Assembly (NCBI GenBank): GCA_024220505.1
Contig: JAKZZE010000016.1
Coordinates: forward strand, 992,001-1,056,000
Length of the DNA stretch: 64,000 nucleotides
Source of the DNA: Rhizopus arrhizus
Lineage: Eukaryota > Mucoromycota > Mucoromycetes > Mucorales > Rhizopodaceae
Direction of reading: 5' to 3'
Shown here piece by piece: positions 1-64,000 of the stretch (position 1 is its first letter; each line of letters begins with the position of its first letter). Under the pieces are notes generated by a model. It was not told where the DNA came from. It saw nothing but the letters and a program-made list of their open reading frames with translations, and did no database searches. The translations under genes and the position numbers were made by a program.

Positions 1-1826
1 CTTCTACTGATTAAACTAATGAACTTGGCTTTGGTTTGGACAATGACAAATATTAGATGATTCTATACATTATGATGCAAAAACAGAATGCTTTCCATAA
101 TAACATTGAAGCGCTCCACTGATCTTCCGATGACATGTTTCTTCAAACGCCATTGTCTCATCTACAATCTTCTGTAAAATGTTCCCATTGGGATCGCCTT
201 GCGAACGGCTCCCTTTGGCAACGTTGTATCCCTCTTCTAGGTAGCCTTGATAATCAAATCTTTACGCAACTATGCCATCAGTTTCTGGCTAGTTTAAATT
301 TTTTTTTTTTGTTCGTTTGTTCGTTTGTTTATTCTTTATTTGTTATATAACCTTTTGATATGTTTCCCCCCCCTCCCCCTCCTTTTTTTTTTAGGCAATA
401 AAAAGTCTTTTGAAACATGTACTTTTCTGTAACCTCTTTTTATCTTGTTTTTCTCACTTTATCTCACTCTAAACAGATTGATGTACTTAATAAGGTTTAG
501 TGGTCACTTATTACAAGCGAATTGTCCAAATATTGATTACCAAGGGAAATCTGTGGCTTAATAGACGTTGATGACGTTCTATCTCTATTCTCTTCAAATG
601 CTTTATAGAATATTAGGGTATGGATTCATCTTGATCCCCACACTACATTTATCTTTTGAAGTGTTTGGAATAGTTTGCAACAAAAGTAGACGATCAAAAG
701 ATAAGATGCTTCCTTTGTTTATTAACAATTAAACAAAAGAGAAATGTTAGAAAAGCTTACAGTCCAAGCAACAAACGCAGTATTTAAGTGAATTTTTGTA
801 AGCAGATCAATATATATTCAATCATTCTTTTGTCATCCTTGACTTGTGTTTGTCCAATCTACACTTGAAGGTATTCCACTGGGATCCAGTGTGTATGCTG
901 TATCATTTAAATAAGAAATATAGGCTTATCTTGTTTTAGTAAACAATTAGTCTGAATCATTTACAAGTAAGAACTAATCAAGTTTAGAAAAATAATGACA
1001 AAGAAGGTATAAAGAGCATTCTTAAAAGCTCCTTTATGCTTCAAATATAATGTGAGAAGAAACAAAAGCATAAGATGAGCGGAAGTTTATGGATAAACAT
1101 TCATTTTACTTTTAAATATAACCGCATTCCACAGTAATGCATAACACACGAACATTACTTTGTCAGCATGCATATATTAAAATAGATCATGTTTCAAGAA
1201 GAAAGATATATAAACTCAAGTCAAATATGATTTGATTTTATTCAACAATATATTTCCAGAGCTTATATATTTCTTCACAGTGTAGACATTCCTCACAGCG
1301 TAGATATCCTCATAATGTAGATGCTAATATATGAATTATATAGCTGACTAAACGCTACATGCTATTATCCAGATCTTTACATAATTCAATATAGGCACTT
1401 GCTCCTTTGCTTCAACTCAAATCTAAGCTTTGTTTTAATCTTTTTCACTCCACTTATACTCAGTATGTTACACACATACAAATATAACCAACACTTTTAA
1501 AGGGAGAAAGAACAAATGCAAGAGGAGAAGTAGAGTGATATCTCAAAGTAAGTATTGTGAGTTACTTTTTATTTTAGTAAAAGACACGACTGGATGGTTT
1601 GTAGGTTAACATGGCTCATAAGTTGTTTATGATAATTCATGTAGCCAATCAAAAAATTCGACAAAAATGAAAGTTCAAGCCGGATTTTGTATGTAATTTT
1701 ACCCATAACTTTTTCTAAAAGTTTTCTCGTAAGGCTTATCAGTATTTTGAAAAGGGTAAGTTTATTGACATGTCTTTCAGTCCCCTGTCACTTATTAAAA
1801 CCCCAATTAGAGGATGTCGGCGAAAG
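1..1826. other. Gene-poor left flank
   Basis: No convincing coding region is seen. The stretch is AT-rich with homopolymers and short degenerate repeats, for example three imperfect copies of a short CACAGYGTAGA-type motif near 1280-1325. Short open frames here (for example 135-350) have no recognisable domain and end in T-run-encoded phenylalanine stretches, so I do not call them genes. Confidence 0.5.
400..545 (+). repeat. Decayed fragment of an LTR related to the 1831-2386 LTR
   Basis: The sequence around 470-530 follows the same order as the 3' part of the intact gypsy LTR: a CTTTATCT-type tract, AAACAG.TTGAT, then TAGTGGTCACT and ACAAGCGAAT. Many substitutions separate it from the intact copy, so it is an old, partial relative. 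It is too diverged to give exact ends. Confidence 0.45.
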
Positions 1827-1830
1827 TTAC

Positions 1831-2386
1831 TGTAACACACAAGAATAAAACGGCGGAATTTAAATCGTTGCAGTTTATAACGAACGCCTTGCAGTTTACA
1901 ACAACCACCTTACACTATACAACAACCGCCTCTTATGTTATAACAACCATTCAAAATACCAAAAACAGAACAAAACATAAAATCCAAAAAATATAAATAA
2001 CCCCAAAGAATAATCTCAAAAAATACTTCACTTCTAACTTCCTAACTTCTCTCTTATTTTATTTTTACTTTTTCTTTTTATCAAATAAATATTCTTTTAA
2101 AGAGGCAAACTATCTCTTATTTTATTTAACATCAAGAACAAGAAGTCCCTTGAAGCTATTATACTTCATTGTAAATCCCCTTTTTTATTTTACTTTATCT
2201 TTTTATTTTTATTCTACCTTAACTAAAACAGTTTGATCTACTTTATAAGATCTGGTGGTCACTATAACAAGCGAATCAAGCCAATCCAACTCATATAAAA
2301 GCAATTATTATACCAATTACAACTTAAATCTGTTTATTTAAACCTCAACTCAACACACTCAAGCGAACTAGTAAAAATTTATTACA
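1831..2386 (+). repeat. 5' LTR of the gypsy element
   Basis: Direct repeat of 9604-10159 with TG...CA ends. It holds a TATA-like box near 1990 (AATATAAATAACC), a candidate polyadenylation signal AAATAAATATTC near 2082-2093, and an internal TGGTGGTCACTATAACAAGCG block that resembles the primer-binding site just downstream. One copy has an extra T in a T run near 2200 and lacks a C near 1990 relative to the other. Confidence 0.92.
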
Positions 2387-2388
2387 TT

Positions 2389-2407
2389 TGGTGGTCACTA
2401 CGAGGGG
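2389..2407 (+). promoter_or_regulatory. Primer-binding site for minus-strand DNA synthesis
   Basis: Two bases after the 5' LTR the sequence reads TGGTGGTCACTACGAGGGG. It begins with TGG, the complement of the tRNA CCA end, as expected of a primer-binding site. I could not assign the primer tRNA; its 3' end would read GTAGTGACCACCA. Confidence 0.7.
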
Positions 2408-2604
2408 AAATAAAACATCAAATCAAGAAATCAAATCAAGAAATTAATACGAGGGGCAAAATTGAAAAACTACAACGAAATCACATCAATAAATCAAATT
2501 AAATCAAGAAACAATCCAAGAATATATTCACACCAAATCAAATCAAAAACAATCAGAAGACACTCAAAATAGAATCAACAATTTCAAAACACTTATTATC
2601 GACA

Positions 2605-3906
2605 ATGACAACAATAGGACCTAACGTGTTGGCTCCAGTCAGCAACCAAAGCGCAACCCAAGGATATCGTCCCAGGTTAATTGAATTTTATGGCTATGAA
2701 GGAGAAGATTTCCGACATTTTTTAGAAATACTTGAATCATTTCTTGCAATTAGCAACATATACAGTGATTCACGAAAACTCGTCATCCTCAAGTCACAAT
2801 TACGGCGCGCAGCAAAAATATATTACGAAAATGTTATACTCAAAAAGAATCCTGAACTTACCTACGATGTAGCTATTGAAAAGCTGAAAGATCACTATAT
2901 CACACCTGAATTAATACAAAGTTATGAACTGGAATTCAATGAAGTGTACCAAGGAGAACAAGAACATCCGCAAATTTTTCTGGCTAGACTACGAGAGGCA
3001 GCTGACCTAGCAAATATTACTAGTGAAGAGGTGATTCAAAGTCGATTCCGTGCCGGTCTCTTAAGAGAAATTAAACAATTCTGTATCCAAAGCAGCTCCA
3101 AAACATTTCAAGAGTGGATAAATCATGCAGAAGGATGGTGGAATGCAAACAGACCACGCAAGATCGCAATGGTCGATAACCCCTTTATTCCACGCAATAT
3201 TAACAACGCCTTAATCTACCACGACGAAGACAATTATCGCAACCATTACGCTATAAGCAATCACAATGTTGAAATTATAGATACAGATGAAATACCAACA
3301 CAAGTAGTCACAATAAATGGTACGAGCAAACCAACCAGAATGATGCATCGTAATATCATTAGTGGCCCAACTCGATTAACAACCATGGATATAAATGGTC
3401 ATACAAATGGTGTTCAATATCAAGTGCATCATCGTCCAAGACATGAACATAATGAATCAGCACATTCAGACAGCCAACAAGAAATTCTCAACATGGTACA
3501 ACAAGTTATTCGTAATGAACTAAACGGCTTTTATCAACCTAACAGATCATATAATCGTAACCCACTCGAAAATCCCAATAAATATAACAACAATTATCGT
3601 GACTACAGACGCAATAATGAACATAGTGGCTATCAAAACAACAACGGAAATGGATACAACAACAACGGAAATGGATACAACAACAATGGAAATGGATACA
3701 ACAACAAAGGATATAACAACAACAACAACAATGGATACAGCAACCGTAACAACTACAACAATAATGGATACAACAAATATAGAAACAACGTTGATTATAC
3801 CAGTAGAAAACCAGAATACAACAGCAACCAGCCAAATAATAACTACAATAATCAGTCTAATCCACAACAATATATACAACAGCAAAACCAGCCGTCAAAA
3901 AACTAG
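2605..3906 (+). CDS. Gag-like protein of the gypsy element
   Basis: The 433-residue product starts MTTIGPNVLAP. Residues about 20-190 look like a retrotransposon Gag/capsid fold: FYGYEGEDFRHFLEILESF, a helical region, and LREIKQF...FQEWINHAEGWW. The C-terminal third (about 310-433) is extremely Asn/Gly/Tyr rich, partly from an in-frame 18-nt repeat near 3640-3720 (NGNGYNN units). No CCHC zinc knuckle is present, so RNA binding may rely on this low-complexity tail, which also has scattered Arg. The frame ends at TAG 3904-3906 directly after a slippery heptamer and overlaps the open pol frame. Gag assembles the virus-like particle in this family; the fold assignment is from sequence character only. 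Confidence 0.85.
   Translation: MTTIGPNVLAPVSNQSATQGYRPRLIEFYGYEGEDFRHFLEILESFLAISNIYSDSRKLVILKSQLRRAAKIYYENVILKKNPELTYDVAIEKLKDHYITPELIQSYELEFNEVYQGEQEHPQIFLARLREAADLANITSEEVIQSRFRAGLLREIKQFCIQSSSKTFQEWINHAEGWWNANRPRKIAMVDNPFIPRNINNALIYHDEDNYRNHYAISNHNVEIIDTDEIPTQVVTINGTSKPTRMMHRNIISGPTRLTTMDINGHTNGVQYQVHHRPRHEHNESAHSDSQQEILNMVQQVIRNELNGFYQPNRSYNRNPLENPNKYNNNYRDYRRNNEHSGYQNNNGNGYNNNGNGYNNNGNGYNNKGYNNNNNNGYSNRNNYNNNGYNKYRNNVDYTSRKPEYNSNQPNNNYNNQSNPQQYIQQQNQPSKN
3897..3903 (+). promoter_or_regulatory. Probable -1 ribosomal frameshift site
   Basis: The last gag codons read TCA AAA AAC TAG, so the heptamer A AAA AAC is in the correct X XXY YYZ phase directly before the gag stop. The pol frame is open across this point in the -1 frame and has no ATG until 4281. 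This is the classical signal for making Gag-Pol by -1 frameshifting. Confidence 0.75.
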
Positions 3907-6900
3907 ATGGGTCGGTTGTTTTCAATAATGAAATTAATGGTCAATCGAATACCCACCATAATAAACCCATTCACCAATCTCAGTTAAATCAGCATCAATA
4001 TCAAAACAATAAAACATCACCTCAACAATCCCGACATCTTAACGCTATTCTAACTCAAAATGAAAGTGATTCCAACTATAAAAGAGAATTATATGCTGCA
4101 GTCAGACCCGAAAAGCCACCTGAAGTAGCTAAAGGGGTCCCATATAAGAAAACCAGACCAACTCCACAAGAAAAGCAAACAAAAACACCGATTATTACTA
4201 GAAAAGTCAATACACGTCAACACTTTGAAGAAATCAACCCATCTGCTACAAATCAAATAGTTACAAACAAAAGTAAAGATATGGATATAGATCTCCCTGT
4301 GAAAGAAGTAGAAAGAAAAACACCTCGACAAAGAGCAAAAAGAGAACAACCTGATATATCTTATAATATTGTAAACGATGTGCTGGAACAACCTGCAAAG
4401 ATATCAGTACGAGATCTGATAACTACTGCACCTAAATTCCGCAGAGAATTAATTAGTGCCTGTAGACCAAAAAGAAAAATAGTCAATAAGCAAGTACCTC
4501 AACAGACAATGGCATTAATTGAAGATGACGATATAAATACAACAGCTGTATATTCAAAAGTCAATATTGGAAACCACAGAGTCAAAACTCTAGTAGACTG
4601 TGGGGCAGCAAAGACATGCATGTCAAAGGCTTTAGCAGATACTTTGGAATTAAGTATAGATGCTGCATCAGAAAGCGTCTTTACCCTAGGAAATGGAACA
4701 AAGCAACCTGCATTAGGAATTATCTATGATGTACCAATTGAAGTAAAAGAAGATATGATCATACCTTGTACAATAGAGGTTTTACCAACCTGTCCATCGC
4801 ATCTTATTATTGGAAACAACTGGTTAAACCGTGCAAAAGCAAAGATAGACTTCAATAGTTCGTCCTTAAAGGTATCATACAAGAAACAGAAAGCCGAATT
4901 GCCTATATCATTTCTCCGCAGAAAAGAAAGCGTACCAAAAATGATTAGTCATACACAAACATATCAAAATCCTGTCAGCATGACAAATTCTTCACCCAAA
5001 CGAGTTCACTTTGAAGATGAGTCATATGAAGATGATAGTACAGAAAGTGGTGATTCTGAAGAAATATCTGAAAGCGACGAAGTAAGCGATGAAGACTATA
5101 CAGCCGAAAATGAATCTTCAGAGGAAGAATTACCTCAAGAACAAATGGAAACTTCATTATTAGTATTAGATAAAGATATGGAACAATCTATAGAACTAGT
5201 ACCAGAAGAAAAAGAAAATATTGTTAGAGCACCAAAAGATGGAATGGTTTTGAAAGCATTCACATCAAATACTTTTCGAATTGACAAGCCACCTGGAAAT
5301 TATCGAAAGCTTACTTACAGCTTTAACATAACTAACAAAGACATCAGTGAAGCCATGGGATACTTCGATATAAATTCAAATATTATTATCAACAAAAGAA
5401 ACGTCGAAATACATATATACAATCGATCAGGAAACAACATATATTTGAAGCCGCATGAAGAAATAGGTGTTTTAGAAGAATACGATCTAGAAAACGAAGA
5501 GATGATACAAGCATACCAACTCAATAGAAATTATGATTTGTTTGCCATGGAAAAAGATGTAGATTCAAATGAAGACACAGAAAACGAAACAATAGATCAA
5601 GAATCCTACGCCAAGCTAGAAATTGGAAAAATTGAAGAAATGACAGAAAAGAAATTAAGAAAACTGATATACAAGTACAAGGAGATATTTGACTGGAACA
5701 ATGACACTATTGGATATACACAATTGATGAAACACAAAATTATAATTGAAGAAAATATACAACCTATCAGTCACAGACCTTATCGACTCAGCCCTATCGA
5801 ATCGGAATACTTGCAAAAAGAATTAGAAAAATATTGCAAATTAGGAGTCATCGCACCCTCAAATAGTCCTTGGTCTGCACCTGTTATTTTAGTCAAAAAG
5901 AAGAATGGCGAATATCGTATGGTAATTGACTACCGCAAGCTGAATACTGTAACCAAAAAGGATTCTTACCCACTACCGAGAATTGATGATCTACTCGACA
6001 CACTAGGAAAGGCCAAAGTATTTTCCGCCTTAGACATGAGAGCTGGATTTCATCAAGTTCCAATGGAAGAAGAAAGCAAAGAGCTAACCGCATTCACAAC
6101 CAAATTTGGAGTTTATCATTACAATACGTTACCAATGGGATTAGTCAATTCACCAGCAACCTTTCAAAGATTAATTGATCTCTGCTTCCGACCACTTCTC
6201 AACAAATGTTTAGTTGCATATATAGATGATTTGAATGTATATTCTAATGACAACCATGAACATCTTCTTCACCTAGAACAAGTATTCAATTGCATCAAAA
6301 TTGCCAACTTAAAGCTCAATCCAGAGAAATGCTTCTTTTTCAAAGATCATCTGAAGTTTCTTGGATATATTGTAACTAAAGAAGGGATACAAACTGATCC
6401 AAGCAAAATTGAAAAGATTCAAAATTATCCAGTTCCTAAAACACTCACGCAAATAAGAGGATTCCTTGGATTGGCCTCATATTATCGAAGATTTATTAAA
6501 AATTTTGCAGCAATCGCACGTCCTTTACACGATCAAACCAAAACATCAAAAAGAATACCTTGGACTAACAAGACAACCGAATCATTCGAATTGTTAAAGA
6601 AATTATTAACACAAGCACCGGTTTTGGCAAGACCTGACTTTAATCGAGACTTTATCTTAGTAACAGACGCATCAAGAAATGGTCTTGGATGTATACTGAC
6701 TCAGTTGGATGAGAACAACCACGAACATCCAATTATATATGCCAGCAGAAGCCTCAAATCAAGCGAAGGAAACTATGGTGTATCTAAACTTGAATGTTTA
6801 GCAGTAATATGGGCAGTCAAATTATTTAGACCATATCTATTGGGAAGAAAATTCACAATTATTACCGATCATTCTGCATTAAAAGGTTTACTCAATTCTA

Positions 6901-7022
6901 CAAATCCAACAGGAATCATTGCAAGATGGATCACAATCTTAGCAGAATATGAATACGAAATCAAATATCGACCTGGAAGAGTCAATGAGAGTGCCGATTT
7001 CATGTCTAGACTTGGATACTGA
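3903..7022 (+). CDS. Pol: aspartic protease, reverse transcriptase, RNase H
   Basis: The frame is open from the frameshift site to TGA at 7020-7022; the first ATG inside it is at 4281 (913 residues from there). Counted from that ATG, the protease lies near residue 90-200 (LVDCGAAKTCMS, then HLIIGNNWL), followed by an acidic spacer at about 240-310. The reverse transcriptase is near 480-720: RMVIDYRKLN, FSALDMRAGFHQ, LPMGLVNSPATFQ and the catalytic YIDD. RNase H follows near 790-910 (LVTDASRNGLG, YGVSKLECLAV, ITDHSALKGL). The protease has Cys in place of the usual Thr/Ser in D-T/S-G, which is odd. The frame stops straight after RNase H; integrase is encoded separately 127 nt downstream in another frame. 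Confidence 0.92.
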   Translation, partial: LDGSVVFNNEINGQSNTHHNKPIHQSQLNQHQYQNNKTSPQQSRHLNAILTQNESDSNYKRELYAAVRPEKPPEVAKGVPYKKTRPTPQEKQTKTPIITRKVNTRQHFEEINPSATNQIVTNKSKDMDIDLPVKEVERKTPRQRAKREQPDISYNIVNDVLEQPAKISVRDLITTAPKFRRELISACRPKRKIVNKQVPQQTMALIEDDDINTTAVYSKVNIGNHRVKTLVDCGAAKTCMSKALADTLELSIDAASESVFTLGNGTKQPALGIIYDVPIEVKEDMIIPCTIEVLPTCPSHLIIGNNWLNRAKAKIDFNSSSLKVSYKKQKAELPISFLRRKESVPKMISHTQTYQNPVSMTNSSPKRVHFEDESYEDDSTESGDSEEISESDEVSDEDYTAENESSEEELPQEQMETSLLVLDKDMEQSIELVPEEKENIVRAPKDGMVLKAFTSNTFRIDKPPGNYRKLTYSFNITNKDISEAMGYFDINSNIIINKRNVEIHIYNRSGNNIYLKPHEEIGVLEEYDLENEEMIQAYQLNRNYDLFAMEKDVDSNEDTENETIDQESYAKLEIGKIEEMTEKKLRKLIYKYKEIFDWNNDTIGYTQLMKHKIIIEENIQPISHRPYRLSPIESEYLQKELEKYCKLGVIAPSNSPWSAPVILVKKKNGEYRMVIDYRKLNTVTKKDSYPLPRIDDLLDTLGKAKVFSALDMRAGFHQVPMEEESKELTAFTTKFGVYHYNTLPMGLVNSPATFQRLIDLCFRPLLNKCLVAYIDDLNVYSNDNHEHLLHLEQVFNCIKIANLKLNPEKCFFFKDHLKFLGYIVTKEGIQTDPSKIEKIQNYPVPKTLTQIRGFLGLASYYRRFIKNFAAIARPLHDQTKTSKRIPWTNKTTESFELLKKLLTQAPVLARPDFNRDFILVTDASRNGLGCILTQLDENNHEHPIIYASRSLKSSEGNYGVSKLECLAVIWAVKLFRPYLLGRKFTIITDHSALKGLLNSTNPTGIIARWITILAEYEYEIKYRPGRVNESADFMSRLGY

Positions 7023-7122
7023 ACACTAAAAGCCGCAGCAATATGATTGCCACCTGAAACACACATTTATTTTATAAAACTACATGGAGGCAGGGAGGGG
7101 TAGTTGAAACAACACAAAACAC

Positions 7123-7168
7123 AAAAAAAAAAAAAAAAAAAAAACTACAATGAAAAAAAAAAAAAAAA
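7123..7168 (+). other. Poly(A) leader in front of the integrase ORF
   Basis: A 22-base A run ends six bases before ATG 7150, and another long A run follows the ATG, encoding a lysine tract. A purine-rich tract (GGAGGCAGGGAGGGG) lies just upstream near 7085-7100. The placement between two retroelement ORFs suggests a role in translation of the downstream ORF or simply slippage-prone expansion. Confidence 0.5.
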
Positions 7169-8589
7169 AAATCTTACCTGAAACTCATAAAACCACAATA
7201 CAACCAAATCAAGCAAATTTACCGAGCACAAGAATTACAAAAATGGAAGAACAAAAAATGAACTTATTAAAGCAATACCTGCATGATCTGAGGATTCCAG
7301 ATAACATATCTGATAAAATGGTGCGATATCTTAAAAACGAATCAAGCAACTTTACTATATACAAAGGCACACTATATCGATACAACACCTCAAACGGTAT
7401 CATTCGCAAAGTATTAAATAAAGAAGAAGCTCAAAGTATAATACACACTTATCACCAACATCCTTTGGGAGGACATCTTGCTTACAACAACACTCTACAC
7501 AAGATTTCCACACGATATTATTGGGAAAAAATGACTCGTGACATACAACAATACGTTAAAAAATGCCCAAGATGTCAAGTTCATGGATGCAAAACTCTTA
7601 ACGAAGAATTGTATCCAGTACCAATATCAACAAAGCCATTTGACAGAATAGCACTAGATGTTAAACATGTTCAGTCATCAAGAACTGGATATCGATATAT
7701 AATCGTTGGTATCGATTATTTAACGAAATATGTAGAAGCTCGAGCTATACGTTTTCAATCATCATCTGAAATTGCCCTGTTTTTATACGAAGAAATTATT
7801 TGCCGACATGGATGTCCAACTATCATCGTATCAGACAATGGAAAACCTTTTTTAAGCGACTTGGTACGACAAGTTTGCCGCAGTTATTCAATAATACACA
7901 AGACAACAACTCCATATAATCCACAAAGTAATGGACTCATAGAACGATTTAATCGAACATTAGGCCAAATACTCCAAAGACGAAGTGATGATGAAAAGAA
8001 AGACTGGGATCAATATCTACCAGCAACATTATTCGCATATAGATCAATGAAACAGGCTACAACAAAACAAAGTCCATTCTGCTTAATGTACGGGTATGAG
8101 CCTAGAACACCCTTCGATATGGAACATCAGATCTATGAAAAGAAATCTCCAAAGTTTGAAGCAGCTTTGTTTCATCGAACCGCTCATCAGTTGCACAATC
8201 TTAATCGAATTAGGGAACAAGCAGCTAAGGCCATTAAAGCAACACAGGCAGTACAGAAAAAGGCTATTGAAAACAAACTTCTAGATCAACGAAAAGAATT
8301 GAAACCTGCTTTCAATCTAGGAGATATTGTATTGATATACAAAGATTACTTATCAACATCTTGGTCTGGAAAGCTTCAAGACAAATGGGAGGGACCGTAC
8401 ATTATACACCAAATCCTAGGAAAAGGCACATACCATGTTAAAAACATCAACGTACAAGATACCAAAATTAGAAGGGTACACGGTAATCGTTTGAAACCAT
8501 ATTCTTTCCCAGACGTACAATGGAAATCGGAACACGAAAGGGTTATCTCAACCACAATAGATGATGAAACAAGAGACTTACTTCAATAA
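7150..8589 (+). CDS. Integrase of the gypsy element (separate ORF)
   Basis: The 479-residue product opens with a Lys run and carries a complete retroviral-type integrase. The HHCC zinc domain is near residues 95-150 (HQHPLGGH...CPRCQVHG). The D,D-35-E catalytic core starts near 165 (DRIALDVKHVQ), with the second Asp in IIVSDNGKPF and the Glu in NGLIERFNRTLGQ. A C-terminal module of GPY/F type (KWEGPYIIHQILGKGTYHV) lies near 420-450. No chromodomain is recognisable. The enzyme would insert the element DNA into the genome. It is in a different frame from pol and starts 127 nt after the pol stop, so expression needs reinitiation, internal initiation, splicing or a second frameshift; none is proven. 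Confidence 0.92.
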   Translation: MKKKKKKILPETHKTTIQPNQANLPSTRITKMEEQKMNLLKQYLHDLRIPDNISDKMVRYLKNESSNFTIYKGTLYRYNTSNGIIRKVLNKEEAQSIIHTYHQHPLGGHLAYNNTLHKISTRYYWEKMTRDIQQYVKKCPRCQVHGCKTLNEELYPVPISTKPFDRIALDVKHVQSSRTGYRYIIVGIDYLTKYVEARAIRFQSSSEIALFLYEEIICRHGCPTIIVSDNGKPFLSDLVRQVCRSYSIIHKTTTPYNPQSNGLIERFNRTLGQILQRRSDDEKKDWDQYLPATLFAYRSMKQATTKQSPFCLMYGYEPRTPFDMEHQIYEKKSPKFEAALFHRTAHQLHNLNRIREQAAKAIKATQAVQKKAIENKLLDQRKELKPAFNLGDIVLIYKDYLSTSWSGKLQDKWEGPYIIHQILGKGTYHVKNINVQDTKIRRVHGNRLKPYSFPDVQWKSEHERVISTTIDDETRDLLQ

Positions 8590-8596
8590 TACACAT

Positions 8597-8606
<10 letters not shown>

Positions 8607-8643
<37 letters not shown>
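8607..8643 (+). repeat. CA repeat and long A run before the fourth ORF
   Basis: A short (AC)n tract runs into an uninterrupted run of about 37 A, 90 bases upstream of ATG 8734. A second A run lies near 8671-8680. It parallels the A-rich leader in front of the integrase ORF. Confidence 0.6.
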
Positions 8644-8645
<2 letters not shown>

Positions 8646-8733
8646 TGAAACAAACGACATACACATCGACAAAAAAAAAAGATATAAATACACCAAAGAT
8701 TAATCCACAAAGGAATACAAAAAATAACAATAA

Positions 8734-9621
8734 TTGATATACAAAATGCTCTCTAATATTCTCGCTGAAACTGCTACTATTCGAAGCGCATGGTGGCGTC
8801 CTTATGCTCCTAATAAGGAAGACTTTGCTAATCTCTCTGAATACTACGTATACATGTTCACGGAATACTTTGTTACCCTCTGTCAACAAGAAGGTTATGA
8901 ATCACTCATGAATGCTCTCCTCAATTGGCTTATTGAATACGAAAATGATGCTAGTGGTGGTATATTCACTTTTACAGACGAAAATGGAATTACTGTTAGT
9001 CGCTATGAGTATGCTTTGGATATTGCTAATGATATTAGCAACCATTTGGATGAAATTCTCCCCATTATGGATTTGCCAATGCCACCCAATGACTCTCCTG
9101 TTATGGAACCCGAAATCCTGACTATTCCATCAACACCAAGTAACCACTCACCAAGTCCACCATGTGAACTAGAGATTCAAGACTCTAATCCAAAAGAGGC
9201 ACAGGAAATAATTGATTTCGAAGAATTAGATGCTTACCTCCTCAAAGAATTCAATAATATGAATGCTATTGAAGTTGCTAGAAACCACATGACAAGTACA
9301 TACAGCAAGTATGAAGAATTGCTCAAGCAACAAAGAAAAATAGTACGCGAAAAAAGACTATTAATTGAAGAATTGGTTATTGAAGTCAATTACTGGAGTC
9401 ATCTTTCATTCGAAGAACCTGACCTAAATGAAATTAGTATTAGAAATTATTTTGCACAAAAATACGCCAAATTAAGAACAATTCTGCCATCAATACATCG
9501 AAATCCATCTCTCAAGGATCAAATTAGACGACAAGACTCTTGGGGAAATAAAAGAAACCGCACAAGAACGTTCGAGGCCGAACTTTCATCCGGTGGGGAC
9601 ATCTGTAACACACAAGAATAA
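8734..9621 (+). CDS. Extra 3' ORF of the gypsy element, unknown function
   Basis: The 295-residue product (MLSNILAETATIRSAWW...) occupies the position where envelope genes lie in some gypsy lineages, and its last codons enter the 3' LTR. No signal peptide or transmembrane segment is visible, so nothing supports an envelope role. Residues about 15-115 are compact and aromatic; about 120-150 are Pro/Ser rich; about 190-230 form a charged segment with coiled-coil character (YEELLKQQRKIVREKRLL); the C-terminus is basic. The frame is open for 888 nt in an element with near-identical LTRs, which suggests it is maintained. I do not recognise the family. Confidence 0.7.
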   Translation: MIYKMLSNILAETATIRSAWWRPYAPNKEDFANLSEYYVYMFTEYFVTLCQQEGYESLMNALLNWLIEYENDASGGIFTFTDENGITVSRYEYALDIANDISNHLDEILPIMDLPMPPNDSPVMEPEILTIPSTPSNHSPSPPCELEIQDSNPKEAQEIIDFEELDAYLLKEFNNMNAIEVARNHMTSTYSKYEELLKQQRKIVREKRLLIEELVIEVNYWSHLSFEEPDLNEISIRNYFAQKYAKLRTILPSIHRNPSLKDQIRRQDSWGNKRNRTRTFEAELSSGGDICNTQE

Positions 9622-10159
9622 AACGGCGGAATTTAAATCGTTGCAGTTTATAACGAACGCCTTGCAGTTTACAACAACCACCTTACACTATACAACAACC
9701 GCCTCTTATGTTATAACAACCATTCAAAATACCAAAAACAGAACAAAACATAAAATCCAAAAACATATAAATAACCCCAAAGAATAATCTCAAAAAATAC
9801 TTCACTTCTAACTTCCTAACTTCTCTCTTATTTTATTTTTACTTTTTCTTTTTATCAAATAAATATTCTTTTAAAGAGGCAAACTATCTCTTATTTTATT
9901 TAACATCAAGAACAAGAAGTCCCTTGAAGCTATTATACTTCATTGTAAATCCCCTTTTTTATTTTACTTTATCTTTTATTTTTATTCTACCTTAACTAAA
10001 ACAGTTTGATCTACTTTATAAGATCTGGTGGTCACTATAACAAGCGAATCAAGCCAATCCAACTCATATAAAAGCAATTATTATACCAATTACAACTTAA
10101 ATCTGTTTATTTAAACCTCAACTCAACACACTCAAGCGAACTAGTAAAAATTTATTACA
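9604..10159 (+). repeat. 3' LTR of the gypsy element
   Basis: Same length and nearly the same sequence as 1831-2386. A short G-rich tract (GGTGGGGAC) just before it is a weak candidate polypurine tract. It ends TTACA and is followed by the target duplication TTAC at 10160-10163. Confidence 0.92.
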
Positions 10160-10163
10160 TTAC

Positions 10164-10990
10164 ATTGGTTTGCACGAAGATAGAGCATCGTTGGTTCTCA
10201 TCATGACCTTCCAGTTGTGAACAGGAAACTAGAGAAACTCTTGAGGGGAACGAATCCTTGTTCTAGACCTTGGACAAGTTCCTTAAAAGAGCCGAACGGG
10301 GGCCCTCTCGGGATCATGACGGCAACCTTGAGTTATCGGGGATCGATTTGTACCCACAGCGCTGAGGTTGTTTAGTTGGAGTGGTGAGGGTCAACAGCCA
10401 ATGTGGCCTAGTCGGGCAAGGGGGTATGGATCCCCGTGGGTACTTTGAAAGATGCCATGGCCCATATCAACTTGTGTAGTGAGCGTATTCAAGTGGAATA
10501 GGCACTAACATCCTCCCCCTTTTTTTTTTTCTTTTTTTTTCTTTTTTTTTTTTTCTTTTTTTTTTTTTTCCTTTTCTTTATTTTGGCTCCATTTCGTATT
10601 GTACCTTTCGTTATAAAAAAGTTTCAAATGAACATTTAAAATTAAGAAAGAAAGAAAAAAAAAAGTCTTCTTCATACATTCAGACTTCAAAAATACTACA
10701 AATGCTGAAGTGTAACTGGAAAGGCTGATTTCATTTAATAGCAAGAGCAGTGAGGATATACAAAGTTGGATTGATTTGCGATATCCCCTATTGGATACAG
10801 TTGGAGCTATGGAGAAGTGTTAGGTGTTTACAACTAATAGGAATGAAGAGAAGTAAAATAAATAAAGTAAGACTATATCAAGAGCGGTAAGCAAGACTAG
10901 ATAAGACAAGAGGTTCACTTATGATCTTCGACTAATGTTTATCAAGCAAAATGATGAAAGCTATTTATACAAAAACTGAGGAATGCTTTT
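10164..10990. other. Non-coding stretch with a GC-richer island
   Basis: 10190-10500 is noticeably richer in G and C than its surroundings and has no open frame. It is followed by a long interrupted T run (10518-10575). I see no gene; the island may be a decayed repeat or an RNA gene remnant. Confidence 0.4.
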
Positions 10991-11037
10991 AGATAAAGAT
11001 ATGTCATTCCAGTAAATTAGAAGATAGTCTCTTTTTA

Positions 11038-11541
11038 CCTGTAGTGGGTTCCAAAAGGATCCCGATGTCCAAAATATCTCCATATTTTCTCAAACTTTTT
11101 TCCAGGCCTTTCATCAAGGCCTTCTCATTCAAAAAGGGCAAGTTGGACAGACGCAGACGGACAGCTTGTATATGAGTGTCAAGCGCTCGACAAGATAAGA
11201 TAGTTGGTCTATCTGCAAAAGTAATACCATTCGCTAGGCAATCACTTAATGCGCGTCATCAGGTGCAAAATTAATTTCGGCAAACTTAAGAGTTCCAACT
11301 TGTTGAGTGAGGACTCCCACGCGGGAAGGATATTGCTGAGCTACCAAATGCAGAATCTCAATTTTGATTCCTTGCGACCTGTTATATCGATGAAGACACT
11401 ACCTGAACCATGGCCTGTTCGCCATATACCGGTCTTAGAGATCATCGGGACATCCAAATTGTTCGGTGTGGTTGTAGCGATGTTAGCAGTCGAAGAAGAA
11501 GAATTAGTCGAATGTAACAATGATTTGCGGTTTTTGGTCAC
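11038..11541 (-). pseudogene. Decayed retroelement ORF1-like fragment
   Basis: On the minus strand, translation in shifting frames gives a Gag/ORF1-like order: SGSVFIDITGRKESKL, a segment around QQYPSRVGVLTQQVGTLKFAEINF, then ADRPTILSCRALDTHI and VRLRLSNLPFLNEKALMKGL with YGDILDIGILLEPTTG. I recognise this succession as typical of transposon-encoded proteins repeated in Mucoromycota genomes, but cannot name the family. At least one in-frame stop (after KLRFCIW) and two frame changes break it, so it is a relic. Confidence 0.5.
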
Positions 11542-11584
11542 CCGCCGTGCCCCAAGATCGTTGTGTAGGTGCTTTGGACATTGA

Positions 11585-12216
11585 TGTAGCCTTGTTATTG
11601 AGATGAGGCGATTCGGCTAGCCACTGTTCCGATTGAAATTATTTTCGTCGGAAAGAACCATGAAAGAAATTTTTCAAGTTATAATCAACTATTAACAATC
11701 AAGCAAGTAAAATCGATAGGTAAATTTGTAACAGAAAGGATATCAAAAGATACTAAAAAAAAAGAGTGATGCTCTACGCATGTTATTATTGGTTTTAAAG
11801 TGAATCAAGAGTGCAAATTGAAAAAAGAAAGAAATCGTAATTAGTCTGATTTGGTGTGTTAAGCGAATTAGGCGGATTAGGCGGATTAGTAATCATATGC
11901 GCCCAATGATTAGGTCTACAGACATACACCAATTACACTCCTCGTGGACCAATTATCAATTGTTCTCTCTTTCGATTAACCTTGGTCGAACACCCTCTGG
12001 ATCTGGACTATGGTGTGCTAACCTCATTTTAGTTCAACAGAAAGCGTATCGCGTAAAACTAAAGCAACGACTTATGTGTATCATATCTTCTTTACCTAGC
12101 CAGATGACGACACCATAACAATTGGATTACATCAAATCCAAGGTACAGTTATTTACCCACCGCTATGAATTTTGCTCTGCTAATACTGAAGACTTACAAC
12201 GACTTTTCGTGCGCTG
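11585..12216. other. Non-coding spacer
   Basis: No supported gene. It contains a short perfect tandem repeat (AGGCGGATT units near 11869-11887) and AT-rich sequence between a decayed ORF and a solo LTR. Confidence 0.4.
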
Positions 12217-12795
12217 TGTTATGTTCTGGTAAAGTAATTTAAAGGTAGCAATAAAACCAAAAGAATACTTTTGAGACTGAACTTTATTTAAGACAATCTT
12301 AATTGTTAAAAAGAAATCATTACAAAATCTACTATTTATATTCTTCTATCAGTTGGCGGGTAAATGAGTAGTTATGAGCGTAGATCCAATAATTGACATG
12401 TTTGATTGAAGAATGATCACTGAATCGATTATGAACATTTTTAATTCGTTGTTTTTATAGATCTTATTGTTCTTTAACTGATCTGGGAGAATTGTCCCGT
12501 CTTCATTGAGAGGAAAGATATATTTATATGAAATGCCTCCAGTCAGATCAAAGTTGACTAGGTACCTGATCCATTATTATTCATTTACAGAATTGATGAA
12601 TAGTAAAGATCATGGCTTATTTATTGTTCATGTTTACTTTATAGAATGAATCTAATAGTGATAGTCTTATATAAAAAGAAGAAGAATATATTTTATTTAA
12701 TAAAGATTTAAATTATTATCTTTTATCAATTTTAATATACTTCTTTTAGTTGTGATTATTCAATATCTGTTATGATCAGACGCTGTTCTACAACA
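12217..12795 (-). repeat. Solo LTR, family A, copy 1
   Basis: A 579-bp block repeated at 33142-33721 in the same orientation with roughly 95% identity by eye. The ends are TGTTATGTTCTGG and CTACAACA. Read on the minus strand it has a TATA-like box (GAATATAAATAG) followed by AATAAAG, the order expected of an LTR promoter and polyadenylation signal. No internal retroelement sequence adjoins it and I find no matching target duplication. Confidence 0.7.
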
Positions 12796-13080
12796 ATATT
12801 AAGCTATAGCTTACAGAATACCTAGTCAAAGAGACTTTAAGAGCAGTGTTATTCATCAATAGACCAGAAAGTATGACTTGTATGAGTGAGGTAAAGGGTA
12901 AGGAAAGAAAATGAAACAAAAACTCCTTTTTGTCTTTATTTATACCTTTTTCTCTTTTTCTTTTTGGGATTTGATTTTCATTTCGTTTTTTTTTTTTTTT
13001 TTTTTTTTTAATTGAATGATTGCTGCCGATCTTGTACCACACAATAGATGCATTATTATTTTGAAATACTCTCTTTTAAA
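12796..13080 (+). repeat. Left arm of a long inverted repeat
   Basis: The first 125 bases (from ATATTAAGCTATAGC) are about 98% identical to the reverse complement of 16280-16404. A second block (about 13015-13075, TTGTACCACACAATAGATGC region) matches the reverse complement of about 16160-16220 at lower identity, with a long A/T tract between the blocks. The arm starts exactly where the solo LTR ends. Confidence 0.75.
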
Positions 13081-13217
13081 GCTAATGGATAAGAGAAATA
13101 TAAAGGTTGCAAAGGATGCTCTCTACTTATATTAGGCTTAAACAAGAGGAAGGATAACGTACTTCTTTAAACAAGATGTTTCATCTCACCTCCCCCTCTT
13201 TTTTCTTTTTCTTTTTT

Positions 13218-13256
<39 letters not shown>

Positions 13257-13567
13257 TTGATACATTGTTCACCATAGCTAGCAATACTGGTGTCAATCCT
13301 CTTTGCTTATAAAAACATAGCCATAGCATTACAAATGGATATATGGTATTATATGCTTATTTGTATACCAAATAACACTATCCCTATTTTGATCAATGGG
13401 ATATGCTATCTATTTTGTATTAAGCATGTACCATCTACAGTCAACGTATGATTATCGATATCAATTGACCAATTAATGTCCTTTGTTTCTATTAAGGGTG
13501 GCCGTTGTACTTGTTTGGATGCTCTATTATGTTTTTATAGACCAGTAGTCCTATACCATCTCGTTCA

Positions 13568-13598
<31 letters not shown>

Positions 13599-14040
13599 AA
13601 AAAAAAGAAAAAAAAAAAAAAGAAAAAAAAAAAGAAAAAAAAAAAAAGAAAAAAAAAAAAAGAGAGAGAGAAAAAGAGGGGACGATTCTAACTTGGCTCA
13701 TAACAAACTAGTCAATGTCCATCTAGACAAAGATGGTCTTCTAACCGATATGTATCATCGTCCGCATTGTGGAAATTGATCATGCTTCATTGTTACTTGC
13801 TCTTTCTTTCTTTTTCTTTCTTTTCATTTTGTTTCTTATAAACATAACCAGGCTTATCAATGCAAAGTTGATGTACATTTCTATAGATTCTATAAGATGG
13901 ATTCCTTTTTTTTCTTCTTTTTTCTTTCTTCTTCTTTTTTTTTTGACTAATCATCATGTCCAGTAATCTTTGTCAAGTCAATAGCTTGATGGGACAAAGG
14001 AAGACAGTTTACAAGATGATATTAGTATGATTAGCATCTA
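13081..14040. other. Interior of the inverted-repeat segment, no gene seen
   Basis: AT-rich sequence with two long homopolymeric tracts: T-rich near 13200-13255, and an A-rich, periodically G-interrupted tract near 13568-13680. The Lys-rich and Phe-rich open frames over the latter are products of low complexity, not genes. Confidence 0.5.
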
Positions 14041-15807
14041 TATCTGTGTACTGATGCTTACTACATTATCCTCTTGGTCAGTAAAGCATGAAAGATCCAA
14101 GAGAATATTGTATGATAGCTTACTGTACTGGATAAGAAGAAACTGCAGACGTATTAGATACTAAATGACATATAGGCTATCTTGACAGAGTGAAAAATCA
14201 GTTCAAGGTAAGCATGTTCATTTAGGGATAGTATTTCATTATTGAGCTTACATTAGAAGATATGGGTTTCATGACTTTAGGACCAGGTGCAGTCAACAAA
14301 GAAGGTAAAAAAAAAAAAAAAAGACCCAATAGAACGGCAAAGATCGTTAAATAGAGGAACCAGCGGAAGCTAGTTATCTTATGGCATATCCAAACTTTCA
14401 AAGATAGATCAAAACCAAGTCTACTGTTTATTATCAATTCTTTGATCTTCTCTTGTATGCTTTGCAAAGTGTTCCAAGTCAATAAACTGTATAAAATAAA
14501 TGGATTAGAAACATTAAGCAAGATGAAACAATTTACATGCATATGATTTGGTGCCGTACATGGATTATTCATCGCAGGTCAATTTAGACAGGATACTTAC
14601 AAGAACAAGATGACACCTTGATCTCTTGCTTCTAGTCATGATCATAGCAAGAACAACTTGTTAAAGATGATTAGAAGCAATATGAAGCGATCATGGAGTT
14701 AAATATCTGTATCAAAGTGTTACTATATCCACACTAGTGTTTCATAATGCAAATAAAAAGTGTGTACCTCACAAGAGTATCATCAGCAAGAAAGCACGCA
14801 TATATATATATATATACTTGGATCTTTTTTCTCCTTTCTCTTCCTTCAAGGGAAAAAAAAAAAATCAGTGGAATGGATGATCCAACAATTACGAAAGAGT
14901 TCTGTTCACTGAAGACTATTCACTGTCTGCGTTGAAACGATCAACAGAAGATCCCCTCTATTCCGGAGGAGACACTCCTTTCCGTATACAGACGCACATG
15001 GTCATGGCTGTATCGGATTCACATTTCAAGAGGCTGAGCTTACGTGAGCCAACAGATCATCAGTCCATTCTGGTAACCCACAAGAGATTTTTCTTTTCTC
15101 TTTTTAGAAAATGAAGAAAAAAAAAGAACCAAAGCATATCAAAGAGAGACTGTTACAGAAAAAGAAAAGAATGTCCGAGTGTACAAAGAAGGTCATAACA
15201 GAGACAGAAGCAGAGACAGAAGCATAGAGAAAAAAGAGAAAGCCATAAGCATCACTTGAGCTATTATGATAGATGTTAATAAAAAGAATTCAGATGCTAT
15301 AAAGTAAGCTACCATTTGAAGCTTGGATTAATACAAGACTAGAACACGGTACTTGAATGTTTGAAGGTGCTGTGAACGATATACATTTATGGATATGATA
15401 TAGAGAAGTTAAAGAAGGAAAATGAAGCCAATAGTGATGAATACAGACTTGAAGTATCAGCCAAACTAGATAAATACTAGATTTACATGTTCAGTAGCTG
15501 ATTGTAACCAATGCGATTAACTTACAAAAGAAAGACGATGATAGAACAGGCTTGTAGGTTCCTTTTCCTTGCACAAACCAAAAGTAGAGAGACAATAGCC
15601 AGATACAGAGCATATAATTTGTATACCAAGAGATATTTTAATGATGATATTAATAAGCCATAGCTTGAGAAAGTGAATAAGGTGTGAAAAAAAAAGGAAA
15701 ATAAAAAAGGAAAATAAAAAAAAGAGGAATTTTTTAGAATGAGTATTTATAGGCTTGAAGATGCACGCATTCCTGGTTAAACAAGTCTTTCCCTTTTTGC
15801 CCATCAA
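14041..15807 (-). pseudogene. Possible spliced or decayed membrane-protein gene
   Basis: Several minus-strand stretches look like exons of one membrane protein. Near 15690-15540, KLWLINIIIKISLGIQIICSV runs hydrophobic to a GTAAGT donor. Near 14487-14251, LLTWNTLQSIQEKIKEL leads to a transmembrane-like WFLYLTIFAVLLGLFFF, preceded by a TTTTATACAG acceptor and followed by a GTAAGC donor. A further acceptor near 14126 (TTATCCAG) opens about 29 codons. I could not join them into one clean reading frame. It may be a real gene, a decayed one, or chance. No family is recognised. Confidence 0.22.
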
Positions 15808-16149
15808 GATATTTGTTTATAAGCATTCCTTTACTTTTATGATTTCAAGTCAAAGGAAAGCTATTCACCATCATCCTTCTGAAGTCATAAATTATGAATT
15901 GTTGTATACTAAAGGCTTTGTTTTGTTTTGAGCGTATCGTTATGTATGACAGTGAGCCAATAGAACAAAGGAGCGTATACTTTATTTATTTCCTATTTCA
16001 TATAAACTCTCTTTTTCCTATCAATCCCCCTATTCTTATATTACGTGTTTTTTCATGAATATATTTAGGAATGGAGGAAGGATGTATAAATCCTGATTGT
16101 ATTTAAACATGTATCTAAGCATGACAATGGAATCTTATTGCTCATCGAT

Positions 16150-16404
16150 TTATACATGAATCTAAAGTGTTTCAAAATAATAATGTATCTATCATGTGGT
16201 ACAAGATAGGCAATAATCACTCTATAGTACGCATTCCTCATTATAAAAAAGAAATTTAAAATCAAAAAGCATTTTTTTTATTTCATTTTCTTTCTTTACC
16301 CTTTACCTCACTCATACAAGTCATACTTTCTGGTCTATTGATGAATAACACTGCTCTTAAAGTCTCTTTGACTAGGTATTCTGTAAGTTATAGCTTAATA
16401 TCTC
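16150..16404 (-). repeat. Right arm of the long inverted repeat
   Basis: Reverse complement of 12796-13080: near-identical over the outer 125 bases (16280-16404) and weaker inside. Together the arms bound a 3.6-kb segment. The outer ends are ATATTAAGC and GCTTAATAT. No flanking target duplication is seen, because the left arm abuts a solo LTR. Confidence 0.75.
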
Positions 16405-16704
16405 AAGTTGATCCACTTCTTTAACCTGTGGCCTTTATGAAATAGAGCTACTACCTACACGCGTTCGTTTCTTCTTATTTTGCTGCATTAGTAAAAGTAC
16501 TAGGTCAAACAAATCTGGCATGACTATTATCTAATTGTCTCTTATCTAGTCCATCTGGCACATTTATGTAAAATCGCAGCTATTCATTATACAACTAAAT
16601 GCACTTTATCTTCAAGATGCTTGCACATAATCTCAATTCAGAGGTAATATATATCCATTTTTATATGTATATCTTTTTTTTTTTTTCTTTTGCATCTGGG
16701 AAGA

Positions 16705-16893
16705 CGGAAGCTTGACCGTAAGGTGACGCCTGCCTTTCCATACCGAGGGGACTTATAAGGTATGGAGTTGGCTGCCCTGCTCAGTTTGTGTCCTCTAATA
16801 GGAACGGTTCCTGAGACAATAATCTATGGACTATGATTTCTCAGTAGAGTTCGCTACTTTTGCTGTTGCATAGCCAGGTGTTGCCAAACTGAT
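16705..16893 (+). ncRNA. Candidate structured RNA unit, copy A
   Basis: One of two diverged tandem units. Conserved blocks are GGAAGCTTGACCGTAAGGTGAC (hairpin ACC-GTAA-GGT with a GNRA loop), GCTCAGTTTGT, AGTAGAGTTCGCTACTTTTG and CAAACTGAT. TCAGTTTG can pair with the terminal CAAACTGA. Between the blocks are hairpins CCATACC/GGTATGG and TCCT/AGGA. The matching hairpins in copy B have different sequences but still pair. No known RNA family was recognised. Confidence 0.45.
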
Positions 16894-16922
16894 ATTTCTT
16901 CCCAGTAAAGATGCTAGATGAT

Positions 16923-17122
16923 CGGAGCTTGACCGCAAGGTGACAAAACCTCTTAACCCCACGCTCTGGAGCCCTTTATCGTGTGGACATTGGAGTGCCC
17001 CGCTCAGTTTGTTACGACTTTGCTAGCTGCCCCTAGCTACAACCCATTCCTCTGCCTCATGCTTCCCAGTAGAGTTCGCTACTTTTGCTGTTGCATGAGT
17101 TCGAGGTAGTCTGCAAACTGAT
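16923..17122 (+). ncRNA. Candidate structured RNA unit, copy B
   Basis: Second tandem unit with the same conserved blocks as 16705-16893. Its GNRA hairpin reads ACC-GCAA-GGT. The internal hairpin is CCACGC/GTGTGG in place of CCATACC/GGTATGG, and the next is GCTAG/CTAGC in place of TCCT/AGGA, so pairing is kept while sequence changes. A long T run (17132-17163) follows closely and could act as a Pol III terminator, but no clear box A and box B are seen. Confidence 0.45.
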
Positions 17123-17129
17123 TCTATCA

Positions 17130-17164
<35 letters not shown>

Positions 17165-17454
17165 GAGGCGTGTTTTCTCAGAGAGAAAAACCTCCTTTGA
17201 TTTTTTTTATGGAAATATACCAAGAACATTTTGAACTAATTGGAATACTCTAGCTTTTGAAATGACGAAATTATAGTTTGCAATCCTGGCAATAATTTTA
17301 GCTCGCAACGGTGCGAAGAGTTCATTTGATGGATTTGTTACCACAATAGTAAGTTATCACTTTAGTGATCTGTAGCTTTGTAAATTATATTAAAATAACT
17401 TTATACAGAACCCTTTGGAATTGGTTATGATATATGCATTCTGAATCTCTGTTG

Positions 17455-17625
17455 CTAAGGATACATAAGACCGTAGTAACTTGGTTTGAATAAAAGAAAT
17501 CAGATAGGATCCTGAATCATATGTTGACCTAAATTGGAATCATTTATAACATTATTCCCAACACAGATCAATAAAAGGCTTTGATTAGATTTTAATATTA
17601 AGCTTTACTCATTTTAACTTGATTC
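17455..17625 (+). repeat. Fragment of LTR family B
   Basis: About 170 bases beginning GCTAAGGATACATAAGACC match the start of the family B LTR at 34225 (TGTTAAGGATACATAAG...), including the ATGTTGAC.TAA and CCCAACACAGATCAATAAAA blocks. The match stops near 17625 in a CTT-rich tract, so only the 5' quarter of the LTR remains. Confidence 0.65.
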
Positions 17626-19150
17626 ATCTCTTCTTCTTCTTCTTTTGTTTTTGTAAAGCACTGCTTATTTACTTACTGTTAATATGGTATTCTGAATATT
17701 AAACGGATTAATTTGGTGTGCTTCTTTCTCTTTTATTATTCTTCTTTTTATTTTTTCTTTTTAGTTTTCTTTCCCTTTTTCTTGTTATACTTTTTGCTAC
17801 CATTTAATAAAATATTAATGATTTCAGTGTTTGCTCTCTGTCTTCCTTGGCAATTGTAGAAATGAAGGGCAACAGATTTTTGATTGTAAAAACTGAATAA
17901 AACTGGTAAATGGTGTACGTTAACCTTGCTTTCTTCTCATTTAGCATCAAAAGGGTGATACAAGGAATCCTATTTTTGTGTAAAGCTTGCTAAACAATAA
18001 ACTATACAAAGTCTACTCTTTTTTTATATAAAGTCTATTGCTGTACCTCAAGAAAGTCGATACTAATAGAATGATTGTCAATACTAATCAAATAGTCTTC
18101 AGGACTATATCCACCGATTGCTTTGTTTATTTTCTCTAAAAATAACCTTTTTTTTCTAACATAGCAAGTTACACACAGAGGTCGATCCTTTATATTTTCT
18201 CTCTCTCTCTTTTACTTTTACTATCTTTTATAAAAATAAATGACATAAAAGAAACATAAAACTACTTGTACGAAATAAGAAATGGCTTTGAATTGCAAAA
18301 GGGAATAATAGCAAGGAATACAGCCTGTTTGATCGGTTGACTGTAGGTGTTTGAAATCATGACAACTTCATGTGAAAGAGATGAGCAAATAAAAGAATGG
18401 GGGGAGTTATTCCTTAATGACTGTTCCTATCATGGATAAATGGGATTTAGAATTGTTGATGAGTAAACAAAAGGATGGAGGCACTCATTGAGAGCTGTGA
18501 ATCTCTGCCTGTTACAGTCATTAGGAAATTGTGCAAGACATATACTCCAAGTAAATAAAAAGCACTTTTAAAGTATGATTTGAAAGATTAACTAGATTGG
18601 TTGACGATAGCCATGTCAAATACCAGATACCAATTATTTGCTTGACCTGCACAAGATTTATAACTAATCCTAATGATTTGAAAAAAAAAAAAAAAAAAAT
18701 ACCTTAAAGACTAAATGAAGACTGTAAAAAAAAAAGTCTGATCCAATCAAACCCAATCGATGGTTGTTGATTCCTGTTTGTTTACCTTTTTTTATATATA
18801 AAATAAACACCCCAGCCAAGATAATAAAGGTTATTATCAAACAATTAGATCTCTTGTCTCACATACATGCGTTAGATTGCTTCCATTCGTTCTTTTTGTT
18901 TATTATTTACCTATTTTTTTTTTCCTTAAAGAAAAAGATAGTCTCGTTAAGGTTTGCTTTTATGTGAAAATAAAAAAGAGAAAGGGATAAAATGAGATAT
19001 AAAGAGTGACAAGCTACTATGAAGGATATAACACTTGTAGACTATAAATATATGAAGCTATTATGAGAGTAGAGACTACATTTATTTTATTGTTTCTATA
19101 ATAAATTAACTGAAAAAGGAAGAGAGGAGGATGAAGTCATACGATTAACA
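17626..19150. other. Gene-poor AT-rich stretch
   Basis: No open frame with a recognisable domain and no convincing repeat. It holds scattered T-rich and A-rich runs only. Confidence 0.45.
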
Positions 19151-19271
19151 ACAAAAGTGTGTATAAATACACACTCTTTTTTCCCTTTTTTTCTTTTCTT
19201 TTCCTTGTACTTTATTCTAAAAACTTTTTCTTATTAAACCTACTCCCTCCCTCCCTTTTCTTGTCTGGACT

Positions 19272-19563
19272 ATGGATGGTGTCCTCTGCTTGTTTGTAAG
19301 ATTTCGTATTTGATGATCAGCAACTGGAATCAGCAACTAGAGTCAGCATTTCCTTGGAATAATTCAGCACTGATTGGATGTGGATAATGACTGAGAGCAG
19401 CATTTTTTTTATGAGTGAGTCTATTTTATTTTATTTTTTTTATTTGGGGTTTAGTGTGTGATGTGTGTGGTGTTTGTAACAGGTAGAATCATCATTCATG
19501 GAAAGAACAAGAAAAGTGTCTCTCTTCTCCCCAAAACTTTATTCCTTTACTTCCCCTTCTTAC
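19272..19563 (+). CDS. Possible short spliced ORF or ncRNA host transcript
   Basis: A TATA-like box inside a palindrome (GTGTGTATAAATACACAC near 19157-19174) is followed by a pyrimidine-rich leader and ATG at 19272. MDGVLCLF runs to a GTAAGA donor at 19296. An acceptor GTAACAG at 19475-19481 would continue VESSFMERTRKVSLF... to a stop near 19571, giving about 38 residues. The product is unrecognised. The value of this call is the promoter, donor and acceptor order rather than the peptide; the unit may serve as host transcript for the repeats just downstream. Confidence 0.22.
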
Positions 19564-19633
19564 AGTAAACCTTGACATCGGTCAATTTACTCATAAAGAG
19601 GAAACTTGCTTTGCTTTCTTTTATTATTGCGAG

Positions 19634-19715
19634 CGATGAACAAATACGCGACCTACAGTGTAAATCTGGGGAAAAAAATCATCAACACTGAGCCAGTTTT
19701 ACTGGTGATGATGCT
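19634..19715 (+). ncRNA. snoRNA-like repeat unit 1
   Basis: Contains a GCGATGAAC box C-like motif, then CTGGGGAAAAAAATCATCAA immediately upstream of CTGA (box D-like) and a CCAG/CTGG hairpin followed by TGATGATG. About 50 bases of this unit recur at 19783-19845. Box C is imperfect and the terminal stem is weak, so this is only a candidate. Confidence 0.22.
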
Positions 19716-19751
19716 TGCTTTAGTAACAGGAGGTTAGGCTTGTTTTCTTTT

Positions 19752-19850
19752 ATTGATGTAATCATTGACTTGAACTTAACCTACTTTTAAATGTGGGGAA
19801 AACAAAAATGTCAACTCTGAGCCGCTTTTTATTGGCAATGATGGGGTTTA
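19752..19850 (+). ncRNA. snoRNA-like repeat unit 2
   Basis: Parallel of the unit at 19634-19715: ATTGATGTAATC (box C-like), GTGGGGAAAACAAAAATGTC, then CTGA and a GCC/GGC hairpin in place of CCAG/CTGG, followed by AATGATG. The conserved block lies where a C/D snoRNA guide would, next to box D. The targets were not determined. Confidence 0.22.
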
Positions 19851-20500
19851 CTTTATAAACCAATTTTTTTTATAAACCATAAGCAAATAAAACAAGTACT
19901 TATTGAGATGATTAAACTAAAGCTTTATTTAATAAAGAGAAATATAATGTAAATATAATACAGAGTTCTGTAAGCTTAATACTAGAGACTTTTTTTTCTA
20001 TCGTTAAACTGATGGTATGGCTTCAACATGACTGATAACAATTTTACTTTGCTATTTGACCAAGTCAAAATTCAATAACCAATAGTAAACTCTCCTTTTT
20101 TTCTTGCCTTATTTTTTAGCCAGTAATTACAGGACAAGATCGTATAAAATCATGTTTATTTAAAACAATGAAAACAGAGAATAGAAAATGTGTGTACATT
20201 AAGATCTATTTTAAAAATTAAGTTTATAAAATTTCTTATCCCAAGAGAAAAAGTATGTTGTATGTTCAATTTAAATTCAAGGAGTAATAAATATTAAATA
20301 CAATATTATTGACCATAGTTAACATAATAGAATAAGGAACAACCCTTATCCAGTGAGCATGACTCCCTCTTTAAGACCAAATAGTGTTTTAAATCATGAA
20401 CTTTCCGAAACCAAATTCATAACCGAGAAATCTACCAAAGATAAATTTTTTTTTTAAAAAAAAAAAAACGTTAAAACTTTCTTTTTCTTTTCATTATTTA

Positions 20501-20805
20501 TAACAGATTATAATGTGGATTCCATTCCTATGTTTGATACATTAGCATATCAAAACATGCATAGAAAAAGAACCCGTTCACTCTTTCCAACTTTTCCCAA
20601 GGGCAAACTTTTATTGAACAAAAAATACCACAGGATAATAAGATGGATTGGTAAATATGTAAAGAGCAAAAAAGTTCTGGCTGGACAAGCTCCTTTTATA
20701 AGCAAATATAAGCCACAACCCCTGTGTCATCGGACTGCTTTAAAAGAAGGGAATAAAAAAAGCAAGCGGAGAAAAGTAGCATATAGGAGAACAACTGACA
20801 GATGA
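20501..20805 (+). CDS. Hypothetical basic protein exon
   Basis: A 96-codon open frame (MDSIPMFDTLAYQNMHRKRTR...) is preceded by a good acceptor (TTATTTATAACAG), so it may be the last exon of a gene rather than a complete ORF. The product is very basic with a Lys/Arg-rich C-terminus (GNKKSKRRKVAYRR), which could be a nuclear localisation signal. No family is recognised and no upstream exon could be fixed. It may be chance. Confidence 0.25.
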
Positions 20806-22565
20806 TAACAGCAAACTAGACAGAACATAAACTTAATTTCTGGATAAAAACCCCATTATATGAATTCCTTAAGAAACCGTGTTCTTTAACTGAGAAAATG
20901 AGTTAAATTACTGCCATTTATTAAACATTGTGAGGAATTCGAAATTGGTTCTGAGTTAATTTGAGGTTAAAAAATTGACTTCAATTGGGGCTAAGATCAC
21001 AAGCGACTACTTTTGCATCATCAATGAATTGCGCTATGACCTGTACTGAAACTATTGAAATTATCCAAGTTTATTGGGCGACATTTATACATCTATATTT
21101 AGTTTAATTTGGAGCTATTTCAGGTTAGTGATTGCTATTCAAATATGCTCCATTACACATAAAGTGCTAGGATCTTAATAAATATCTTTAAATTTGATCT
21201 GTTAGCTATATGCATAAAAAGTAAAGCAGAGACAAAAAGAATTATCACATTGTTAGCCTCAATGTATTTTATTCTTTCGTATTCGTCTTCATTACTGCTG
21301 CTATTACTTATAGAAGCAAAAGCTGCTATACAAATTTTTATATTTATGATTCATATCTCTTCATTTTCCTTCATTTTTAACATAGAAACCTCTTTAGATT
21401 ATTACTTTGACCAGTAGTAAGACATAAAAAAACTTCAAGCGGAAATGACATTCAACCTTTGGCATGTTGCTCCTTTTTTTTTGTCTGGATAAACTCCACA
21501 AGCGACCTAGACAGTATCAAGAAGCACTTTGTTTAACAATCCCAAAAGAGAAAGCTACGAGAGAAAACCCCAGACACAGGAAACTTTGTTTGGAATAAAC
21601 ATTGATTTAGCATAAAGTTCAAGCAAAAGCTGAAAAATCCTCTGTTTTTCTTTTATTAAATCCGCTTTCACAGAGAACTTGATAATGGCGACGAAAATTG
21701 AGTGGCTTTCTTTAAAAGCATAACTGTGCTTCTGCATATCTAGGATGGTTACAAGATAGATTTGTCGGCAGTGGCATTATACAGCTTTCTTTGCGTGTTC
21801 AATACAATGCGCTATAACAGCAACCAAAACTTTAAAGCCTGCCTTCTGTAAGATGACGCTTGATTTGTTTATAAATTGCTATTTACGATTTATCTCCCTA
21901 AAACTCAAAAGGATACAAGCACTAATTCCAATTCATTCTATTGCCAAGTTTGAAGCAAATTCAAGCAGAAAAAATCAGCTCCAATCATTATATAAATTCA
22001 CACTTGCTCAGATTTAAATTTTACAACTTCAACTGTTCCAATTTTACTCTAGTGATACTTTATCATTCTGAAATCACTTTCACAAATTGGCTCAATCTGT
22101 AAAGATTAGATCATTTAATTATACAATCATACTTATGGCTTGGTGCACAAAAAAGAGAGGTGGAAACAAAATAAAGTTTGTTTTATATTTGAACCTATCT
22201 CTAGTGTTTACAAAAAGAAAAGAAGGAGCAGTAGGGAACAAAGGAAGCATGCTCAAAGGAGTCCAAAATAAGATGTAATTTATCTAAAATCAAAGTTTTG
22301 AAAAGGGGGCAGAAGGCATCTTTTGTGCGCATAAAAGGAACACGTATACACTTGCCCTTATTTCTTACATTGTTAGCCATTATTGAATATCAATACCGTT
22401 TGGCAAAGAAAAAGGAATGGGTACCTTGTATTTTAATAAAATAATTTGTTGACCAAGTACTCTATAGTTGTAAAATTTCTTTTTTAAAAGGACAAAGATA
22501 GACGCGTTTTTCATTCAAAAAAGCTGAAATAAAGCAAATTTCGTTTTTAATAAAATAGTATGAGT
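20806..22565. other. Non-coding stretch downstream of the eIF4E2-like gene
   Basis: No supported gene or repeat. The part next to 22566 would hold the 3' UTR and terminator of the minus-strand eIF4E2-like gene. Confidence 0.45.
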
Positions 22566-23323
22566 TCACCGAAAGACGTCTGTATTACGGAAACTTGATT
22601 TATCTCGAAGCGCATCATTGTGTGTCTTGTATTCCATCGTTGTCTCTGCTGGTAAATTTAAATGTCTTTTGATTGTGTCTCTACAGATGAAGGATGTGAG
22701 CAGACGAATGAATGATAAAAGCCCAACTTACCTAATCTTTAAGTTTATTTTCCCATTAGATGATGTCTTGTTCCAAACAGAAATAATATCTTCTGATCCT
22801 CTGATGGACAATACAGCTCCACAGATCTCATCATCCACATCAAACTGATCTCCAATAATAGCCAACACTAATGATTCCCAGTACCGACTGGCTAAACCTT
22901 TTTTAACTCTTACAATCCATTTTCCACCATTTATATTTACATCATCCTATCATTCCCTTATTATTACTTCTGTTGTCTTATTTTTTTTTCAAATGGTCAT
23001 TTTACCTCCCAAACAGGTCTAACGCCTTGCTTAAATAAATGATAATCACTGATATTTGGTAAATCGCTTGGACGACGAAGGTGACTATATACAGCCCAGA
23101 ATTCTTCTACCTGTTATAAACTTGTTATTTCTTTGGTATTCCTTATAAAAAGAAAGCTTACAGTCTTAAAAGTAGCAATTTTTTTCATGGCACCTTCATA
23201 ATCTGTTATTTTCTCTCCAGGAGATCTATGCATGAACCAAAATACCCAGCCATAACGAAGTACGTGGACTGAAGGTTCTGTTAATTGGGTATGTGTAAAA
23301 TCTATGGATCCATTAAAATTCAT
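22566..23323 (-). CDS. eIF4E family cap-binding protein (eIF4E2/4EHP/nCBP-like)
   Basis: Four exons read by eye: 23323-23162, 23110-23006, 22946-22732 and 22680-22566. They sum to 597 nt and encode 198 residues. The start MNFNGSIDF follows an A run. The eIF4E core is complete: LRYGWVFWFMHRSPG holds the first cap-stacking aromatic region, VEEFWAVYSHLRRPSDLP follows, then YHLFKQGVRPVWE, where the second cap-binding residue sits in PVWE. NGGKWIVRVKKG follows, then WESLVLAIIGDQF, GAVLSIRGSEDIISVWNKT and a C-terminal MEYKTHNDAL. eIF4E proteins bind the mRNA 5' cap; the Ile/Leu-rich VLAIIGDQF and SDYHLF segments look closer to the class II (4EHP/nCBP) group than to canonical eIF4E. It lies about 0.45 kb downstream of the HIRA-like gene on the same strand. 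Confidence 0.88.
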
Positions 23324-23778
23324 TTTTTTTTTTGTTGTTAAAAAAAGTTTTCGGATTGACAGCCAGTAAAAAAAATACGAGTGTTTGTGAAAAGAAACTT
23401 TTGAATTTCCGAAATCTTTTTTTTTTTTTTTCCTGCTTGCAGCCAAGTCATTCCGTCTAAAAAGAATGATAAAGTACAAAAGAGAGGGCAGCCAGATGGA
23501 TTCTGTGATAAATCTGATGATGCAACACGCTCAAAATTTTCTTGAATAGCTTTTCGATTTTCTAAAGACAGTGACATCAACTGTCTGTGCCCATTTTTCA
23601 GAAAGCAATGTTACGAAATAAAGCATGTGTTCTTCAAACACGTTTTCTCTTACTTTCTTTTGAGAGTCTTAGATAGCGATTGAGCAATGGCTCCTTTACA
23701 CTAGAGAGTCTGTATAGCCTGAAAATTTCTATTACACGCAATACTTTCTTTATTGCTCCTTCATAAGACATGAAGCAT

Positions 23779-26771
23779 TTAAATAGTAAGCATTTTATCA
23801 GTTTTATCTGCCAATGTATACCAACTATCATGAGCTCGGAGCCATGTCTTCATATTTGTATGATACACAAAAGCCTGATGAGCAGCTGTAATAATAATTG
23901 GTAAACCATCTTCCTGAATTCGAATATCCTTAATACATGCCGCTTCCTTTTCCAATTCAACCACTTGCTGAAGCACAGGCGCTACCGAGACCCCTTCAAT
24001 ACAGCATGTTAAGTTGTATATATCCCAAGAATATAACAGACCTGTAGATGTCATGCAAACCAGCCACTGATGAAGGCTTTGTAACAAGACAGGTGTACTT
24101 TCGAGTACGATCGCAGGCAACAGCCTTCTACCAGCAGGTGAATAGATATGAAGGCTGCCATCTTCACAACCAACAGCAGAAAATGATGTATTGCTTGTCA
24201 TCACCAGCACAGGGCTCGCTAAATAATCCATCCATAAGGGTGCCCCTTGCTTGGTCACTACTAATTTGGCTCGAATCATATCTATACAAAAAAAGAGATG
24301 AATAGGCCTGCTTGGTTCATCTTGTTTCACTTGCCTTTGTCATGGTTATTTTGTGCATTATGGCATTCTAATACAACCGTTGGATCTTCAAATCTCGCTT
24401 TTGTGCTCAGCATCGATTTCACTTTGGGCAAAGTCATCTTAACCAAACTCCTTTGTATCGCAACAGGCACTACAGCTGAATCGATCCATTCTGGTTTTGC
24501 TTTGCTTAATTTATTACCCCAGACTTCATTCATCGGCATATCGTCATCGTCGTCTGAGGCTCTTCTTTTGGTTCCTGTCACAGTGACATTCATATCAATA
24601 GTGGGTATGTTGGTTACTGTACTCTATTCGGTAAAGCATATGAATACATATAACACGCAGGACTCTTTTTTTTTGTATTACCGTTTGCTGTGTTGACTGT
24701 GGTTGAGATACAGGAAGTGTGTTTATCATTGATTTTTTTGGAATGAGAGTGGTGGTAGTGGTGGCAGGAGATGGCATTAATGAAATGGGTTGAATTCTTT
24801 TTTTACCATTTTTTGCAATGGATACTTTTTGTTCTGTGATGGTTGGTTTCATGATAGTAGAAGAAGAGATATTTGAAGCAAGTACTTCCTGTGCTGCTGT
24901 TGTTGACGATTGTGGTACGTCTTTAATCTGTATACTTCCATCCATTAAATCCGCCACACGCTGTGATAATGCTGAAGATGGTGGTTTTTTTAACATGGTT
25001 TCTTCCAATTCTAGTTGTATCGGTGTCTCTAATAGTTGTGTCTGTCTCTTTCCGTAGCCATACTTTTCCAATTTGGAAATCTGTTTAGAAATAAAGTGAA
25101 TTCAATGATATACTCTTTTGTTCTATTTCTACTTTTCTATTTTACAACAACTTCTTCGGGTACAATATCTTGCAGCTCTTCTCCAAACTGAATAAAAGCA
25201 ATCGTGCCATCTTGAGAGCAAGCAAATAGGCTCTTACCGTCGGGTGCCCTATTAGGCTCAGTAAGTTTCATGTAGTGTTCTATTTCTCAATGTACCATGC
25301 AATATCGTAAACATTATTGTCAAATACATCAGCTGCAACACAAATGGGTATACTAAACCTGGTAGCCCAAATTGATATACTTCTATCTTGACTTCCTAAT
25401 GCACAAATAGCCGATACTGATTTCTCGTTATCCCCCTCATCTTCGCCAGTGATGTAAAACATGTGAGGATTAAAAGACTAGGTTCAAGAAGAATAAGCTC
25501 AAGTCCCTTTTGTTATTTTCTTGTTATATTACAGTGACTTCCACAGGTAATTGATGTCCAACAAGAGATATGTCTGAATTCCAATCTTCTCTATTCACAA
25601 TGGCAGCAACACATTTAATGCTATTTACAGCATTTGCAGCCGCTATGTGACATCCATCCGGAGACCAGCTATATATCATAAGTACACAATCATTACCATG
25701 ATAGGGCCTACCTTAATCTTCTATATAAAGTTGTTCCAGGTGCATTAATGAATGGACCTTTGATACTTGTTTCTAATCCCCAATCAAGCGTTCTCCAGAT
25801 CTTGACCATTTTATCATCAGACTATGGACAACTGTTATTCTCTGTTCCATTCCCCACTTGTCAACGTATACCTGAGAAGCCAAGTATTTTCCTGCTGGAT
25901 CCCAACTGATACCTTTCACAAATCCTTCGTGTTTATCAATTTTTTTCACTTGCTCTGTATTGACGTGTTAGCCCTTTCCTCTCTCTCTCTCTCTCTCTTT
26001 CTCTCTTACCAAACGTCTTTCCATCCCAAACGATAATAAATCCATCGACACCACAAGAAGCTAAATACTGATTGTCTTTTGACCAAGCTAAATCCTGTAC
26101 GTCTATTCAAAAGTTCAATTTCCCTGCCTGGCCTCATTTCGATTGGGTGTACCAGATTCATGTCCTCTTAAATATTTTACAGGTTTCCATGTTTCATAAT
26201 TTATTTCGTTACTACCAAACACAGATCCTACTTTTGCATTTCTATACAGAAATAGATTAGATTACAAAAGCCAAATGTCTCATGCTTACATGTCTCTTTC
26301 CCAAATGATTATCAAATTATCATTGTCCGAACTAGAAGCCAAATAGCGTCCTTCTTTATTTGACCAGCGAACACAGAGCACAGCACCTGTTTTAAATTAA
26401 TGTGGTTGTGGCGATTATATCTTGTAAATGTTTACCGTTATGCATTGTCATTGTCGAAAGTAATTTATGACATGCAGGGTTATGTTCTGCTTCTTCGTCA
26501 TAAATTGGTTTTGTGTTCCAAATCCTCACGTTACTATCTAATACAATATAAGTTTTTAAAGAGACTTAGGTCATTCTAACTGTACCTAAACCACCCGTGG
26601 CAAGTCGTGTTCCATCAGGATGAACATCAACTGAATAAATACATGGTTTCTGACCTTTGGCTCCTTGTGTTTTATCTATGTGGTATGAGTGAAAGGATGC
26701 TTTTGTAAAAAAAAAAAAAAAAACAGTGGTTTACCTGCGTGAGATACCCAATCTGGTTTAAAAATGATCAT
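23779..26771 (-). CDS. HIRA: HIRA/Hir1-like histone H3.3-H4 chaperone
   Basis: Start MIIFKPDWVSHAG at 26771 matches the HIRA N-terminus (KPxWVxHxGK). About 14 exons separated by mostly 45-60 nt introns encode seven WD40 repeats; visible pieces are IYSVDVHPDGTRLATGG, VRIWNTKP, LASSSDNDNLIIWERD, DVQDLAWSKDNQYLAS, FVKGISWDPAGKYLAS, WSPDGCHIAAANAV and ACSQDGTIAFIQF. A B-domain-like ASF1-binding segment follows (KNGKKRIQPISLM). The C-terminal HIRA domain shows CEDGSLHIYSPAGRRLLP, GLLYSWDIYNL and RAHDSWYTL. HIRA places H3-H4 on DNA independently of replication, in the nucleus. The intron at about 24339-24287 has a GC donor (GCAAGT) and AG acceptor. The unspliced end is at 23779; a donor at GTATAC within DSW could instead lead to further exons down to about 23630 or beyond, so the C-terminus is uncertain. 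Confidence 0.88.
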
Positions 26772-27550
26772 GTCTAATAATGACAACTGTAAAAAAACTT
26801 TTTTATTGTGTTCTATGAGAAAGAAAAATGGTGAAAGACGTGACTGTGGCACGCTACAGACGATAAAAATGAAAAGCATAAAAGTCATAGGATATCGATT
26901 AAGAAAGAAATTGATGATGATTGAATTAAAATAGAATATGGAACCTTCCTGGTTACAGTAGCTCTTATAAAAGGATTTATTTCTTCCTTTACCATCATGT
27001 CTTGCAAGTGTTTCCATATCTTCTAAAGTCTTTGGTATATCGCATATCAAACACTGAGCGCGTTTGCTGCTTACCTGTATGCTGCTGAGTTTAAATTATG
27101 CTAGCCTTTTTTTTATGTTTGAGATGCACTGTATCGATTGATTCTATAATCCTAGAAAACATGAACGACAAAAGAATTTATGAAGTAGTTTGATTGACTG
27201 TTTGAAGAACAATCTGCTTTTAGCTCTATGATCAATTAGATAGTAACTCCTTCTTTTGATGTTTGCTATATAAAGATTGTGTTTTTCAAAAGTCCTTTTT
27301 AACTTTATATCATTGACGCGTGTGTTACAATTGATGCAATCATTTGATATAAATATTTTTTTTTTGCTTGTTAAACAATTCGTTAAGGTTGACATCCGGT
27401 TTTTTTAATGTAAAAACAATGTTCCGAGACCCAGGATTACGATGTACACAGCCTTCAAGAAGTTAAAGATATTTGCTTTTATTAAGATAGATTAATGATA
27501 AACATAGCTTGGAAGAGATAAAAAGATGAAATAATGAAAAAGAATACAGG
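26772..27550. other. HIRA 5' region and intergenic spacer
   Basis: The sequence upstream of the HIRA start holds its promoter and probably the 3' flank of the MAPEG-like gene. The open frames here (for example 27144-27395) have no recognisable domain and I do not call them. Confidence 0.4.
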
Positions 27551-28066
27551 CTACCATCCTTGTCTGAAAGCAAGTCCACCAATAGCAAGAGTGACACCAA
27601 AAAAGATGGCGTTGAAGACCAAAGAAATCAAATGATGGTTAATGGCAATTTCAGTAAACGCATGAACGACCGTAAAGGAAAAAAAGATCCAACAGAGGAT
27701 CATGACTGCACGAGTTGCACCTGATCCAAAGGTGTTCAAGACCAAGACGGAGAGTAGCAAGAGTGAATTTTCAAACAAGACTTGATGTGCTCTTGCCAAT
27801 CGATCGGGTAAAGAAGGCTGTATTGATTCCCAAAGCTCATTCTTTTCACCTTTTGGTTGAGGAGGGGGAGGTGGTGCTTCAGGATCACTTGTGGATGATG
27901 TCGGCTGAGGTGGAGCAGGAGGCACCGCGGCAGGAGCAGGTTTGTTGTTCATGTCTGTTCTACTGAAGGCGTGACGAATGAAATAGACAAGACCCCAAAG
28001 AGTCCAAAGAGTAAAGAAGGCAATCCAAGAGGTTCTAACGTAGTGGTCTGCGACAAAGCTATCCAT
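27551..28066 (-). CDS. MAPEG-like small membrane protein
   Basis: A single-exon, 171-residue protein. Transmembrane segments lie near residues 12-33 (WIAFFTLWTLWGLVYFI), 96-113 (LLLLSVLVL), 116-137 (VMILCWIFFSFTVVHAF) and 146-165 (LVFNAIFFGVTLAIGGLAF). A Pro-rich cytosolic-type insert (about 43-75, PPAPPQPTS...PPPPPQPKG) separates the first helix from the rest. The segment DRLARAHQVLFENSLLLL resembles the R-A-H-x-N-x-x-E-N signature of MAPEG proteins (microsomal glutathione S-transferase-like). The role is not known; enzymatic activity is unproven. It is transcribed divergently from the START gene at 28363. Confidence 0.72.
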   Translation of the reverse strand: MDSFVADHYVRTSWIAFFTLWTLWGLVYFIRHAFSRTDMNNKPAPAAVPPAPPQPTSSTSDPEAPPPPPQPKGEKNELWESIQPSLPDRLARAHQVLFENSLLLLSVLVLNTFGSGATRAVMILCWIFFSFTVVHAFTEIAINHHLISLVFNAIFFGVTLAIGGLAFRQGW

Positions 28067-28362
28067 GATGATGAATTGTAGAAAAAGAAAGAGAAAGCTG
28101 GGTATCTTTTATATGCAAAATATGTGTCAAAATAAGATTGTTTACATGGTCCTGTTGTGTAATATTGTTTTAACTCGATATCATACTACAAGTCAATAGT
28201 AAATATTTGTCTATCTGTTAATTAATGATCCTGTCAAAAGCATCCTATGAATTAGACCGTGGCAGAAAATAACCTGGTTCCGAAAGCGCTATTCGTGTCA
28301 CAAAAAAATCACATCATCGTTCTGCACCATCATTCAATCCCAGCCATATTATCATTTTTCTT
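28067..28362. promoter_or_regulatory. Shared divergent promoter region
   Basis: The 296-bp gap separates the minus-strand MAPEG-like gene from the plus-strand START gene, so both promoters must lie here. A TATATGC-type AT element lies close to the minus-strand start (near 28110). No other site can be named. Confidence 0.5.
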
Positions 28363-29114
28363 TTGAACCCTGTCAGTCTGTTTATGCCTTACTTCAAGAA
28401 GGAAGCATTTTGTGATTATGCTAAAAAGTTTAAGAATCGAAACGATATATCTTCAGAATGGGAAATATATGAAAAGAGCTCTGAATTCATAGTCTACCGT
28501 AAACCTGCCTATGGCCGAAATGACCAACTCTATCAATACAAGGCCATAGGTAAATGGAGTGAGATAAAACCAGCAACACTCGCCCAAGCCTATCTAGACT
28601 TGACATATCGTAAAAAATGGGATAAAAACATGCAAAGCTACCAACACTTTGAATACGATGGAAATGAAGCGATTCATTTCGAGATCAAATACCCTTGGCC
28701 ACTTTCTAATCGAGACTATACGTACGTGATTGAAAAGCAAGTGTTGAGGGATGCGGAAGGACAGATATATATTGTAATTTTGGGTGAATCATTACCTGGA
28801 AAGAGCTTTGAGGGACGTAAAGGTGTGATTCGTATTGATAATTATATGCAACATATTTGTATTACACCTCATGAAGATGGATGTCTTATTTACATGGATT
28901 ATTTTGACGACCCCAAGGTAAAAAACAATTAAAAATTTTCTTGAATTGCTTTACTTATCCTCATTAGGGAAATATTCCAAAATCTGTCATTAATTGGGCT
29001 GCAAAGATAGCAGTTCCAGCATTTGTCAATAGCCTTAAAAATGCTTGCTTACAATATGAAAAAGAGCATCCTGGCGATGTTTCTTTTGATATTTTAGATG
29101 TTATTCATTTCTAG
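28363..29114 (+). CDS. START-domain lipid transfer protein (PC-TP/STARD2-like)
   Basis: Two exons, 28363-28917 and 28968-29114, encode 233 residues; the 50-nt intron has a GTAAAA donor and TCATTAG acceptor. The whole protein is one START domain with little else: SEFIVYRKPAYG, LYQYKAIGKWSEIKPATLAQAYLDLTYRKKWDKN, IHFEIKYPWPLSNRDYTYVIE, GVIRIDNYMQHICITP, GCLIYMDYFDDPKGNIPKSVINWAAKIAVPAFVNSLKNAC. The W-D-K-N block and the NRDYTY motif are typical of the phosphatidylcholine-transfer-type START group. It probably binds a phospholipid in a closed pocket and carries it between membranes. No signal peptide or transmembrane helix is seen, so it is likely cytosolic. Confidence 0.85.
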
Positions 29115-29422
29115 ATTCATTTTTCTTTCCACTTTTTTTGTATATAAAATAGAATAAAGTAGAATTGCTTGTCTTTTATACATTTTATTTAAAGAACCTA
29201 TTCTTCAATAAGAAAGACTCATATCAGATCATATAATGAAATTGGCTTTAATAACATCCTGCTTTCTCTTTCAAGTCATTACTACGCTATTCAAGAATGA
29301 GTTGCTTCATTGTGTCACATAGGTCCTTTAATCCAATCAAATTTCATTTATTATAAACAAGAAAAAGGGAGCCACTTTTTTAAAACGAACCTTTTTTTTT
29401 GTTTCACTTTTAAATTAAAACC
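29115..29422. other. Intergenic region
   Basis: Holds the 3' UTR of the START gene (AATAAAG-type signal near 29151-29157) and the promoter of the SNF2-RING gene. A second AATAAG-type signal lies near 29205. Nothing else is seen. Confidence 0.4.
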
Positions 29423-32400
29423 ATGACAACTTACGAACCAGACGTTTTATCAGACACAGAATCTATTATTTTTCAATCCTTGCCTGATTCTGATTCGGTT
29501 GTTTTTCAATCATTACGAGAAACCAACATTCCCTCTTTTGACGATAATCCCTCTGATAATCAAGGTTCTAGCTTGATCTTTGACTTGACTCAGGAAGAAG
29601 AATCCTCTTTCAACAATACCCAGCAACAGCAACCTGTGCCAGGCTCTAGTATAGACAACAGCATAGCGATTGATGATGACATTTCCCCATTCTTTGAAGA
29701 AGCGGGTATCAATGAAGCAGAAAAACTGCGAATGTTGGGAATTGACCTTGAAACAATTCAATCACAAAGACAACCTTCGAACTCACAGTGGAAGAAAAGA
29801 AATGATACGGTTATTGATCTTGCTAACAAAAGACAAAGAACAGATCATGGTCCTATTAGAATTGACGATGATGATCAGAATGCTTACTTGATCGATTTGA
29901 CGGAAGAGAATGAAGATGATGACGATGATGATATACCTCCTGAATTGATTGACCTCGAGGAGGATGACTATACTGCTTATTGGTGGAGATATAGCTTGGA
30001 CAGAGGCAATAACAGCAGCTCCAGCAGTAATGGTAGTATGGTAAGCCGGCCATTGTCGATCAGAGGCTCCTCTTCAGGTTACAGTATGTATGCTAGTTCA
30101 AGTAGAAACCCTTTGATGGCATTTGATGATTTAGCCTATATGGCCAATGGTGGCCATCATCCATTTGCTCCCAACAGAACCAAACTAGCCCCAAAAGGAG
30201 CATTGTCTGTGCAGGAGATAGAAGATGAGCTGCGCAATTTGTTGGAGAACATTACGGACGGAGAGCCACCGCCACCTGAAGATAGAACGGGTACCCCAGA
30301 ATTGATGAGTGTCAATCTATTAGAACATCAAAAGATTGGGTTGCAGTGGATGGCTAAAATGGAAGGATCTACAAATAAAGGTGGCATCTTGGCTGATGAT
30401 ATGGGCCTTGGAAAGGTAAGGAAAAGACAGACTGAGGAGATGCATGATGACTTATTTTGTAGACAATACAAGCTTTGGCTATTATTTGCCAAAACCCCTG
30501 TACTGACTATACTCAAGTTGATTTGACGGCGATTCCTGCTTCTGGAATTGAAGCAAATGGTACATTGAAGGTCAAAACAACTTTAATTGTGTGTCCAGTG
30601 TCTTTGATTGATCAGTGGCGAAGAGAAGTTGAATCGAAAACGAGCCCTAGCCTGAAAGTTCTCATTTATCATGGAAACAGCAGGATTACGAACCCTTATC
30701 ACATTATACCTTATGATGGTAAGTTCTGTATGTAAGAGTAACTTGAAATTGATTTTTTGAATAGTCATGATCACTTCTTACACAATTGCTGCAACTGATT
30801 TTTTTGCAGCGCGAAAGGGCCCACTTTCAAAGGTGAAATTTCATCGTGTCATATTAGATGAAGCCCATACGATCAAGAACCAAAGAACCAAGGCTGCTCG
30901 AGCGTGGTAAGTTTTGAAAAGACAGTTTTATGCTTCAAACACTCATTCCAGTCTAGTTGTGATCTTGAAGCAACCTACAGATGGTGCATGACGGCAACTC
31001 CCGTTCAAAACAAAGTGGAAGAACTCTATTCATTGATCAAATTCTTACGTATCCGACCTTTCTGTGAATGGGAAGAATTCAGAGATGCGATTTCGAAACC
31101 TATCAAACGAGGCAACCACGTCAAGGCAATCAAAGCCGCCCATGTCCTCATGAAGGCCATCTCACTCCGTCGATCCAAAAAGGCCGTGATTGACGGAAAA
31201 CCGATTCTGGACTTACCTGAACGAAACATCCACATGACCCACATTGATTTCTCTGAAGATGAACGTGAACACTATCATTTGGTGAACAGTCGTGCTCAGG
31301 CACGGTTCTCGAGATTTTTACGAGCGGGTACCATCATGAAAAACTATTCTTCTGTTTTAGTCCTGCTACTTCGCCTTCGACAGGCTTGTTTACATCCTAG
31401 TTTGACAACACAAAAGGGTGATATGATGGATAACATGAATTCGGTGGATGTCATGGCCTTGGCTGAACAGATGAAGCCTGAGGTGGTTCGACGTTTGCTG
31501 AGCGAGAGCGCGACGATTAAGGAAATTGAATGTCCTATTTGCATGGATGTTGCACAGAACGCTCAGTTGATGATGGATTGTGGTCATATTCTTTGTAAAG
31601 AATGCTTTGATTGTAAGTTTTAGTACTGTCATCATGAAATATTTTATTGATATATGACCTAGGCTATTGGAATACTTTGGATGGCGACTTAAAACGTTGT
31701 CCTCATTGCCGTGGTCCAATCGATAGACAAAGACTAGTGGATATTGAATCTTTCTTAAAAGTACATGCTCCTGATTTATTAACTGAAGCAGAACAACCAG
31801 ATGAAGAAGAACAAGAGCAAGAAACGATAGAAAGTGCTGAAGCATCTGCAGAGATAACCTCAAGTGCAAAGATTGACAAGCTGTTGGAGATCCTTGATGA
31901 AACAGCGAGAGAATCTGATAATCAAGACAAGACCATTATTTTTACTCAATTTACCACAATGCTTGATTTGCTTGAACGACCCTTACAAGGAAGGGGGCAT
32001 CGATACTTGCGGTATGATGGATCAATGGATATCAAACAACGTGCAAACACCGTAAACGTGTTTTTTGATGATCCTAATATCAAAGTTCTTTTGGTGTCTA
32101 CCAAATGTGGATCCCTTGGTCTCAACTTGACTTGTGCGAATCGTGTCATCTTACTTGATGTCTGGTGGAATCCAGCAATTGAAAACCAGGCCATTGATCG
32201 CGTTCATCGTATTGGACAAACAAAGTCTGTACATGTTCACCGTATTTTTATAAAGGATACAGTAGAAGATCGTATATTAGAATTACAAAATAAGAAACAG
32301 GTAATGCTGGCCCTGATTACATTTGAACTTTTTTGCTAAACAAGACATTTATAGGCAATTGCAGATGGTGTCCTGGGTGAAGGATCAAGCAATAGCTTAG

Positions 32401-32465
32401 GAAGATTGAATGCTGAAGAGATCATTTACTTGTTCCGTGGTGGTGACATGCCTGCCGACACTTAA
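29423..32465 (+). CDS. SNF2-family translocase with internal RING finger (Uls1/Rad16-like)
   Basis: Six exons: 29423-30415, 30463-30718, 30765-30906, 30957-31612, 31663-32300 and 32355-32465 (2796 nt, 931 residues). The N-terminal 200 residues are acidic and hold at least four SUMO-interaction-like motifs: SLIFDLTQEEE, TVIDLAN, YLIDLTEENEDDDDDD and ELIDLEEDD. The SNF2 ATPase follows: GGILADDMGLGK (Walker A), LIVCPVSLIDQW, LDEAHTIKN (DEAH box) and ATPVQN. A C3HC4 RING (CPICMDVAQNA...CGHILCKECFD...CPHC) lies between the two RecA lobes, then the helicase C lobe (GSLGLNLTCANRVILLD, DRVHRIGQTKSVHVHR). No HIRAN domain is visible, which favours Uls1 over Rad5. Uls1-type proteins use ATP to move on DNA and act on SUMO-modified chromatin proteins; RING-dependent ubiquitin ligase activity is inferred. 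Confidence 0.92.
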
Positions 32466-32890
32466 ATATATAATAGAATGCAATTGTACATAGTTTTATA
32501 CCCTCATTTTCTCCTTCTCATATGCTGAAAAATAAATTGTTGTTTTTTAATAGTAATTTTTAAACATCGTCAACTTTTTGCAAATAGATTAAAAGGATAC
32601 TTGAAAAACTAAAGTCCAAGTGATCTCTATTCGATTTTAAGATGGAAAGTTTTATGTTTTAGACCAAATGAATTTAAGAGCTTTTACATTAATTTGGACT
32701 AATTTCTCTTCAAAGCCTCTACCCCCAGTAGTTCCTACTATACCTTATCCCGTTTTATATTATTTTTTCACGATATAATCCTTGTGGAGGACTGAGTTAA
32801 ATCAATTGATCCTTTCATGAAGCTTCATTCTGGGTTGGAGTATCATCATCATAACTTGTTTTATGGAATGTATATGATATTTGGGACTTA
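32466..32890. other. 3' flank of the SNF2-RING gene
   Basis: Contains the likely polyadenylation region (AATAAATTG near 32531). No further gene is seen before the transposon remnant at 32891. Confidence 0.4.
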
Positions 32891-32967
32891 CAGTAAGGGA
32901 CAAAATCAATCCGTTTTTTGGTTTTTTTGAGATGTCTCGCCGAGAATAAAGCTTACAGCTCCATTTT
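32891..32967 (+). repeat. Orphan terminal repeat of the Tc1-type element T1
   Basis: About 77 bases starting CAGTAAGGGACAAAATCAAT match the terminal inverted repeat of the element at 34595-36198 with scattered changes, and run into a T tract. No transposase or second end adjoins it, so it is a remnant or a tiny deletion derivative. Confidence 0.7.
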
Positions 32968-33141
32968 GCTATTTTTTTTTTTTTTTTTCATGGATAAGGA
33001 TTTTGATGCTTATTAAAACTCATCGAAGAGTATAAGATTAAGAGTGGTGCAAGTGTGTAAAACAGTGTCCTCCCGTAACTCTACACTTCTTTCCCTATGT
33101 CCTCCAATTATTTATTTGGATCCTATCATGTGGCCATCAAT

Positions 33142-33721
33142 TGCTATGTTCTGGTAAGGTAATTATTAAAATATCAGTAAAACCAAAGAATACTTTTTGA
33201 GACTGAACTTTATTAAGACAATCTTCATTGTTAAAAAAGAAATCATTACAAAGTTTACTATTTATATTCTTCTGTCAGTTGGCGGGTAAATGAGTTGTTA
33301 TGAGCGTAGATCCAATAACTGACATATTTGATTGAAGAATGATCACTGAATCGATTATGAAAATTTTTAATTCGTTGTTTTTATAGATCTTATTGTTCTT
33401 TAACTGATCTGGGAGAATTGTCCCGTCTTCATTGAGAGGAAAGATATATTTATATGAAATGCCTCCAGTCAGATCAAAGTTGACTAGGCACCTGATCCAT
33501 TATTATTCATTTACAGAATTGATGAATAGTAAAGATCATGGCTTATTTATTGTTCATGTTTACTTTATAGAATGAATCTAATAGTGATAGTTTTATATAA
33601 AAAGAAGAAGAATATATTTTGTTTGATAAAGATTTAAATTATTATCTTTTATCAATTTTAATACACTTCTTCTAGTTGTGATTATTCAATGTCCGTTATG
33701 ACCAGACGCTGTTCTATAACA
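33142..33721 (-). repeat. Solo LTR, family A, copy 2
   Basis: A 580-bp copy of 12217-12795 in the same orientation, running from TGCTATGTTCTGG to CTATAACA. On the minus strand it carries the same TATA-like box and AATAAAG. The differences from copy 1 are single bases and small indels. No target duplication was found. Confidence 0.7.
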
Positions 33722-34224
33722 GTTTTGACTTGATCTGATTTACGAATCGGTAATCGATGAAATGCACTTGATGTAAACATAGTTATTTTCTATATGATAT
33801 CAGTTGTATTAAAATAAATAACGATACACAAAAGATTAAACTATGATTGAACAATTCCACACTTTTCCAAATTTAGAACAATAAGATCAATATCTGTCAT
33901 CCTAGAGAGTCTAATCAATTGTCAACCCCAAAAGTAATTAGATCAAAGTTAATTGACTGGTTATTATTTCTATTGTTCAATTTCAGATGCATATAGTAGA
34001 GCATCGACAAGCTTTAGCTTAATCATTGGTTCTTCAGCAAGACATCGTGGCCGAGTCTATATCTTTTATATCTACGCTCACAAAGAATATAAATAGATGC
34101 CAGCTTTTTATCCATAAAGCGAGGCCCTTTTTGCAATATAAAGAAATCAGCAATAAAGAAGGATTTTAATTTTATATTGCTGCTATTGTTTTTTTGTTTA
34201 ATTTTTTAATTTAATCTTGCGATT
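33722..34224. other. Non-coding spacer
   Basis: AT-rich sequence between two solo LTRs with no supported gene. Confidence 0.4.
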
Positions 34225-34594
34225 TGTTAAGGATACATAAGATTGTAGTCAATTTATTTTAGTAAAATGAATCAGATATGATCCTGAATAATATGTTGAC
34301 ATAACTTGGTATCATTTATAACATTATTCCCAACACAGATCAATAAAATACTTTGATTAGGTTTTTATATTAAGCTTTATTCATATTAACTTCACATAGT
34401 CAAATAAGATGACATGATTGTAATATAGTTTATTGATAATATGAGCATGTTGAATAAGGAATGACGATTACTTACCGGATCATCATTAGTCATGAAAACA
34501 TTTATCCTGACTGAGATATTATTGTTAACAATGATATCCAATCACGGAACTAAAAGTCTATATTCATCCGTACCGTCTCCTTAAATAGTCTTTA

Positions 34595-36198
34595 CAGTAA
34601 GGGACAAAATCAGTCCGTTTTTTGGTTTTTGCGCAATGCCTCGCCGGGAATTAAACTTAGGGCTTCGCTTTGCTGACGAAACATTTGCACGCAAGCTAGA
34701 CAAAATTATTGGTGTAACCTAATTGCTTCTACCACCATTTTCTCTGTAGTTATGGCGGAAAAAGTGATTTTCCGTGATTGTTGCTAACGCCCGATTTTGC
34801 ATTAGACACCATATCTCCAGAAACAGTCACTGGACTGACTTGAGATTTAGTTTGGTACGTCTTATGACGTCAGTGAACGCTAACGTGTTCTCATATTTTA
34901 GCTTCTTTTATTTTTTTACATTTTTTCTTTTTCCTCATTTACCTCATCTCAGATTAGCCAAACACGCCATGACAGCAAAGAATGCCGACAAACATGCCCA
35001 AATTGAAAACATGTTGAACCACTCCATTCCATGGGATGTAATTAAAAAAAAAGTAGGCTGTGGAAAGTCCATGATTCGAAGAATTTCAAGGAAAACCAAG
35101 TTGCAGTCAAAAAATAGCGCGGGTAGACATCGTTTACTCACACCTAGGGAGGAAACCAAAGCAGCTAGAGACATAAGACTTGGCTTATCTAAAAGCGCAG
35201 CCGATGCTTCCTTTGGCGTTAAAAAACCAGATCAAATGGTCAATCCAAAAACAATTGCTCGTACTTTGAAACGCAAAGGTCTAAAATCGACTAAGAAAAA
35301 GACGGTACTTCCACTTAATAATGACAAGCAAAAGGCACGATATGATTGGGCAAAGGCTCATAAAGACTGGTCCGAGACTGATTGGGAACGCGTTGTCTTT
35401 TCTGATGAGACAAAGATCCAAAAAAAGAGGGTCTAATGGTCTAGAATACGCTTGGAAAGAGGATAATGCACCTTACCGAGACCATCACTACAAAAAGAAA
35501 CATGCTTATGGAGGAGGCGGGATCATGCTTTGGAGTTGCATAACTATACATGGAGGGGGCTACATGTCCTGGCTACAAAGTAATGTAAATGGTGAGCTAT
35601 ACACGTCAGTACTTGAGGAGGAATACAAGGAGACATTGAAGTATTATGGCCTGCAAAGTAAGGACATGATCTTTCAACAAGATAATGCAAGCATCCATTG
35701 TGCTTCAGCTCCTTCAAAATGGTTCCAAAAGAACAAGATTAAGCTCTTGAGTTGGCCAGCATACTCCCCTGACCTTAACCCAATTGAAAATGCATGGGCC
35801 ATGCTTAAAAAGAAGGAACAGATGACAAGACCACCTTCTTCTGTGGTTGAGACTGACCAAGCATTTTTTGACCGGGTTTCGAAGCTTTGGTATGACCTAG
35901 CAACTCCAGAGTACTGTAGAAACCTTATTCACTCTATGCCCCGTCAAGTTCGGGACGTAATCCAGCGTAAGGGCCGCGATACCAAGTACTAATCGAAATT
36001 CAAAAAAATAAAAATACATTATTTTCAATATATCTTCTTATAACATGGCGGAAAATAAAAAATACCATTTCCGATAAATATTGTCAACTTTGTTGAAGGA
36101 AGAGACAAATTTTTCGTCAGCAAAGCAGAGCTCTAAGCTTAATTCCCGGCGAGGCATTGCGAAAAAACCAAAAAACGGACTGATTTTGTCCCTTACTG
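34595..36198 (+). mobile_element. Tc1/mariner-type transposon T1
   Basis: A 1604-bp element with about 92-bp terminal inverted repeats beginning CAGTAAGGGACAAAATCAGT, flanked by TA on both sides (34593-34594 and 36199-36200). One transposase gene lies inside. It sits within LTR family B. The near-perfect terminal repeats point to fairly recent movement. Confidence 0.92.
34969..35992 (+). pseudogene. T1 transposase with one-base frameshift
   Basis: The first part (from MTAKNADKHAQIENM at 34969) has the helix-turn-helix DNA-binding region and FSDETKI, holding the first catalytic Asp. A run of seven A at 35420-35426 shifts the frame; the second part (from about 35427) continues with GGGIMLWSCITIHGGG, FQQDNASIHCA (second Asp) and WPAYSPDLNPIENAW (third acidic residue, DD34E-type spacing). 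The two halves match the Tc1 transposase order with nothing missing, so the only visible damage is one extra A. Tc1-type transposases cut and paste DNA at TA sites. Sequencing or assembly error in the homopolymer is an alternative to true inactivation. Confidence 0.88.
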
Positions 36199-36491
36199 TA
36201 TCCAGAGTTATCTAAAACCATCCCAATAGCATAATTGGCAATACAAGCTAGGAACAGGCTAAACTAACAATTAGAAATAGTAATCATCTATTCTGTCAAG
36301 TTGATTATAAATCTGTCCCAATTCTTTATCCGTATCATGTCTATAAATACTCTCACTTTTTACATGTAGAATTTTTTTTTTAATCTGAATAATAGTTATC
36401 TTAACTTAATAAAGAGATACCAAGTTCTAACAGTATTTCTTTATCTTTGATTGCTATATTATATTTACATAAAACTTCCCTTTCCTAAACA

Positions 36492-37128
36492 CATCCGCGT
36501 TCATGTTCCCATCGTAAATTTGACAAGCATATCCTGGTCCTTCAGATGTTATGCAGCCCCACATGATCAATTTGCCGGCTCCATGCTTGACTGTAAACTC
36601 TAGATGATGCGGTTGAAGAGGATCACTTGGTCTTTTCCAATAATACTTACAACCATCAGAGCCCCATACGTTGATCTTGGTTTCATCAGAAAAGACAACT
36701 TTTCGCCATTCTTTCACTGTCCAATCCTGATGTTTCTTGGCCCATTCTAATCGATGCTGCATATGAGCTTTTGTCAGAAACGGCTTCTTTTTTTTTATTG
36801 AAGAATGAAACTCCATTGATTTCAGTACGTTAATTGCTGACTGGTATGAGATATCATAGCCAAGTTGAACCAGCTCCCGGTGTACCTCTTTGGCAGTCTT
36901 TAGAACCCCTTCAATGACTTTTCTTTTGATTAGCCGCTTCGTCACTTTGGAGACTAATGTAGGTCTACCACCTGTGTTTATTGTCCTATTCGAAAACAAC
37001 CGCCTAGAGTATCTACTAACAGTTGATTCATGTACTCCAACCTCCTTAGCAATATTGTACGTTGATGTGGATCCAGTTAATGCTTGCTTGAGATCGTTTA
37101 CTTTTTCTTCTGGCAGTCGTTTAGGCAT
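36492..37128 (-). pseudogene. T4 transposase, C-terminally truncated
   Basis: Starts MPKRLPEEKVNDLKQAL at 37128 and remains open for about 212 codons: helix-turn-helix (STYNIAKEVGVHESTVSRYSR), GRPTLVSKVTKR, a second DNA-binding segment, VVFSDETKINVWGSDG with the first catalytic Asp, and MWGCITSEGPGYACQIYDGNMNADVF. The LTR junction falls right after NADVF, so the second and third catalytic residues are missing. The remaining part has no stops, which suggests the truncation is not ancient. Confidence 0.88.
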
Positions 37129-37516
37129 GCGATTGGTAATAAGGTAAAAAAGAGAAATAATTTAAATAAGAAAATTTAAAATTTAGAATAAAAGAATTGT
37201 AAGCGCTTTTATATACTGGCAACATTCTAATCATGTCAAGAATGTGAAAAATTATGATAACAACCGGTTGGGTCGTATTAAAATTCGTTACTCCAAACAT
37301 ATGTAAAGTAACAAATGCCGGATATTTATAATATTCCCTTTAACAATATTAAATTCCACCAATAACCATTGCCCATATCATATAATCGACGAATAAATGC
37401 CCTTTCTAGTGAGGTACAAACAATCAAAGTTTGAGATAGTTTCGTGCAGTATCCATAGACAACCAGCTGTAAAACCGGTATTTTGCAATTCCTTGCAGCA
37501 ATTTTTTGACTTACTG
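36492..37516 (-). mobile_element. Truncated Tc1/mariner-type transposon T4
   Basis: The right end is a terminal repeat reading (outward) CAGTAAGTCAAAAAATTGC, followed by TA at 37517-37518. The left end is lost: the transposase is cut at 36491 by the end of LTR family B. On its right the element adjoins another LTR family B piece in the opposite orientation. Confidence 0.8.
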
Positions 37517-37518
37517 TA

Positions 37519-37652
37519 GATTCTACATGTAAAAAGTGAGAGTATTTATAGACATGATACGGATAAAGAATTGGGACAGATTTATAATCAACTTGACAGA
37601 ATAGATGATTACTATTTCTAATTGTTAGTTTAGCCTGTTCCTAGCTTGTATT
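37519..37652 (-). repeat. Fragment of LTR family B beside T4
   Basis: The 134 bases from GATTCTACATGTAAAAAGTG match 41192-41325 almost exactly and are in the same orientation as that copy. The match ends at CTAGCTTGTATT. T4 appears to have landed in this LTR. Confidence 0.75.
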
Positions 37653-37775
37653 TGTCGTGTTTGGTCATTAATGATGTCTTTATTTATTATTTTATGATTG
37701 ATCTCAGTCAAGCCTACGTCAGACTATATAATTAATAGTCAGACAATATAATCCAGGGTTCATTCTAAATTATTA

Positions 37776-39405
37776 CAGTAGCGGACAAAACTGGTGCACA
37801 AAAATTAAAATCAACATTGTATCTCCGCCATATGTCTGCGACTTTTGTGGCATATACCATCTGAAAGACAGTCCAAAATATACAGTATGTTATGTAAACC
37901 GGAACTGTGCCGGACATCCTTCAGGCATAAGGTCATTTTTAGTGATTTTTTGCATATTTCAATTTTCGCCAAAAATGTAGTGCTTGTCTAGCCTTCTTTC
38001 AATTTTCCCCATATCTCTCCCGTTTGCTTTCAGATTTCACAGCATATTAGTAAATTTTAGTAGCTCTTAAAAAATATATAAAACTGTACTTATTTTGTAT
38101 TTCCCATTGAGTCCCCCCTTTTGTTTTTACCCTATTCACTATAACAAAGTACTAGCCTTATATGTTTAAGAAAATAAGCAACTGTAAAAACGAAACTCTG
38201 AGATCTCGAACACGCCTAGTTCGTACGACAGCAGATATTTCTAGAGTAACAAGGATCTCTAAATGGACAATCAACAGGAGAAAGAGGGAAGAAAGAAACT
38301 TAATGTCTTGTGATCATGAAGGTCTCCCGCTTTTAGTCTGAAAAGTTACTAGCTCAATCACCAACCTAAAGCTTGGACAAGGTCCGTTACACACAGTTTC
38401 TGATGCTCAGCACATTTCGAGGACCTTAAGATACAGTATTAGCAGACTGTTAGTCTGAAGGCACTGTAGGAAGCTAGATTTTGAGTCCGGAAGTAAGGAA
38501 TCGAAGAATTTCATCAGCTGTATAAGTCGGAAAAAGCGATGAATGTGGTATCACAACAAGCCATTGTATACTATAGAGGGCTGAAAGTCTGCTATCTTTA
38601 GCAATGAAACAAATATGAACATTATGGATGCAGACAGTATACACTAATATTGAAAGCAAGTCGAGCAACCTGAGCGATTTTTTCACGGTGATCAAACAAT
38701 GAAGCATGCTGGCTGCTCTGTTATGTTTTAAGGCTGTATTAGATATTGAGGACCGGAATATGTGTGTCAAGTATATGATGGTATAATGAACTCATAAATA
38801 TACACATATATTTCGCTTACTTCATACCACAAAAGCCTAGCGTATAGTGGTCTAAAACGTCGTAATCTCTCGTTTCAGTATGACAATGACACAAGGCACA
38901 AGTCGACGCATGTCACAAACTCAATATTTGATAACAGCGCTTCTGTGCTACAAGTTTAGCCGCCACTAATCCCGGCCTAAGTCCGCTTAAGCATGCCAGG
39001 TGGCAATTGATGGCAAAGGTATGATGATACGACACTAGATCAAAAAGGGTCGATGATCTTTGGAAAAGAATAGTTAAAGAGCCGGGTTCTTTTACTGAAA
39101 ATGATATACACGCATATTATTAGCATATGCAAAGAAGAATATCCGATAATATCAAGAGATGAGATGATTATATAAAGTCTAAGATTTTAGCCACTTTTGC
39201 GGTTTTTAGAAAATATAAAATTTTATAAATTTAAAGCACGCTTACCGCTCAGTTTTAACAATGCCATGCTTAGAACATACATAAATTACAATGACTAGTA
39301 TATCCTCCTTCTAGTACAGTTTCATGACTATTGCAATTACCATGAGCAGGTAATGGTAGTTAAAAGCTAAAAAAAAGTTTTGTGCACCAGTTTTGTCCGC
39401 TACTG
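37776..39405 (+). mobile_element. Dead Tc1-type element T2
   Basis: A 1630-bp element with 28-bp terminal inverted repeats beginning CAGTAGCGGACAAAACTGG, flanked by TA (37774-37775, 39406-39407). It is nearly identical to the reverse complement of T3 (43575-45204), which has exactly the same length. The interior holds a transposase relic with many stops. Confidence 0.92.
38150..39150 (+). pseudogene. Decayed Tc1-type transposase in T2
   Basis: Plus-strand translation across stops gives KHAGCSVMF, then GPEYVCQVYDG and LSFQYDNDTRHKSTHVTNS (the second catalytic Asp region, QxDN), and a degraded W-P-x-x-x-P-x-x-x-P block. The first Asp region is not clear. Stops and shifts make it non-functional. 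The minus-strand open frame at 38474-38770 is a shadow of this relic. Confidence 0.7.
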
Positions 39406-39537
39406 TAGTTCCTCTCCTTTTTCTTACTTAATAAATAGTAGTTGTTAGCTATTGACTTCTCACTGTTTTCATATTATAAGTACCAAATATCTCATTTTTT
39501 TCAATAAGCCACTCCAACTACTACCACCACTACAAAC

Positions 39538-41069
39538 ATGGCCGTCATCACCCGCAACAACCGCCCCACTCGCACATCTCGTGCTTCCATCTCTTCTGTC
39601 TCTTCTTTGTCCTCTGTTGTTTCTGAGGTTACTTCTTCTCGTCCTGTTTCTCCTGTGGCTCCTGGCCTGGACAACTTTTCTGACCGTCCTGGGTCACCTT
39701 CCTACGTGGAAATGGTCACTGGTTCCCGTTCTCGTTCGCCTTCTCCTGCTGACTCAGTCAGTGGTGCTATAGGGGAGAGACTTAACTCTCTTTCTATAAA
39801 GAAGGACGAATCGTCTTTGGTACGTGGTGACGCCATTAGTCTGTCCACTGCTGAAGATGACGTTGTGATGGAGGATGCACCTCTGAACAACGCTCGCCGC
39901 GCCATTAGTGGTGAGAAAAAGAACGCCTCGCGTTATTCTAAGTCTGTCTCGAACAATAAGAGCAGATCTTATGAGAAATTAAATCACTTTCATCGTAAAT
40001 ATGATGAGACAACTGGCTTGCTCGACAAGTTAGTTGAGAAACGTGATTTGGAAGAAGATGAGTCTAAAAGAAAGGCTCTTAAGATTCAAATACGCGAGTA
40101 CAGGGAAGATTTGGAGTACTATGAGGAGCGTATTACCAAGCTGGATGAGATCATCGCTAATGAAATTAGCCGAAAGATGAATGAGGTTGGGAGCAATACC
40201 AACAATACTCGTGAATCTGAGCCTACCATCCCCATCAAGGTCATTCCTCCCTTTCGCCTGTTGGTCAGCGCTGCTTACAGTCTTAAGCATTACAATGCTA
40301 GCAAGATCAGCCCTGACGATGTGAAGAATGATAATGCCTTTAAAACGGTAAAGGATTTCATCAGGAAGTTTGAGACAGTCCTGAAGCACTACAATGTCAA
40401 CATTGACAAGAACGGGCTGAGATATCTCCAGGTATCCATTGAAAATGGCCAGGATGATAGGAGCATCAATTGGCTCCAACATAAGCTGACTGTGACTGAT
40501 TTCAAGAACAGTAATTGGGAAGGAGTCAAGGCCGCTCTCATAGGCAAGTTTGGTGAGTCCTTCACCTACTTGCAGTATCGTCAAAAGCTGATGAGAATAA
40601 GACAGCTCAATGGCGAATACTTGAACACGTACATTGACAGGTATATAGATCTCATGACCAAAGCCAAGTTTGCAGACAGTTCTCTGGCAGTAATGCATTT
40701 CTTGGGCACGTTGATTGCACCTGTCAAGGATTGTTTGGAAAGAAAACTGGCTGAAATACGCGCGAAGAAGAATGCTGAGTTCATCTTGGAAGATGACTCG
40801 TTGTCGAACATTCAGACAATCATAGAAAACAACAAGATGCATTTTATAGAAGAATGCAAGAAGAGCTTCCCTGATTTGAAAAATCAGGAAAGACCCCAAC
40901 TCAAGTCTGCCAACAATAAGGCACCAAGACTTACGGAAACGAAAAGAAAGTTTCATGGCGACGAGCAGAGATACTTTCCTGAAAACAAGAATAGGGAAAG
41001 AAATTTTCACAAAAGGCCCGCACACAGCATGCCTAAATGTCGCTATTGTGGGGACAAATATACCCCTGG
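39538..41069 (+). pseudogene. Gag of a second gypsy-type element, cut by an LTR
   Basis: Open for 510 codons from MAVITRNNRPTRTSR. A Ser/Pro-rich head (about 1-80) is followed by a basic, coiled-coil-like region (about 140-220, YEKLNHFHRKYDETTGLLDKL...), and a Gag/capsid-like region (about 240-440, DNAFKTVKDFIRKFETVL, INWLQHKLT, WEGVKAALIGKFG, LMRIRQLNGEYLNTYIDRY). The zinc knuckle starts (MPKCRYCGDKYTPG) and is cut at 41070 by an LTR of family B. The downstream part resumes at about 41718. Its codon use is richer in G and C than the surrounding DNA. Confidence 0.82.
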
Positions 41070-41717
41070 TGTTTAGGAAAGGGGAGTTTTAGGTAAATAT
41101 AATATAGCAATCAAAGATAAAGAAATACTGTTAGAACTTGGTATCTCTTTATTAAGTTAAGATAACTATTTTATGATAAAAAATAAATTCTACATGTAAA
41201 AAGTGAGAGTATTTATAGACATGATACGGATAAAGAATTAGGACAGATTTATAATCAACTTGACAGAATAGATGATTACTATTTCTAATTGTTAGTTTAG
41301 CCTGTTCCTAGCTTGTATTGTCAATTATGCTATTGGGATGGTTTCAGATATAACTATTTAAGGAGACGGTACGGATGAATATAGACTTTTAGTTCCGTGA
41401 TTGGATATCATTGTTAACAATAATATCTCAGTCAGGATAAATGTTTTCATGACTAATGATGATCCGGTAAGTAATCGTCATTCCTTATTCAACATGCTCA
41501 TATTATCAATAAACTATATTACAATCATGTCATCTTATTTGATTATGTGAAGTTAATATGAATAAAGCTTAATATAAAAATCTAATCAAAGTATTTTATT
41601 GATCTGTGTTGGGAATAATGTTATAAATGATACCAAGTTATGTCAACATATTATTCAGGATCATATCTGATTCCTTTTACTAAAATAAAGTGACTATAAT
41701 CTTATGTATCCTTAACA
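41070..41717 (-). repeat. Solo LTR family B inside gag
   Basis: A 648-bp copy running TGTTTAGGAAAGG to CCTTAACA, the reverse complement of the T1-interrupted copy. It splits the gag zinc knuckle. Simple joining of its flanks does not restore the frame and no target duplication is visible, so bases have been lost or the insertion was followed by decay. Confidence 0.82.
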
Positions 41718-42401
41718 CGTAGGTACCTTGACAAATGTCGAGAAATGGAAAAACGTCGTGACCATTATATAAATAAAGATACGGGTTTTAGAGCACACAA
41801 AGATGCACCCAAAAACTATACTGGTAATTTTTCCCAAAGGCGTAGATCATTTGAAGAGAAAGTTCATAACAGAAATGATTCACGCATAGCGGTTCATAAT
41901 GTTGAGAAGGTCGAGAAACAGACCATTACTGAATCAGAGATCATGCAAACACATCCTGCGGATGAGGTTATGAATGACCTTTTAAATGATGATGAAGTCA
42001 TCAGTCCGTTTCAGAAAGCGTTGAAACAAGTTCAGGAGAAAAAGAAGCATAAGCAAGGTAATGTTCGTTGCTACAGTTTAAAAACAAAAGAGGAGACACA
42101 TCCCACTATGCTTCAAAGTCCTTACTCATTACACACTCCTTTTTTATTGAACGATCATAGATTAATAGCTCTCGTCGACACAGGCGCAGATATTTCTTTC
42201 ATAAGTAAAAATGCTGTTAATAAATTGAAACTGCGTGTTATTCCAGTTCATGGTTCATTACTGTTAGCAGATAAAGAAAAAACTGTTAAACGAGTGGGAG
42301 TGACCGATAAGTTAAATGTCGGGTACAAAGGACAAATTATAGCTCATGAATTTGAGGTTTTGAACATGCATGATAAGATAGACGCTATTTTCGGAAGGGA
42401 T
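41718..42401 (+). pseudogene. Gag end and retropepsin of the second gypsy element
   Basis: After the LTR, frame YLDKCREMEKRRDHYINKD continues gag, then a spacer and the protease: LIALVDTGADISFISKNAV (the D-T-G catalytic motif), and DAIFGRD, where the frame is cut by another solo LTR. Pol resumes at 42825 with RDILPIIGIHLTG. In intact relatives the order AIFGxDILP is continuous. Confidence 0.8.
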
Positions 42402-42824
42402 TGTTGTATCCACACAACTAGTAAAGTGAACATTCATGGATAAACGAGAGATCTCCGCAATAGCCAACTTTGCCCTGTTGTCTCTACCCGCGTTCCCACG
42501 ACTATATCGGAACCTGATTATAACAACGGCAGTTCAATCCAACCTTATTCGATAATTATCGTTAGATCAATAATTTATCTACTTCATTGTCCCTTGATTC
42601 GTCAAGAAGACAGCGGCTATTGATTATCTACTATCTTTCCTTTATCTTCCCATCCTTCCCACATTATTCTTTTAACCGATCAATTGAAATAGCGGTAAAG
42701 ATCCAGACATCCAAAAAGTATAAATAGCCTCAAATGTTTTTATTAATAAAGCAACATATAATCTTTAGTTTCACAACTATTGTCTTTTTAGTTTTTGTCT
42801 CTTATTTTAATACTTGGCAAAACA
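42402..42824 (+). repeat. Solo LTR family C with GGGAT target duplication
   Basis: A 423-bp insert with TG...CA ends (TGTTGTATCC to GGCAAAACA), flanked by GGGAT at 42397-42401 and 42825-42829. It contains a TATA-like box (AAGTATAAATAGCC near 42717) and AATAAAGC near 42747. It disrupts the protease-to-RT region of the second gypsy element. Confidence 0.88.
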
Positions 42825-43190
42825 GGGATATATTACCAATCATAGGAATCCACCTTACTGGTGTTGCTACTAATTGGGATGACAACAAAGTCAAATTTGA
42901 TGACTCTATTGAAGACTCAGAATACATTCCAAATGTTTCCAATGCTGGCACACCAGATGAACATGAAGCCTTATTACTGACGCTGCAATCTCACATTGAT
43001 AAAAATCAACAGATTGATGTTCATTCCTTATGTAATCTACCAGAAGCCGTAGTAAAGTTAGATACTCCGGGTGATTGGGACTTCAGGCCACGATGGATAA
43101 ATCATTAGATATACAGTTCAATCGGAGATATATTTACAATCCAAATATGGAAACAGGGGTTTATGAGTATGGAGAATACGATGCTGCCGT
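42825..43190 (+). pseudogene. Pol remnant of the second gypsy element
   Basis: Continues the interrupted pol: RDILPIIGIHLTGVATNWDD, then a linker and LCNLPEAVVKLDTPGDW, which is the segment just before reverse transcriptase in this group. The RT itself is absent; the reading frame breaks near 43108 and no RT motif follows. Confidence 0.72.
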
Positions 43191-43574
43191 TTAAATATTA
43201 AAATTCCGATATATTCCTGCTTTAATCGCAGAATTTGGCACTTTTTTCATGTTCCGTAAATGTAGTCTAATCCTATTATCACATAGCATATCCATTAAGA
43301 GTCAGACATTGTAGATAATGCACTCAATCATAAAATTTTGGATTTTATCTGTATCACTCCGGCCAGCTTTTTTAAAATTCGTATACACGAAATCTTCCTT
43401 AAATTTGTCATAAAATAGTTATTGTAAGTAACGAAAGAGATACACAGAGCAATATGATTATTTATATACAATCAAAAAACTTCTTCTAACTCATGAAAAG
43501 CATAAATTAATTTATTTGTTAGTGGAACATAACTCTCATATTTTACCGCTCTGATGTCGTAGCTAAAAGACATA
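43191..43574. other. Non-coding spacer before T3
   Basis: AT-rich sequence without a gene. It may be further decayed internal sequence of the second gypsy element. Confidence 0.35.
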
Positions 43575-45204
43575 CAGTAGCGGACAAAACTGGTGCACAA
43601 AACTTTTTTTTAGCTTTTAACTACCATTACCTGCTCATGGTAATTGCAATAGTCATGAAACTGTACTAGAAGGAGGATATACTAGTCATTGTAATTTATG
43701 TATGTTCTAAGCATGACATTGTTAAAACTGAGCGATAAGCGTGCTTTGAATTTATAAAATCTTATATTTTCTAAAAACCGCAAAAGTGGCTAAAATCTTA
43801 GACTTTATATAATCATCTCATCTCTTGATATTATCGGATATTCTTCTTTGCATATGCTAATAATATGCGTGTATATCATTTTCAGTAAAAGAACCCGGCT
43901 CTTTAACTATTCTTTTCCAAAGATCATCGACCCTTTTTGATCTAGTGTCGTATCATCATACCTTTGCCATCAATTGCCACCTGGCATGCTTAAGCGGACT
44001 TAGGCCGGGATTAGTGGCGGCTAAACTTGTAGCACAGAAGCGCTGTTATCAAATATTGAGTTTATGACATGCGTTGACTTGTGCCTTGTGTCATTGTCAT
44101 ACTGAAACGAGAGATTACGACGTTTTAGACTACTATACGCTAGGCTTTTGTGGTATGAAGTAAGCGAAATATATGTGTATATTTATGAGTTCATTATACC
44201 ATCGTATACCTGACACACATATTCTGGTCCTCAATATCTAATACAGCCTTAAAACATAACAGAGCAGCCAGCATGCTTCATTGTTTGATCACCGTGAAAA
44301 AATCGCTCAGGTTGCTCGACTTGCTTTCAATATTAGTGTATACTATCTGCATCCATAATGTTCATATTTGTTTCATTGCTAAAGATAGCAGACTTCCAGC
44401 CCTCTATAGTATACAATGGCTTGTTGTGATACCACATTCATCGCTTTTTCCGACTTATACAGCTGATGAAATTCTTCGATTCCTTACTTCCGGACTCAAA
44501 ATCTAGCTTCCTACTGTGCCTTTAGACTGACAGTCTGCTAACACTGTATCTTAAGGTCCTCAAAATGTGCTGAGCATCAGGAACTGTGTGTAGCGGACCT
44601 TGTCCAAGCTCTAGGTTGATGACTGAACTAATAACTTTTCAGGCTAATAGCGGAATGCCTTCATGATCACAAGACATTAAGTTTCTTTCTTCCCTCTTTC
44701 TCCTGTTGATTGTCCATTTAGAGATCCTTGTTACTCTAGGAATATCTGTTGTCGTACGAACTAGGCGTGTTCGAGATCTCAGAGTTTCGTTTTTACAGTT
44801 GCTTATTTTCTTAAACATATAAGGCTAGTACTTTGTTATAGTGAATAGGGTAAAAACAAAAGGGGGGACTCAATGGGAAATACAAAATAAGTACAGTTTT
44901 ATATATTTTTTAAGAGCTACTAAAATTTACTAATATGCTGTGAAATCTGAAAGCAAACGGGAGAGATATGGGGAAAATTGAAAGAAGGCTAGACAAGCAC
45001 TACATTTTTGGCGAAAATTGAAATATGCAAAAAATCACTAAAAATGACCTTATGCCTGAAGGATGTCCGGCACAGTTCCGGTTTACATAACATACTGTAT
45101 ATTTTGGACTGTCTTTCAGATGGTATATGCCACAAAAGTCGCAGACATATGGCGGAGATACAATGTTGATTTTAATTTTTGTGCACCAGTTTTGTCCGCT
45201 ACTG
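43575..45204 (-). mobile_element. Dead Tc1-type element T3, inverted copy of T2
   Basis: 1630 bp with the same 28-bp terminal repeats and TA flanks (43573-43574, 45205-45206). The sequence is the reverse complement of T2 with only occasional substitutions, including the same broken transposase interior (minus strand here). The flanks differ from those of T2, so each inserted on its own. Confidence 0.92.
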
Positions 45205-45206
45205 TA

Positions 45207-45433
45207 AGCCCTCACCCAGTTCCCCGGTCCGGACAACACGTGTAGTGCGGGCCGAACAAAAGCTAAGACCCTGATGTCCCTGAGACCCTGTTCTCATTAC
45301 AACCCCGCCATCTGGGACAATTGAGAAAATTCGAGAGATTTCTGGACCTCATCATAAAAACATATAAATAGTTGTATTGTTTTATAAAAAATAAAGAACA
45401 GCTTTCTTCACAAGTTCAAGTTTATTTTATTGT
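45207..45433 (+). repeat. LTR-like end between T3 and the CACTA element
   Basis: The 227-bp stretch contains a TATA-like box (ACATATAAATAGTTG near 45360) followed by AATAAAGAAC and ends TTATTTTATTGT right before the CACTA terminus. This order resembles the 3' half of an LTR. No second copy was seen in the window. Confidence 0.3.
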
Positions 45434-45764
45434 CACTGCAAATAATCGTGCAAACTCTGCACACTGTTAATTTTTAGCAATATGCTTTTCTGTTTAACGA
45501 TGCCAAAAGCTGTGATTGAATGGGTATTTATGCCGACGTCAATATCGGCACCCTTTAAGGACCTAAATGTCTGTCAATATATTCTGCGTCTCTGTATGGT
45601 GCCGATATTAACGAAAATGATGATCCATAGCTCTAAGTAGATTTATACAGACCCAATTGTCGTTCTGCGAAGGCGTCTCTCTTGTTAGCTGCTTTACATA
45701 GTCTATTCTACGTTATAAATAATTTGGCAACCAATGATACTTTTTAAATCATTACTTTATTTGT

Positions 45765-45905
45765 CTTTTTACTCTTTATAAACCACTCATATTGCCTTAT
45801 ATACTTCTTTATGAACCACTCATATTGCCTTATATATTTCTTTATAAACCACTTATATTGCTTTATATACTTCTTTATCGACCATTCATATTGCAATAAA
45901 TATTG
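45765..45905 (+). repeat. Subterminal tandem repeats of the CACTA element
   Basis: Three to four imperfect copies of a roughly 37-bp unit (ACCACTCATATTGCCTTATA followed by a CTTCTTTATRAA tract). The short copy at 56280-56395 has one unit fewer. Subterminal repeats of this kind are where CACTA transposon-encoded proteins usually bind. Confidence 0.75.
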
Positions 45906-46261
45906 CTTTATATATACAAAAAAATAGGGATTTTGTTTATAAAAAATAGCTTTTTTTTATTTGAATAAAATAATAATAACAATACATAGTATTTCTTTGC
46001 TTGTAGCATTTTAGCAGTGTGCTTGACTTACCTAATGTCACCAGAATAGCAGCATCTAATCTAAAAATACATCAACTAGTCTCGTGGAACTCAAAAAGTT
46101 CTCAAAAGAAAAAAAAAAAAAAAGCCAAGCTCAAGGATTCAAAGACACAAGGACTCAAAGGCACAAGGACCTGGGTAATTAAAGCAAAAGAAGGAAATAC
46201 ATCAGTACTTAAGAACCAAAGTAAAAGCCAGGAAAGAAACAGAAAGAGGCCAAAGCAGAGC

Positions 46262-46625
46262 AACATTCATCTACAATAGATGTTAAATATCGTGTATATA
46301 TAATAAAAGCAATAGTACCTTTCTTTAGATAGACCATGGGAAAAAAACTAGCTAAGCGTATACTCACAAGTACAAAAAGCAGCAGACATCTATAATAATT
46401 ATTAGCTATGAAGGATATGTAATAAAAGTAATAGTACCTTTCTTTAGATGGGCTAAGAGAAAAACCTTGCTAAGCTTTACCAACAAGTAAAAAAAAAGGA
46501 AGCAGAACGCATCTATAATAAATATTAGTTATGGAGTATATAGTAAAAGTAATAGTACCTTGCTTTAGACGAACCACGAGATAAAAGAAGAAAAAAAGAC
46601 ACCAGCCAAGCTTATACCAACAAGT
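46262..46625 (+). repeat. Internal about 115-bp tandem repeats of the CACTA element
   Basis: Three to four imperfect repeats, each with CATCTATAATAATTATTAGC, a TAAAAGTAATAGTACCTT block, then an AGATGGGCTAAGAGAA-like segment and ACCAACAAGTAAAAA. Related copies are at about 56750-57120 in the short element. No coding potential. Confidence 0.7.
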
Positions 46626-47120
46626 AAAAGAAGAAGCAACTATAATCCTGGGAAAAAGACTTTATAAAGACAATTTAAACTATAAAGAAAGCAACCAACA
46701 CAACTTTACTAAAGTACAAGTACCATTAGAGCAATAATAGAGTATATATAATATTAAGAACTTACCTTTCAGAAAGGATTTTTTTTAAAAAAAAAAGGAA
46801 AAAAAAGAGGGAAAAAAAAGTACTTTTTTTATAGCTTCATTTTACAAGTGTTACAATTATTCAATATTAGTAAATTATAATAACCATGAAAGCTCGTTTC
46901 AACTGCATTTTTTAACATAGTTCAGCTATTAAAATATTCAAAAAGCTTGTTTATATATTGTTAGACTTATTCTTTATTTAAATTTAACATCTTCAACCCT
47001 AATAGTGTTTTTTTTTTCTTTTTTTTTTAAAAAAAAAAAGAGTACAAAATAAACTGAAGAATATAAAAACAATGTAGCACATTCTTCTTTTTTCTTCTTC
47101 TTTATACTTTATTTTAAAAA

Positions 47121-48400
47121 ATGTCTAGACGCGTCGCTACACCCATCAACGTTCCCAGCAATGCCCCAAAAAGGGCAAGAGTTTCTTCAAATATCGCTGG
47201 ATCATCATCCACTGTTGTTCCTTCTTTCTCTTCTCTTTTCCCTGCTCCTGCTCCTGTTCCCGCTCCTGCTCCTGTTCCCGCTTCTGCTCCTGTTCCCGTT
47301 TCTGCTCCTGTGGCCGCTCCTGTTGCAACATTTGGTAGCCATACTGGTGCAGAGGCTATTGGAGCAGCCTCTAGTTTCACACCAGAGATGATGGCTGCCC
47401 AAATGCAGTTTTTTGCTCAAATGTGGCAACAGCAACAGCAGCAGCAGCAGCAGCAGCAACATCCAGTTCAACAGCCACAGCAAGGGCAGCAGTATGTTTC
47501 TGTGGCTGAGATCAACAAGATCAAAAAGCAGTGTAGTGTAAGCTTAAAATTAAAGTATCAATTAGTAAATTCAATTTAATAACTTTATTTCTTAATTTTT
47601 TCACTTACATTATAGGATCACATAGCTGATCACTACCGTGAATACTTGGTTGGCCGTGGCATCAAGTTTGATACGCTCAAGTCCATCACCGACAAGGCCA
47701 ACAGAAAAGTAAAAAATCTGTTGCGCGATGAAGTCAGGAAGCACCAACGCTTCAATTGCCTGACTGATTCGCAGATATTCACCATGATTAGAAGTAAGTT
47801 CTATTACATGGTGGATAAGGCAAATGGGAAAGCTGTGGCGACACCAACGTCAGCCTGCCGCAGCCGCGTAAATGCAGTAAGTACTTGATATTCAAAACAT
47901 CATAATATAAAATGCCTATAATACTTACATCAATACTTTATGATAGAAACTCCTTAACAGGAGGATTACTTACAACGCCAACGCAGCAGCATACCACGCC
48001 CGGTTCCCATTTGCCGAAAAGATCTTGACGGTTGCTTGGACCTCTGATGAGGAGGATGGCCCAGAAGATGAATATGGCCGTACATTTATTGTCAAGCGGC
48101 CATCATTCAGAAGTGAAAGAGTAAGTATAACATATCAATAAACCTCTTTTTCTAATACACCTTAATTGCCTACAGGTAGTGGAATTCCACAAAGAGCTGC
48201 AGAAAGGGCACAAAGACTTGTTAAAGAAAAAGGGGGCTCCACCAGCTATTAGAAGAAGAATAGAAAATGTTGAGGTGGAGTTCCCTGATAAGCTCGACCA
48301 TGAGTATTACCCTTCCTGGGCTTTTTCTTCCCCTGCTCTTGGCTTTCCAACTTCTGTTTCTGGTTCTTCCTCCTTTGCCGCCGTCAACCCAATGCCATAG
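47121..48400 (+). CDS. CACTA accessory protein (possible second transposon protein)
   Basis: Four exons: 47121-47537, 47616-47876, 47947-48120 and 48176-48400 (1077 nt, 358 residues). All introns have GTAAG donors. The N-terminus is basic (MSRRVATP...PKRARV), followed by a Pro-Ala-Val repeat (about 38-72) and a glutamine run (about 110-120). The C-terminal two thirds are a compact, basic domain (DHYREYLVGRGIKFDTLKS, NRKVKNLLRDEVRKHQRF, YNANAAAYHARFPFAEKIL, FHKELQKGHKDLLKKKG) with no family I can name. Its place in the element, convergent with the transposase, recalls the second protein (DNA-binding TnpA-type) of plant CACTA elements; that role is inferred. Confidence 0.75.
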
Positions 48401-48588
48401 GCATCCACTTTTTTTTTTCCTTTCCTTTTTGTTCCTTGTTTTGTTGTCGTTTTTCAAATTGAATAAACATTTGTTAAAAAAAAAAAGCTAGTCTATTGAA
48501 TGATTCTTTAGTAAAATATGTAATAAAATAAAAATAATAATAATAATATCGATAGATAAATGAATGATTTAATGGTTTTGCGTATTTG

Positions 48589-51500
48589 TTACATATAAAT
48601 TTTTCTTGGAAGAGAGAGAGTGAGGATGTGGTTATCGATGTATGATTTGACAGCAGCAGGGTTATAAATTCGATGAATTGGAAGTATGCTAAGTCTTGAC
48701 ACTGGTTCATATTGATTCTTCCACACTTGGATGCCAGTACCATCGAAGGTGGGGAAATGCTGGGTCGCATGGCTGTACCAATTGACAAATGCAAAGTAAT
48801 GAGTCATATTGTTAAATGAATGTGTGAAAAGATATGATATTTGACCAATGCGCAGTTGATTGTCGACAATGGCCTGAATGAATGATGAAGGTGATGATGA
48901 AAAGGAATTGTTAATTGCTGGCTGATAAAGTTGTCCAAGCAAAGTGATATTTTTAAATGAATGTATAGTAGTATCGATGTATGTGTTAGTTGCATAGGTG
49001 TAGATATAATAGGCTTTTAAAGCTTCATAATGTTCATGGCATATAAGGTGTGTTTTTTTGTTGTATTTTAAAGGATAGGAGGTTGGTGGCAGAGGCTCAC
49101 TACCAGTAATCGTCGAATTGAATAAACTAGGCCCGTCTATGAAACGAGAGTAGTCAAATGGCGTTAAACCACTCTCATCACTCGTAACCTCGCCTATCTT
49201 TTCTATAGATTTCACTAATAGGAGCATGTCATTGTTGGTTGTGTTAATGAATGAATGTAATGAGTGTATGAGGTCTTGTGTATGAACATTTTGGATAAAC
49301 ATAATTGCATAGGTTGTTTCGAGGCCTGTCTTAAAATTAATGTTTATATTTTTTATGTTACCATTAAGGCGTTCGAAACCATAAAGCCAAAAGGCATAAG
49401 AAGGACCAAAGTCCAAAAAGCATTCCTTGAGATGCATATGCATGTGCATGTTTGGTGTTGCCATAGAGTTTCCATATAGTCGAACACAAGTCTTGCCAAA
49501 ATTTTTAAAGAGTGAATGGACTATGTCTATGTCTTCATTTGTAACAAGGGGCCCAGTGACCAATTTCACCGCTTCAACGTACAGCATCCAATTGTCAAAG
49601 TGCTCTCTTGCCAGTTTCTGTTTCAAGAGAAATGGCGACAGCACAACGCACCACGTTCTCCACTCGTCTGATTTCATGTTACTGAAACAACTTTCAATCT
49701 TGGCTTTTTTTTTTAAAAAAAAATAATTGTTAGCTTGAACATGAATTAAAGTTTTTTAAATTTGTTACATACATTGTCATGTTTTGACATGTCAATAAGA
49801 TACAGTCTTATCATTCTGGACTAAATCTTTACAAATGAGTTTGAATAAGAATAGAACCTGATAATTATCACTGCCCTAAACAGCCAAGTTTCACTTTCAT
49901 CTCAACAGTTGATTATTAACATCAGTCTATAAAATTTTTCTTATACATGTCAAATCATATCGGTCGTAACTATTTTTGTCATCTAATCTCAGGTCTTGCT
50001 CAACTAATATAAATAGCCTTGAAATCTTTCTTTAATAAAAGTATTCGACTTTAGAACTATTGTTCGGTCTCGTTAATTCTTCTTTATCTTATTTTTGAAT
50101 ACTTAAAACACTTCATACATCTAGATATCTTGCAGTATTGAGAAGGAATGATAACTGAGCTAGATTCATCAGCCATTGCCTTGAAATCATTTACAGTGAG
50201 CAAACCACGGCCTTCCCAAACTTCAATCATTCTTTTTGGTGTACCAAGAAACAAGTTGTGCATTGGATCCACAGCTGTCAATCTCACCACATCAAAATAA
50301 CAAAGTCTATGGAGCTCACTCCATTTACTCCCCGTGCTCGTCTGTAAGGCTCTTTGCTGAGTGATGTGAGTTGCATTCAGCCAGTCAAATGCTTCTTGTC
50401 TTTGTTGAATACTGTCCCTCATTATCCAGTGTTCATCATCAAAGTTGGAAAAATCAGGCTTGGATGAATTCACACCAGTACTGATTCTAGGAAAGACAGT
50501 TGAGCATTTGTTACAAGCCTTATGAGCTGACTGCCCCATAAACCCGGCTACTTTACGCGCTGCAGGTATGTCGCAATTGACTGACATTAAAGCAACACGA
50601 ACAAGCATACCATTTGGGCATTGATAGGTGGGTATAACCACACCATCGTACAGGACAATCAACTCATCCACCATTGGCCGCAAGAAGTTTTGAATTTGGT
50701 CATCCGTGGGCTCGCCAGGACCAGGAATCATACCAACAAGGATAACGTTGGAAGTCTTCATCCTTGAACTTCTAGGGAGATTGTTGATAGTGAGGTACAC
50801 ACCACCACAAGAATAGTGCATACCGTCACTAGGCTGAAACCAGTCCACATTCAACGACACCATCAACGACCTTTCTTTGTTGACAAATGGCTGAGCATTT
50901 GAGTCGGCAAGCTGACTCCAAACTCTACCATCATAGATGTCGTAAAGAACATCCTCTTCCACCGATCTACTTCTCCACTGCTCAATTTGGAACTCGAAGG
51001 CAGGACGAGCAAAAAACTTCTTCAACGTTTCCAAAATTGAGTTGTAAGGGTACTCAAGAGCAGGCTTGACGGTGCTTCCAACAAAAAGAGGATTACCACA
51101 TGGTTGTTCTTGGCGGTGAGGGTTGTTTGCAAACCTGACATAAGAGCATTGTCGGGCATGCAAACTTCCCGTGGTGTAAACGCTTCTGCAAAGGGAACAG
51201 ACAAGAAAACGAGAAACACCACTGCTGGCAGACGAGTAGTTGACCATGACACGAGCCGTGGAGATCTTTGTAGGAATCTCCATGTCATGGCCAAGAGCAC
51301 GAACAAAGAAAGAGAGAAAGGCCAACAATTCTTCACCAGCTTGTACAGAGAGGTACTTTGCTTGAAAAAGAACCACGTAGAGCACCAAAAGATGCTTGAG
51401 CTGTTCTTCGTGGCTCAATTCCTCCTCTCCATCAACATTCATGTGGTCTAACAAATTGTAAAATACAGTTCAATAAATAAATCCTTTCTAATGTAAAATG

Positions 51501-51795
51501 CTTTGTCGACTGAAAATATACCTTCAAAGGTGGTATGCTCACTTTCGTTTTCAGGGACGGCTGTTGGTTGTTGCATGACTTCGGCTACTTGTCTTCTGGA
51601 CTCTATTTTTTTTTTTTTTTTACATTAACACGAGTGCGTTTATACGAAAAAATAAAAACTATAACCTCTTCCTCTGAATCTGTCCAGACGCTTATGAGTA
51701 AGAACAGTTCTCTTTGCAAGTCTTCTAAATCCACCGGGATGCATGCTGCATTCGGTACAAGTGCAAGCGATTTTAATGTTATTGATGTTGTTCAT
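48589..51795 (-). CDS. CACTA-like transposase (Transposase_21/Tnp2-like)
   Basis: Four exons: 51795-51666, 51602-51522, 51447-50119 and 49703-48589; they total 2655 nt and encode 884 residues in one frame. The N-terminus has a Cys cluster (CTCTECSMHPGGF), typical of the zinc-finger head of these proteins. Then come SLCRSVY with CS...CGNPLF (second Cys cluster), SLNVDWFQPSDG, GMIPGPGEPTDDQIQNFLRPMVDELI, AHKACNKCSTVFPR, and DPMHNLFLGTPKRMIEVW, a hallmark of the Tnp2-like family. Exon 4 continues with CFLDFGPSYAFWLYGFERLNG, another hallmark. It would excise and insert the element. Intron 3 (50118-49704) holds a solo LTR; without it the intron is about 70 nt with a GTATGT donor and CTAAC branch site. 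Confidence 0.85.
49775..50115 (+). repeat. Solo LTR family D inside a transposase intron
   Basis: 341 bp with TG...CA ends (TGTCATGTTTTGACATG to ACACTTCA), flanked by TACAT at 49770-49774 and 50116-50120. It has TATA (CTAATATAAATAGCC near 50010) and AATAAAAG near 50033. It lies at the donor end of the third transposase intron. Confidence 0.85.
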
Positions 51796-53102
51796 TTTGA
51801 AGAATTTAGTATTTTGTAAAGAAATAAAGAAGGAAAAAAAAAATGCGCCTGATAAAAAACGAGTAGTAAATTTGCAAAAACAGTCGGTGCTTAAACAATG
51901 AAATAAGGCAGTAAAACAACTTCTTTTTTTTTCCCTTGTTTTGTTTCATGGAATACTCTAGATGCCAAAGGCACAAAACAAAAAAAAGGAAAGCTCAAGC
52001 ACTGGTCAAATGTAAGCTTATAAAAAAGTAATAACAACCAAGTCTAATGTCGGTTTCTTTTTTTTTTTTTACATTAGGAATTCCTAATGGGACACATTCG
52101 GATGACGAACATGAGCCACATGAGCAAAGTTGTTCGTTTTAACACGATAAAACTATAATAATATCAAACTTATATTACTGCTTGTTGTTGAAAAGCCCTT
52201 TTTGATAAAGGAAGTTGGCAATGTTAACATCTCTAATGGCTAATGGCTAATTGCAAATTACACCCATCTGCAAACATAAAGTAAGTAATGAACTAATATA
52301 AGCTTAAAAACATACATTCTTTTATATTATTTGTCATAAAAAAATAATAAAGCAATCTATTTACTTGAAAAACAAAAAACTGTGCTTGTATCTATTAATT
52401 ATAATTGCCTTGTAACAAGATGTTAACAAAGCTTCTTTTTTTTTTATTCTTTTTAGAATATACACGTATTCTTTTGTTATAATGTAAAAGCATTTGTATT
52501 TTTATAAAACATGTTTACTGTTAGGTTATTGTTTTCATTTGAATAAGTAACATTTTATTGCTATGCTCTTTTTTTTTTTTTTCCACTAGGTCTTTTTTTT
52601 TTAACTTTGTCTTTTTTTTTTTACTTTTAATTTTTCAGCTTCTTTTTTTTTTCCCAAACGCAACTATTTTGTTACATTCTGTTACACGTTTCTAATGAGC
52701 TAAGCTAAAAAGCACAGACTGCCTTCCTAATATGTATTCTTCTGATCAAAATAATCGCAGAATGCTTTTGATTTCCGCATTTTGCCCTCAAAAATAAAAA
52801 AAAAGAAGATATCGGTCTTTCAACGATAGAGGAGAACAAGCTTTCCAAAAAAAGATCATCTGTAAAAAAAAAGACATTTTTTTTAAAACGTGAATAACTT
52901 TATGAATATTTACCCTACAATGAAAAAAATAACATTACTTAATTTCTTTATTTTTTTCGCATCTAAATCTTTTTTCATATTTCGAAAATGACCAATACAG
53001 CAAGATATAATGTTTTTTTAAAAAAAAACTTTAAAATCTGTGGACCTATGATTGTCACCGATATCAGAATTCTACGTCAAAGGCGCAACATTATTTGCAG
53101 TG

Positions 53103-53151
53103 AAAGGACACTCAACCAATATGGTAGCGCCTTAACCACTACGACAAACAC
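53103..53151 (-). repeat. SINE head fragment next to the full CACTA copy
   Basis: The 49 bases outside the right terminus match 58694-58742 with about five differences, and include the box A-like segment (minus strand TCGTAGTGGTTAAGGCGC). The match stops exactly where the SINE 5' end is inferred in the other copy (GACAAACAC). No SINE body adjoins the left terminus at 45433. Confidence 0.65.
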
Positions 53152-53334
53152 TGTGAATTACGCGGTAGTTTAGACTATGAAAGTGAAGGACTTGCGGGTA
53201 GTTAAGAAATAAGGAAAACCGTTAACCAAGAAGCCGGTAAGTGTTCGTTTGTTAGATTTTAGGAATACCAAAGAAAACAGCAGTTCACCAGAGAAAATAA
53301 CCCTGTCTATCCAGACAGAAAACCAAAGACAAAA

Positions 53335-53945
53335 AATTAGGCCTTCGAAAAAAGGTATTGTTTATTGATTCGCATAAGTTATTCTTTTATACATTATTGA
53401 AAATAAACTAAATTAACAAATGATATCAAACATAACACAATTGAAGGAAATGATGTAAATGGGAATGAGTGAATGTAAACTAAACTTGTGGCATAAGGAG
53501 ATTTAGAACAATATAAACTATTTTAGCGTCAAACATGTCAGGGGAAATACTAGAATAAAAATGGTAAATCAAAGGAAAGAAATTTAAGCTTTGAGCAATG
53601 ATCAATGCTGTTGAAGCTCCGCCGAGACAACACCGAAATTAAACCCAGATTTCTTACACCCCGTCATCGACTCGCTACCGACCCCCCAGGTCACCAACAG
53701 ACATCTTTCATTTTCTCGAATTTCTTTCACATTGACTTACTCATTCCATTCGGCCATGACCAAGTTGAGCTAGACCCAAGAAGAAGACGACCCAAAGCTT
53801 CACCTCTTTAAGGCGAGTATTACTGCACCAAAAAGGAACTAGTTTAGTTATCCAGAACTTCTTTAAAAAGAACTAAAAATTTTGCCACACAAATTGAGTT
53901 TATTATCTCACATTTCCGGGTACTGTCAACACCTGACAGTTGCTA
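53335..53945 (-). repeat. LTR-like sequence 1
   Basis: Read on the minus strand it begins TGTCAGGTGTTGACAG and contains TAATAAACTCAA near its start. Near its other end it has a TATA-like TATAAAAGAATAAC and AATAAACAATACC. The order resembles an LTR and parallels 54925-55440, but overall identity is low and no target duplication was found. Confidence 0.35.
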
Positions 53946-54924
53946 ATATGTATGTTATGTCTAGTTTCGCTATACGGTGAAGTGATAACAGAAACCAATT
54001 AATAGAAGACTGTAAAGACTATTAATGTACAATAACAACAAAGTTAACAATATAAACTAGTTCTTGACTTCAATTGCTTGAACGTGCAAAAAGAATTTAC
54101 TCGGCACCCAAAATTAATTTTAGCGGGAAGAAAGCCTTTTGTTTATTACTTTACAACAATAGATGCTTTGGAATAACATATTAATATAAGGTAATTGGGG
54201 AAAATATACAATTATAAAGAGAATGATGGTGATTTTTGATAAATAAAGTAAATGCTGTATCAATTGAGTATTCGTTTTCATGTTGATTTTTATGGTGTTC
54301 TTTTCTGTTTAGTGTGCTGGCACATTGGGTGAATAATGCGTCCAGAGATCGTCTTCTTGATGTATCCTATGAGGGATAGAAAATAATAGGTAAGAAAAAT
54401 AATGTCGGCCAATTGTGACGTGTGTCTTTTCAATTCCCGATGCGGTGAAGCTGATTATTTTCCTTTCCCCTTATTTTCTTTTACATTTTCTTCAATAACG
54501 TCTGTTAGAGTTATCCAACCACACCGAAAAGCATACCATTCGAATCGCCATGAAAAGGAGCATCTTTTGAATACAAAATAAGCTTTAAAAATCAAAAAGG
54601 AATCAAAGGCGATCATCGACCAAAATCCGACTTCGTCACACTGATAATGTACTAAGGGAGAAGATATACTTTTTTGAAGGACTTGATTAAGACGGTAAAA
54701 GATATATCAACTAAGTTGCCTATTTGATTTTCTATTAATTCACTTCAATTCGAACGAGAACCTAGGCCGACTGAAAAAACCTACTTCGAGCAATTGGTAC
54801 CAGAATAATAAGAGAACCACCAAATAGATAAAGGCAAGTGTACGTTATAAGAGAGTGAGTGAATAAACAAAGGTTTTAGAGAGAACTTTGATTATTCCAA
54901 AAGAAAAAAATAAAATAAAAAAAA
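53946..54924. other. Stretch between two LTR-like sequences
   Basis: No open frame with a recognisable domain. If the two flanking LTR-like blocks belong together, this would be the internal region of a small non-autonomous element, but this is not shown. Confidence 0.3.
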
Positions 54925-55440
54925 ATAGGTCGATTTTTCGATATCTTTATTTCATAACAAATTATTAGTCTTTATATACTTTTGCAAGCGCATAAAGTAT
55001 TAACAGAGGATGAGTAAAAAAATAAAATAAAAACATGTCAGAACATTGACGAGGGTAACTGAGGATAAGAAAGGAAAATAAAAAAGAACATCAGACAAGA
55101 GAAACATCCAACGGAAGAAAGTAAAGGAACAAAAATATGATCTGAGCAAATGTCATCGGAAGAAGCACACAATACATCGAACCACCCAGCTAAACCTAGA
55201 ACCTAACCGACAAAAAAGGAAAGTGCACCCCAACTGTATATGGCCATCAATTCACTTGAGCTCCGCCAGCAAGTTGCGCGTCACCTGATCAACTCCGGGG
55301 TTCTCCTTCAGCTGGTGTCAACCATAGCCGCTTCCCACTATAAACTTCTCAGCCAATCATATTTCCCAAAGAGCTTCGCTTAAACATGTCCCCGAACCGA
55401 GTTGAGTTTATCGCCCACGATTACCAGTCACCTGTCAACA
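54925..55440 (-). repeat. LTR-like sequence 2, ending 9 bp upstream of the tRNA-Asp 5' end
   Basis: On the minus strand it begins TGTTGACAGGTGACTGG at 55440 and has GATAAACTCAA close by. Near its far end it has a TATA-like AGTATATAAAGAC and AATAAAGATATCG. The first base lies 9 bp before the first tRNA-Asp nucleotide (55449). It shares start and layout with 53335-53945. Confidence 0.4.
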
Positions 55441-55447
55441 CCACACC

Positions 55448-55463
55448 TTCTTCGGTAGTATAG
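55448..55463 (+). repeat. tRNA-Asp 5' fragment: left target duplication of the SINE
   Basis: TTCTTCGGTAGTATAG is identical to the first bases of the intact gene at 63771-63786. With the seven bases before it (CCACACC) it forms a 23-bp repeat of 58743-58765, the duplication flanking the SINE. Confidence 0.85.
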
Positions 55464-58400
55464 ACGAAACTTTTTATTTTTTATTGGTCATATATGCAGG
55501 CGACATATGTGTCATTAATTGCTTGACCACAGAACGAACTGGGAAAGCATACAAACTGTAATGGGGGAAGGGAAGGGAGGGTAAGCAGGGCAATTATTTG
55601 GCTGAAGCGACAGACGAAGACTTGGGACAGAGAGAGAGAGACATGCTTCATTAAGCCCGAGGTGGGCATCCTTGCAACGCTGATAATGCTGCTCACCAAA
55701 CAGCACACAACGCAGACCGACCAGAACAGCAGCGGCGTCAAAACCCAGGGAGGAAAGAGAGAACAGAAAGGGATGCCAACGGGGACACCGAAAGGGAGGG
55801 AAGGTGGACCAGATACCCAGCTGGCACGCAACGCAACACACAGGCGGGACACACCGAAAGCCAGAGACGACGCACGTTAAGGAAGTCATGTGACCGTGCG
55901 TGGAAGAGACGGTGCGAGGAAGGCAGGATTCGAACCTGCATGTCCAGACACTGCAAATAATCGTGCAAACTCTGCACATTGTTAATTTTTAGCAATATGC
56001 TTTTCTGTTTAACGATGCCAAAAGCTGTGATTGAATGGGTATTTATGCCGACGTCAATATCGGCACCCTTTAAGGACCTAAATGTCTGTCAATATATTCT
56101 GCGTCTCTGTATGGTGCCGATATTAACGAAAATGATGATCCATAGCTCTAGGTAGATTTATACAGACCCAATTGTCGCTCTGCGAAGGCGTCTCTCTTGT
56201 TAGCTGCTTTACATAGTCTATTCTACGTTATAAATAATTTGGCAACCAATGATACTTTTTAAATCATTACTTTATTTGTCTTTTTGCTCTTTATAAACCA
56301 CTCATATTGCCTTATATACTTCTTTATGAACCACTTATATTGCTTTATATACTTCTTTACCGACCATTCATATTGCAATAAATATTGCTTTATATATACA
56401 AAAAAATAGGGATTTTGTTTATAAAAAATAGCTTTTTTTTTTATTTAAATAAAATAATAATAACAATACATAGTATTTCTTTGCTTGTAGCATTTTAACA
56501 GTGTGCTTGACTTACCTAATGTCACCAGAATAGCAGCATCTAATCTAAAAATACATCAATTAATCTCGTCGAACTTTAAAAGTTCTCAAAAGAAAAAAAA
56601 AAAAAAAAAAAAAAAAAGCAAGCCCAAGGATTCTAGGATTCAAAGACAAAAGGACCAGGGCACTTAAAGGAAAAGATGGAAGTACATCAGTACTTAAGAA
56701 CCAAAGTAAAAACCAGGAAAGAAACAGAAAGAGGCCAAAGCAGAGCAGCATTCATCTATAATAATTATTAGCCATCATGTATATAGTAAAAGTAATTGTA
56801 CCTTTCTTTACATAGACAAGGGGAAGAAAACTTGCTGAGCTTTTACAAATAAGTAAAAAAAGAAACAGCACGCATCTATAATAATTATTAGCTATGATGG
56901 ATATGTAATAAAAGTAATAGTACCTTTAGATGGGCTAAGAGAAGAAAACTAGCTAAGTTTTACCAAGAAGTAAAAAAAAAAGGAAACAGTACGCATCTAT
57001 AATAAATATTAGCTATTGAGTGTATGTAGTAAAAGTAATAGTACCTTGCTTTAGATGGACCATGAAAAAAAAAAGGAAAAGAAAAAGACATCAGTCAAGC
57101 TTATACCAACAAGGAAAAGAAGAAGCAATGATAATCCTGGGAAAAAGACTTTATAAAGACCATTTAAAACATCAAGAAAGCAATCAATACAATATTACTA
57201 AAGTACAAGTACAATTAGAACAGGAATACAATTTATATAATATTAAGAACTTACCTTTTATAAAAAAGAGAAGAAAAAAAAAAAAAAAAAAAAAAAAAAG
57301 AGAGAAGTGCTTTTTTGTAGCCTTATTTTACCAATGTTACACTTATTCACTGTCTATCTATATTAGAAATCAAAAACAGTTGCTTTTCATATAGTCTGTA
57401 TTTAATGGTATCCCAAAAGATAATTTATACATTGCTTGAACAAGTTTTATTACTTGCGTGCAATATCTTTAACATGGAGGATATTATTTTTTCTTTTCTT
57501 TTTTTTTTTTTTTTTTTCTCCCTTGTTTTGTTTCATGGAATACACTAAATGTCAAAGGTACAAAAGATAAAATAGAATGCTCAAGTATTGATCATATGTA
57601 AGTTTATAAAAAAAAATAATAACAACCAAGTCTAATGTCGGGTTCTTTTTTTTTTTTTTTTTTTACATTAGGAATTCCTAATGGGACACATTCGGATGAC
57701 GAACATGAACCTCATGAGCAAAGTTGTTCTTTCCAACACGATAAAACTATAAGAATGTCAAACTTATATTACTGCTTGTTGTTGAAAAGTTTTTTTTGGT
57801 AAAGGAAGTTGGCAATGTTAACATCTCTAATGGCTAATGGCTAATGGCAAATTACACCCATGTGCAAACATAAAGTAAGTAATGAACTAGTATAAGCTTA
57901 AAAACATATATTCTTTTATATTATTTGTCATAAAAAAAATAATAAAGCACTTTATTTACTTGAAAAACAAAAAAAAACTGTGCATGTATCTATTAATTAT
58001 AACTGCCTTGTAACAAGATGTTAACAAAGCCTCTTTTTTTTTATTCTTTTTAGAATATACACATAATCTTTTGTTACAATGTAAAAGCATTTGTATTTTT
58101 ATAAAACATGTTTACTGTTAGGTTATTGTTTTCATTTGAATAAGTAACATTTTATTGCTATGCCCTTTTTTTTTTTTCACTAGGTCTTTTTTTTTAACTT
58201 TGTCTTTTTTTTTTTACTTTTAATTTTTCAGCTTCTTTTTTTTTCCCAAACGCAACTATTTTGTTACATTCTGTTACACGTTTCTAATGAGCTAAGCTAA
58301 AAAGCACAGACTGCCTTCCTAATATGTATTCTTCTGATCAAAATAATCGCATGGTGCTTTTGATTTCCGCATTTTGCCCTCAAAAATAAAAAAAAGAAGA

Positions 58401-58742
58401 TATCGGTCTTTCAACGATAGAGGAGAACAAGCTTTCCAAAAAAAGATCATCTGTAAAAAAAAAAGTCATTTTTTTAAAACGTGAATAACTTTATGAATAT
58501 TTACCTTACAATGAAAAAAATAACATTACTTAATTTCTTTATTTTTTTCGCATCTAAATCTTTTTTCATATTTCGAAAATGACCAATACAGCAAGATATA
58601 ATGTTTTTTTAAAAAAAAACTTTAAAATCTGTGGACCTATGACTGTCACCGATATCAGAATTCTACGTCAAAGGTGCAACATTATTTGCAGTGAGAGGAC
58701 ACTCAACCCATACGGTAGCGTATTAACCACTACGACAAACAC
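55464..58742 (-). mobile_element. SINE-like element with tRNA-like head, interrupted by a CACTA copy
   Basis: Without the CACTA insert it is about 530 bp. Its 5' end (minus strand) at 58742 begins GTGTTTGTCGTAGTGG and holds box A-like TCGTAGTGGTTAATACGC. After the insert comes GGACATGCAGG and a perfect box B, GGTTCGAATCC. A GC-rich body of about 400 bp follows, with no conserved ORF, and the 3' end is AATAAAAAATAAAAAGTTTCGT. The LINE next door also ends in ATAAAAA plus TTCGT. A 23-bp duplication (55441-55463, 58743-58765) taken from the tRNA-Asp gene and its 5' flank bounds it. Such elements are made by Pol III and moved by a partner LINE. Confidence 0.72.
55949..58693 (-). mobile_element. 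Internally deleted CACTA-like element
   Basis: 2745 bp with the same terminal repeats as the full copy and a 3-bp duplication AGA (55946-55948, 58694-58696). The left 1.35 kb matches 45434-46870 and the right 1.2 kb matches 51930-53102. The central 5 kb with both genes is missing, so it depends on the full element for movement. It lies in the tRNA-like head of the SINE. Confidence 0.9.
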
Positions 58743-58749
58743 CCACACC

Positions 58750-58765
58750 TTCTTCGGTAGTATAG
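58750..58765 (+). repeat. tRNA-Asp 5' fragment: LINE target duplication (left)
   Basis: TTCTTCGGTAGTATAG, identical to 63771-63786. It marks the 3' end of the LINE and is also the right-hand duplication of the SINE. Confidence 0.9.
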
Positions 58766-59029
58766 ACGAAGATTTTTATTAATATATATTAGGAGTATAT
58801 TGACAAGCGATAAATATCATGATAGTCATACTCAAGAAACAAAAAAGAAGAGACAAGAATCAAAAAACACTCGCAGAGCACACAAGAGCGAAAAAAAGGA
58901 AAGAGAAAAGGCCAATGGAAGCGCTAACTACTGAGCAACTCGTCAACACCATGGTCTCCTCCGCATCGTGCACTAAAATGGTTTGGCAGTGGGAGGTAGA
59001 AGCCAGAGGGTGGATCAGAGCGCTTGTCA

Positions 59030-62000
59030 TTATGGAACAGCAGCAGCAGAGGACTTGTCAATCCAGACTTGACCTGGAGCAGAAGACGAGTTGTACTCGA
59101 TGTCAGGATGACAGATCTTGTCAAAGTGACAGAGGATCTGACAAAGAGCGGACCAGAAAGGCGGACACCGAGCAGAAGCAGAGACAGGAAGCAAGTTCAA
59201 GACATAATCTATGTGGTGACCCACATAGTCAGGCGGTGGAACAGGCAGACAGCACCAGAGAGCAGAAGGAACCAAGGTACAGACCATGAGATGGGAACGA
59301 GAAGTATCGCCAAGACCACAGGAACAGGGAGCAGGCTTGCCTGGGATCCAACCCATGCGCCATCTAATAAGACGAGACCGGTCAGCACGGGAGGCAGGCA
59401 AGTACAGGATGGGATCCACCCGGAGAACAGGACGACAAGCGCGGATCAGAACCTGAGGGGTGGACTGTAAGAAGCTATGGAATTGGTCTTGACGATACCT
59501 TCGCAGCCAAGAAGCAAGAAGAGAAGATGAAGAGACATCCGAAGGGCAATCAAGGACGATACGCCGCTTACGGAGTCGAGACAGGAGAGACACTGGCACA
59601 GACTGAGACAGCAAAGACAAGAGACAATCATCGGGTAGACCTTCAGAGCGACGACAGAACTTGAGCACCAGGGTGTCAGCACGAAAAGACATTGACGGTA
59701 GATTGGCAATGTGCCGAAGTACTACAGTTGAGGCGGTCCTATGACCACCGACAAGCATCCTTAGACATCGGTCTTGGGCACGATTGAGTTCGTCATAGTC
59801 CTTTCTTGTAAGCTGAGCTATGGCAAGACCATACTCAAGCTTAGGACGTATGAACGCAGCGAACAGACGAGAAGAGAGAAGCAGAGTAAATCCTTGACGG
59901 TTGAGCCCCATCGAGTGTAGCTGAGCCATGGCAGCAAGAGTACCAGACGCGCGATGCTTGATCATAGCAGGGACTGAAATACCCTTACCATCAAAAGGTA
60001 CACCAAGGTAAGTGAACTCCTCAACAGAGGGAAGGTCTTGATCATATAGCGACATTTGAACATATCGACTTGATGTAGTAGTGGGTGCATTTAAGACAGC
60101 ACACTTTGGTGGACTCCACTTGTAACCAAGAGTCAAGGAGTGGATCTGCACTAGGTCCAGCATATGCCGAACTTCGCTAGCAGACCCAACCAGCGCCACA
60201 TCATCCGCATACAACAGACTGTTGATGGGTGTGGGCGTAGGAGACGAGGAAGACAAAGCAGCAGTACCAACCAAAGGACCAAAGGGAAGACCATCAGCGA
60301 CCAGAGCACCAGGACCAGGAGGACCAGAAGGAGACACCGATAACACCGAGGTGGTTGTTGCAGAGGCAGCAGAACGAAGCAGAGCTGGCAATGTGTTGAC
60401 ATAGATAGAGTACAGGTGAGGACTCAAGACAGAGCCCTGAAGGACACCTGTACTCGGCACAAACGGATCAGAGACATTGTTCTGCAACAACACAGACACC
60501 GAGACATCATCAAACATGTTGGCCAACAAGGACACCAAGGACAGAGGAGCAGAAGAGGCGAGCATCGATTGCCATATGATACGACGATCGACTGTATCAT
60601 AGGCTGACTTGATGTCCAGGAAAGCGACCACAGGATAATGATTGTGTCGGCGTCGGTAAGAGTGCATCAGATCATGGAGACAGAGAGCTTGATCCAATGC
60701 ACTACGCTGGTGACGGAAACCACCTTGAACTACATCGAGCGGAGGAGAGACATCTTCAACAAAGGGAAAGAGACACATCTCAAAGAGCTTGCGGACGATG
60801 GAGGTCAAGGAGATTGGACGATAGTTCCCTGGCGAGGTAGGATCACCCTTTTTGTGGATGGGGACCACCTGAGCTTGACGCCAGAGAGAAGGGGTATACG
60901 ACCACTGGTAGCAGATACTGAAAAGCAAAGAGAGCAGTGGGGCCAGAACAGACTTGATGGGGAGGAACATCTCCGTACGCAAGTGGTCAGGACCAGGAGC
61001 CTTACGCAGAGGGAGACGTCGCATCAGTGAACCCACACTGTCAGCAGAGAACGAGGGCATACCAGGGTCTTGACTATCGAGGTCAAAAGGCACCATACCA
61101 GAGACAGAGGGCAGAGGGTCAGGACGCCTTGACGGAAGACCGTCACCAGAGTAGACCGAGGCAAGGTGTTGACGCATCGCGTTCGCACCTGCAGCAGGGC
61201 CGTCAGGATGAGTAAACCCAACCTGTTGACGTCGTCGGTTCCGAATCACCTTCACCTTCGACATCGCACGAGCAAGTTCGCCACGGGCCAGAGAGTCACA
61301 GAAAGCACGCCAAGAGAGACGTTTGGCAGACTTGAGAGCAGAGCGGAACCGGGCTTGAGCGACCTGATGTCGATCCCACCACAAGGCCTTGTCGATGCCA
61401 ATGGCTCGACGCCATTTGCGGTAGTGGTGTTCACGAACATCGGCGAGTTCTTGCAAGTGCGCATTCCAGAATGGCTTCCATTGGGAAGGTCGAGAAGAGC
61501 GAGAGCCAACCGACTTGTCGAGTGCACTATAGATCGCCTCATTCAGAGTGTCATTGAGAGCGTCTATAGGCGGAGCAGCAGAAGGAGGACTTGACTTCAG
61601 AGCTTTGAGCTGATCAACCAATGGAGAGACCAAGGACTGGAATGTGGCCACGTACAGACTACAGACATCGGGTTCCTTCAACCGAGAGAGGTTCCATAGC
61701 CGACGGGCAGAAGAAGAGAGAACGGGCTGCGATGGATAACCATCAGGGACTGCATAGTCAAAGGACAATGACAACAGTTTGTGGTCAGAGCCAAGAGAGA
61801 GATCACTGTAGACTTGCATCCGAGGGGACCGAAGGACAGAGGTCATGTTGGTCAAGAAGTAGTCGATCATACTTTGCTTGACTTGACCACCACGAAAGGA
61901 CAAGAAAGTAGGTACCCCAGGAGCGAGAGTCGAGTTCAGAACAGAGAGACCATGTTCTTCACACCAGCGAAGCAGCACCGAACCTCGAGTATTGGCAACG

Positions 62001-62590
62001 GAATCACCCGTTAGTGCACCAAGACGCGCGTTCAGATCACCACAGATGATCGTATCGTCTGTCAAGGGCAACGAAACCAACACAGAAGAGACCTCGTCGT
62101 TGGACAAGGAAGGGGGCAAATACAGGCAGATGAGACGCAAGGAGCGACCCAACCGCAGACCCAGAGCATACTTGGTATGAACCGGGAACTGTACCACAGC
62201 CATCGGACACCGAGGAGACACCAGGGCAGAGACACCTTGAGAGCCACGATAGCTGTTGATCACAGGAGAGCCATACAGGTTGAACTGGGTCCAAGAAGTA
62301 CGGATCCTGTGAGGCGGAAGCAACCAGGTTTCAGTGATAAACACCAGAGAGAACGACTGGCAGTGACGGAGGAGATCCTCGGCTGTGGATTCTTGAAGCC
62401 CATTGGCATTCCACAAGCCGATTGTGAGCGGAATAGAAGAAGTTGATGACGATGACGAAGGAGAGGATGGACCATGGGAGCCATGAAAACCAGAGGAAAC
62501 CAAAGGAGAGGAAGGAGTTGACAGATCTGGGACCATACCAGATGTAGAGACCAAGGATGCACTATAATGACAAGTATTACTACTCATCAT
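59030..62590 (-). CDS. LINE ORF2: AP-type endonuclease and reverse transcriptase
   Basis: 1186 residues starting MMSSNTCHYSASL. The exonuclease-endonuclease-phosphatase domain lies at about 55-280 (TIGLWNANGLQES, FITETWLL, IICGDLNARLG, and GSDHKLLSLS with the catalytic DH). The reverse transcriptase lies at about 530-830: IHKKGDPTSPGNYRPISLTSIVRKLFE, VAFLDIKSAYDTVDR, GVLQGSVLSPHLYSIYVN, and the catalytic YADD in LLYADDVALVG. The C-terminus has a Cys/His cluster (CSCGLGDTSRSHLMVC). No RNase H domain is seen. The enzyme nicks DNA and copies the element RNA at the break (target-primed reverse transcription). The endonuclease domain is presumably what recognises the tRNA gene. ORF2 begins inside the ORF1 stop. 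Confidence 0.95.
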   Translation of the reverse strand: MMSSNTCHYSASLVSTSGMVPDLSTPSSPLVSSGFHGSHGPSSPSSSSSTSSIPLTIGLWNANGLQESTAEDLLRHCQSFSLVFITETWLLPPHRIRTSWTQFNLYGSPVINSYRGSQGVSALVSPRCPMAVVQFPVHTKYALGLRLGRSLRLICLYLPPSLSNDEVSSVLVSLPLTDDTIICGDLNARLGALTGDSVANTRGSVLLRWCEEHGLSVLNSTLAPGVPTFLSFRGGQVKQSMIDYFLTNMTSVLRSPRMQVYSDLSLGSDHKLLSLSFDYAVPDGYPSQPVLSSSARRLWNLSRLKEPDVCSLYVATFQSLVSPLVDQLKALKSSPPSAAPPIDALNDTLNEAIYSALDKSVGSRSSRPSQWKPFWNAHLQELADVREHHYRKWRRAIGIDKALWWDRHQVAQARFRSALKSAKRLSWRAFCDSLARGELARAMSKVKVIRNRRRQQVGFTHPDGPAAGANAMRQHLASVYSGDGLPSRRPDPLPSVSGMVPFDLDSQDPGMPSFSADSVGSLMRRLPLRKAPGPDHLRTEMFLPIKSVLAPLLSLLFSICYQWSYTPSLWRQAQVVPIHKKGDPTSPGNYRPISLTSIVRKLFEMCLFPFVEDVSPPLDVVQGGFRHQRSALDQALCLHDLMHSYRRRHNHYPVVAFLDIKSAYDTVDRRIIWQSMLASSAPLSLVSLLANMFDDVSVSVLLQNNVSDPFVPSTGVLQGSVLSPHLYSIYVNTLPALLRSAASATTTSVLSVSPSGPPGPGALVADGLPFGPLVGTAALSSSSPTPTPINSLLYADDVALVGSASEVRHMLDLVQIHSLTLGYKWSPPKCAVLNAPTTTSSRYVQMSLYDQDLPSVEEFTYLGVPFDGKGISVPAMIKHRASGTLAAMAQLHSMGLNRQGFTLLLSSRLFAAFIRPKLEYGLAIAQLTRKDYDELNRAQDRCLRMLVGGHRTASTVVLRHIANLPSMSFRADTLVLKFCRRSEGLPDDCLLSLLSQSVPVSLLSRLRKRRIVLDCPSDVSSSSLLASWLRRYRQDQFHSFLQSTPQVLIRACRPVLRVDPILYLPASRADRSRLIRWRMGWIPGKPAPCSCGLGDTSRSHLMVCTLVPSALWCCLPVPPPDYVGHHIDYVLNLLPVSASARCPPFWSALCQILCHFDKICHPDIEYNSSSAPGQVWIDKSSAAAVP

Positions 62591-63597
62591 TATAATGATC
62601 CAAAGCTAGAGCGAGAGGCAGGACGGTGATGCTCATAGTCATCAAGAGCCATATCTTCAGCCATGTCATCGTAGTGGCGGACAGTCTTGGGTCTATCTTC
62701 CTTAGCAGACAGAACTTCGGATACTGTCTCATCAGAGACAAGGGCTTGCGCCAACAGGTAGCGAGAGACAGAGACAGCAACAGGATAGCGCAAGCGCTCT
62801 AAAGCCTTACGGGAACGATCGTCGTTGATGAGCGAGATGGCATGGCTACGCTCCTCAGCAGAAACAGAATCAAACTTGGGATCGGTAAGGTTGTCAGGAT
62901 CAAGTGGATCGAAGGTGTCCAAGGTAGGGATCTTGGCCTTTTCCAACAAGGAGAGAAGAGCAGGCTTGTACTGCAGATGTACTAGCAGACCGACAACAGA
63001 GTGAGCAGGATAGCACACATCCAAGATGCGCCAGCTATCCACACCAAGACGAGAGAGACGACGACGAGCTTCGGTGTAGGTCATCCTACGAGAGCGAGGT
63101 ATGTAGACATACTCAAAGCCTTGTTCACCAGACACAGGCTGGAAACCACGAGCAGCGGCAGCACGACGACGGAGTTTGTTCTTTGCAGAACGAGAAACAA
63201 CAGTGGCCCAAGAAGAGGCAGCAGTACCCAAGGAGGGCGAAGGAACGGACGCTTTAGCACCAGTAGGAGCAGCAGGAGAAGAGACGGCGGCAGTTGAACT
63301 TGGGGTGCTTGTAGGGACCCCGGCAGATTGTGCGGCCAGTTGGGCCCGCAAGGAAGCAATCTCATTGGCTTGAGACTGATTTGTTTCGGCAAGGCGAGCG
63401 TTCTCACCTCGCAAAGTTTCGAGCTCTAGCTTGAGCTGCTCTAAGGCAGAGAGACGAGCAGTGACAGCTTCTAGTGCGTGACTGAGACTTTGGACTGTGA
63501 CTTCGTGGTCGGACGAACTGGGTCCAGCGGCGGCATTCAGGATTTTAGATCCTCTAGTATTTCTTGTTGAAGACATTTGGATGCAAACTTTGAGCAA
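62590..63597 (-). CDS. LINE ORF1: coiled-coil nucleic-acid-binding protein
   Basis: 335 residues from the first Met, or 328 from the better-looking MSSTRNTRGSK at 63576. Residues about 40-95 form a coiled coil with heptad Leu (LSHALEAVTARLSALEQLKLELETLR...). An Ala/Ser/Pro-rich linker follows (about 95-135), then a basic patch (SAKNKLRRRAAAARG) and a folded C-terminal half (about 165-300: YIPRSRRMTYTEARRRLSRLGVDSWRILDVCYP, SVVGLLVHLQYKPALLSLLEKAKI). No zinc knuckle is present. LINE ORF1 proteins coat the RNA and assist target priming. The stop TAA shares its last A with the ORF2 start ATG. Confidence 0.88.
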   Translation of the reverse strand: MLKVCIQMSSTRNTRGSKILNAAAGPSSSDHEVTVQSLSHALEAVTARLSALEQLKLELETLRGENARLAETNQSQANEIASLRAQLAAQSAGVPTSTPSSTAAVSSPAAPTGAKASVPSPSLGTAASSWATVVSRSAKNKLRRRAAAARGFQPVSGEQGFEYVYIPRSRRMTYTEARRRLSRLGVDSWRILDVCYPAHSVVGLLVHLQYKPALLSLLEKAKIPTLDTFDPLDPDNLTDPKFDSVSAEERSHAISLINDDRSRKALERLRYPVAVSVSRYLLAQALVSDETVSEVLSAKEDRPKTVRHYDDMAEDMALDDYEHHRPASRSSFGSL

Positions 63598-63770
63598 CGA
63601 TTAAGCAACAAGTAATGTAGATATCAAAATAAGAGTTGGACCAAATAAAAGTATAGATCAAAAGGAGTCGATTGATGTAAAAATTGTTGATGGATGGATA
63701 GATTTGACAGAGATATCGGCTTTCCAAAAAAGAGTCAAGTTTACCTTTTTAACCAAAAGCGAAAGAAAAG

Positions 63771-63786
63771 TTCTTCGGTAGTATAG
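63771..63786 (+). repeat. LINE target duplication, right copy
   Basis: TTCTTCGGTAGTATAG covering the first 15 nucleotides of the intact tRNA-Asp gene and one base before it. Identical to 58750-58765. Confidence 0.9.
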
Positions 63787-63843
63787 TGGTGAGTATCCCC
63801 GCCTGTCACGCGGGAGACCGGGGTTCAATTCCCCGCCGGAGAG
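63772..63843 (+). tRNA. tRNA-Asp (anticodon GTC)
   Basis: 72 nt without an intron. The acceptor TCTTCGG pairs with CCGGAGA with one G-U; discriminator G. The D-arm is in GTATAGTGGTGAGTAT, the anticodon loop is CTGTCAC with GTC between CCGCC-type and GGCGG-type stems, and the T-arm is CCGGGGTTCAATTCCCCG. The gene is complete although a LINE starts one base upstream, because the target duplication rebuilds its 5' end. Confidence 0.96.
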
Positions 63844-64000
63844 TAATCCCCACGATCGTGGTAAATCATTACATCTTTTGATTCTACTTTTGGTATGTTT
63901 GTCATGCTAATGTAACACTGTGACGAAAATAGAAATTTTTTCAATCAAACTGTACCACTTGACGAAGAAAGTTCGGACCTGTGTAGCTATGATTATGAAG
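63844..64000 (+). other. 3' flank of tRNA-Asp
   Basis: A TTTT tract 30 bases after the tRNA (ACATCTTTTGATT near 63872) is a likely Pol III terminator. Nothing else is seen to the end of the window. Confidence 0.5.

Follow-up and report, generated by a model that had tools for sequence, protein, structure and literature searches.

Insertion of a complete LINE into a tRNA-Asp gene

The window, a stretch of 64,000 nucleotides from Rhizopus arrhizus, contains a complete tRNA-Asp(GTC) gene on the plus strand at 63772..63843 (Rfam, 60.2 bits), which ARAGORN places at 63771-63844. Adjoining its 5' end, on the minus strand and antisense to the gene, lies a complete two-ORF element of 5007 bp (5.0 kb; 58765..63771), here called LINE-A, whose 3' end reads ...TTCGTC at 58765 and whose 5' end is ACTTTTCTTTCGC at 63771. 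Both of its minus-strand reading frames are open. ORF1 (62593..63573) encodes 327 aa from its Met, and a Pfam search with it returned nothing over the family cut-off. ORF2 (59033..62590) encodes 1186 aa, with an N-terminal APE-type endonuclease followed by a reverse transcriptase (RT); the Pfam families matched are PF14529, PF03372 and PF00078, with the APE domains at residues 60-272, and the RT matches solved R2 and LINE-1 ORF2 relatives at E values of 1e-17 to 1e-8. A Cys/His cluster at the C-terminus was read by eye only, and no RNase H family was matched in Pfam up to E 0.1. With two ORFs, the second of which combines APE and RT, the element is an APE-type non-LTR retrotransposon (LINE), and its fixed 3' end at the target, variable 5' end and target-site duplication fit this class as well. 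One 5'-truncated copy (L116) stands at a His gene, its likeness to the window LINE having been read by eye.

The start of the tRNA-Asp gene is repeated on either side of LINE-A, as the initial annotation had recognized in describing a two-ORF LINE that splits this gene and leaves it rebuilt through duplication. The 16-mer TTCTTCGGTAGTATAG is found at 55448-55463, 58750-58765 and 63771-63786, and it occurs 24 times in the 50.26 Mb genome, while the reversed control occurs 0 times. The repeat is thus real where it had been reported, but the duplication is of 14 nt rather than 16, and entry, correctly placed inside the tRNA near its 5' end, is after nt 14 rather than about nt 15. A 16-bp duplication was rejected, as its final base belongs to the element: nt 15 is A in each of the five Gly-TCC genes read, but each of the eight Gly-TCC tags next to a LINE-A 3' end is followed by G, which is accordingly taken for the terminal base of the LINE itself. 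The duplicated unit, TCTTCGGTAGTATA, is tRNA-Asp nt 1-14 and lies on the plus strand in three copies. The right copy (63772-63785) forms nt 1-14 of the rebuilt gene, the middle copy (58751..58764) separates LINE-A from the next element, and the outermost (55449..55462) is taken to be the gene's 5' end as it stood before insertion.

That next element (55463..58750, minus strand) had been taken for a second LINE at the same target; this was rejected, because it is a non-autonomous SINE-like element of about 540 bp, SINE-A, with a tRNA-like head and the same cut site, carrying an insertion of 2.7 kb. Compared with a clean copy, its two parts show identities of 97.6% and 96.4%, and the interrupting CACTG...CAGTG element (55949..58693) has CACTGCAAATAAT inverted termini with AGA on both sides. 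Farther out, an LTR-like end (GATTACCAGTCACCTGTCA; 55419..55437, plus strand) precedes the outermost tRNA tag by 11 bp.

Distribution of LINE-A over the genome

Among 52 listed LINE-A-type 3' ends (47 tabulated rows and five read separately), 51 lie directly after tRNA nt 14, each antisense to the gene. The tags belong to Pro-AGG (22), Ala-TGC (8), Gly-TCC (8) and Asp (7), and more rarely to His (2), Val-AAC (2), Val-TAC (1) and Gly-GCC (1). Specificity for a position is therefore upheld, while specificity for tRNA-Asp is rejected: the initial annotation had predicted CTATACTACCGAAGAA after most 3' ends, but tRNA-Asp accounts for 7 of the 52, and the position is common to at least eight tRNA kinds. 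Full-length copies at unrelated targets, which had been named as evidence that would speak against specificity, were sought, and a single end of the 52, L092 (C26:42111), lacks an evident tRNA gene; its site is TAGTTTA^G, and only 30 bp match the window LINE within the 5.5 kb taken. Genome copy counts are lower bounds, the best 40 of 59 and the best 39 of 1225 candidates having been scored, and ORF2 is full length and stop-free in 34 of the 40 genome matches listed.

The 3' ends of L029 and L083 were missed by the search pattern, and tags are present in both. Eleven stretches taken for LINE ends, in which the scan found no canonical end, were BLAST-searched; several of their LINEs are interrupted near one end by other elements, and nothing was obtained from L057, L072, L074 and L084. 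An exact 18-mer search for the GGTCCCGTGGCGTA tag found nothing, and the gene of this tag is a Val-TAC with a longer D loop.

Rebuilt genes have been re-entered by elements, giving arrays that are separated by tRNA tags and mix LINE-A, SINE-A and SINE-B. It could be supposed that segmental duplication or faulty assembly produced such arrays from a few insertions, since neighbouring copies are 96-100% identical and long repeats are difficult to assemble. This explanation is very improbable, as LINE-A occupies eight tRNA kinds, the arrays are of mixed composition, and the 5' junction extras and unique flanks vary between copies; duplication alone was rejected as the source of the arrays on account of this mixing of elements and tags.

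Two further lineages and the SINEs

Two more LINE lineages, LINE-B and LINE-C, with ORF2 40-43% identical, also cut at nt 14/15. LINE-B is bordered at either end by nt 1-14 in Lys-TTT, Met and Phe genes, and the copies L202, L203 and L204 carry the tag as well; for LINE-C, GGTCCTATAGTGTA flanks both sides at Gln-TTG. LINE-B shows T after A14, where its genes have G15, and the Gln-TTG genes have A15, yet their tags are followed by G. The nick is placed after A14 because, at Gly-TCC, Gln-TTG and the LINE-B genes alike, the base following the tag differs from nt 15 of the gene.

The putative SINEs measure 508-549 bp and have heads that resemble a tRNA; they use the same insertion site as the LINEs, and their last nucleotides are common with LINE-A or LINE-B. 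Box-A- and box-B-like motifs were seen by eye in an alignment of the heads, for which Rfam gave zero tRNA matches up to E 1. SINE-B, with a 3' end resembling that of LINE-B, is found at Pro-AGG and Gly-GCC genes, which argues against a strict partition of tRNA genes between lineages.

Occupancy of intact tRNA genes and the LTR-like ruler

A canonical LINE or SINE 5' end lies at nt 1, or at most 14 nt away, in 40 of 110 distinct gene contexts, counted with identical-flank genes merged and 5'-truncated insertions (such as L105, L116 and L120) scored as none. Occupied intact genes include Pro-AGG (7/7), Ala-TGC (3/3) and Asp (8/12), and some genes that bear the motif are without a canonical insertion, namely Glu-CTC (0/3), Arg-TCG (0/2) and Arg-CCT (0/2). 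The target motif proposed for LINE-A is TRGYNWA^RT, and that at LINE-B genes would be TRGCTCA^G. In an Rfam-derived sample, 59 genes read out of 63 tRNA matches from 2878 first-look candidates, LINE-A or SINE-A adjoins 4 of 15 motif genes against 0 of 44 others (p=0.003, with the motif defined afterwards). LINE-B was found at 7 of the 44 non-motif genes and none of the 15 motif genes, a difference that is not significant (p=0.17).

LTR-like elements provide a ruler. At 19 intact genes they end 8-12 bp short of nt 1, and at six split half-genes the gap is 9-11 bp; the LTR stems were picked after inspection of the sequences, and distances over 25 bp were discarded. Since the spacing is kept, the half-genes at those six loci are read as the original gene starts. 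This bears on the possibility that insertion takes place immediately before nt 1 and that the 14-nt tag comes from LINE RNA or gene conversion rather than from a split gene. Extras of at least 2 nt occur at 8 of 49 LINE-A 5' junctions, and only some of them read as tRNA pieces; in L060, at a Pro gene, the extra is GCGTTCTT, which equals Gly-TCC nt 1-8, and in L085, at an Ala tag, it is GGCTTC, equal to Pro nt 1-6. These two extras point to the donor's tRNA tag, pieces of which could accordingly travel with the element, as upstream insertion would have it. However, the LTR-like ends hold their usual distance to the outer tag at the six loci, and tags agree with the complete gene at the far end of the array in examples from ten tRNAs (Pro, Ala, Gly, Val, His, Asp, Lys, Met, Phe and Gln), so that insertion upstream of the gene is very improbable.

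What directs the elements to this position is a separate matter. A LINE protein might bind TFIIIB or TFIIIC and the endonuclease cut whatever DNA is presented, with the letters of box A playing a minor part. TRE5 ORF1 binds TFIIIB in Dictyostelium, according to the available portion of one report (PMC5911963), and LTR-like elements of the same Rhizopus genome likewise stand 8-12 bp ahead of tRNA genes. Moreover, one LINE-B copy (L124/L205), with the duplication TCAGAGCATCCA, lies just upstream of a Gly-GCC gene at a cut, CCA^A, that has no box A motif, and box A letters are thus not the whole explanation. Nevertheless, targeting mainly through the Pol III machinery appears unlikely, because the cut is constant to the nucleotide in nearly all LINE-A-type ends, the LINE lineages occupy different tRNA genes, and L092 retains its motif-like site off any evident tRNA gene. 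Pol III recruitment and the reading of DNA sequence can be combined.

Proposed mechanism

The positions, duplications, orientation, arrays and several tRNA kinds are read directly in the DNA, and they argue strongly for target-primed insertion by an APE-type LINE family at tRNA box A, with a 14-bp stagger and rebuilding of the gene. On the tRNA-sense strand, the ORF2 endonuclease would open the bond joining nt 14 to nt 15, early in box A, and the nt 14 end so released would serve as primer for copying the LINE RNA into DNA, beginning at the RNA's 3' end, which would explain why the element is antisense to the tRNA. A cut of the opposite strand at nt 1 would create the 14-nt stagger, and its fill-in would duplicate nt 1-14, leaving a defunct half-gene beside the 3' end of the LINE and restoring at the LINE 5' end a whole, presumably working gene, internal promoter included. 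If the rebuilt gene were hit again, head-to-tail arrays with 14-nt tags between the elements would result. The LINE RNA probably begins a few nucleotides upstream, within the donor's tRNA tag, and this donor stretch may help to bring the end of the cDNA into register with the new gene. The LINE machinery would also be borrowed by SINEs whose 3' ends resemble those of the LINEs. LINEs could apparently in this way pile up at essential tRNA genes without breaking them.

Relation to known elements

LINEs in or beside tRNA genes are already known. NeSL-1_TV (tRNA-Pro), LIN15_SM (tRNA-Arg) and LIN25_SM (tRNA-Glu) are tRNA-gene-specific non-LTR retrotransposons, grouped in the excerpts available with NeSL-related restriction-like-endonuclease (RLE) elements, one tRNA each (Kojima and Jurka 2015, PMC4640811). 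By that description, LINE-A is set apart as APE-type and present at eight tRNA kinds, and its APE domains speak against the RLE type, which has a restriction-like endonuclease after the RT and no APE. Dictyostelium TRE5 and TRE3, as far as the portions at hand describe them, are also two-ORF LINEs with an APE domain and linked to tRNA genes, but they insert at a distance, about 50 bp away on the upstream side or about 100 bp on the downstream side (PMC5006619, PMC5911963), whereas the Rhizopus elements are inside the gene, exact to the nucleotide. In D. purpureum, NLTR-A is described in part of the former source as ending 2-6 bp upstream of the mature tRNA (PMC5006619), a position that resembles the appearance of a rebuilt gene; it has an RNase H domain, for which LINE-A ORF2 gave no match. 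Several lineages of Dada target tRNA nt 8-13, in box A, in different tRNA genes (PMC8869645, in the part available), but these are DNA transposons with 6-bp duplications and without gene rebuilding by a 14-nt duplication. The literature searched yielded no APE-type LINE family that enters genes of many tRNA kinds and whose lineages use different ones.

ORF2 matches are from R. delemar for LINE-A (95%) and LINE-B (86%) and from R. arrhizus for LINE-C (99%). Relatives in Mucor velutinosus and M. saturninus are among the 120 of 212 proteins listed, 56 of which entered a tree together with the three LINEs; relatives sought in viral contigs were not found. Grem-LINE1 of Mucor, described as L1-like, with ORF1 and ORF2, and pericentric, is like LINE-A a two-ORF mucoralean LINE, a comparison by description only, and the word tRNA is absent from the text of the paper describing it (PMC7377519).

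Possible implications for LINE evolution in Mucoromycota

Taken jointly, and with a likelihood somewhat short of even, box A targeting may be ancestral in a large Mucoromycota LINE clade whose lineages split by tRNA set and whose tails were copied by SINEs; relatives in Mucor (perhaps Grem-LINE1), Umbelopsis, Phycomyces and Lichtheimia would then land likewise, and donor tRNA letters in the RNA would guide rebuilding. The genome holds two independent modes of tRNA targeting, by LINEs within the gene and by LTR-like elements about 10 bp upstream. The locus offers a natural example in which a LINE, in a single step, divides an essential gene and makes it whole again, at a short motif shared by multiple tRNAs, and it may explain LINE pile-ups at fungal tRNA genes. 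How an APE endonuclease gains and shifts site specificity is a long-standing question, which the many copies, the nucleotide-exact cut and the sister lineages' differing tRNA sets make directly testable.

Two insertions in one tRNA-Asp gene

LINE-A, a two-ORF APE-type LINE antisense to the tRNA-Asp gene, is complete (63771 to 58765, minus strand), its 5' end abutting nt 1 of a complete tRNA-Asp gene (63772-63843), and a copy of tRNA nt 1-14 (58751-58764) lies directly beyond its 3' end. Farther out, SINE-A (55463-58750), a short non-autonomous partner, occupies the same cut and is followed by the outermost copy of nt 1-14 (55449-55462). The gene was struck twice, apparently by the SINE first and by the LINE afterwards, because the only full site is that of the complete gene, which lies innermost.

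Other elements are also present in the window. Two have CACTGCAAATAAT inverted termini, the larger (45434-53102) containing an ORF with a Transposase_21 (tnp2) domain (50087-51469) and the smaller lying at 55949-58693. A SINE-A head at 53103-53173 occupies a site with no evident tRNA gene; its flank contains TAGTTTA^GAC (^ marks the cut), similar to the off-target copy L092, and the other half of this element is missing. ORFs at 2503-8589 resemble Ty3/gypsy gag, protease-RT-RNase H and integrase.

Target specificity and position of the cut

A LINE-A 3'-end pattern blind to the flank matched 52 places in the assembly (50.26 Mb, 41 contigs) and none in the control. Flanks were read at all 52, and in 51 the 14 nt preceding the junction were tRNA nt 1-14, here called the tag; the kinds, assigned with ARAGORN on complete genes, were Pro-AGG (22), Ala-TGC (8), Gly-TCC (8), Asp (7), His (2), Val-AAC (2), Val-TAC (1) and Gly-GCC (1). 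The sole exception, L092, reads GAGTAAATAGTTTA^G with no evident tRNA gene, and its element matches LINE-A over 30 bp only. The pattern is incomplete, and two of the ends it missed (L029, L083) both bear tags. At L003, L073, L078 and L095, other elements beginning TACAGT interrupt the TA-rich tail of the LINE 3' end.

The LINE/tRNA boundary is ambiguous at most targets, since nt 15 is G in most tRNA kinds and the last complementary base of LINE-A is G too. Gly-TCC genes have A15 (five genes), yet G follows the tag in 8/8 Gly-TCC tags at LINE-A ends; the sister lineage LINE-C shows the same A15-versus-G pattern at Gln-TTG, and LINE-B, another sister whose terminal base differs from that of LINE-A, has T after nt 14, versus G15 in its target genes. 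All three lineages thus indicate nicking after nt 14 and before nt 15, with the opposite strand cut at nt 1.

Of 49 distinct LINE-A 5' junctions, 30 carry no extra bases, 11 carry a single extra nucleotide and eight carry two or more. Two extras reproduce the exact 5' end of a different tRNA: Gly-TCC nt 1-8 in the case of L060, at a Pro gene, and Pro nt 1-6 in the case of L085, at an Ala tag. Phe nt 1-8 are repeated at a Phe copy of LINE-B (L179). We infer that the start of the LINE RNA can lie inside the donor's tRNA tag.

Rebuilt genes, arrays and the split half-gene

A complete gene adjoins 15 of these 49 junctions and the tag of a further element adjoins 34, the owners being LINE-A (24), SINE-A (6), SINE-B (3) and a LINE-A-like end with variant sequence (1); successive full-length ORF2 copies are often ~5.0 kb apart. 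Full-length, stop-free copies at 96-100% identity make up 34 of the 40 ORF2 matches listed, so that the family looks recent. A canonical LINE or SINE 5' end lies at nt 1 or ≤14 nt away in 40/110 distinct tRNA gene contexts read upstream, including Pro-AGG 7/7, Ala-TGC 3/3 and Asp 8/12; across 72 nt, a single sequence is shared by 11 of the 12 Asp genes found. The rebuilt genes probably work, because all Pro-AGG genes found are occupied, although the search used an exact pattern and variant genes missed by it could weaken this reading.

Whether the tag is a piece carried by the LINE or the original gene start can be judged from LTR-like ends (...TGTCA or ...TATCA). At 19 intact tRNA genes of several kinds these ends precede nt 1 by 8-12 bp; at six split half-genes, the window's outermost tag among them (11 bp), the distance is 9-11 bp. 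The stems were picked from earlier sequence prints and only distances ≤25 bp were retained. This conserved spacing speaks against a carried piece and identifies the split half as the original start of the tRNA gene.

These ends, which we infer to be LTRs, lie 8-12 bp upstream of many tRNA kinds (25 places, including L010, L013, L111, L125, L143 and L168), and are a second, Ty3-like mode of tRNA targeting beside the LINEs in one genome. In Rhizopus, Ty3/gypsy elements are reported to co-localise with tRNA genes (PMC2699053).

SINE partners and sister lineages

Ten between-tag elements of 508-549 bp share one common body, with box-A- and box-B-like motifs close to the 5' end; Rfam reports no tRNA in these heads, and the label 'tRNA-like' rests on the motifs. 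Their 3' ends are TTTCGTC, as in LINE-A, or CTTTAACC (compare LINE-B, CTTTAACA). SINE-B, with the LINE-B-like end, occurs at Pro-AGG and Gly-GCC genes, which argues against strict tail-target pairing.

LINE-B (ORF2 40% identical to LINE-A) is flanked on both sides by nt 1-14 at Lys-TTT, Met and Phe (L194, L195, L197), and three additional copies bear the tag; another copy (L124/L205) has a different duplication, just upstream of a Gly-GCC gene. LINE-C (42-43%) is flanked likewise at Gln-TTG (L199, L201), and its Val-AAC copy (L198) has no left tag within the stretch fetched. The outer flank of L202, where a LINE-B-like yet different 5' end (...GTGAGAGAAAAGCGAAAGAAAAGT) adjoins a Met tag, suggests that tRNA genes host a further LINE lineage.

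Among 59/63 Rfam tRNA genes, LINE-A or SINE-A adjoins 4/15 with the box A motif TRGYNWA versus 0/44 others (p=0.003, the motif being chosen after the fact), whereas LINE-B adjoins 7/44 non-motif genes versus 0/15 motif genes (p=0.17, not significant). On these figures, a partition of tRNA genes between lineages is suggestive.

Relatives and evolutionary implications

The open-access literature describes LINEs of the RLE type that are specific for tRNA genes, LINEs of the APE type next to such genes, and DNA transposons within box A. The open-access papers searched yielded no account of an APE-type LINE lying within a tRNA gene, nor of Mucoromycota LINEs that target these genes. Among the best 120 of 212 ORF2 protein relatives, all named ones are Mucoromycota (including Rhizopus, Mucor, Umbelopsis, Phycomyces, Lichtheimia, Cokeromyces and Parasitella), the best among the matches listed being from R. 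delemar (95% identical). A quick, midpoint-rooted tree with 59 rows puts LINE-A and LINE-B/C on opposite sides of the deepest drawn branch (SH-aLRT 80), and both sides include Mucor and other kin. If this split holds, tRNA targeting would predate the divergence of these genera.
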